Shown piece after piece: positions 1 through 34,629 of a DNA stretch of 34,629 bases. Position 1 is the stretch's first letter; each line of letters opens with the position of its first letter. The DNA is from Anaerolineae bacterium (GTDB lineage: Bacteria; Chloroflexota; Anaerolineae; Aggregatilineales; Phototrophicaceae), in contig JABWBO010000036.1 in the NCBI GenBank assembly GCA_013360465.1, positions 1 through 34,629 on the forward strand, given 5' to 3'. A program made the position numbers and the translations under genes. The notes below the pieces were generated by a model. It had not been told where the DNA came from. It did not search any database and saw only the letters and a program-made list of their open reading frames with translations.

Positions 1-115
1 TTCTGCTCAAGCGTTTCCCGGTTGGCTGGCATAGCGCTTCACTTTCTACTTGGTGATGCTTTAGCCTATATCATTTTGCACTAACTTGAAATGCACCCTT
101 GCGAGCGCGGGAGTC

Positions 116-144
116 TTGTCACCCCGCCAAAACCATGATATGCT
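116..144 (+). promoter_or_regulatory. sigma70-type promoter of the nusA operon
   Basis: A -35 box TTGTCA (116-121; 5 of 6 matches to TTGACA) and a -10 box TATGCT (139-144; 4 of 6) are separated by exactly 17 nt. The predicted start of transcription is near 151, giving a leader of about 120 nt before the nusA start at 273. Assignment is by consensus matching only. Bases 1-115 hold no gene I can support. Confidence 0.55.
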
Positions 145-154
145 TATAAGCGAC

Positions 155-180
155 GAAAAGTGGGCGCTGACCCACTTTTT
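155..180 (+). terminator. Terminator-like hairpin in the nusA leader (possible attenuator)
   Basis: AAAAGTGGG (156-164) pairs perfectly with CCCACTTTT (171-179) around a 6-nt loop, and the right arm ends in a run of five T (176-180). This has the A-tract/stem/T-tract form of an intrinsic terminator. It begins about 5 nt after the predicted transcription start, so it sits between promoter and nusA. It could attenuate the operon, or it could end an upstream transcript. Confidence 0.6.
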
Positions 181-272
181 CGTGTATCGGCGTGAACCAC
201 AGCAGCGACCTGTCCGTTTGCCCGCCGCGTCACATCCCCTTGCGAGTCCGTTGGGAGCTAACACGAAACACC

Positions 273-2129
273 ATGAAGAGTGAGTTTGAAGTCGCGTTTA
301 ACGAGATCTCTCAACTTCGCGAGCTTTCGCGCGACGTTGTGCTGGATGCCCTGCGCACGGCGCTTGTTTCGGCGTACAAGCGTGATGTCGGCTTACAGTC
401 ACAGCATGTCGAGGTCAACATCGACCCGAACAGCGGGCGAACGCGAATTTTCGTCGAAAAAGAAGTGGTCGATGACGTTCAGGACGACCGCACCGAGGTC
501 CTGCTGGAAAATGCGCGTTACTTCGACCAGAACGCCAACTACGGCGATATGGTCATGGTGCAGTTGGAAGGTTCGACCAAACGCTTCGGGCGCATCGCCG
601 CCCAGACCGCCAAGCAGGTCGTCCTGCAGAAGATTCGTGAGGCGGAGCGCAAGACCCTCCTCGACGAATACAAGGACCGCGAGGGTGATCTGGTTCACGG
701 CACGGTGCAGAGCATTAACGGCGGCGTCGTGACCATCAGCCTGGGGCGCGCCGAAGCGATCATGCCCAAGAAAGAGCAGATCCCCAGCGAAAAGATCAAG
801 CCGCACGACAAAGTGCGCGCTTACATCGTGAAAGTGGAAGATACCAACCGGGGTCCGCAGATCGTCGTCAGCCGCAGCCACCGCAACATGCTGCGCCGCC
901 TGCTGGAATATGAAGTCCCGGAAATCTTCAACGGACAGGTTGAAATCAAGAACATCGCCCGCGAAGCCGGCGGGCGTTCCAAAGTGGCAGTCGCCGCCTT
1001 GCAGGAAGGCATCGACCCGGTCGGAGCCTGCGTCGGACAGCGCGGCATCCGCATCCAGAACATCGTCACCGAACTTCACGAGAAGATCGATGTGATCGAG
1101 TGGAGTCCCAATCATGAGTCGTTCATCGCCAAAGCGCTCAGCCCGGCGCGCGTGTCTGGCGTCTATTTGAATGACGACCCGGATGAGGGCAGGACTGCCC
1201 TGGTCATCGTGCCGGAAGACCAGCTCTCTCTGGCGATTGGTCGCGAGGGGCAGAACGCCCGGCTCGCCGCCAAGCTCACCGGCTGGCGCATCGACATCAA
1301 GAGCGTGCCGGAAGCCGTCATCGAGGCGCTGGAGGCGATTGACCGCCCGCCGCTGAACACCATCTCCGATCAGTATCCGGAAATGGTCAATGACGTGCGG
1401 CGCATCATGGCGAAGCGCGAGATGGCGAAGACGGTCATGGCGGAAGAATTCAACGCCCTGGCGAAGTTTGCCGATCTAGTCCAGCGCCGCATCCAGCAGG
1501 TGCAGGAGCAGCGGCGCAAGGATCGTCTGGCGGAGATCGCCGCCGTCAAGAGTACCCTGCCCGCGGCGGCGTTCCATATGTCGGTCGACCAGCTGGAGCT
1601 TCCCGATGCCGTCATCGACACGCTCCGTCCGTTCAACAATGTCGGCGAAGTCATGCTGCGCTTCCTGGTGGATGAAGCCCGCATCAAGAACGCGCTGCGT
1701 GACGCCCCGGCTAACGCGCTCAAGCAGCTCCAGGATGCCCTCGACCGGCTGATCATTCCGCAGGAGGCGTATGCGGCTGCCGAGGCAGAAGAGCTGGCGG
1801 CACAGCAGGCGGCGGAAGCAGCGGCAGCGGCGGAAGCCGGTGAAGAAGATCACGCGGCGCTGGAGGCAGGTTTAAGCGCCGATGATGGTCATCAGCCGCA
1901 GACGGAACCGGCGCGCGGCAAGCGACCGTCGATCGGCGCTGCACAAGAGGCGGAACCGGACTTCGCGCCCACCTTCCAGGATGCCGACGACCCGACGGAC
2001 CTGACAGGCAAGAAGAAAGGTAAGAAGAAGAAGGGGCGTCAGCTCATCTACGACGAGGATCGCGGCGGTATGGTGGTGAAGCGCCAACGCAAACATGGTC
2101 GCAGCGACTGGGAAGAATGGGATGAGTGA
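273..2129 (+). CDS. nusA: Transcription termination/antitermination factor NusA
   Basis: NusA binds RNA polymerase and nascent RNA and controls pausing, termination and antitermination. This 618-aa protein shows the family order: an N-terminal polymerase-binding region (about 1-135), an S1 domain (about 138-200), KH1 with GACVGQRG (251-258) and KH2 with AIGREGQN (about 321-328). Beyond residue 350 is an unusual tail: a helical region, an Ala/Glu-rich stretch, then a Lys-rich cluster and a polar end in WEEWDE. The E. coli protein has about 495 aa, and its acidic AR repeats are not obvious here. The ATG at 273 is preferred over an in-frame start at 192 because homology begins there (MKSEFEVAF); GGGAG lies 15 nt upstream. 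It is the first gene of the operon and overlaps ylxR by 8 nt. Confidence 0.95.
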
Positions 2130-2427
2130 GCAGCGCGGGCGCCTGGCGAAAGCCTCTGGCGCAGCAATGCCGCGCCGCGTTCCCGTGCGCACCTGCATCG
2201 TCTGCCGCGAGCAGGCGGGCAAGCGGGCGTTGACTCGTCTGGTGCGCCGCGTGGACGGTGTCTACGTGGATCCCAGCGGAAAGCAGCCAGGACGCGGGGC
2301 ATATCTCTGCGACAGCGCCACCTGTTGGGAGAAAGCGGCTTCTGGCGACGTGCTGGCGAAAGCCCTGCGCACGACGCTCACGCCGGAAGATCGCCATCGT
2401 ATACGGAATCACAAGGCAGCCCCATGA
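2122..2427 (+). CDS. ylxR: YlxR family RNA-binding protein (DUF448)
   Basis: This 101-aa basic protein carries the YlxR signature: RTCIVCREQAGKRALTRLVR, then a GRGAYLC segment with a second cysteine shortly after. The family is a small RNA-binding fold found between nusA and infB across bacteria; some members have been reported to bind the RNase P RNA or act as transcription regulators. The start at 2122 is chosen because GGAAG lies 6 nt upstream and the ATG overlaps the nusA stop by 8 nt, which suggests translational coupling. The position between nusA and infB is the classic one. Confidence 0.9.
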   Translation: MSEQRGRLAKASGAAMPRRVPVRTCIVCREQAGKRALTRLVRRVDGVYVDPSGKQPGRGAYLCDSATCWEKAASGDVLAKALRTTLTPEDRHRIRNHKAAP

Positions 2428-2560
2428 CCGGCTTAAGCAGGGTCAACAACCGAATGGTGTGGGCTGCCGTTCAAAGCAATCGCACAGCAAACGGGCGAAG
2501 GGTGTCAGGATAGCGTTCTAGGCGATTCCTGCGCCATCGCTCCACCCAGGAGAGGTTCGT

Positions 2561-4369
2561 ATGGCACAGGAAAAGCAAATCGTTTTAGTTCCCGATTTCA
2601 TCAGCGTCCGCGAAGTCGCGGAGCTGATCAGCGCCAGCCCTATCGACGTGATGAAGCGCCTGATCGCCAATGGCATCATGGCGTCGATCAACCAGCAGAT
2701 CGACTACGAAACCGCTGCTATCGTCATCGAGGAGATGGGCTTCGAGGCACAGTCGGCATCCGCTGCTGCCGCCAGAGCCGAGCGTGAACGTCAGCGCGAG
2801 CAGACAACCCAGACCTGGCGCAAGGTCTATGACGAGGAACGGCGCGAAGACCTGAAATCGCGATCCCCCATCGTCACCATCCTGGGACACGTCGATCACG
2901 GCAAGACCACGCTGCTCGATACCATCCGCCGCACCCACGTCGCCGAAGGCGAAGCCGGCGGCATCACCCAGCACATCGGCGCGTACCGCGTCACGCATCA
3001 CGGCAAGACCATCACCTTCCTCGACACCCCCGGTCACGAAGCCTTCACGCAGATGCGGGCGCGCGGCGCTCAAGGCGCAGATATCGTCATTCTGGTGGTT
3101 GCCGCCGACGACGGCGTCATGCAGACCACCCGCGAGGCGCTCAGCCATGCCCGCGCCGCCAATGTGCCCATCGTCGTGGCGATCACCAAGACCGACAAGC
3201 GCAACGCCAACATCGAGCGCGTCAAGCAGCAGTTGAGCGAAAACGGCTTGACGCCGATGGACTGGGACGGCGACACCTTCGTCGTGCCGGTCGCCGCCGT
3301 TCGCGGCGACGGGATCGATGATCTGCTGGAAGCGATCACACTGGTCTCTGATGATCAGGAGATCTACGCCAATCCTGAAGCGGACATCGCCACCGGGACC
3401 GTGCTTGAGGCGCGCATGGACAAGCAGAAGGGGGTGATCGCCACCCTGCTGGTCTTCAACGGCACGCTGAAGCGCGGCGACAACATCATCGCCGGCAACG
3501 CCTACGGCAAGGTCAAGGCGATGTTCGACGAAAGCGGCAAACAGCTTCGCGAAGCGCTCCCTTCGACGCCGGTAGCCGTGCTGGGGCTGCATACCGTCCC
3601 CAACCCCGGCGATACCTTCGAGACGGTGGACAGCGATAAGACGGCGCGCGCCATCTCTGACCAGCGGCAAACGGCGGCAGAAGCGGCGGAGGTCAGGGGC
3701 GGGCGCGCGGCGGTCACCCTGGAAGAGATTTTCGCCCAGGTCCGTCAGGGCGCTGCCAAGGAGCTGAACCTGATCCTGCGCGTCGATGTGCAGGGGTCGC
3801 TCCAGCCAATCGTCGATCACCTCAAGCACACCGAAGAGAATGCCGAAGGCATTAAGCCGCGCATCCTGTCCGCCGATGTCGGCAACATCTCGGAAAGCGA
3901 TGTCATGCTCGCCAGCGCCTCCAACGGCATCGTCATCGGCTTCAATGTCGAACCGGACACCGCCGCCCGGCGCGCTGCCGACGCCCATAACGTCGAAATC
4001 CGGGGCTACAGCGTCATTTACAACCTGTTCGAAGACATCGAACTGGCGCTGAAGGGGATGCTTCAGCCGGTTTACGCCAACAAGACCATCGGCGTGGCAG
4101 AAGTTCGCCAGCTCTTCCGCGTGCCGCGCATCGGCACGATTGCCGGATGCATGGTCCTGGACGGCGAAATCCGCCGCAACGCCAAGGTGCGCGTCAAGCG
4201 CGGCGATCAGGTCCTCGGCGAAGACATCAGCATCGGCTCGCTCAAGCGAATGCAGGAAGACGTGCGCGAAGTGCGCGGCGGTTTCGAATGCGGCATCGGC
4301 TTGAGCGGATTCGACAACTATAAAGAAGGCGACCGTATCGAGTGCTACGTCAGCGAGCGCGTCAGCTAG
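2561..4369 (+). CDS. infB: Translation initiation factor IF-2 (short form)
   Basis: IF2 is the GTPase that delivers fMet-tRNA to the 30S subunit and promotes subunit joining. At 602 aa this is a short form (E. coli has 890) with an IF2_N domain (about 5-60), a brief Arg/Glu-rich linker, the G domain, then EF-Tu-like domain 2, IF2 domain 3 and the fMet-tRNA-binding C-terminal domain. G1 is GHVDHGKT (109-116), G2 is in GGITQHIG (133-140), and G3 is DTPGHE (155-160). G4 reads TKTD (209-212) instead of the usual NKxD. The start is firm: AGGAGAGG (2548-2555) lies 5 nt before the ATG. A gap of 133 nt separates it from ylxR. Confidence 0.96.
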   Translation: MAQEKQIVLVPDFISVREVAELISASPIDVMKRLIANGIMASINQQIDYETAAIVIEEMGFEAQSASAAAARAERERQREQTTQTWRKVYDEERREDLKSRSPIVTILGHVDHGKTTLLDTIRRTHVAEGEAGGITQHIGAYRVTHHGKTITFLDTPGHEAFTQMRARGAQGADIVILVVAADDGVMQTTREALSHARAANVPIVVAITKTDKRNANIERVKQQLSENGLTPMDWDGDTFVVPVAAVRGDGIDDLLEAITLVSDDQEIYANPEADIATGTVLEARMDKQKGVIATLLVFNGTLKRGDNIIAGNAYGKVKAMFDESGKQLREALPSTPVAVLGLHTVPNPGDTFETVDSDKTARAISDQRQTAAEAAEVRGGRAAVTLEEIFAQVRQGAAKELNLILRVDVQGSLQPIVDHLKHTEENAEGIKPRILSADVGNISESDVMLASASNGIVIGFNVEPDTAARRAADAHNVEIRGYSVIYNLFEDIELALKGMLQPVYANKTIGVAEVRQLFRVPRIGTIAGCMVLDGEIRRNAKVRVKRGDQVLGEDISIGSLKRMQEDVREVRGGFECGIGLSGFDNYKEGDRIECYVSERVS

Positions 4370-4450
4370 ATGCGCCGCTGAAGCCTTCACCGGAAGCGGC
4401 GGGCGACTGCCGTCCGCCGCCCCATGCCGCACTCCTGAAAAGGACCTGAG

Positions 4451-4873
4451 ATGCCTTACAAACAGGAACGTGTCTCTGGACGCATTCGCAAAATCCTCAG
4501 CACGTTGATCTTTCGTGAAGTCGCCGACCCTCGGCTGGCAGGGATCACCGTCACCGACGTTGAGATCGATGCTGAACTAATGTATGCCACCGTCTATGTC
4601 AACGCGATGGGCGAGGAAGAACGCGAGCCGGAGGTCATGATCGGGCTGGAACACGCCAAGGGCTTCCTGCGCCGTGAGGTTGCCCATCGTCTGCGCCTGC
4701 GCCGCGCGCCGGTACTCACCTTTAAGTGGGACGCCAGCCTGGAGCGCGGCGAGCGCATCAGCCACCTGCTCTCTGAGCTGGACATCCCTGCCGAAGAAAC
4801 ATCCGACGAAGATGCAGACACCTCGGTTGGCGCTGCCGATGACGAGGATGTGGGAGGAGAAGAACGTGACTGA
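4451..4873 (+). CDS. rbfA: 30S ribosome-binding factor RbfA
   Basis: RbfA assists late 16S rRNA and 30S maturation. The 140-aa product begins with the family pattern (QERVSGRIRKILSTLI), followed by VADPRLAGITVTDVEID and the KH-like core ending in the LRLRRAPVLTF and HLLSELD segments. The last 35 residues form an acidic tail rich in Asp and Glu, longer than the E. coli C-terminus. AGGA (4441-4444) stands 6 nt before the ATG. It overlaps the next gene by 8 nt. Confidence 0.94.
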   Translation: MPYKQERVSGRIRKILSTLIFREVADPRLAGITVTDVEIDAELMYATVYVNAMGEEEREPEVMIGLEHAKGFLRREVAHRLRLRRAPVLTFKWDASLERGERISHLLSELDIPAEETSDEDADTSVGAADDEDVGGEERD

Positions 4874-5873
4874 CGCCCCGCCGCCCTACGCGCCGACTCC
4901 GCAGTGGGACCAGGCGACAGCAGCCGTCGATTCGGCGGCGTCGATCCTGCTGGTCACCCACGTCAGCCCGGACGGCGACGCCATCGGCTCGCTGCTGGGA
5001 CTCGCCAATGCGCTGCAACAGCGCGGCTGCAAGGTCGCGCAGATGGTCGTCGATGGCGGCGTTCCCGATTATCTCGCCTTTCTTCCGGGCGCATCCGGCG
5101 TGCGCGCCGCTGCCTCTGGCGACTTCGATCTGTTGATCTCGCTGGATTCCAGCGACGACGAGCGCAGCGGCGACGCCGGCGTCTATGGTCGAGCGCACAG
5201 CCGCCAGGTCATGAACATCGATCATCACGTCACCAACACCGGCTTCGGGGCGATCCATCTGGTCCTGCCAACCGCCGTCTCGACCACCGAGATCGTGCAG
5301 CGCTGGCTGGAACGGATGAACCAGCCGCTTACGCCGGAGATCGCTGTCCCCTTGCTGACCGGGCTGATCACCGACACTATCGGCTTTCGCACCAGCAACG
5401 TCACCGGCGAGACGCTCACCCTGGCGCAGCGCTTGATGGATGCCGGCGCTTCCCTGAATGAGATCATGCAGCGGACGCTGAGCAGCAAGAAGTACGCCGT
5501 CATGAAGCTGTGGGGCGACGTCCTGCCCAGCACCCAGTTGGAGGACGGCATCATCAGCGCCGTCATCACACAGGAGGCTGTCAAGCGCGCCGGGCTGCCG
5601 GAGATCACCGACGGCGGACTGGTCGAATTCCTGGTCACCGCCAACGAAGCCCAGATCTCCGTCGTCTTCAAGGAGAAGGATGACGGGCGCATCGAGGTCG
5701 GATTCCGCAGCAAGCCGGGCTATGAGGTCGGCGGAGTCGCCTTCTCGCTCGGCGGCGGCGGTCATAAACAGGCGTCGGGCGCGACGATCCCCGGTCCGCT
5801 CGAAGCCGCGCGCGCCCGCGTCATGCCGCTGCTGCGCAGCGCCTACCAACAGGGTAAGCCCGCCTTTTCATGA
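4866..5873 (+). CDS. nrnA: DHH phosphoesterase, oligoribonuclease/pAp phosphatase NrnA
   Basis: NrnA-type enzymes degrade short oligoribonucleotides and dephosphorylate pAp. The DHH domain shows HVSPDGDAIGS (H32, D36, D38), D94 in ISLDSSDD and the DHH triad at 119-121. The DHHA1 domain near the C-terminus carries GGGGHKQASG. The start is most likely the GTG at 4866: GGGAGGAG (4852-4859) lies 6 nt upstream, whereas the ATG at 4848 would fall ahead of that site. The 335-aa length fits the family. It overlaps rbfA by 8 nt and truB by 4 nt. It is one of three DHH-family proteins in this window. Confidence 0.9.
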   Translation: MTDAPPPYAPTPQWDQATAAVDSAASILLVTHVSPDGDAIGSLLGLANALQQRGCKVAQMVVDGGVPDYLAFLPGASGVRAAASGDFDLLISLDSSDDERSGDAGVYGRAHSRQVMNIDHHVTNTGFGAIHLVLPTAVSTTEIVQRWLERMNQPLTPEIAVPLLTGLITDTIGFRTSNVTGETLTLAQRLMDAGASLNEIMQRTLSSKKYAVMKLWGDVLPSTQLEDGIISAVITQEAVKRAGLPEITDGGLVEFLVTANEAQISVVFKEKDDGRIEVGFRSKPGYEVGGVAFSLGGGGHKQASGATIPGPLEAARARVMPLLRSAYQQGKPAFS

Positions 5874-6817
5874 TCTTCGGCTTCCTCAACATCGACAAGC
5901 CGCGCGGTATGACCAGTCACGATGTGGTCAATCACATCCGACGGATCATACGCACGCGCCAGGTGGGTCACGCCGGCACGCTCGACCCGATGGCGACCGG
6001 CGTCCTGATCATCTGCGCCGGAGCAGCCACCCGGCTCAGCGACTACGTGATGAGCGATACCAAAGCCTACCGCGCCGTCGTGCGTTTGGGCGTCGAGACC
6101 GATACCTACGACGCCGACGGGAAAGTCCTCGCCGAAGCAGACGCGAGCGCGATCAGCCGCCAGCAGGTCGAGGATGCCCTCGCCGGGTTTCGCGGCGACA
6201 TCCTGCAAACGCCGCCAGCATTCAGCGCCATCAAGCGCGGCGGGAAAAAGCTCTATGAGCTGGCGCGGCAGGGAAAAGCCATCGAACTGCCGCCGCGCCC
6301 CATCTCGATCTTCAGCCTGGAGATCGTCGAATGGGGACCACCGCAGGTGACGCTGAACGTCGTCTGCTCCGCCGGGACCTACATCCGCAGCATCGCCCAC
6401 GATCTGGGCGCGGCGCTGGGGGTTGGCGCGCACCTGACCGGGCTGACGCGCACCGCCAGCGGCGGCTTCCAGCTTGCGCAGGCGACGCCGTTGGATACAC
6501 TCATCGCCAGTCAGGGTGCGTCTACCTATCTGATTCCTCCAGCGGTTGCTCTGCGTCGCTATCCGCGCATCACGCTGGAAGCCGCCGAGATCGACGATCT
6601 GCGTCATGGGCGTAAAATTCCGGCAGAGTCACTCCTAGCCGACGGCGCGGACGCTGTCGGCGGCAATGTCGTGATGGCGTTCGACCTTCTCGACAGGCTT
6701 GCCGCCGTCTGCGCGCTGCGCGACGGCTGGCTGCATCCGTCAAAAGTCTTCGCAGAAACGCCGGACGACTCGGCTGTCGAGGATGATCCGGCAGAGTACG
6801 AAACGGACTCGCGATGA
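5870..6817 (+). CDS. truB: tRNA pseudouridine(55) synthase TruB
   Basis: TruB converts U55 to pseudouridine in the T-loop of tRNAs. The protein (315 aa) opens with GFLNIDKPRGMTSHDVV and carries the catalytic motif HAGTLDPMATG with D39 as the nucleophilic aspartate. Conserved KAYRAVVRLG and the SAGTYIRSIAHDLG segment follow. The C-terminal RNA-binding part is less conserved and ends in an acidic stretch. The ATG overlaps the nrnA stop as ATGA, as does the next junction to ribF. Confidence 0.96.
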   Translation: MIFGFLNIDKPRGMTSHDVVNHIRRIIRTRQVGHAGTLDPMATGVLIICAGAATRLSDYVMSDTKAYRAVVRLGVETDTYDADGKVLAEADASAISRQQVEDALAGFRGDILQTPPAFSAIKRGGKKLYELARQGKAIELPPRPISIFSLEIVEWGPPQVTLNVVCSAGTYIRSIAHDLGAALGVGAHLTGLTRTASGGFQLAQATPLDTLIASQGASTYLIPPAVALRRYPRITLEAAEIDDLRHGRKIPAESLLADGADAVGGNVVMAFDLLDRLAAVCALRDGWLHPSKVFAETPDDSAVEDDPAEYETDSR

Positions 6818-7746
6818 TTCACATTTCCGACCTGGGCGCTATCGATCTGGTCAAGTCATCGGTGGTCACGATAGGCGTCTTCGACGGCGTCCATCGCGGA
6901 CATCGCTTCCTGCTGCGGCGAATCGCCGAAGAAGCACGCGCCAGCAGTCGGCTTGCCGTCGTCGTCACGTTCTACCCGCACCCCGACATCGTGGTGCGCG
7001 GCTTGACCGGGCGCTACTACCTCCTCCACCCCGATGAGCGCGCCCGCATGATGGGGGAACTGGGGGTCGATGTCGTCGTGACGCTGCATTTCGATGATGC
7101 TCTGCGCCAGGTGCGTGCCGCCGCCTTCACCGACCTGCTGGTGGAACACCTCAGGGTCGAAGCCCTGTGGGTGGGCGCAGACTTCGCGCTCGGCTACCAG
7201 CGTGAGGGAAACGTCGCCTTCTTGCAGCGCCAGGGCGAGGCGAAAGGTTTCGAGGTCAAAGTCCTCGATCTGCTGATGGCGGACGCCGGCGAAGAGGGCG
7301 CGATCAGCAGCACCGCCGTGCGCGAGGCGCTGGCGCAGGGCGAGGTCGCGCGGGCGGCAGACTGGCTGGGCTACGGTTATCGCGTGAGCGGTCCGGTGGT
7401 GCGCGGGGCGCAGCGGGGACGCACCATCGGCTTTCCAACCGCCAACATCCAGGCGTGGGAGTCGCAGGTCATCCCGGCGAACGGCGTCTATGCCGGCTGG
7501 GCATTCCTGGGCGACGAGCGCTTCATGGCGGTCACCAACGTGGGCAACCGTCCGACGTTCGACGGTCAGGGGGTAACCATCGAAGCGCACCTGCTCGATT
7601 TCGACCGGGACATCTACGATCAGACGCTCACCTTCACCTTTGAACACCGTCTGCGCGCGGAGATGAAGTTCAGCGGCATCGATGCGCTGATCGCGCAGAT
7701 CAAAGCCGACGCCGAGGCGGGTCGAGCGCTGCTCTCCGAACCATAG
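6814..7746 (+). CDS. ribF: Bifunctional riboflavin kinase/FAD synthetase RibF
   Basis: RibF makes FMN from riboflavin and FAD from FMN. The N-terminal nucleotidyltransferase half shows GVFDGVHRGHRFLL, TFYPHP and the ISSTAVREAL motif. The C-terminal riboflavin kinase half shows GRTIGFPTANI and ends in the EAHLLDFDRDIYD region. At 310 aa it has the usual full bifunctional length. It is joined to truB by an ATGA overlap, the common truB-ribF pairing. No terminator is visible in the 45 nt that follow. Confidence 0.95.
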   Translation: MIHISDLGAIDLVKSSVVTIGVFDGVHRGHRFLLRRIAEEARASSRLAVVVTFYPHPDIVVRGLTGRYYLLHPDERARMMGELGVDVVVTLHFDDALRQVRAAAFTDLLVEHLRVEALWVGADFALGYQREGNVAFLQRQGEAKGFEVKVLDLLMADAGEEGAISSTAVREALAQGEVARAADWLGYGYRVSGPVVRGAQRGRTIGFPTANIQAWESQVIPANGVYAGWAFLGDERFMAVTNVGNRPTFDGQGVTIEAHLLDFDRDIYDQTLTFTFEHRLRAEMKFSGIDALIAQIKADAEAGRALLSEP

Positions 7747-7791
7747 GGAATTCGGCTATACTGGATGGCAGATGAGCAAGGATGATGTGCG

Positions 7792-8064
7792 ATGGCGGTC
7801 TCAACTCACACGATGATGATCATGCTGTCCGACGACGAGCGCGATCTTCTGCAAGCTTTTGCCAGCGAACAGGGAATCGCCGATCCCGCCAATGCGGTCG
7901 GACAACTGCTGCGTGAATATGCCAGGGCAATCGACATGATCTGGGAGCTGAAACTCTCTCAGAACAACGGGGCGCTTGACGACCTGCTGAAGCAGGTGCG
8001 GGCAGACTCCGCCGCCGGTCTGACTGATACCCTCACGCCCGATTTGCTTGACGATGAATTCTAG
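7792..8064 (+). CDS. Putative antitoxin (RHH-like) of a small two-gene module
   Basis: This 90-aa protein has a short strand-like start (THTMMIMLSDDE) followed by two predicted helices (RDLLQAFASEQG and AVGQLLREYARA), resembling a ribbon-helix-helix DNA-binding fold. The C-terminal half is acidic, as in antitoxins that wrap their toxin. AAGGA (7778-7782) is 9 nt before the ATG, and a -10-like TATACT stands at 7757-7762 without a good -35. It overlaps the next gene by 11 nt. I do not recognise an exact family; the antitoxin role is inferred from size, order and partner. Confidence 0.5.
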   Translation: MAVSTHTMMIMLSDDERDLLQAFASEQGIADPANAVGQLLREYARAIDMIWELKLSQNNGALDDLLKQVRADSAAGLTDTLTPDLLDDEF

Positions 8065-8320
8065 AACGCATGCCGAATTCTGGTCTCGCTACAATGATCT
8101 GCCTCCTGAAGTCCGCAGACTTGCACAGAGCGCCTACCGGCTGTTCCGCCAGGACCCCTTCCATGCAAGTCTGCAATTCAAACCCGCCAAAGGACACCGG
8201 AATCTTTACTCCGTGCGCATCGGGCTGAAGTATCGTGCCCTCGGCACGATGACAGGGATCAACGAAATCACCTGGTTCTGGATAGGCACGCACGACGAGT
8301 ACGATACGCTGCTGCGGTGA
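8054..8320 (+). CDS. RelE/ParE-superfamily toxin-like protein
   Basis: The 88-aa basic product has the layout of RelE/ParE toxins: two N-terminal helices (AEFWSRYNDLPPEVRRLA, then AYRLFRQDP), a LQFKPAKGHRNLYSVRIG strand region, KYRALG, and a final strand with FWIGTHDEYDTLL. Family members are ribosome-dependent mRNA interferases or gyrase poisons, but some chromosomal copies are inert. The ATG at 8054 is preferred over a TTG at 8048. No Shine-Dalgarno is seen, so translation probably depends on coupling to the 11-nt overlapping upstream gene. Confidence 0.6.
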   Translation: MNSRTHAEFWSRYNDLPPEVRRLAQSAYRLFRQDPFHASLQFKPAKGHRNLYSVRIGLKYRALGTMTGINEITWFWIGTHDEYDTLLR

Positions 8321-8335
8321 CAGCAGGGTAACTTG

Positions 8336-9289
8336 TCAGTCTGCCGCCGCCGGCTGCACCGCCGCCGCTTCTGCCGCGAGAGTCGCCTCTTCCGCGATGA
8401 TCTGCTCGGACACCAGCACCCGCTTGAAAGCGGCAATCGCCACTTCGATCATCGTCAGGTCCGGCTGGCGCGTCGTCAGGTGTTGCAGCGCCAGGTTGGG
8501 GATGATGATCGCCCGGATGATCGGGCTGTCCATATGGCGCGCCGTGAAGCGGATGAACTCGTAGGCGATCCCGGCGATCACCGGCACGAGCAGGATGCGC
8601 GAGATCACCAGCCAGATGAATTCCGGGCGACCGAAGACCGAAAACACCAGCACGCTGACGAACACCACCGTCAGCAGAAACGCCGTGCCGCAGCGGGGGT
8701 GTTCAATCGGATAGCGCTGCACCACTTCCGGGGTCAGCTCGGCGCCTGCCTCGTAGGCGTTGATGGTCTTGTGTTCCGCGCCGTGATAGCCGAACAGCCG
8801 CTTAACGTCCTTCATCCGCCCGATCAGCCAGATATAGCCGACGACGATCAGCAGTCGGACCACGCCTTCCAGCAGGTTGACCAGAAACGACGTATGTTCC
8901 AGCCCGAAGAGCGATTCCAACCCCGAAGCGGCTGCCGTAGGGATGACGAAGAACAGCCCGACGCTCAGCAGCAGTGAGACAGCCAGCGTTCCGTAGCCCA
9001 GGGGCCCATTGAAGCTGACGTTCTCCTCTTCGCCCAGGGCGACATCCGCCGACCACATGAGCGCCCGCGTACCCAAGCCCAGCGCGTCCCACAAGCCTAC
9101 GATGCCGCGCACGAACGGCGTCCTGGCGATCCAGCCCCGATAAACCGTCGCGTTGATCGGCTGCTCATGGATGACGATCTCCCCTTTGGGGTTGCGCACC
9201 GCGACGGCGAACTTGTGCGCGCCGCGCATCATGACGCCTTCGATGACGGCTTGCCCGCCGTAGGAAAACTGCTTCGGTGTGCTGCTCAT
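8336..9289 (-). CDS. yqhQ: DUF1385 family membrane protein (YqhQ-like)
   Basis: The 317-aa product has the DUF1385 signature GGQAVIEGVMMRG (11-23), then an EQPI segment and several hydrophobic helices, and the conserved FGYHGAEHKTINAYEAG stretch with its two histidines. Another family block is EHPRCGTAFLLTV. B. subtilis YqhQ is of similar length; its biochemical role is not established, and the conserved His residues suggest a metal site. The start at 9289 is where homology begins; only a weak GAGAAG-type site precedes it. The C-terminus is an Ala-rich tail. It is divergent from the small gene at 9433. Confidence 0.88.
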   Translation of the reverse strand: MSSTPKQFSYGGQAVIEGVMMRGAHKFAVAVRNPKGEIVIHEQPINATVYRGWIARTPFVRGIVGLWDALGLGTRALMWSADVALGEEENVSFNGPLGYGTLAVSLLLSVGLFFVIPTAAASGLESLFGLEHTSFLVNLLEGVVRLLIVVGYIWLIGRMKDVKRLFGYHGAEHKTINAYEAGAELTPEVVQRYPIEHPRCGTAFLLTVVFVSVLVFSVFGRPEFIWLVISRILLVPVIAGIAYEFIRFTARHMDSPIIRAIIIPNLALQHLTTRQPDLTMIEVAIAAFKRVLVSEQIIAEEATLAAEAAAVQPAAAD

Positions 9290-9322
9290 CCGCTTCTCTT
9301 CTTTCTGTACCGTATGCCGCCT

Positions 9323-9328
9323 AGTATA
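9323..9328 (-). promoter_or_regulatory. Candidate -10 element for the DUF1385 gene
   Basis: TATACT on the minus strand (5 of 6 matches to TATAAT) lies 34 nt upstream of the chosen start. The hexamer 17 nt further upstream is TTATAA, a poor -35. Divergent from the strong promoter at 9373-9401. Confidence 0.35.
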
Positions 9329-9372
9329 GTACCGTTTTGCCCAGTTTATAAGGAACGTTCCCCGCGCTCCGG

Positions 9373-9401
9373 TTGACATTAGAACGCCCGTGCTGTATCA
9401 T
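9373..9401 (+). promoter_or_regulatory. Strong sigma70-type promoter of the small gene at 9433
   Basis: A perfect -35 TTGACA (9373-9378) is followed after exactly 17 nt by -10 TATCAT (9396-9401; 5 of 6). Transcription should start near 9408, giving a 25-nt leader with a perfect AGGAGG ribosome site. This is the best consensus promoter in the window. Confidence 0.75.
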
Positions 9402-9432
9402 GATGCTATCTGTTGATACCAGGAGGCGTGTC

Positions 9433-9714
9433 ATGTCCAGCCGGATTCTCACCCTACACCCTCAGGGCAAGCAGGGCGTCAGCATCGACCTTGCCAAGTA
9501 CAATCAGGTTGCCGATACGCTGCGCGAAGTACTCTTCGACCGCGAACTCACCTTCGGCGAACTGCGCTCCGAGATCGAGTCGCGCCTCAACGGACGATTC
9601 GACGGGTCGATCGGCTGGTATACCACGACGATCAAGCTCGACCTGGAAGCGCGCGGCGAGATCGAACGCTTCGGAAAAAGCCCACAGCGCCTGCGCATCG
9701 TCAGTCAAAACTGA
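9433..9714 (+). CDS. Small conserved protein, winged-helix-like (resembles DUF6958)
   Basis: The 93-aa product runs from a LHPQGKQGVSIDLAKY segment through LTFGELRSEIESRL to FDGSIGWYTTTIKLDLEARG and a closing PQRLRIV. Helix-helix-helix followed by a strand-like end suggests a small winged helix. It resembles from memory the DUF6958 pattern, whose function is unknown; this should be checked. The start at 9433 is firm: AGGAGG (9421-9426) is 6 nt upstream, under a near-consensus promoter. Its last 14 nt overlap the end of the convergent gene at 9701. Confidence 0.75.
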   Translation: MSSRILTLHPQGKQGVSIDLAKYNQVADTLREVLFDRELTFGELRSEIESRLNGRFDGSIGWYTTTIKLDLEARGEIERFGKSPQRLRIVSQN

Positions 9715-11131
9715 GCGGCTCCAGGACGCCGCCGCGCGCTGCAAAGACTCCCTCTGCTGACTCGCCAAGGGTCAGAATCGCCGGCTGCCCGCCGACAGCG
9801 CACCCATCGACAGCATTACAGACCGCACCGCTCAGCGCCAGTGTATGCCTGCCGTTGAACGGACGCACGGGTACTGCCGCGCCGGCGGCGTCGATCAGGT
9901 CGCCGTTCGCCGCACTCTGAACCATCACCTCCGCCGGCTCAGCGGTGCGCGCCCACAGGACCAGCGATTCCCGACCATCGGCATGGCGCAGCCGCACGAC
10001 ATCGACCGCCGTTGTCTGCGCCAGCGCCGCGTCGGTCACGTCAGCGAACCCCCCGGCGACCATTCGCCAGGTCTCGTAGGCAGGACGGCGGCTCTCATCG
10101 GCGCGGATCAAGCCGAAGGACTCCGCCCCCGGCGGCAGAAAGGAGTCGAAGAGTTTGTAAGCGGCGATGCGCTCCGCCCCAGCAGCGAGACCCAGCGCCG
10201 CTGCCTGGACCAGAAACGCGCTCTGCTGTTCCAGCGTGATCTGCCAGGTAGGGCGCTCGACACGCCACGCCGGATCGAGGTTGGGCGAGGCGTTGGTCTC
10301 GACGATCCACAGCGCCTTGTCGCCGAAGCCGTAGCGTTCCAGCGCCTCCTGGTTGGCGCGGGTGATGTCGTAAACCGTGTCCGTTCGAAAATAGACATGG
10401 ACCGTCAGGGCGTCGAAGTAATCGCCGTGCGCGGCGGCTTCCGGGTCGGCGGCGATACGTTCGAGCAGGCGGTCCACGTAGAGCCGCCGGTCATGGTTGA
10501 CATCGTGCCAGTAGGTCGTGCCGGCGATGTGTATTTTCGCCTGTGGGTTGCCCTGACGCGCCGCGATGGAGGCGACTCTGAGCAGCTGAAAGTAATCGTC
10601 CAGACTCCCGGCGAAGATGAAGCCGTAAGTCCCGGCGGGAATATCCGGCTCGTTCCAGATGATGAACCGACTCACCCCGCGCTCGGCATAGTAGGCGGCA
10701 GCCCGGCGCATGAAATTCGCCCACAGGTTGCCCGGATCATCGACCGGCAGGTACAGCCCGCGAGGGACCCCGGCATTGGGCGGACCCTCCGTCGCCCAGG
10801 CAGGCGTGTGCTTGACGACGGCGACCACCTCTCGCCCGCAGTCGCGCGCCGCCGCCAGCCAGCGGTCATCGACGTTGAGTGTGTTCCAGTCGTCGGAAGA
10901 TGTGGGCTGATGCTGCGCCCAGTCGAAGATGATGCGTTCCCACCCCACGCCCAACGCGCAGGCGTCCTCTGGCAGCCAGAACGCCTCGACCACGCCGAAG
11001 CGGTTGAAGTCGGGTTCGGAGTCGTCCTGCGCCCCTGCGCCGAACGCCGCCAGCAGCGCCGCCAGCGCCGCTATGACGAAGCGCGCCGCACGTCCACGAG
11101 GTTGAGCTGCGGCGTCCGCTGACCGTTCCAC
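9701..11131 (-). CDS. Secreted glycoside-hydrolase-like protein (clan GH-A type barrel)
   Basis: This 476-aa protein has a signal peptide (basic start, hydrophobic core about 17-32, then GAGAQ) and a TIM-barrel body. WNEPD (159-163) gives a candidate acid/base E161, and IVETNA gives a candidate nucleophile E278, the pair expected of GH39- or GH5-like retaining enzymes. A beta-rich C-terminal domain follows. The substrate cannot be read from sequence. The start is a GTG at 11131 with GGAG (11140-11143) 8 nt upstream; no later in-frame start keeps the signal peptide. It therefore overlaps recJ by 61 nt, implying co-transcription with that unrelated gene. It ends by overlapping the convergent gene by 14 nt. 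Confidence 0.75.
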   Translation of the reverse strand: MERSADAAAQPRGRAARFVIAALAALLAAFGAGAQDDSEPDFNRFGVVEAFWLPEDACALGVGWERIIFDWAQHQPTSSDDWNTLNVDDRWLAAARDCGREVVAVVKHTPAWATEGPPNAGVPRGLYLPVDDPGNLWANFMRRAAAYYAERGVSRFIIWNEPDIPAGTYGFIFAGSLDDYFQLLRVASIAARQGNPQAKIHIAGTTYWHDVNHDRRLYVDRLLERIAADPEAAAHGDYFDALTVHVYFRTDTVYDITRANQEALERYGFGDKALWIVETNASPNLDPAWRVERPTWQITLEQQSAFLVQAAALGLAAGAERIAAYKLFDSFLPPGAESFGLIRADESRRPAYETWRMVAGGFADVTDAALAQTTAVDVVRLRHADGRESLVLWARTAEPAEVMVQSAANGDLIDAAGAAVPVRPFNGRHTLALSGAVCNAVDGCAVGGQPAILTLGESAEGVFAARGGVLEPLSFD

Positions 11132-12840
11132 TCGTTGATCTCCAGTTGATAGACGACATCGACCCGCGCCGCGTCGTTCGGGTAAGCCTCCGACAGATGA
11201 AAGCCGATGGCGTCGACCGGCGGCAAACCATTGCGCCCCAGCTTCAGACGGACGTGCCGCTCGTCCTTGCCGACCAACCGGTGTTCCAGCACGCGCAGCC
11301 CGCGCGTCACGAAGGTGGGCGGCGGATTGCTGTGCCCGGTCGGGTCGAGCCGCTGAAGCTCGACCGCCAGTTCCAGCGCGATGGCGCGGGCGTCCAGCTC
11401 CATGTCGATGTCAATGGTCGGCGCGAGTTCCTGCGCATCGAGTGCCTGTCGAGCGAGCGCCATCAGGCGTTCGCGCAGCGCCGGGATATTCTGGTTGACG
11501 ACGGTGAAACCCGCCGCCTGGGCGTGTCCGCCGTGCCGCACCAGCAGATCGGCGCACTGGTCGAGCGCACTGGTGATATCGAAGCCGGGGATGCTGCGGC
11601 AGGAGGCGCGGCTCTCGGTCTCCCCCTGCTCCAGGATGATCGCCGGGCGGTAGAACTCCTCGACCAGCCGCCCCGCCACCAGCCCGACGATGCCCGGCTT
11701 GAAGCTGGGATCGCCGGCAAAGATCAGCGGCTCGTCTTCGGCGTTGAGCAGCTGGCTGCGAATCATCTCCTGCGCCTGTCGGGTCAATTCCTGCCGCTGA
11801 AGGTTCAAGTTTTGCAGCTGAAGCGCCAGATCGGCGGCGCGGGTGTCATCGCGTGTGACCAGCAGCTCGTAAGCGATCATGGCGCTGTCCAGCCGGCCGG
11901 CGGCATTGATGCGCGGTCCGATGGCGAAGCCGATGCTGGAGGCGTTGATGCTGCCCGGCTTCAGCCCGGCGACTTCGGCGAGCGCTCGCAGCCCTGGGCG
12001 TTTGGTCTGGTTCAGCATCGCCAGCCCGCGTTTGACCAGCGCTCGATTCTCCAGGCGGTTGAGCGGAGCCAGGTCGGCGACCGTGCCTATCGCCACCAGA
12101 TCGAGCAGGTCCTCCGCTGTCAGCGGCGCCTGCGATTCCGATCCACCGCGCCCGGTCTGTATCCCGGCGATGGTCAGCAGCGCCTCCGCCAGACGAAACG
12201 CCACGCCGACGCCCGCCAGCATATCCTCGGTGTAAGCTACATCGCCCAGTTTTGGGTTGATCACGGCGTAAGCGTCGGGGATGTCCGGTCCGATGGTGTG
12301 ATGGTCGGTGACGATGATGTCTAAGCCGGCAGCCTTGCCATCCTCGACTTCGACCGAGGAGCGAATGCCGCAGTCCACCGTGATGACCAGCTTCACCCCC
12401 TGGCGCGCCAGCCGGATCAGGGCGTCGCTGTTCAGCCCATAGCCTTCATCAACGCGGTGCGGGATGTAGGCGACGGCATTCGCGCCCAGCGAGCGCAGCG
12501 TTTGCATCAGCAGCGCCGTCGAAGTCACGCCGTCGGCGTCGAAATCACCATAGACGGCGATCAGCTCGCGCGCCTTGATCGCCTGACGGATGCGCGACAG
12601 GGCGCGGTCGATGCTCAGCCGCTTGCCGCGAAAGCCGAGGACACCGCCTGCCGCCGGGTCATCCGCCTGCAAGAAACGCGCAGCGACCGCCTCGTCGGTC
12701 AGACCGCGATTGTAGAGGGTCTGCGCCAGCACAGCGCTCATCGCGCGGTAACGCGCCAGAAGATCAGGAGGGGCGGCAGGCGCTGTCTGCCAACGTTTCA
12801 GTCCGGGCATAGCAATGCGGTGTGCTAAAATCCTGCTCAT
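11071..12840 (-). CDS. recJ: Single-stranded-DNA-specific exonuclease RecJ (first copy)
   Basis: RecJ digests single-stranded DNA 5' to 3' in recombination, mismatch repair and base-excision repair. The 589-aa protein shows the DHH motif I YGDFDADGVTST (D99, D101, D103), VDCGIR, the TDHH motif (D179, H180, H181), APRINAAGRLD-like INAAGRLDSA, and the DHHA1 motif GGHAQAAG. It ends with an OB-type domain, giving the usual core length. No Shine-Dalgarno precedes the ATG at 12840 or the second ATG at 12810, so the start is uncertain. It is divergent from fmt and is followed by the glycoside-hydrolase-like gene. A second, longer RecJ lies at 32531. Confidence 0.92.
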   Translation of the reverse strand: MSRILAHRIAMPGLKRWQTAPAAPPDLLARYRAMSAVLAQTLYNRGLTDEAVAARFLQADDPAAGGVLGFRGKRLSIDRALSRIRQAIKARELIAVYGDFDADGVTSTALLMQTLRSLGANAVAYIPHRVDEGYGLNSDALIRLARQGVKLVITVDCGIRSSVEVEDGKAAGLDIIVTDHHTIGPDIPDAYAVINPKLGDVAYTEDMLAGVGVAFRLAEALLTIAGIQTGRGGSESQAPLTAEDLLDLVAIGTVADLAPLNRLENRALVKRGLAMLNQTKRPGLRALAEVAGLKPGSINASSIGFAIGPRINAAGRLDSAMIAYELLVTRDDTRAADLALQLQNLNLQRQELTRQAQEMIRSQLLNAEDEPLIFAGDPSFKPGIVGLVAGRLVEEFYRPAIILEQGETESRASCRSIPGFDITSALDQCADLLVRHGGHAQAAGFTVVNQNIPALRERLMALARQALDAQELAPTIDIDMELDARAIALELAVELQRLDPTGHSNPPPTFVTRGLRVLEHRLVGKDERHVRLKLGRNGLPPVDAIGFHLSEAYPNDAARVDVVYQLEINEWNGQRTPQLNLVDVRRASS

Positions 12841-12891
12841 CGGCAGCGGATACGTGGACCTATTCTAACCTGTCAGAGGTCTTTCACGCAT

Positions 12892-13809
12892 ATGGCAAAA
12901 ATCGTCTTTATGGGGACGCCTGATTTCGCCGTCCCAACGCTTCAGGCATTGATCCGCCATCACGCGGTCGTGGGCGTCGTAACCCAACCCGACCGTCCCG
13001 CCGGGCGCGGGCGCGAGGTGCAGATGTCGCCGGCCAAACAGATCGCGCTGAGCGCCGGCATACCCGTCTTTCAGCCGGAAAAGATTCGCCGACCGGATGC
13101 CATCGCCGAGCTGCGCCGCTGGGATGCCGATCTCTACGTGGTCGCCGCCTTCGGGCAAATCCTGCCGCAGTCGGTGCTGGATATTCCGACATACGGGTCG
13201 ATCAATGTTCACGCCTCGCTTCTGCCCCGCTGGCGCGGCGCTGCCCCCATCCAGGCGGCGATTCGTGCCGGCGACGCCGAGACCGGTGTGACGATCATGC
13301 GTATGGACGCCGGACTGGATACCGGACCGATGCTGACGAACCGGGCAATTCGCATCGCCCCGGACGAAACCGGGCAGTCGCTTCATGACCGGCTGGCGAT
13401 TCTCGGCGCGGATCTGCTGATCGAGACGCTGCCGGGCTACTTCGACGGCACGATCCAGCCGCAGCCGCAGCCCGATCAGGGCGTGACCTTCGCGCCGCGC
13501 ATCGAAAAGGAAGAAGGGCGCATCGACTGGCAGCAGCCCGCCCTCGTCATCGAACGGATGCTGCGAGCCTTCACCCCCTGGCCCGGCGCATTCACCACGT
13601 GGGATGGGCAGATGCTCAAGGTGCTGGCGGGCGCAGCGGTCGAGGGCAGCGCAGCACCGGGTCTGGTCGCCGCACGCGGGGGACGCATCATCGTCGGGAC
13701 CGGCGAGGGGTGTTTCGCCCTGCGTGCCGTCCAGCTTGCCGGGCGCAAAGCCGCCGAGATCGACGAATTCCTGCGCGGTCATCCCCAGTTCGCCGGCGCG
13801 CAGCTGTGA
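12892..13809 (+). CDS. fmt: Methionyl-tRNA formyltransferase
   Basis: Fmt formylates the initiator Met-tRNA using 10-formyl-tetrahydrofolate. The N-terminal Rossmann domain begins KIVFMGTPDFAVPTL and carries the catalytic N105, H107 and D143 in the NVHASLLPRWRGAAP and MDAGLDTGPML motifs. The C-terminal OB-like domain binds tRNA. The length of 305 aa is typical. AGAGG (12875-12879) is 12 nt before the ATG, rather distant. It overlaps sua5 as GTGA, so the two genes are probably coupled. Confidence 0.96.
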   Translation: MAKIVFMGTPDFAVPTLQALIRHHAVVGVVTQPDRPAGRGREVQMSPAKQIALSAGIPVFQPEKIRRPDAIAELRRWDADLYVVAAFGQILPQSVLDIPTYGSINVHASLLPRWRGAAPIQAAIRAGDAETGVTIMRMDAGLDTGPMLTNRAIRIAPDETGQSLHDRLAILGADLLIETLPGYFDGTIQPQPQPDQGVTFAPRIEKEEGRIDWQQPALVIERMLRAFTPWPGAFTTWDGQMLKVLAGAAVEGSAAPGLVAARGGRIIVGTGEGCFALRAVQLAGRKAAEIDEFLRGHPQFAGAQL

Positions 13810-14834
13810 TCACCCCCGTCCTGCCCGCATCACCGGAATCTATCCGCCGCGCTGCCGCGATCATCCGGGGCGGCGGGCTGGTCGCCTTCCCGACGGAGAC
13901 GGTTTATGGTCTCGGCGCCAACGCCACCGACGCCGAAGCGGTGGCGCGCATCTTCGCCGCCAAGGACCGCCCGCTCACCGACCCGGTGATCGTCCACATC
14001 GCCGAAGCCGCCGACCTGGACGGCGTAGCGCGCGATCTGCCTCCGGCGGCGCACACGCTGACGGCGGCGTTCATGCCCGGCGCGCTGACCCTTATCCTGC
14101 GGCGCGCGCCACGCATCCCGGCGGTGGTCGCCGCCGGAGGCGACACGGTCGCGGTGCGCATACCTTCGCACCCCGTCGCCCAGGCGTTGATCCGCGAGTC
14201 CGGCGTGCCCATCGCCGCGCCGAGCGCCAACACCTTCAGCCGCCCCAGTGCGACCACCGCCGCCCACGTCCTGGAAGACCTTGACGGGCGCATCGACCTG
14301 ATCCTCGACGGCAACGCGGCGACCATCGGCGTCGAATCGACCATCCTCGACCTGACCGTCGCCCCGCCGACGATCCTGCGCCCCGGCGGCATCCCAGTCG
14401 AAGCGATTCGCGCCCTTCTGCCCAACGTTCAGGTCGCCACCCGCTACCTCGGCGTCGAAACCGCCGCCGCCGCGCCGGGGCAGATGCTCAGGCATTACGC
14501 ACCGCGCGCGGCGCTCACTCTCTACACCGGCGCTGATGACGACGCCACCCTCGCCCGGATGCGCGCCGACATCGCCGCCGCTCAGGCGGCGGGTCGGCGG
14601 GTCGGCATCCTGGTCAGCGACGATGCTGCGCATCTGACAGCAGCGCTGACGGCGGATCTCGGCACGGCGCTGGAGGTCGTCAGCGCCCGTCTGTTCGCTG
14701 CGCTGCGCGACCTGGATGCTCAGGGCGTCGATCTTATCTTCGTTCGCTGGACCCGGCGCGAAGGGTTGGGCGCGGCGATCTGGGACCGGCTGGTGCGGGC
14801 GTCGAACGGGCGCGTGATCGTCGTGCAGCCTTAA
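13806..14834 (+). CDS. sua5: L-threonylcarbamoyladenylate synthase, full-length Sua5
   Basis: The enzyme makes threonylcarbamoyl-AMP from threonine, bicarbonate and ATP, the first step of tRNA t6A37 formation. The YrdC domain (about 1-200) shows GGLVAFPTETVYGLGANA, KDRPLTDPVIVH, the SANTFSRPSATTA region and GVESTILDL. A C-terminal Sua5 domain follows (about 225-342) and ends in GLGAAIWDRL, so this is the long Sua5 type and not the single-domain TsaC. The start is a GTG at 13806 overlapping the fmt stop by 4 nt; longer readings in the same frame run antisense-like through fmt and lack homology. Confidence 0.9.
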   Translation: MITPVLPASPESIRRAAAIIRGGGLVAFPTETVYGLGANATDAEAVARIFAAKDRPLTDPVIVHIAEAADLDGVARDLPPAAHTLTAAFMPGALTLILRRAPRIPAVVAAGGDTVAVRIPSHPVAQALIRESGVPIAAPSANTFSRPSATTAAHVLEDLDGRIDLILDGNAATIGVESTILDLTVAPPTILRPGGIPVEAIRALLPNVQVATRYLGVETAAAAPGQMLRHYAPRAALTLYTGADDDATLARMRADIAAAQAAGRRVGILVSDDAAHLTAALTADLGTALEVVSARLFAALRDLDAQGVDLIFVRWTRREGLGAAIWDRLVRASNGRVIVVQP

Positions 14835-14863
14835 CATGACCGACCGTCTTTGTGAAAAAAATG

Positions 14864-14872
14864 TGCTACAAT
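14864..14872 (+). promoter_or_regulatory. Extended -10 promoter of the AlbA_2/kinase pair
   Basis: TGCTACAAT (14864-14872) combines an extended -10 TG with TACAAT (5 of 6). No -35 of quality lies 17 nt upstream. The predicted transcript begins near 14879 and contains the start at 14910; an ATG at 14871 overlaps the -10 itself and so is unlikely to be used. Confidence 0.5.
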
Positions 14873-14909
14873 GGGGTCACTTTTGCCGGCGCACCCACGT
14901 TGTAGGCAC

Positions 14910-16283
14910 ATGCTCAATCCGGATTTCTTGAAGAATGGACAGGGTCCTCGGCTGGCATTTCTCGCCAAACCGGAATCGCCGGCGCTCGCCGAGTTTCTGG
15001 TGGCGTTCGCCAATACCGACGGCGGTACTCTGGTCATGGGGCTGGACCCGGACGGCAAACCGGGCGTCAAGCTCGACCCGGAGGCGCTGACCAAGACCCT
15101 GCGCGAAGCCGATGCGCTGTGCAGCCCTTCTGTGGTCACCGGCAACTGGGAGCCCGTCGAGATGGACGATGGGCACATCGTCTACGCGGTGCGCGTCCCG
15201 CGCAGCATCGAGCTGCACGCGCTCACCGACGGGCGTGTGCTGATCCGCGACGGCACGTCCGGGCGTCCGCTGGGCGGGCAGGAGATCCTCAAGCTCGCCA
15301 GCGCCAAAAGCACCGGCGACTATGAGTCCGAGTTCGTCCCCGGCGCGACCAAGGACGATCTCAGCCGCAAGATGATCGACGAGTATCTGGCGAAGCGCGC
15401 CGAGCGCACCAAGCGCCCCTACAACGGCAAGATCGACGATCTGCTGCGCGAGATCGGCGCTATCGACAATGCCGACCGCCCCACCGTCAGCGGAATCCTG
15501 CTGTTCAGCGAATATCCGCAGCACTGGCTGCCGCAGTCGGGCATCGTCTTCGCCAAGTTCGTGGGCAAAACCCCTCGCGGCGAGAACGGACTCGCCGGCT
15601 ATTCCCGGCGGGAAGAGCTGACCGGTCCCCTCCCCCGCCTGATCGAAGCCTGCTGGAACTTGATCTGGAGCGAGATGGCGGTCAGCGCCGTCGTCAAAGG
15701 TCTGGAACGGGAAGAGACCTACGAATATCCTCAGTTCGCCGTCCGCGAAGGCATCGTCAACGCCATCTGCCATCGCGACTACCGCTTGAAGGGACGCCGC
15801 ATCGAGATTCGCATGTACTCCGACCGGCTGGAAGTGATCTCCCCCGGCGGGCTGCCTGGTTTCATCACGGTGGACAACATCGTCGATGAGCATTTCAGCC
15901 GCAACCCGCGCATCGTCAACGGGCTTTTCCAGTGGGGCTATATCGAAGAACTCGGTCTGGGCATCGACCGCATGATGGAAGAGATGGAACAAGCAGGGCA
16001 TCGACCGCCGGCGTTTGACGCCCGCCCCTACAGCTTTTCGGTGACGTTGTACAACAGCCGCGAGAAGCTGGCGACGCCCGACTGGGTGCGCAACACCAAC
16101 CACCGTCAGGCGCGGGCATTACAGTACATCCGCGATCACGGCTCGATTACCAACCGCGAATACCGCACGCTCTGCCAGGGCGTCTCTGCCGAGACGCTGC
16201 GGCTCGATCTGGCGGATATGGTCGAACGCGGCATCCTCCTTAAAGTGGGTTCCAAGAAGGGGACCTACTACATCCTCAAGTGA
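14910..16283 (+). CDS. AlbA_2 (Schlafen-like) DNA-binding/GHKL ATPase regulator
   Basis: The 457-aa protein has an N-terminal AlbA_2 domain with LVAFANTDGGTLVMGLD (30-46), then a GHKL ATPase-like region with the N-box VREGIVNAICHRDY (278-291) and the ISPGGLPG loop (310-317), and a GYIEELGLGIDRM segment. The last 50 residues look like a winged helix (ITNREYRTLCQGVSAETLRL). This domain order is typical of putative transcriptional regulators once annotated as RecG-like; their ligands and targets are mostly unknown. The ATG at 14910 is used because the earlier ATG at 14871 lies in the promoter. It overlaps the next gene, a histidine kinase, by 1 nt. Confidence 0.8.
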   Translation: MLNPDFLKNGQGPRLAFLAKPESPALAEFLVAFANTDGGTLVMGLDPDGKPGVKLDPEALTKTLREADALCSPSVVTGNWEPVEMDDGHIVYAVRVPRSIELHALTDGRVLIRDGTSGRPLGGQEILKLASAKSTGDYESEFVPGATKDDLSRKMIDEYLAKRAERTKRPYNGKIDDLLREIGAIDNADRPTVSGILLFSEYPQHWLPQSGIVFAKFVGKTPRGENGLAGYSRREELTGPLPRLIEACWNLIWSEMAVSAVVKGLEREETYEYPQFAVREGIVNAICHRDYRLKGRRIEIRMYSDRLEVISPGGLPGFITVDNIVDEHFSRNPRIVNGLFQWGYIEELGLGIDRMMEEMEQAGHRPPAFDARPYSFSVTLYNSREKLATPDWVRNTNHRQARALQYIRDHGSITNREYRTLCQGVSAETLRLDLADMVERGILLKVGSKKGTYYILK

Positions 16284-17545
16284 TGACCGAGCGGCTGATC
16301 GTGAAGCGCCTGCGTCCGCTCCTGCTGCGTTCCCGCCTGCCGCTCACCACCGGCGCGACGCTGCTGGTAGGCATCGTCGTCATCATCCTGGCGATCCTGC
16401 TGACGAGCGACGCGGAAAGCGCCGGGCGTCCCTTCAGGCTGACTCTGGTCAGCGCCGCTGCCGCCGGGGTGATCCTCAGCTTCCGTATGGTACTCGATGT
16501 CTTCTACGCGCTGCTCGGCGCAGTCAAACCTGCGGCGGGCAAGGCTGCGGCTCAGAACGGCGAGACCTCGCCGCGCGCGGGGGGCGAACAGGCGCAGCGC
16601 GTGGACGATCTGATGCAGCTGAACGCCCAGCTTGCCACGCTCAACGCCGACCTCAAGCAGGCGAAGGACCAGATCGAACGTCTGGATTCGGTCAAGACCG
16701 ATTTCATCACCATCGCCAGCCATGAACTGCGCACGCCCCTCGCCCAGATGCGCGGCTATACGGACATCATCGACGCGCTCAACGAAAGCGGCTCGCTGGA
16801 CAGCGAGCGGCTCGCCGGTCTGGCGTCGAATCTGCGCAAGGCGACGGAGCGCATGGAAGAGCTGATCGGGGCAATGCTCGACACCAGCCAGCTCGACGTA
16901 AACGCCATGAACCTGAGCTATACGCCGACGACCATCGAAGCCGTCGTGCGCATGGCAATCGACCCCCTGGCGGATGCCATCCGCGAGCGCAAGATCACCC
17001 TGCGGGCGGCGGGTTTGAGCGGTCTGCCGGCGCTGCAAGGCGATATGCAGCGCCTCGTCCAGGCGTTCCGCAGCGTCATCGTGAACGCCGTCAAGTTCAC
17101 CCCAGATGGCGGGCGCATCGAAATCAAAGGTGAGCGGGTCCAGAAAGACGGCGAGCCGGACAGTCTTCATGTCGGCATTCGGGACACCGGGGTGGGCATC
17201 AGCGAAGAGAACCTGGAACTGATCTTCCACAAATTCTACCGCGCCTATGACCCTTCCAGACATTCGACCGGGGCGTACAAATTCATGGGAGCGGGTCCGG
17301 GGCTTGGGCTGACGATTGCGCGGGGCATCATCGCCGGGCACGGCGGGCGCATCTGGGCGGAAAGTCCGGGGCACGACATGGGCATCTTCCCCGGTTCGTG
17401 CTTCCATATCGTGCTGCCCCTCACGCCGCCGGACGATGCGCGGCGCATCCTGCCGTTCGGCGAAAAAGAAAGCGGCGAAGAGAATCGCGAGGCGTCGGGC
17501 GAGCCCGATGCCGACGGCGAGCCGCTTTCCCAGGCAGCCGGATAG
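16283..17545 (+). CDS. Membrane sensor histidine kinase (orphan)
   Basis: The 420-aa product has two hydrophobic segments (about 23-42 and 53-79) with almost no extracellular loop, a Gln/Leu-rich coiled linker (about 105-138), then HisKA with SHELRTPLAQMRGY (H147). The HATPase domain follows, with the N-box VNAVKFTPDGG, G1 DTGVGIS and G2 GPGLGLTIA. The tiny loop argues for sensing within the membrane or through a partner. No response regulator is adjacent; the coupled upstream AlbA_2/GHKL protein may be that partner. The ATG at 16283 shares its A with the upstream stop (TGATG); a GTG at 16280 is the alternative. Confidence 0.85.
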   Translation: MTERLIVKRLRPLLLRSRLPLTTGATLLVGIVVIILAILLTSDAESAGRPFRLTLVSAAAAGVILSFRMVLDVFYALLGAVKPAAGKAAAQNGETSPRAGGEQAQRVDDLMQLNAQLATLNADLKQAKDQIERLDSVKTDFITIASHELRTPLAQMRGYTDIIDALNESGSLDSERLAGLASNLRKATERMEELIGAMLDTSQLDVNAMNLSYTPTTIEAVVRMAIDPLADAIRERKITLRAAGLSGLPALQGDMQRLVQAFRSVIVNAVKFTPDGGRIEIKGERVQKDGEPDSLHVGIRDTGVGISEENLELIFHKFYRAYDPSRHSTGAYKFMGAGPGLGLTIARGIIAGHGGRIWAESPGHDMGIFPGSCFHIVLPLTPPDDARRILPFGEKESGEENREASGEPDADGEPLSQAAG

Positions 17546-17570
17546 TGATTTCAGAGACGGCGAGATTTCG

Positions 17571-18341
17571 TTACGCTGTGCCGGAAGCACCGCTGCGTTT
17601 CAGCTTCATGGTGTCACGCGCGGCGTCGATGAATGCCGTGAACAGGCGCGCCATCGGCTCGTAGGTCTGATACATATCCTCAGGATGCCACTGCACGCTG
17701 AGCGTGAAGCGTTTGTCCGGCGCTTCGAGCGCCTCGACCACTTCGTCCTGAGGGGAAAGCGCGCTGAGGATCACTCCCGGAGCCAGCGACCCGACCGACT
17801 GATGGTGCAGGCTGTTGACCTCGAAGCGCACGCCGCCGAGGATGCTCGACAGGCGGCTGCCAGGAACCAGCATGACCTCATGGCGGATGGTCGAGCGGGG
17901 CATCGTCTCCGGCGTGTCGTGGATGATCTCAGGACCGACCTCGCTCGGAATATCCTGCACGAGCGTGCCGCCCAGCGCCACGTTCAACACCTGATGCCCC
18001 CGGCAGATGCCAAAGACCGGCAGATCGTCGGCATACGCCCACCGCGCCAGCATGATCTCCAGCGCGTCGCGGGCATCATCGATCTCGTGCGTCGCAGGGT
18101 GGGTCTCCGCGCCATAGACCGAAGGGCGCACATCCCCGCCGCCAGGCAGCAGCACTCCATCCAGGCGATCATAAATCTCGCGCAGCAGGTCGTCCGGCAG
18201 CCCGGACGGCACGTAGACCGGCAGCCCGCCGGCATCGGCGATGGACTGCGCGTTCATGGCGTACGACCGATGATAGCGCCGCCCGTTGGGCGTCACCGCG
18301 CTGGACATGCTGATCCCGATCAATGGGCGAAGCGCCGTCAT
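17571..18341 (-). CDS. Class I glutamine amidotransferase-like hydrolase (peptidase C26)
   Basis: The protein (256 aa) matches the gamma-glutamyl-gamma-aminobutyrate hydrolase (PuuD-like) family. It has a LLPGGGDVRPSVYG segment, the nucleophile elbow GICRGHQ (C113) and the partners H219 and E221 in QWHPED. Such enzymes cleave gamma-glutamyl amides, often in polyamine breakdown, but no other polyamine gene is nearby, so the substrate is open. GAGGG lies 7 nt before the ATG. It follows rplS on the same strand after 144 nt and is convergent with the histidine kinase across 25 nt, with no terminator visible. Confidence 0.85.
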   Translation of the reverse strand: MTALRPLIGISMSSAVTPNGRRYHRSYAMNAQSIADAGGLPVYVPSGLPDDLLREIYDRLDGVLLPGGGDVRPSVYGAETHPATHEIDDARDALEIMLARWAYADDLPVFGICRGHQVLNVALGGTLVQDIPSEVGPEIIHDTPETMPRSTIRHEVMLVPGSRLSSILGGVRFEVNSLHHQSVGSLAPGVILSALSPQDEVVEALEAPDKRFTLSVQWHPEDMYQTYEPMARLFTAFIDAARDTMKLKRSGASGTA

Positions 18342-18404
18342 TCCTCATCCCTCACAACTTGCGGCTTCGGTCTGGTGAAGCTGCTCATCTGGCGTCGTAT
18401 AACG

Positions 18405-18464
18405 ATTGAGGACCGAGCGCCCTTCCGGCAGGGGGTCCTGCCCAACGACGACTCAGTCCTCAAT
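18405..18464. repeat. Nested inverted repeat between rplS and the amidotransferase gene
   Basis: ATTGAGGAC (18405-18413) is perfectly complementary to GTCCTCAAT (18456-18464). Inside lies a second perfect stem, GGCAGG (18427-18432) with CCTGCC (18437-18442) around a 4-nt loop. No T-run follows on either strand, so it is not a standard terminator. It could be a processing or 3'-protection structure of the rplS transcript or a leader of the next gene. Confidence 0.5.
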
Positions 18465-18485
18465 GACTCGGCGGAACGGGTTGAA

Positions 18486-18845
18486 CTATTCGGCGGATCT
18501 GCGACGGCGTTCCTTCAGGCGCGCCGCCTTGCCGCGCAGATTGCGCATGTAGTACAGCTGGGCATGGCGGACCTTCGCGCGGCGCGAGACTTCGATCTTC
18601 TCGACGCGCGGGCTGTTGAACAGGAAGGTGCGTTCCACGCCGATGCCGTGTGAGGCGATGCGCCGCACGGTGAAGGTGCGGTTATTACCGCCTCCGTGCG
18701 TGGCGATCACGATGCCCTGAAAGACCTGGGTACGCTCGCGGTCGCCTTCGACGACGCGGACGTGTACCTTGAGAGTATCACCGGGACCGAACTCAGGGTG
18801 ATTCGGGACGGGTGTCTTGAGGGCGTCCAGCAATTCGTGCTGCAT
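18486..18845 (-). CDS. rplS: 50S ribosomal protein L19
   Basis: L19 sits at the 30S-50S interface. The 119-aa product has the family pattern: [57 protein letters not shown] and the basic tail [18 protein letters not shown]-like [21 protein letters not shown] lies 8 nt before the ATG. It stands apart from the usual rpsP-rimM-trmD neighbours. It has its own promoter and a terminator-like hairpin directly ahead of its ribosome site, which suggests attenuation. Confidence 0.97.
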
Positions 18846-18857
18846 GGTCTTGTCTCC

Positions 18858-18880
18858 AAAAAAATACGCCCTGCGGCGTA
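18858..18880 (-). terminator. Intrinsic terminator in the rplS leader (possible L19 attenuator)
   Basis: On the minus strand TACGCC-GCAG-GGCGTA (18880 down to 18865) forms a perfect 6-bp stem with a tetraloop, followed by seven T (18864-18858). The T-run abuts the GGAG ribosome site of rplS. With the promoter at 18906-18935, the terminator lies within the rplS leader itself. Confidence 0.7.
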
Positions 18881-18905
18881 CCCCAATCGTCAGAACAGGA
18901 TGTTT

Positions 18906-18935
18906 ATTTTACACGGAGACGATGCTTCGGCTCAA
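18906..18935 (-). promoter_or_regulatory. Candidate promoter of rplS
   Basis: On the minus strand a -35 TTGAGC (18935-18930; 4 of 6) and a -10 TAAAAT (18911-18906; 5 of 6) are 18 nt apart. Transcription would begin near 18899, giving a leader of about 54 nt that contains the hairpin at 18858-18880. Confidence 0.5.
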
Positions 18936-18970
18936 GGGTGCATCAGCGCCGGGTGCGAGCCTGCCGCCTG

Positions 18971-19519
18971 TCAGCCGCGCCGCGCGTTCTGAAAGACCGC
19001 CCAGGCGCGCGTGATGGCGGCGATGCTCTTGGCGTCGCAGATTTCGTCCGTCTCGCACTTGCGCACCGCCTCCTCGAAGGGGACGCGCACCAGTTCGATC
19101 AGCTCATCATCATCCGAATTCAGCCGCGATGGAGTGAGGTCGGTCGCCAGGTACAGGTGGATATATTCGCTGGTATAGCCGGGCGCGACGAAGATGCCCC
19201 CCAGCTTCTCCAAGCTGCCGGGCTTGTAACCGACCTCTTCCTGAAGCTCGCGTTCGGCGCACATTTCCGGGCTGCCGGCTTCTTCCGATTCCAGGGTCCC
19301 GGCAGGGACTTCCAGCAGCACCCGCCCGGCAGCCGAACGATACTGCCGCACCATCAGCAGGCAGCCGTCGGCGTCCAGCGCGGCGATGGCGACCGCCCCC
19401 GGATGCGTGATAATCTCGCGGCGCGCCGTCATACCGTTGGGCAGCACCACTTCCTGAATGCTGAGGTCGAAGACCCGTCCCTGAAAGACCAGCGTCGTCG
19501 TCTTGACGTCTTCCTGCAT
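18971..19519 (-). CDS. NUDIX hydrolase, ADP-ribose pyrophosphatase-like
   Basis: This 182-aa protein resembles the NudF/ADP-sugar pyrophosphatase group: GRVFDLSIQEV, then HPGAVAIAALD, VRQYRSAAGRVLLEVPAG and a Nudix box with REL-x-EE-x-G at 90-97. These enzymes hydrolyse ADP-ribose and similar compounds. The box appears to have nine residues between E80 and R90 instead of seven, though the metal-binding glutamates are kept. The ATG at 19519 is preferred over a TTG at 19549 because GGAGAAGG (19526-19533) lies 6 nt upstream. Confidence 0.87.
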   Translation of the reverse strand: MQEDVKTTTLVFQGRVFDLSIQEVVLPNGMTARREIITHPGAVAIAALDADGCLLMVRQYRSAAGRVLLEVPAGTLESEEAGSPEMCAERELQEEVGYKPGSLEKLGGIFVAPGYTSEYIHLYLATDLTPSRLNSDDDELIELVRVPFEEAVRKCETDEICDAKSIAAITRAWAVFQNARRG

Positions 19520-19540
19520 CGAACACCTTCTCCGTCGGAG

Positions 19541-19576
19541 AAAAGTCAACCGCCCGCCGCAGCAGCCGACGGTTGA
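19541..19576 (-). terminator. Weak terminator-like hairpin after the LysM gene
   Basis: On the minus strand TCAACCG (19576-19570) pairs with CGGTTGA (19552-19546) across a 17-nt loop and is followed by CTTTT. It lies between the LysM lipoprotein gene and the NUDIX gene, just before the NUDIX ribosome site. The long loop and short T-run make it a weak candidate. A second inverted repeat, GGCAGGA (19597-19603) with TCCTGCC (19625-19631), lies in the same gap. Confidence 0.4.
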
Positions 19577-19649
19577 TCAGAGCGGATGACTGCTGCGGCA
19601 GGACCCGGCTCGCGCCTGAGCTGATCCTGCCATTCGGTTCTGTCTCGCC

Positions 19650-20606
19650 CTAACCGATGATCAGCGTATCGCCCACGTAGATCAGGTTGATATTGACGAT
19701 CTGCGGGTTCTTCGCCACGATGGTCGAGATCGGCACGCCATAGGTCAGCGACAAGCGGAAGAGCGTATCCCCCGCCTGGACGACGTAGTTGAACGGCTGC
19801 CCGGTGAACGTCGCGCCGCTCCCGCCGCCGGTGTAGGTCGGATACCCGCCGGTATACGTCGGATACGACTGCGTCGGACCCGGCGTCCAGGTGGGCGGGG
19901 GAATCTTTCCGGTCGAACCACAGCCGGGGATGACAATCGTCTGCCCCAGGTAAATCAGATTCGGGTTGACGATGCTGTTGGCGGGATAGTGGGCGATATC
20001 CAAATAATGCACGCCGTACGCCAGACCGATGCGGAACAGGTTTTCATTGATGACCTGAACCTGATGAATGCAGTCCGTGCCCGAAATCACCGGCGGAGAA
20101 GTCGGGAGGATCGCCGGGGATGTCCAGGTCGGCGTGAAGAAGACGGGCGCCACGGCGGATGCCGTCATGGGCCACTCGGCGGTCTGAGTCGCTTCGCGGA
20201 CCAGCGCCGTCGCCGTCAGCAGTAGGGGGTCAATTTCCGGCGGCTGGGTCGGATCGATGATCTGTGCGCCGCCGATTTGCTGAAGATAGATCGCCGTCGC
20301 CGTCTGCCAGATCGGGTCGATATCCTGCGCCATCGCCACCAGCGTCCCCTCGACCTCCGGGGTCATGGGCGTGGCGCTACTCAGAAACTCGATAGTCGGC
20401 GAAGGCGTATCCGTCGGGGTATCCACCGGGATGGGCGTTTCCGTGTCGGTGGGCGTCGCGGTCGGAATCGGCGTGAACGTGGGCAGCGCCTGCGCCAGGC
20501 TGGTCGCTTCCAAGCCCGCGCCGGCAGGCTGGAAGCAGCCTGCGGCGAGTACCAGGATACCGATCCCCACAGCAAGCCACCCTCTATGCAACCGTTGAAC
20601 CGGCAT
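19650..20606 (-). CDS. Lipoprotein with two LysM domains and a Thr/Pro-rich linker
   Basis: The 318-aa product starts with a lipoprotein signal ending in LVLAAGC (lipidated C24). A Thr/Pro-rich stretch (about 41-82) is followed by a long low-complexity region, LysM1 (179-228, flanked by C179 and C229), a Pro/Gly/Tyr-rich spacer and LysM2 (273-318) at the very C-terminus. LysM domains bind N-acetylglucosamine polymers such as peptidoglycan, so it probably tethers to or senses the wall at the cell surface. No catalytic domain is seen. The ATG at 20606 has GGGAGGAG 6 nt upstream, which decides the start over one at 20672. Confidence 0.88.
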   Translation of the reverse strand: MPVQRLHRGWLAVGIGILVLAAGCFQPAGAGLEATSLAQALPTFTPIPTATPTDTETPIPVDTPTDTPSPTIEFLSSATPMTPEVEGTLVAMAQDIDPIWQTATAIYLQQIGGAQIIDPTQPPEIDPLLLTATALVREATQTAEWPMTASAVAPVFFTPTWTSPAILPTSPPVISGTDCIHQVQVINENLFRIGLAYGVHYLDIAHYPANSIVNPNLIYLGQTIVIPGCGSTGKIPPPTWTPGPTQSYPTYTGGYPTYTGGGSGATFTGQPFNYVVQAGDTLFRLSLTYGVPISTIVAKNPQIVNINLIYVGDTLIIG

Positions 20607-20646
20607 TCCGTACTCCTCCCGCGGGCGCGTCGCAGTCATGGCGGTT

Positions 20647-20652
20647 ATTATA
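20647..20652 (-). promoter_or_regulatory. Consensus -10 of the LysM lipoprotein gene
   Basis: A perfect TATAAT on the minus strand lies 41 nt upstream of the start codon. The best -35 nearby is a TTGTGC 16 nt upstream (3 of 6). It suggests the gene has its own promoter. Confidence 0.5.
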
Positions 20653-20696
20653 GCGAGTTTGGCGAAGCGCACAAACGCGCGGCGCGCCGCTTGAAA

Positions 20697-21797
20697 CTAG
20701 TCCCACTGGATGAGCAGCGAAACGGTGACAGTCGTCCCGCTGCCGGGCGTGCTGTCGATATGGAACACGCCCTCGTGCAGACCGCAGATGCGCTCGGCGA
20801 TGACCAGCCCCAGCCCGGTCCCCTGCTGTTCCTGAATTCGGCGGGCGAACTGCATGTATGCTCCGATGTTGGCGATCTGCTCCGGCGTCAGCCCGCCGCC
20901 CCTGTCGGTGATGCGGATGGTATACATGCTGCTTTCGACCATCCCTTCTACCTGCACCGGCGCATCGGACGGCGAGAACTTGAAGGCGTTGTCGATCAGC
21001 TCATCCACCAGTTTCTTCAGGTAGATTTCACCAATGCGCACCCGATCCACCGGTGCAAGTTCCAGATTCAGGCGGTCGGCACGGCGATGCCGACCGGCAG
21101 TCGCATGGGCGCTGTGTGCGATAATCGATTCCGGGTGCATGGTGAGGTCGGCGCGCGCCTCGACGACCCGACGGGGGTCGGTCAGCGTGAGTTCCAGGTG
21201 AGCATAGAGCAGGTAGCTGTCCATCAGGCTGAAGATGCGCTGCCCGGCGTTGTAGATGTGACGCGCCATCTCGCGAACGCGCTCTGGCGGCATCTCGCTG
21301 GCATCGGTGATCAGCAGTTCCGAGAAACCCATCACGGCGTTCAGAGGCGTGCGCAGTTCGTGCGGCAGCGCGATGATGATGTTACCGCGCAGGTCTTCCA
21401 TGCGCTTTTCGGCTTCCTGGTCGCGCACGGCGCGCTTCTTGATCTGGGCTTTGACCGTTGCCAACAGCTCTCCGACATGAAACGGCTTGGTCACGAAGTC
21501 GTCCGCGCCCAGTTCCATCCCCTGGCGCATGTCCAGCCGGTCACTGCGCGCCGTCAGAAAGATCAGCGGTATTGTGGCGGTTCCGATGTCGCCGCGCAGC
21601 ACTTCCAGCAGGCGCATCCCATCCATCACGGGCATCATGATGTCGCTGATGATCAGATCCGGCGGGCTGCGGCGGATAATATCCAGGGCTTCTTGTCCAT
21701 TCTCCGCGCTGTCCACCTCGAAGCCTTCGAACTGGAGCATCTCCATGATGTCCTTACGAAGGGTATGGGCGTCTTCAACTACAAGAATTCGTGTCAT
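20697..21797 (-). CDS. Receiver-histidine kinase hybrid without sensor domain
   Basis: The 366-aa soluble protein starts with a receiver domain (about 1-120: VVEDAH, phosphoacceptor D52 in IISDIMMP, K104 in TKPF). It runs directly into HisKA with PHELRTPLNAVMGF (H146) and an HATPase domain with ELIDNAFKFSP, ITDRGGGLTP and GTGLGLVIAERI. No input or membrane segment is present, so its own phosphorylation or an upstream kinase must control it. The separate membrane kinase at 16283 is one conceivable partner, though nothing links them directly. The ATG at 21797 is chosen over a GTG at 21806. It follows uppP on the same strand. Confidence 0.88.
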   Translation of the reverse strand: MTRILVVEDAHTLRKDIMEMLQFEGFEVDSAENGQEALDIIRRSPPDLIISDIMMPVMDGMRLLEVLRGDIGTATIPLIFLTARSDRLDMRQGMELGADDFVTKPFHVGELLATVKAQIKKRAVRDQEAEKRMEDLRGNIIIALPHELRTPLNAVMGFSELLITDASEMPPERVREMARHIYNAGQRIFSLMDSYLLYAHLELTLTDPRRVVEARADLTMHPESIIAHSAHATAGRHRRADRLNLELAPVDRVRIGEIYLKKLVDELIDNAFKFSPSDAPVQVEGMVESSMYTIRITDRGGGLTPEQIANIGAYMQFARRIQEQQGTGLGLVIAERICGLHEGVFHIDSTPGSGTTVTVSLLIQWD

Positions 21798-21856
21798 ATG
21801 CCCCACAATCTGCCCACGCGCCAGGGGCGCGCGGCACCATGACTCCCGATCTGCGG

Positions 21857-21885
21857 ATTATGACGCCGCTGTGCCTGTGACGCAA
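21857..21885 (-). promoter_or_regulatory. Weak candidate promoter of the receiver-kinase gene
   Basis: On the minus strand TTGCGT (21885-21880) and CATAAT (21862-21857) are 17 nt apart, giving 3 of 6 and 5 of 6 matches. The -35 box partly overlaps the region just past the uppP stop. The gene may instead be read from the uppP promoter. Confidence 0.3.
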
Positions 21886-22704
21886 TCAGATCGCACCGGC
21901 AGCCGCCAATATAAGAATTATCGCGCCGGCGGCGATGCGGTAGACTCCGAACGGTGTGAAGCTGCTGCGGCTGACGTAGCGCAGCAGCCATCCAATGGAA
22001 AGCCACGCCGTGATCCCCGAAACGACCGCGCCAAGGAAGAAGTAGGGCAGGCTGTCACCGCTGATCTCATCCAGGCTGAGCAGCAGATCCGCCAGGGTCG
22101 CCCCGCCAAGGGTTGGCAGCGCCAGGAAGAACGAGAAACGGGTGGCTGCCTCGCGAGAGAAACCGGTCACCATGCCGCCCAGGATGGACGCCGCCGCCCG
22201 CGAGACGCCGGGAATCAGCGCCGCCGTCTGAAAGATGCCGATGATCAGCGCCTGCCGAGGCGACACGCCCATCATGTCGATCTGCGCCGGGCGGGATGCC
22301 AGCGGGCTGCGCTCGAAGACGATGAAGACGATCCCGCCGAGGATGAGCATCATGGCGACGACGACCGGCGTGAACAGCACATCCTTGATGACGCCCCGCG
22401 CCACAAAACCGATCAGAGCGGCGGGGACGACGGCGATGATGATGCTCAACCAGAAGCGTTGAACGTCACGGTCGCTGGGGAGCGCACGCGCCTGCGCCAG
22501 AAGATCGCGCAGATAGTACAAACCAACAGCGATCACCGCGCCGATCTGAATGAAGAGGACGAACGAGCTTTCGCCCGAAGCGCTGAAACCGGGGCGCAGC
22601 AGCGCGGCGGCGACGATCAGGTGACCGGTAGAGGAGATCGGCAGGAACTCCGTCACGCCTTCGACGATGCCGAGCAGGATGACCTTGATGAATTCGATCA
22701 ACAC
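21886..22704 (-). CDS. uppP: Undecaprenyl-diphosphate phosphatase UppP (BacA)
   Basis: UppP removes a phosphate from undecaprenyl diphosphate, recycling the lipid carrier of wall synthesis; extra copies confer bacitracin resistance. The 272-aa protein has the two family motifs, EGVTEFLPISSTGHL near the N-terminus and PGVSRAAASI in the second half, within about eight hydrophobic helices. The start is probably the GTG at 22704, but the TTG directly after it (22701) has better spacing (5 nt) from GAGG. The nearby LysM lipoprotein is another wall-related gene. Confidence 0.95.
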   Translation of the reverse strand: MLIEFIKVILLGIVEGVTEFLPISSTGHLIVAAALLRPGFSASGESSFVLFIQIGAVIAVGLYYLRDLLAQARALPSDRDVQRFWLSIIIAVVPAALIGFVARGVIKDVLFTPVVVAMMLILGGIVFIVFERSPLASRPAQIDMMGVSPRQALIIGIFQTAALIPGVSRAAASILGGMVTGFSREAATRFSFFLALPTLGGATLADLLLSLDEISGDSLPYFFLGAVVSGITAWLSIGWLLRYVSRSSFTPFGVYRIAAGAIILILAAAGAI

Positions 22705-22740
22705 GACCTCGATTGTGAGTGATGGGTGTCTAGGTGAAGT

Positions 22741-22769
22741 AGCTTAATGCAGGCGCAGGGTTGTGTCAA
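22741..22769 (-). promoter_or_regulatory. Candidate promoter of uppP
   Basis: On the minus strand a perfect -35 TTGACA (22769-22764) is followed after 17 nt by TAAGCT (22746-22741), a poor -10. The start codon lies 36 nt downstream. Confidence 0.4.
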
Positions 22770-22832
22770 ACCGGGCGCAAGCAAAGGTGTAGAACCGGCG
22801 CTCTGGAATCACCCATCGGCTCATGAGAGGGA

Positions 22833-22865
22833 ACGCCTCGCGAGGCGGATGATCTCGCGAGGCGT
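22833..22865. repeat. 12-bp perfect inverted repeat with embedded direct repeats
   Basis: ACGCCTCGCGAG (22833-22844) is perfectly complementary to CTCGCGAGGCGT (22854-22865) across 9 nt. The same region is also a direct repeat: CTCGCGAGGCG occurs at 22837-22847 and 22854-22864, and 22834-22847 is itself a 14-bp palindrome. No T-run follows on either strand. It lies in the 237-nt gap between uppP and the 110-aa gene. It may be a terminator without a T-tract or a protein-binding site. Confidence 0.6.
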
Positions 22866-22941
22866 GTGGAGAATCGCTTTGGGCACAGCAAATAAGCGTT
22901 GACGATCCTCTGCGCCCGTCGAGGAACTACCAGACCTATCG

Positions 22942-23274
22942 TTAAAAAAAGCGTACCAGCTCTTCCTGCTTACGCTGATTCAGCGCGACGACCTGCACAT
23001 CGTGATTTCTGAGCAGGCGCAGCAGATAGGGATTGTGAACGACGCGCATCTTGGCATGTTCGTCGCCGCGAACCAGCTCAATATGAAAGACGCAGACCGG
23101 GCGCACGCCAGACAGCCAGAACTCCTGCTGGAAAACCACGCCATCAATCGTCCAACCAGAGTCCAGCGCGGTCAGCAGTGCGTCGCAGCCGGTATATTTC
23201 TCCGACTGGGCGTTCCAGTAGCGGTAACAAGCACCGAGTGCGGAATCGGGATCGGTAAGAGAGCCAGAGGTCAT
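22942..23274 (-). CDS. Protein of unknown function, 110 aa
   Basis: I do not recognise this protein. It is soluble, with three cysteines (C16, C30, C61), alternating strand-like stretches (GVVFQQEFWL, CVFHIELVRG) and a basic C-terminal helix ending in ELVRFF. The pattern suggests a small alpha/beta fold. It is believable as a gene because AGGAG (23281-23285) lies 6 nt before the ATG and an extended -10 lies upstream. It stands alone, with a hairpin downstream and AT-richer DNA upstream, which would fit an acquired gene. Confidence 0.6.
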   Translation of the reverse strand: MTSGSLTDPDSALGACYRYWNAQSEKYTGCDALLTALDSGWTIDGVVFQQEFWLSGVRPVCVFHIELVRGDEHAKMRVVHNPYLLRLLRNHDVQVVALNQRKQEELVRFF

Positions 23275-23387
23275 GATTTTCTCCTGAAGCGTAATAAACT
23301 TGGTGATCGGGCAGCGCGCCCAAAATAATCAAGGCTGAGCCACGACAACACCATCATTTTGAACAAAGGAACTGCTTTAGTTTAATC

Positions 23388-23396
23388 ACTATATCA
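23388..23396 (-). promoter_or_regulatory. Extended -10 element upstream of the 110-aa gene
   Basis: TGATATAGT on the minus strand matches an extended -10 (TG, one base, TATAGT with 5 of 6). No -35 of quality is found. It would give a leader of about 107 nt. It lies in an AT-richer stretch (about 23286-23530) that contains no gene I can support. Confidence 0.35.
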
Positions 23397-23535
23397 CGGT
23401 TTTGTTACAGACTATCTATCAATTCGAGTAGGATCATCAAGATATGACGAGTCTCGTATTAAAATAGCGTCAAACCCACTTAATGTTCCCTTTCGCATTA
23501 TGGCATATTCGCGCCCGGTGCGAACATGTCTCGTC

Positions 23536-23663
23536 TAAGGCTGTTCCAAGAAAATAATCGAGCAGTTGTAGGGGCGGAGCTGTGTCTCCGACCGCCGTTC
23601 ACGGGCGAACACGTGGGTTCGCCCCTGCAACCGCTGGCACGTCTTTTGTCTGGAACAGCCTAA
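23536..23663. mobile_element. MITE-like 122-bp element with 10-bp terminal inverted repeats
   Basis: GGCTGTTCCA (23539-23548) is repeated inverted at 23651-23660, and the match continues imperfectly into A-rich bases. TAA flanks both ends directly (23536-23538 and 23661-23663), as a 3-bp target duplication would. The inside is a near-palindrome: a 16-nt imperfect stem (23561-23576 with 23620-23635) encloses a perfect 8-bp stem GGGCGAAC/GTTCGCCC (23603-23610 with 23617-23624). No coding region fits. TIRs and a TAA duplication suit mobilisation by an IS5-like transposase; this is inference. Confidence 0.7.
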
Positions 23664-23706
23664 GCTGCACGATTCTCCCCTGCGAGGCGTTGAGTCCAAC
23701 GCGCGC

Positions 23707-24993
23707 TCAGTCTGCCGACGCCGGGACTGCCGTCACACGCCGGCGTTCCAGGGTGATGACCAGGAGATACCACAGCCCCAGCGCCCCCGTTCCCAGCGCA
23801 CAAGCCAGGAGCGCCACCGTCCTGATGCTCTCATCCCCGAACAGATCGACCAGCGCGCCGTTGACCACCGCGCCAATGACAGTCGCCAGGTAGAAGAGTC
23901 CCCAGTCGAGCGAAGAGACCCGCCCCAGGAAAGCATCGTCCGTCGTCTTTTGAATCATCACGGCGCTGTATGTCCAGTTCGTAGACCCGCCCATCGCTCG
24001 GATGAACATGCCAACGCAGACGGCGATCAGCGATTCAGAGGCGCTCAGGGTCAGGTAGCCCAGGGTGATCCAGACGAAGCCGATCAGCACCAACCAGCGC
24101 ATCCGGCGCACATGTCCGTTATTGAAGCGGTTAAGCAGCAGCGGACCGACCACTGCGCCGACGCCAAAGGCGCTGTGCAGGATGCCCAGCGACAGTGTGC
24201 CTCCTTCACCCAGGACGAAGATGCGCGTGGCGAAGATGGCGATGAAGGTATCGACGCTGGCGAGGTTGCCCAGGAATTTGATCAGCAGAGCGCTCGTCGT
24301 CTCGGGGCGGCGGCGCAGATAGCGCAGACCGTCGCGGAAGGTCACACGATGCGCGCCGCCTGAAGAAGCGCTGTCGCCCGACTGCTGCGGCGCAGGCGTC
24401 CGCCGATAGGACCGGATGCCCGCCGTCAGCACACCAGCGAGGACGAACGTCAGCGAATCGATCACCAGGGCGGCGTTCGTGCCCAGCAGCGCCGCCGACG
24501 CGCCGCCCGCCACCGCGCCCGCCGCCAGCATCACCGACCAGGTGATATTGTTCAGCGTATTCGCCTTCAGCAGATCCTCCCGTTTCACCAGCGCCGGCAG
24601 AAGCGCCTGCACGCCCGGCTCGAAGATCGCCGACAGGGTGAACTGGAGGATGGAGAGGAGGTAAATGAGCGGCAGCCATTCGCGCCCGGTAGTCGCCAGC
24701 AGAAACCCCAGGACGACGATGGCGCGCAGAAAATTGCACCATACGACGATGCGCTTCCGGTCGAAGCGGTCGATCAGCACCCCGGCGGCGGGGCTGATCA
24801 GCATCGGCGGGATGAAGCGTGCGAGCAGCAGTCCGCTGACCGCCAAGCCGGAGTTCTCTGGACTGTAGGCGATGACCAGCGCCATGAGCGCGATGGTGTT
24901 GAACCAATCTCCGGTCAGGCTGATCACCTGCGCCAGCCATAAACGGGCAAAATCCGGGTTGTCACGCAACAGGGCGGCGTAGCGACGCATCAT
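23707..24993 (-). CDS. MFS transporter, drug-exporter-like (DHA3/MFS_3 type)
   Basis: The 428-aa protein has about twelve hydrophobic helices and the MFS_3 pattern: FARLWLAQVISLTGDWFNTI at the start, the loop motif AGVLIDRFDRKRIV between helices 2 and 3, and QALLPALVKREDLLKAN after helix 4. Relatives export macrolides, enterobactin or other small molecules; the substrate here is unknown. The ATG at 24993 follows a TTG and precedes another ATG at 24990; only a weak GGA precedes. A consensus extended -10 lies upstream. It ends close to the MITE-like element. Confidence 0.88.
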   Translation of the reverse strand: MMRRYAALLRDNPDFARLWLAQVISLTGDWFNTIALMALVIAYSPENSGLAVSGLLLARFIPPMLISPAAGVLIDRFDRKRIVVWCNFLRAIVVLGFLLATTGREWLPLIYLLSILQFTLSAIFEPGVQALLPALVKREDLLKANTLNNITWSVMLAAGAVAGGASAALLGTNAALVIDSLTFVLAGVLTAGIRSYRRTPAPQQSGDSASSGGAHRVTFRDGLRYLRRRPETTSALLIKFLGNLASVDTFIAIFATRIFVLGEGGTLSLGILHSAFGVGAVVGPLLLNRFNNGHVRRMRWLVLIGFVWITLGYLTLSASESLIAVCVGMFIRAMGGSTNWTYSAVMIQKTTDDAFLGRVSSLDWGLFYLATVIGAVVNGALVDLFGDESIRTVALLACALGTGALGLWYLLVITLERRRVTAVPASAD

Positions 24994-25025
24994 CAATCGT
25001 CCAAATGGGTAAAGTCAGCGCAGCG

Positions 25026-25034
25026 ATTATAGCA
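25026..25034 (-). promoter_or_regulatory. Consensus extended -10 promoter of the MFS gene
   Basis: TGCTATAAT on the minus strand is a perfect extended -10 (TG, one base, TATAAT), 32 nt before the start codon. No -35 match is present, as is usual for this promoter class. The rest of the gap (25035-25243) shows no gene I would accept. Confidence 0.6.
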
Positions 25035-25243
25035 GGCGCAGCGCCGCCGGCGTTTGGACTTTCGTACAGGAAGGGGTTCAGATGGCAAGGGGCAAAAAAG
25101 CAGTGAGACGCCGCTTTCGCCGCGCCCCACCGCTGATGAACGCTGATCAAACGCCGAGCGGCACACAGCTTGGCTGCCCTGCCCGCCTGCGCCAACGCCG
25201 ACGGGCCGAGCGACGGCACGAACGTCGGCGCGCCGCGAAGTGG

Positions 25244-26392
25244 CTAGACCACGTCGTCATTCTTCGGCTTCTCTGGAGATGCCTGATCCGCGTCGTCACG
25301 GTTGACACGGATCTCCACGCGATGCTTGCCGTGCGGCGGCGAGGGCGGCATCGGCGGGCGCGGCGGACGCGGCATACCCGAACTCCGCCCAATCAGCACG
25401 CCCATCGTGCTGAAGTCCTTCGGCAGCTTGGCATCGGTCAGGTTGGCATCGCGCATATCCGCCCCATCCAGGCGGGTGTCGGTCAGGTCGGCGCGCTCCA
25501 GGTTGGCGTCGCGCAGCACCGCGCCATCCAACCGTGCGCCGCGCAGGTCTGCCCCTTCTAGGATAGCGTCACGCAGGTTCGCCCCTTCCAGGCGAGAACC
25601 GCGCAGGTTGGCGTCGCTGAGCAGTGCGCCGCGCAGATTCGCGCCGGTGGCGTTCGCCCCTTCCAGCGTCACGCCTTCCATGAGAACATCACGCAGGTTC
25701 GCCCCGCTCAGGTTCGCCCCGCTCAGGTTGGCATGGGCAAACGATGCGCCGCGGGCGTTCGCCCCAGTCAAATTCGCCCCTTCGAGGTCGGCATTCGACA
25801 GGTTGGAGTCGTTCAGGCTCGCGCCGCTCAGATTCGCACCCCGCATGTTGGCTTTAACGAAGCTGGAGCCGCGCAGGTTTTGCCCGCTGAAGTTGGCGCG
25901 TTCCAGTTCCGCCCCCTCCATGCTGACCGACCCCGCCTTCTTTGAGGAGTCCACATCGAAGTCGAAATCGACATCGACGTTGGTCAGCGCACGGCGCAGC
26001 GTCGTCTTGGTCATATTGATGATCTGCTCGGAAAGGTCCCGCCCCAAACTACGCAGATTCTCGAAGTCGGGCTGCGCGCCGGCGCTTTCGGCGCGCTGCT
26101 CGCGGATCAGCCCTTCGACGTAGAGGAGCAGCTGGCTGGAAGCCAGCTGGACCTGCCCCAGCATGTGGTTCTCCGGGATGTTGGCGTCCATCTCCAACGC
26201 CAGCGTTTCGGTGACGGTGAAGTCGTCCGGGAACAGCTCGGCGAGCTGCCGCTGGATGCCGTTGTACTGTTTGACCGCCATCCGCCCGATGCCGGCGGAC
26301 AGCCCTTCCTGTAAGGAACGTTCTACCGACCGGTGCAGGGCGCGCGCCGCCAGGAGAATCTGCTGCAGCCGCTGCATTTTTGCCTGTTCCAT
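25244..26392 (-). CDS. Pentapeptide-repeat protein coupled to an ECF sigma factor
   Basis: The 382-aa protein has three parts. Residues 1-150 are mainly helical with conserved-looking LAELFPDDF (50-58). Residues 158-323 hold about 33 uninterrupted pentapeptides of the A(N/D)LxG type (for example ANLSGANLSG), which fold as a right-handed quadrilateral beta-helix. The tail is Pro-rich (PRPPRPPMPPSPP), then charged. No membrane segment or signal peptide is seen. Its ATG shares one base with the stop of the sigma gene (TAATG), and GGAG lies 8 nt upstream, so the two are translated together. The position after an ECF gene is where an anti-sigma factor usually stands; that role is only inferred. 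Confidence 0.85.
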   Translation of the reverse strand: MEQAKMQRLQQILLAARALHRSVERSLQEGLSAGIGRMAVKQYNGIQRQLAELFPDDFTVTETLALEMDANIPENHMLGQVQLASSQLLLYVEGLIREQRAESAGAQPDFENLRSLGRDLSEQIINMTKTTLRRALTNVDVDFDFDVDSSKKAGSVSMEGAELERANFSGQNLRGSSFVKANMRGANLSGASLNDSNLSNADLEGANLTGANARGASFAHANLSGANLSGANLRDVLMEGVTLEGANATGANLRGALLSDANLRGSRLEGANLRDAILEGADLRGARLDGAVLRDANLERADLTDTRLDGADMRDANLTDAKLPKDFSTMGVLIGRSSGMPRPPRPPMPPSPPHGKHRVEIRVNRDDADQASPEKPKNDDVV

Positions 26393-27096
26393 TATGCTAT
26401 CTCCTTCTCTTGTAGGCTCTGTCCTGCCCGGTGTTCTGGCGTCGGGGGGACCGCCTCTTCACTATCTTCGTCAAACGTATCGTCGTCTTCGTCGAGCGCC
26501 TCGCGGATTGCGGCGAGAGTCTGCCGGCGCAGACGCCCACGTAGGGTGCGCTTGGCGTGAAACAGGCGCGATTTCACCGTGCCGATGCTCACCCCCATCA
26601 CTTCAGCGATCTCCTGATAGGTCAGCTCCGACTCAGCGAAGAGCATGAGCGTCTGCTGCTGATTCTCCGGCAGGGTGTCGATCATCTCGCGCACTTCCAG
26701 CCCCAGCAGCAGCCAGTGCGCCGCCTCTTCCGGCGGGGTCGCTCGCGAGTCCGGCAGGTCGAAGCTGATGCGCACGCCGCCGGCGTCTTCATCCTGGTCC
26801 AGCGAAAGCGCCCCGCGCCGCCCATCGCGCCGCAGACTGTCGTAGCAGCGGTTGCGGACGATGCGGTAGACATAAGCGCGCACATGCTCCGGCGGATCGA
26901 TATGCGACAGGTTCAGGTACAGCGTCAGCAGCGCCTCTTGAGTGATGTCCTCCGCTTCCAGCGAATCGCCGACCAGCCGGTAGGCGAAACGCCGCAGACC
27001 GGGCAGCAGGCGCGCATGGAGCGCTTCAAAGGCGTCAGAATCGCCATCTTGCGCTAGAATTACCAGCTGCGCGTCGGTCTCGCTCACTCGCTGCAT
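26392..27096 (-). CDS. ECF-type RNA polymerase sigma factor
   Basis: The 234-aa protein has sigma region 2 (about 24-92: DAFEALHARLLPGLRRFAYR, then LEAEDITQEALLTLYLNL) and region 4 (about 132-186: LPENQQQTLMLF, then LTYQEIAEVMGVSIGTVKSR), with no region 3, as in ECF factors. It directs RNA polymerase to a small regulon. An acidic tail (about 200-234, DEDDDTFDEDSEE) goes beyond the usual length and may contact a regulator. The downstream gene encodes a pentapeptide-repeat protein and not a recognisable anti-sigma factor. The ATG at 27096 has only a weak ribosome site. Confidence 0.92.
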   Translation of the reverse strand: MQRVSETDAQLVILAQDGDSDAFEALHARLLPGLRRFAYRLVGDSLEAEDITQEALLTLYLNLSHIDPPEHVRAYVYRIVRNRCYDSLRRDGRRGALSLDQDEDAGGVRISFDLPDSRATPPEEAAHWLLLGLEVREMIDTLPENQQQTLMLFAESELTYQEIAEVMGVSIGTVKSRLFHAKRTLRGRLRRQTLAAIREALDEDDDTFDEDSEEAVPPTPEHRAGQSLQEKEIA

Positions 27097-27118
27097 CCTC
27101 GCTGCCTACATTTTCCTA

Positions 27119-27145
27119 TACGACTCCCGCGCTTCAGATTGTTCA
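27119..27145 (-). promoter_or_regulatory. Possible ECF-type autoregulatory promoter of the sigma gene
   Basis: On the minus strand TGAACA (27145-27140) and CGTA (27122-27119) are 17 nt apart, resembling ECF promoters of the TGAAAC-N16-CGTA class known from SigW and SigM. ECF factors often drive their own gene. The match is short and could be chance. Confidence 0.35.
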
Positions 27146-27161
27146 AAACTCGTGATAGAAT
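27133..27161 (+). promoter_or_regulatory. Promoter of the DNA-processing cassette
   Basis: TTCAGA (27133-27138; 4 of 6) and TAGAAT (27156-27161; 5 of 6) are 17 nt apart, and a TG at 27153-27154 makes the -10 extended. Transcription would begin near 27168, within a few nt of the ATG at 27170, giving a leaderless or nearly leaderless mRNA. It overlaps the divergent sigma-gene promoter region. Confidence 0.5.
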
Positions 27162-27169
27162 ATTTGTTC

Positions 27170-29422
27170 ATGATCAAACCGGAACAGCTTACACCCCTTC
27201 AGAGTCAGGCGGCGTCACTGCCGGCGACCGGGCGATTCTTCCTGGAAGGTCCCGCCGGCACGGGCAAGACGACCGCTGCCGTCGCGCGTCTGCTGCGCCT
27301 GCTGAACGAAGGCGCGCCTGCCGACTCGATCCTGATCGTCGCGCCGCAGCCGACGCTGGCGCTGCCCTACATCGAGGCGCTGCGCCGCGCCGATCTGCCG
27401 CCGGGCGGTCAGGCGCGCATCACCACCCTCAGCGGCATCGCCCGCGAAATGATCGCCCTCTTCTGGGGACAGGTCGCCCCGTCCGCCGGGTTTGCCTCGG
27501 CAGCCGCGCCGCCGACCTTCCTCAGCCTGGAGACGGCGCAGTACGTCATGGCGCAGATCGTCGATCCGCTCGTCGAAGATCAGGGCTACTTCGAGACGGT
27601 GACGCTGCCGCGCGGCAGGCTGTACAGCCAGCTCATCGACAACCTCAACAAGGCGGCGGTCGTCGGCTTTCCGCATACCGAGGTGGCGGAGCGCCTGAAA
27701 CCCGCCTGGGCGGGCGACCCGGCGTCGCTGCGCATGTACGACGAAGTGCAGGACGCGATCAACCGCTTCCGGGCGTACTGCCTGAACCACAACCTGCTCG
27801 ACTTCTCGCTGCTCATCGAGACCTTCATGCGTCATGGGCTGCCGGTCTGCTCCGAAATGCTGTTCCGCCGCGCGTCGCATCTCATCCTGGAAAACGTCGA
27901 GGAGGACACCCCTGCCGCGCACCAGGTCTTCCGCTCCTGGCTGGCGCGCTGCGAGTCCGCCCTGGTCCTGTTCGACTCCGATGCCGGCTATCGGCGCTTC
28001 CTGGGCGCGGACGAGGATTCGGCTTCGGGTCTGCGCGCCTTCTGCGACCAAACGCTCGACTTCAGCGACTCGCTGGTCGCTTCGCCGAGCGTGCAGGCGC
28101 TCACCTCTGAACTGGCGCGCATCATGGGGCAGTACGCCGAACACGTCCAGGGCGACCCGGCAGCCGCTTTCGATTATGACCTCGCCCGTTTCGCCCCGGA
28201 AAGCCTGGACTGGGCTGCCAAGGGCGCTGCCGAACTGATCCGTCAGGGCGCGCCGCCCGGCGAGATCGTCATCGTCGCCCCGTTCATGAGCGATGCGCTG
28301 CGCTTCTCGCTGATCGAGCGCCTGCGCGAGCGCGGGGTCACGGCGCGGTCGCACCGTCCCTCCAGGGCGCTGCGCGACGAGCCGGTCGTCCGGGCGATGC
28401 TGGCGCTGGCGCGGCTGGCGAACCCCGCCTGGGGCTTGCCTCCCGACGCCCGCGACCTCGCCTATGCCCTGATGGCGTCGCTGAGCGCCGGCGAAACCGG
28501 GGCGCTCGATCTGGCGCGAGCGCATCTGCTGGCGTTCTCGGCATATCCGAAGAGCGATCATCCCGCGCGGCTCGCCCCATTTGAGTCGCTGCCGCCGGAA
28601 ATCCAGGAGCGCATCACCTACACCATCGGCGAGAAGTACGACCGGCTGCGCGAATGGCTGGAAGCGCACATCCGCGCCACCGCCGCCCCGCCCACCGAAG
28701 ACAAGCCCAAACGCGGGCGGCGTAAGACCGTCGAAACTACGGCGCGCCTTGACCCGGCGCTGGATCACTTCTTCAGCCGCTTGTTCGGCGAGGTCCTCTC
28801 GGCGCGCGGCTTCGGGCTGCACAAAGACCTGATCGCCGCCGATGCCGTCGCTGCCCTGGTCGAATCGGCGCGCGGCTTCCGGGCGGCGATGGAACGAATC
28901 GCCGCCTTCGATAGTCCAGCGGCGATGGACGACTCGGTCATCGCGCGCGAGTACGTGCGCATGGTCGAAGCGGGGGTGATCGCCAATCAGTACATCGGCG
29001 CGTGGCAGCGCCCGGACGCCGACGCCGTGCTGGTCGCGCCCGCCTACACCTTCTTGATGAACAACCGCCCGGCGGCGCATCAGTTCTGGCTCGATGCCGG
29101 CGGACGCGGCTGGTCGGAGCGCATCTACCAGCCGCTCACCCACCCGGTGGTCCTCAGCCGCACCTGGGCTGCCGGGGATGTCTGGGACGGTGACAGCGAA
29201 GACGCCTACCGCCGCGAGACGCTCTTCCGGTTGGTCGTCGGGCTGCTGCGCCGCTGTCGCACGGCAGTCCACCTGGGGATCGCCGAGCTGAGCGAGACCG
29301 GCGGCATGGATCAAGGACTGCTGATCGAGGTCTTCAACCGCCTGCTGCGCCGCCTGAACGTGCCAGGTGACGGGACGGCGGGGAGCAGCAATCAACATGA
29401 AGGGCGAGCCGATGGCATTTGA
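27170..29422 (+). CDS. AddB-like P-loop helicase-related protein, motif II degenerate
   Basis: The 750-aa protein has Walker A GPAGTGKTT (27-35) and an IVAPQPTLALPYIEALR segment typical of the UvrD/AddB class. Where motif II should read DExQDT it reads LENVEEDTP (240-248), so the catalytic Asp-Glu pair is altered. Later FDSDAGYRRFLGAD and IVIVAPFMSDALRFSL resemble motifs III and IV, and no PD-(D/E)XK nuclease or Fe-S cysteines follow. It may therefore act as a structural or DNA-recognition partner, as AddB or RecC do, for the helicase encoded next. No ribosome site precedes the ATG; a GTG at 27152 is the alternative. It overlaps the next gene by 11 nt. Confidence 0.75.
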   Translation: MIKPEQLTPLQSQAASLPATGRFFLEGPAGTGKTTAAVARLLRLLNEGAPADSILIVAPQPTLALPYIEALRRADLPPGGQARITTLSGIAREMIALFWGQVAPSAGFASAAAPPTFLSLETAQYVMAQIVDPLVEDQGYFETVTLPRGRLYSQLIDNLNKAAVVGFPHTEVAERLKPAWAGDPASLRMYDEVQDAINRFRAYCLNHNLLDFSLLIETFMRHGLPVCSEMLFRRASHLILENVEEDTPAAHQVFRSWLARCESALVLFDSDAGYRRFLGADEDSASGLRAFCDQTLDFSDSLVASPSVQALTSELARIMGQYAEHVQGDPAAAFDYDLARFAPESLDWAAKGAAELIRQGAPPGEIVIVAPFMSDALRFSLIERLRERGVTARSHRPSRALRDEPVVRAMLALARLANPAWGLPPDARDLAYALMASLSAGETGALDLARAHLLAFSAYPKSDHPARLAPFESLPPEIQERITYTIGEKYDRLREWLEAHIRATAAPPTEDKPKRGRRKTVETTARLDPALDHFFSRLFGEVLSARGFGLHKDLIAADAVAALVESARGFRAAMERIAAFDSPAAMDDSVIAREYVRMVEAGVIANQYIGAWQRPDADAVLVAPAYTFLMNNRPAAHQFWLDAGGRGWSERIYQPLTHPVVLSRTWAAGDVWDGDSEDAYRRETLFRLVVGLLRRCRTAVHLGIAELSETGGMDQGLLIEVFNRLLRRLNVPGDGTAGSSNQHEGRADGI

Positions 29423-31685
29423 ACCACGCGCCGCACAGCGGGAGATTCTGAGCTACACCGGCGGCAAACTGGGAGTCGCCGCCGTGCCGGGCAGCGGCAA
29501 GACGCGCACCCTTTCCGCACTCGCCGCCCAACTGGTCGCCGAACGCCTTCACGACGGCGAGGAGGTGCTGATCGTCACGCTAGTCAACGCCGCCGTCGAG
29601 AACTTCACGACGCAGATTCGGGGCTTCCTCAAGGACCGGGGACTGCTGATGAACGTCGGCTATCGCGTGCGCACCCTGCACAGCATGTGCGCCGACATCG
29701 TGCGCGACAATCCGGGTCTGGTGGCGCTGAGCGACGGCTTCGCCATCCTCGACGAACGCGAAGCCGCCGACATCCTGAGCGACGCCGTGACCGCCTACCT
29801 GCGAGCAGAGCCGAACGCCGCCGATCACCTGCTCGCCGCCGATCTCGACGACGGACGGCGCGCGGCGCTGGTCCGCGACGACCTGCCCGGCTTGCTCACC
29901 GACATCGCCAGCGCTTTCATCCAGCGCGCCAAGGACCTCGCCCTGCTGCCGGAACAGGTCCTGGAGAATCTGCAACGTTTCGACCAGCCGCTCCCTCTGG
30001 CGGCGATGTGCGCCGCCATCTACGCCAGCTACCAGCGCGGTCTGAACTATCGCGGGGCGGTCGATTTTCAAGATTTGATCCGGCTGGCGCTGCAAGCGCT
30101 GGAACGGGACGAGGCGCTGCTGCGCCGCCTGCGCGCCCGCTGGCGCTTCATCCTGGAGGACGAGGCGCAGGACAGCAGTCGATTGCAGGAGCGCATCCTG
30201 CGGCTGCTGTGCGGCGAAGACGGCAGCTGGGTGCGCGTCGGCGACCCGAATCAGGCGATTTACGAGACCTTCACGACGGCAGACCCCGAGCTGCTGTGGC
30301 GCTTCCTCGACGAGGTGGGCGTCCGCGCCGTCGATCTGCCGGACAGCGGGCGATCCGCCGAGCCGATCATCGCCCTCGCCAACCACCTGATCGACTGGAC
30401 GGCGTCGGGACATCCCAACGCCGCCATCCGCCAGCGCCGGCCGCTGCGCCCACCGCACATCCAGCCAACCCCGCCCGGCGATCCTCAGCCTAACCCGCCC
30501 GCCGATGAGGCGCGCATTGTCTTCGTCGGCACGACCTTCACCCCCGCTCAGGAGGTCGAGTACGTCGCCGAGTCGTTGGCGCGCTGGCTGCCCGATCACG
30601 AGGATGAGACCTGCGCGGTGCTGGTTCCCCGCAATCAGCGGGGCTACCAGCTCATTGACTTCATCAACAAGAACCACCTGAACATACCGACCGTCGAGGT
30701 GCTGCAAAGCTCGACCAGCACCCGTCAGGCGGCGGGGGTGCTGGGCAATGTCCTCAACTATCTGGCGAAGCCGGATACCGCCGGCTGGCTGTCGATGGTC
30801 TACCGCGTCTGGCAGCGCGACACCCGTGACGACCCGGATCGCAACGCGCGCACGCTGGAGATCGCGCGCATCCTGAGCCAGATCGCCCACGTCGAAGACT
30901 TCCTCGCGCCGGCTCCGGGCGGTCGGGACTGGCTGCGCGAAGATTCCGACGCCGCCGCGCTGTTCGAGACCGATCCGCCCGCCGCCGATGAACTGCGCGC
31001 CTTTCGCGATCTGGTGCGGCGCTGGCAGAACGCCGCCGTCCTGCCCATCGATCAGCTCCTGCTGGTGCTGGCGGGCGATCTGTTCCGCGCCCAAGCCGAT
31101 CTGGCGCTGGCGCACAGCCTTGCCGTCGTGCTGCGGGGCTATGCCAGCCGTCAGGCGGACTGGCGTCTGCCGCAGTTCACCGAGGAACTGGCGTCCATCG
31201 CCCGCAACCAGCGGCGATTCCTGGGCATGGACGACGCCGCCCGCGCCTTCAACCCCGACGAGCATCGCGGCAGGGTCGCCGTCACCACCATGCACAGCGC
31301 CAAGGGTCTGGAATGGGACCGCGTCTATCTGCTGTCGGTCAACAGCTACGACTTTCCATCGGGGATGCCGGGCGAGAACTATTACGACGAGAAATACTTC
31401 GCCCGCGACGGGCTGAATCTGCGCGCCGAGGCGCTGGCGCAGCTTCAGGCGAGCGCCGACCCTTTCACCTTCGATTACGTCGAAGGCGCGGCGACCGGAC
31501 GCGCCCGCCAGGAATTGATCGGCGAGCGTCTGCGCCTGCTCTATGTCTCGGTCACGCGCGCCCGCCGCGAGCTGATCGTCACCTTCAACAGCGGGCGCGG
31601 GCGCTCCTCGCAGGCGGCGGAAGGTTTCATCGAACTGCGCCGCTATGCCCAGGCGGAGCTTGACGTGACCATGGAGGATGTCTGA
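29412..31685 (+). CDS. UvrD/Rep-family SF1A DNA helicase (AddA-like)
   Basis: The 757-aa protein has a full set of UvrD motifs: Walker A VPGSGKT (25-31), motif Ia in VTLVNAAVENF, LHSMCADI, motif II ILEDEAQDSS, motif III VGDPNQAIYETF, motif V TTMHSAKGLEWDRVY and motif VI RLRLLYVSVTRAR. It should translocate 3' to 5' and unwind DNA. Unlike AddA or RecB it lacks a fused nuclease domain; the nuclease is the next gene. The ATG at 29412 is chosen for its AAGG-type site 7 nt upstream; an ATG at 29397 is also possible. It overlaps the preceding gene by 11 nt and the next by 1 nt. Confidence 0.9.
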   Translation: MAFEPRAAQREILSYTGGKLGVAAVPGSGKTRTLSALAAQLVAERLHDGEEVLIVTLVNAAVENFTTQIRGFLKDRGLLMNVGYRVRTLHSMCADIVRDNPGLVALSDGFAILDEREAADILSDAVTAYLRAEPNAADHLLAADLDDGRRAALVRDDLPGLLTDIASAFIQRAKDLALLPEQVLENLQRFDQPLPLAAMCAAIYASYQRGLNYRGAVDFQDLIRLALQALERDEALLRRLRARWRFILEDEAQDSSRLQERILRLLCGEDGSWVRVGDPNQAIYETFTTADPELLWRFLDEVGVRAVDLPDSGRSAEPIIALANHLIDWTASGHPNAAIRQRRPLRPPHIQPTPPGDPQPNPPADEARIVFVGTTFTPAQEVEYVAESLARWLPDHEDETCAVLVPRNQRGYQLIDFINKNHLNIPTVEVLQSSTSTRQAAGVLGNVLNYLAKPDTAGWLSMVYRVWQRDTRDDPDRNARTLEIARILSQIAHVEDFLAPAPGGRDWLREDSDAAALFETDPPAADELRAFRDLVRRWQNAAVLPIDQLLLVLAGDLFRAQADLALAHSLAVVLRGYASRQADWRLPQFTEELASIARNQRRFLGMDDAARAFNPDEHRGRVAVTTMHSAKGLEWDRVYLLSVNSYDFPSGMPGENYYDEKYFARDGLNLRAEALAQLQASADPFTFDYVEGAATGRARQELIGERLRLLYVSVTRARRELIVTFNSGRGRSSQAAEGFIELRRYAQAELDVTMEDV

Positions 31686-32527
31686 TGCCCCTCATCCTGC
31701 CCGACGACTTCCAGTTCAGCCAGTCCGCGCTGCAGGATTATGCCGACTGTCACCGCCGCTTTTTTCTGCGCTGGGTGACGCGCCGCCGCTACCCCGCCCC
31801 GGAATCCGAGCCGATGCGCGCCTTCGAAGCCCGGATGGAACTGGGCGAGCGCTTTCACCAGATCATCGAGGCGCATCTGGCGGGCGTGCCGGCGGAGGCG
31901 CTGCGCGCGGCGCTCGACGGCGACGAGACGCTGGCGGGCTGGTTCGAGCGCTGCCTGAAGACGGCGCTGACCGACCTGCCGCAGCAGCAGCGCGCCGAGA
32001 TCACCCTGTCGATGCCGCTGGCGGACCGGCGTCTGGTCGCCAAGTTCGACCTGCTGGCGATTCAGCCCGGCGCGCGGGCGATGATCCTGGACTGGAAGAC
32101 CGCGCCGCGCATCTCCAACCGCAATGAACTCGCCGGACGCTGGCAAACCCTCCTCTATCCCTACGTGCTGGCGAAAGCGGGTGACTACCTCAACGGCGGA
32201 CAGCCCTTCGCGCCCGAACAGATCAACCTGGTCTACTGGTTCGCCGAAGCGCCGGATCAGCCGGTGATCTTCGCCTACGATGCCGCCGCCCATGCCCGCG
32301 CCGAGTCGCGCCTGAACGATCTGGTGACGGAGCTGCTCGCCCGCCCGAACGAGGAAGCGGCATTCTCGCTGACCTCTGATTTGACGCGCTGCCGCTTCTG
32401 CGCCTACCGCTCCTACTGCGAGCGCGGGACGCAGGCGGGGGATGTGCTGGGCACTGAGGTCGAAGGCGTGAAGGAACCGCCGGCGCTCGCGCTCGACCTG
32501 GAACAGGTCGCGGAGATCGCCTTCTAG
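31685..32527 (+). CDS. Stand-alone Fe-S PD-(D/E)XK nuclease (RecB/Cas4-like)
   Basis: The 280-aa protein carries a RecB-type nuclease core: ELGERFHQIIE (H58), KFDLLAIQPG (D122), ILDWKTA (D136, K138) and the RWQTLLYPYVL helix (Q154). C22 in DYADCHRRFFLRW near the N-terminus and C236, C239 and C245 in RCRFCAYRSYC form the split four-cysteine pattern that holds a 4Fe-4S cluster in AddB and Cas4. No cas gene or CRISPR array is present, so a role with the adjacent helicases is more likely. The start shares one base with the helicase stop (TGATG). Confidence 0.88.
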   Translation: MPLILPDDFQFSQSALQDYADCHRRFFLRWVTRRRYPAPESEPMRAFEARMELGERFHQIIEAHLAGVPAEALRAALDGDETLAGWFERCLKTALTDLPQQQRAEITLSMPLADRRLVAKFDLLAIQPGARAMILDWKTAPRISNRNELAGRWQTLLYPYVLAKAGDYLNGGQPFAPEQINLVYWFAEAPDQPVIFAYDAAAHARAESRLNDLVTELLARPNEEAAFSLTSDLTRCRFCAYRSYCERGTQAGDVLGTEVEGVKEPPALALDLEQVAEIAF

Positions 32528-32530
32528 ATC

Positions 32531-34629
32531 ATGTCCCTGCACTGGCTTGAACCCACTTCCGCCGCGCCGCCCGCCGATCTGGCTGCCGCCGTCGGCGATC
32601 CGCTGGTCGCCGCCGCCCTGGTCCGGCGCGGCATCGCCGACCCCGACGCCGCCCGCGCCTTCCTCGACCCCAATCTCTATCGCCTGTCCGATCCGTTCGA
32701 CCTGCCAGACATGGGCCGCGCGGTCGCCCGCCTGCGCCGCGCCATCGAACGCCAGGAGCGGATCGCCATCTGGGGTGATTTCGACGTGGATGGGCAGACC
32801 GCCACCGCCCTGCTGGTCGAGGGGTTGCGCGCCCTGGGAGCCGATCCCCTGTGGTATATCCCCGATCGGCTGAGCGAAGGGCATGGCATCCACATCCCGG
32901 CGCTCGGTCGGTTGATCGACGCCGGCGCGCGGCTGCTGGTCACCTGCGATACCGGCGTCGCTGCCCATGAGGCGATTGACTACGCGAAGCGCCGGGGCGT
33001 GGACGCCATCGTCACCGATCACCACCAGCTCACCGACCTTCTGCCGGCGGCGGAGGCGGTCGTCCACCCGCTGCGCCTGCCGGAAGACCACCCCATGCGC
33101 ACCCTGCCGGGGGTCGGCGCGGCGCTTCAACTTATACGCGCGCTGGCGGAATCGTCGAACGCCGACCCGGCGCTGATTGATCAACTGGTCGATCTGGCAG
33201 CGCTCGGCATCGTCGCCGATGTCGCCGTTCAGACCGGCGACGCCCGCTGCTGGCTCCAGCTTGGGCTGCGGTTGATGCGCCGGTCGCTGCGTCCGGGGCT
33301 TGCCGCCCTGGCGGAAGCCGCCGCCCTCGAACCTTCGCAGATCAACGAAGGGCACATCGCCTTCATCCTCGCGCCGCGTCTGAACGCCGCCGGGCGGCTG
33401 GACAGCGCGGCGCTGGGCGTCGAACTGCTGATGGCGCGCGATCTGGACTCGGCGCGCACCATCGCTCTCAAGCTGGAAGGGCTGAATGCGCAGCGCAAAC
33501 TGCTCTGCGACCAGATCGAAAGCGCCGCCGAAGCGCAGATCGCCCGCGACCCGGCGCTGCGCAGCGCCGACGTGCTGGTCCTCAGCGCCGACTCCTGGCA
33601 TACCGGCGTGGTCGGCATCGTCGCCAGCCGCCTGAGCGAGCGCTACAACGTGCCGGTCGTCCTGCTCGCCGCGCCGCCGGGGGAAGAAGCGCGCGGCTCC
33701 GCCCGGTCGGTGACGGGCGTGGACATCACGGCGGCGCTGGCGGCGAACGCCCATCTGCTCAACGGCTACGGCGGGCACGTCATGGCGGCGGGTCTTCGGC
33801 TGGCTCCGGAAAATATCGCCGCACTCCGCCGCGCGCTGGGCAGGACGGTTCGAGCGATGCGCGGCGAAGTGCCGCCCGGCACGCTGAGCATCGACGCCGA
33901 AACTACGCTGCCGGCGCTCACCCTCGATCTGGTCGCCTCGCTGGAACGACTCGCGCCGTTCGGCGCAGGCAACCCGGCGGTCGTGCTGGCGCTGCGCGAC
34001 CTGCGCCTACGCGATTCCCGACTGATCGGGCGGGACAAGGCGCACCGGACGTTGAACGTCGAGGACCCGTCCGGCGCGTCGGCGCGGGTGGTGTGGTGGG
34101 ACAGCGCCACCCTGCCCCTGCCCGAAGGGCGCTTCGATATCGCCTGCACGGTGCGCGCCAGCGATTTTCGCGGCGAACGGCGCGTCGAGATCGCGCTGCT
34201 CGACTGGCAGCCCGCGCGCCCCAGCGCCAAGGCGGGTGCGGCGCTGACGATCATCGACCACCGCAGCGACCCCGACCCGCAGGCGTTGCTGGCGCTGCTG
34301 AGCGGCGCGCTGGTCTACCGGGAAGGCGGCGACTCCGTCGCCGGAAGCACCCGCCTGGAACTGCGCCCGGCGGAGACACTGGCGATCTGGACCGCACCTC
34401 CCAACCGCGCCAGCCTGCGCGCCCTGCTGGATCAGGTCCAGCCGCGCATCGTCCACATCTTCGCCGTCGATCCTCCTTATGCCGACGGCGACTCCTTCCT
34501 GATGCGCCTGCTCGGTCTGGCGAAATTCGCGCTCCAGCATCGCGGCGGAGCCGCCGACCGTCAGGCGGTGGCGGCGGCGCTGGCGGCGACCGGGCGCGCC
34601 GTCGATCTGGGCTTGGCGGCGCTGGAGGC
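32531..34629 (+). CDS. RecJ-like DHH exonuclease, second copy, cut by window end
   Basis: The reading frame is open from the ATG at 32531 to the window end (699 codons, no stop). It has DHH motif I WGDFDVDGQTATALL (D83, D85, D87), TCDTGV (D140), TDHH (163-165), APRLNAAGRLD and the DHHA1 motif GYGGHVMAAG, so all catalytic residues seen are kept. An OB-type part is followed by a further C-terminal region that the copy at 11071 lacks, starting about residue 570 (LTIIDHRSDPDP). Its distinct N-terminus and position 3 nt after the nuclease stop suggest a role in the cassette. No good ribosome site precedes it. Confidence 0.85.
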   Translation, partial: MSLHWLEPTSAAPPADLAAAVGDPLVAAALVRRGIADPDAARAFLDPNLYRLSDPFDLPDMGRAVARLRRAIERQERIAIWGDFDVDGQTATALLVEGLRALGADPLWYIPDRLSEGHGIHIPALGRLIDAGARLLVTCDTGVAAHEAIDYAKRRGVDAIVTDHHQLTDLLPAAEAVVHPLRLPEDHPMRTLPGVGAALQLIRALAESSNADPALIDQLVDLAALGIVADVAVQTGDARCWLQLGLRLMRRSLRPGLAALAEAAALEPSQINEGHIAFILAPRLNAAGRLDSAALGVELLMARDLDSARTIALKLEGLNAQRKLLCDQIESAAEAQIARDPALRSADVLVLSADSWHTGVVGIVASRLSERYNVPVVLLAAPPGEEARGSARSVTGVDITAALAANAHLLNGYGGHVMAAGLRLAPENIAALRRALGRTVRAMRGEVPPGTLSIDAETTLPALTLDLVASLERLAPFGAGNPAVVLALRDLRLRDSRLIGRDKAHRTLNVEDPSGASARVVWWDSATLPLPEGRFDIACTVRASDFRGERRVEIALLDWQPARPSAKAGAALTIIDHRSDPDPQALLALLSGALVYREGGDSVAGSTRLELRPAETLAIWTAPPNRASLRALLDQVQPRIVHIFAVDPPYADGDSFLMRLLGLAKFALQHRGGAADRQAVAAALAATGRAVDLGLAALE

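Follow-up and report, generated by a model that had tools for sequence, protein, structure and literature searches.

Do the four adjoining genes at the end of this contig encode one DNA-end-processing machine of the AddAB kind, its motor, its inactive helicase partner and its nuclease on separate chains and with a RecJ of its own? The window, by which we mean the whole stretch of 34,629 nucleotides that was analysed, is an entire contig (C9, 34,629 b) of a host assembly of 5.93 Mb in 256 contigs (97% complete, 4.3% contaminated). The four genes lie on the forward strand, with coordinates and strand checked, between positions 27170 and 34629, and are given here together with the other recJ of the window:

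27170..29422, + strand: P1, a pseudo-helicase of SF1A helicase-like type that resembles the N-terminal part of AddB/AdnA, ATG start; P-loop kept, motifs II-V degenerate, without a nuclease domain (alignment of 30, AlphaFold model, fold matches, hhalign)
29412..31685, + strand: P2, a complete UvrD-type SF1A helicase, ATG start; without a nuclease domain (Pfam, motif residues, profile search)
31685..32527, + strand: P3, a stand-alone PD-(D/E)XK (RecB-type) nuclease with a predicted Fe-S cluster, ATG start (Pfam, invariant residues, model, hhalign)
32531..34629, + strand: P4, the cassette RecJ (RecJ2), ATG start; 3′ end missing at the contig end (TIGR00644, RecJ tree)
11071..12840, − strand: RecJ1, the class-wide RecJ, outside the cassette and given for comparison (TIGR00644, 515 bits; RecJ tree)

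All open reading frames, starts and spacings in a preliminary description of the locus were confirmed: P1 and P2 overlap by 11 nt, P2 and P3 by 1 nt, and a gap of 3 nt separates P3 from RecJ2, which is incomplete since the gene runs off the contig. With RecJ1 on the opposite strand, that description was also right to call the cassette protein a second RecJ. The closest P1 relative, among the best 80 of 503 listed, comes from a MAG labelled Anaerolineae and has 94% P1 identity; going by such named relatives, the host belongs to the class Anaerolineae of the phylum Chloroflexota.

From the translated sequences, it is clear that P2 has the residues of a complete motor, since the key positions of motifs I, II (DExx), III (Q), IV (R), V (HxxKG) and VI (TR) are invariant in 20 of 20 aligned sequences. 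The protein ends shortly past motif VI and PF12705 is absent, meaning that P2 has no fused C-terminal nuclease of the AddA type. Its score against the curated addA_Gpos model is 87.5 bits for a cut-off of 707.7, a weak test given that the class's own full-length AddA and AddB also fall below these cut-offs. By fold and profile, P2 resembles the motor of AddAB or AdnAB without its nuclease.

The PF12705 domain is found instead in P3 (6e-27), where four Fe-S cysteines (one Cys, then CxxCx5C at the C-terminus) and the seven nuclease positions of H-E-D-DxK-QxxxY are invariant in 11 of 11 sequences. This is the pattern of an Fe-S RecB-type nuclease of the AddB/Cas4 kind, and an Fe-S cluster is predicted. 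The best match of the P3 model (pLDDT 81), among those listed, is the AdnA nuclease domain (Z 17.1, rmsd 3.2, 216 residues), followed by the Cas4-like ACE1 (Z 13.9) and the AddB nuclease (Z 13.4); together with the four invariant cysteines, the match to AdnA gives P3 the features of an AdnA-type nuclease.

For P1, Pfam alone returns a weak P-loop match (3.7e-5), and it finds no nuclease domain in either P1 or P2. In an alignment of 30 sequences, the P-loop lysine (Lys39) and the arginine of motif VI are kept in all 30, and in all 30 the catalytic Glu of motif II is replaced by Asn and the Gln of motif III by Gly. The motif IV Arg and the motif V HxxKG are missing as well, and P1 thus lacks the motif set of an active SF1A helicase; motifs II-V were assigned here through the hhalign alignment of P1 with P2, and motif VI was placed by eye. 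The AlphaFold model (pLDDT 88.1) nevertheless has the whole SF1A fold. Among the matches listed, Foldseek TM values by query length were 0.62 for AdnB, 0.58 for AddB and about 0.55 for UvrD, and realignment of the model placed UvrD first (Z 31.9, rmsd 9.5), ahead of AddA (26.9), AdnB (25.8) and AddB (22.6), all with large rmsd values. By hhalign, P1 matches the N-terminal region of AddB from the class itself at 97.1% over 383 columns (the AddB alignment being of 3 sequences), and matches P2 just as strongly (97.4%). Among curated models, addA_alphas gives P1 11.8 bits and no AddB model matches it at E 0.1; a RecD score of 12.9 bits at the P-loop of P1 is the sole trace of RecC or RecD in the four proteins. 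The earlier label "AddB-like" for P1 is therefore upheld by predicted fold and profile comparison and not by Pfam alone or by Z, which is higher for UvrD than for AddB; since plain UvrD is as good a match for P1 as AddB/AdnB, we use the label as a functional reading.

P3 in turn matches the C-terminal nuclease of the class's AddB by hhalign (97.3%, again with an AddB alignment of 3 sequences). Since P1 matches the N-terminus of AddB and P3 its C-terminal nuclease, the two together resemble, by predicted fold and by profile, the halves of a single AddB/AdnA subunit, separated here by the motor gene P2. The earlier proposal that helicase, pseudo-helicase and nuclease are separate subunits is borne out at the level of the genes, which are three.

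How, then, does the cassette relate to the known machines? With AddAB of the Bacillus type it shares one SF1A motor, one inactivated SF1A partner and an Fe-S RecB-type nuclease; it differs in that the nuclease is unfused from the partner, the motor has no nuclease and a RecJ stands in the operon. AddB joins an inactivated helicase and an Fe-S nuclease in one chain, whereas here the halves are separate and the motor gene lies between them. AdnA and AdnB each fuse a helicase and a nuclease. With mycobacterial AdnAB, the cassette has in common that the P3 model is closest to the AdnA nuclease domain and that P1, among the matches listed, has its highest TM by query length to AdnB; in place of two helicase-nuclease subunits, however, the cassette has three genes and one nuclease. 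Since the defining helicase-nuclease fusions are absent, the cassette is a variant of the AddAB/AdnAB kind and a member of neither. An unfused operon of UvrD and a Cas4-like (pfam12705) protein, mostly from Clostridiales and with a suggested repair role, has been described (PMC5704561). Compared by description, it likewise sets a UvrD-type helicase beside a lone pfam12705 nuclease, but neither a P1-like partner nor a RecJ, both present in the cassette, is named in that description. Searches of open-licence PubMed Central papers turned up no account of these four genes as a set, which is weak evidence of novelty.

The order of the four genes recurs in relatives, as the preliminary description had proposed to check. 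Adjacency was defined as a gap below 200 nt, and the counts cover only loci with room downstream. The 80 named loci are the best 80 of 503 relatives from a genome scan and are biased to near relatives of the query; in them, P2 adjoins P1 in 45 of the 75 loci with room (in 17 more it lies within 6 kb on the same strand), P3 adjoins P2 in 33 of 36, and RecJ2 adjoins P3 in 22 of 33, with 7 more within 5 kb. Thirty further loci of the class gave 12/29 for P2 beside P1 (9 more within 6 kb), 8/11 for P3 beside P2 and 3/8 for RecJ2 beside P3. Of 111 P1 loci, 88 also have P2, 56 have P3 and 41 have RecJ2. Unlabelled clusters in 79, 67, 31 and 14 loci proved to consist of antisense ORFs (all but 11 of 319 ORFs) that lie within P1, P2, P3/RecJ2 and P2, respectively. 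All four homologues also stand in the same order on plasmid pSR56 of the salt-loving Salinibacter ruber M8, where identities are 41% (P1), 42% (P2), 45% (P3) and 42% (RecJ) and the annotations read, in order, hypothetical protein, ATP-dependent helicase, PD-(D/E)XK nuclease family protein and RecJ. Found again in relatives and on a plasmid from a different phylum, the gene order is not a matter of chance.

Some P1 genes carry N-terminal additions. In one locus (L276), P1 continues the reading frame of a complete sliding clamp gene (dnaN) that precedes it; we regard this fusion as a probable artefact, because the assembly contains unknown bases and dnaN appears to lack only its stop. In two other loci (L275 and L277), the extensions of P1 resemble read-through and match no Pfam family.

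The RecJ of the cassette has the domain content of an ordinary RecJ, a 5′-3′ exonuclease, scoring 466 bits against TIGR00644 (cut-off 397) even as a 3′-incomplete gene, and the DFDVDG, DHH and GGHVMAAG stretches are present in its translation. It differs in forming a clade of its own and in its greater length. In a tree of 71 RecJ proteins, restricted to proteins of at least 500 aa and to matches whose locus had been retrieved, one branch with an SH-aLRT of 100% separates the cassette type (53 rows) from the class RecJ (18 rows, three of them proteins from cassette-free genomes); the labels J1 and J2 had been assigned beforehand from the higher BLAST score. Complete cassette RecJ proteins are mostly 750-870 aa long and class RecJ proteins mostly 565-620 aa. 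The RecJ of pSR56 is nearer to the cassette type (42% identity, against 33% to class RecJ), and its nearest rows in the tree are cassette RecJs. The suggestion that a RecJ had been added in cis thus agrees with what we find, namely a dedicated paralogue that accompanies the cassette with its own clade and a conserved order.

In a 2019 survey, 88% of the genomes had RecBCD, AddAB or AdnAB (PMC6452273). Using the PF12705 ORFs of 38 class genomes, we checked which cassette genomes hold a long fused nuclease of this type, taken as a PF12705 ORF of at least 700 aa. The search was positive in the controls E. coli, B. subtilis and Corynebacterium, where the matching protein was not specified. Such an ORF is absent from 23 of 31 cassette genomes (MAG gaps are possible) and present in eight (G000, G240, G005, G018, G028, G080, G136 and G290), the genome of the window being one of the eight. 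The idea that cassette genomes lack AddAB-type machines thus fits the larger group but not the smaller one, and we reject a simple replacement of AddAB by the cassette. The long ORFs inspected are of AddA and/or AddB type: G005 has both, adjoining; G240 has AddB beside a 415-aa AddA piece; and G028 has AddA, with no AddB match to the fragment query. Nor are the two simply complementary, because only three of seven class genomes without P1 have an ORF of this kind (G088, G184 and, weakly, G128), with none in the other four. The expectation that the genome of the window would be free of AddAB did not hold: an AddA-like fragment of 880 aa (contig C176) and an AddB-like C-terminal fragment of 364 aa (contig C103), both cut by contig ends, probably belong to an AddAB. 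A UvrD-type N-terminal piece on contig C216 is a possible beginning of the AddA-like fragment.

Taken together, we read the cassette as a split, single-nuclease relative of AddAB/AdnAB that processes DNA ends in recombinational repair, and put the probability of this reading at roughly 0.6; the complex, its polarity and its role in repair are inferred. AddAB has one motor, from which each strand passes to a nuclease of its own. The AddA nuclease cuts the 3′ strand up to Chi, which, once the helicase-like domain of AddB has bound it, shields that strand, and degradation of the 5′ strand continues (PMC4027173, PMC4824097). PMC3466216 describes both the AddB nuclease and Sso0001, a Cas4 protein, as 5′-3′ exonucleases. 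In the cassette, P2 would be the 3′-5′ SF1A motor, and P1 the inactivated partner helicase, placed in series with the motor and holding the complex together; it may scan the 3′ strand for a sequence or may merely brace the complex. The putative Fe-S nuclease P3, whose counterpart is fused behind the partner in AdnA/AddB, would be supplied in trans, and RecJ2 would remove the displaced 5′-ended strand. With no AddA-type nuclease in the cassette, and with P3 and RecJ2 both belonging to 5′-to-3′ types, only the 5′-ended strand would be resected, leaving a 3′ tail for RecA from the start.

Alternatively, the cassette could be a defence module against phages or plasmids that breaks down linear DNA entering the cell, a reading we consider unlikely. 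In its favour is pSR56, which carries the whole cassette two genes downstream of a same-direction XRE helix-turn-helix and IrrE-like (Peptidase_M78) protein that matches the CapP/CapH/RmrA models of PADLOC, and which also bears restriction-modification genes; furthermore, helicase-nuclease modules of the same superfamily occur in defence loci (PMC5704561). Against this, P1 is carried by 253 of 396 Anaerolineae genomes and 139 of 222 genera in a profile search, more like a core function, and across 111 loci there is no constant further partner, the next shared neighbour occurring in at most 16. In PADLOC-DB 2.0 (2023 library), P1 has matches only of P-loop length, RecJ2 has none, and P2 has generic UvrD-type matches, mostly to GajB models of Gabija (best 25 of 51 families); no GajA model was matched by any of the four proteins among the matches listed. 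No P1 relative was seen in viral contigs (two patterns), phage records gave no P1 or P3 match, and other plasmids held no P1 or P3 relative besides pSR56, with one weak UvrD match in Ilyobacter. On the viral contigs and phage records searched, we reject a phage or virus origin. Moreover, 5′-directed nucleases alone would not be expected to degrade both strands. The wide presence in one class, the lack of fixed further neighbours and the inferred one-strand polarity speak for repair, and the pSR56 copy near an IrrE-type regulator may serve either defence or the upkeep of the plasmid after damage.

Another possibility, which we regard as improbable, is that the operon simply groups repair enzymes that act separately, namely a helicase, a nuclease, a RecJ and a regulator-like P1, without forming a single machine. 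RecJ is known to pair freely with a UvrD- or RecQ-type helicase, and the cassette genes are dispersed in many genomes of the class. Against this possibility, and in favour of one machine, stands their co-occurrence. At 1e-12, the P1 profile matches 45 of 400 genomes of the phylum, all among the 55 of the class and none among the 345 outside it; in a set of 301 phylum genomes, 53 have a P1 match at E 1e-3, of which 31 are strong and all lie within the 38 class genomes, the other 22 being mostly matches to the P-loop end. By profile search, P2 is present in exactly the 31 of these 38 genomes that carry P1, and neither is found alone. P3 is found in 29 of the 31 (not in the other two) and in none of the seven without P1, and two full RecJ proteins occur in 25 of the 31 (five have one and one has fragments), with a single RecJ in all seven genomes without P1. 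Fisher tests for co-occurrence with P1 gave 8e-8 for P2, 3e-6 for P3 and 1.4e-4 for two RecJ, values not corrected for shared ancestry. Even in a family where the genes are often apart (f2), P1, P2 and P3 are present in 17 of 17 genomes and two RecJ in 16, with one RecJ inside the cassette clade in 13. Moreover, all four genes are kept together on a plasmid of another phylum, and P1 is a degenerate helicase, of the type that serves as a structural partner in RecBCD and AddAB (PMC4824097).

Finally, the idea that an ordinary AddAB or AdnAB was wrongly split by sequencing errors or annotation, to which the MAG origin of the assembly and the AddAB-type fragments in the same genome might lend colour, is ruled out for practical purposes by comparison across genomes, because the same split occurs in dozens of genomes, including the cultured Anaerolinea thermolimosa IMO-1 (L183) and the complete plasmid pSR56, no frameshift yields a motor gene between two AddB-like halves, and AddB and AddA do exist side by side in relatives.

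In addition to the genes themselves, we have checked the region upstream of P1 for possible damage control of the split AddAB/AdnAB relative. In the window, one near-palindrome overlaps the P1 start. Five forms that we take to be LexA-like sites or dyads were tried upstream of P1 in 103 loci, and three of them stayed near the shuffled level. GAACN4GTTC gave 3 exact sites against 0.4 in shuffled sequence, and TAGAACN4GTTCTA, within 2 mismatches, was found in 6 of 103 loci against 0.9, both being forms that may not be the LexA site of the class. Compared with 4,597 other windows from the same loci, the latter count stands against 0.3 expected (binomial 9e-7, one of five forms tried). Of the six sites, three closely copy one another, and one falls within a gene start. 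These sites hint at damage control of P1 in a few loci through a LexA-like palindrome, which would weakly favour repair, and are offered as a lead only.

A broader reading of the split relative, which we put forward tentatively and hold to be rather doubtful, is that the cassette represents a further class of machine beside RecBCD, AddAB and AdnAB: modular, of four proteins, acting on the 5′ strand only, free of a Chi switch, the sole such machine in most cassette-bearing Anaerolineae and also plasmid-borne. No Chi switch would be needed to protect the 3′ tail, because the machine would by construction degrade only the 5′-ended strand.

The fusion of nuclease and helicase is usually taken as a hallmark of RecBCD-type machines. 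If the cassette is a widespread and natural unfused version, each function could be added or omitted in vitro, and whether the pseudo-helicase alone is the scanner could be put to the test; the dedicated RecJ clade and the plasmid copy provide ready handles. A basic repair engine may exist in a new layout that has been missed so far, and the cassette may explain how breaks are repaired in the many members of the class without a long fused AddAB, AdnAB or RecB nuclease.

Two RecJ genes of well-separated clades share the window contig about 20 kb apart, one at 11071-12840 (-) and the other, that of the cassette, at 32531-34629 (+). Two further features of the window are:

192-7746 (+): housekeeping run of nusA, infB, DHH phosphoesterase, truB and riboflavin kinase/FAD synthetase genes
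14871-16283 (+): gene with a Schlafen AlbA_2 domain and a RecG-C-terminal-like ATPase domain (HATPase_c_4), adjoined by a histidine kinase gene

Features of other genomes and of another contig of the window's own genome (G000) are:

L217 (JAJCYT010000023.1): all four cassette genes, on a contig labelled Candidatus Fraserbacteria
L259 (G232, a class genome without P1), 5419-8085: UvrD-like protein of 888 aa; about 8103-8777: another lone PF12705 nuclease
L273 (Salinibacter ruber M8 plasmid pSR56), 8059-9237: XRE helix-turn-helix and IrrE-like peptidase (Peptidase_M78) gene
L276, 7682-11143 (-): P1 homologue in frame behind the DNA polymerase III beta clamp (dnaN)
G000 contig C216 (L017), 232-1068: AddA/UvrD-like N-terminal start

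The L217 cassette may reflect either transfer or mis-binning, and the adjoining L259 genes possibly form a different two-gene helicase-nuclease pair. In L276 the dnaN part is complete, a putative dnaA start lies nearby in divergent orientation, and the assembly contains unknown bases; the join probably arose by loss of the dnaN stop. The C216 reading frame continues into unrelated Cys-rich sequence, read antisense, and the contig looks like a MAG chimera.

On pSR56, the XRE/Peptidase_M78 gene lies two genes upstream of the cassette in the same direction, and its product matches the PADLOC models RmrA, CapP and CapH.

A palindrome with at most two mismatches to the LexA-like form TAGAACN4GTTCTA occurs at 6 of 103 P1 loci, where 0.3 would be expected from other segments of sequence. 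In five of them (L178, L179, L187, L192 and L199) the site precedes P1, and in L078 it lies at the start of the gene. Judged from these sites, P1 could be under SOS control in a few genomes.
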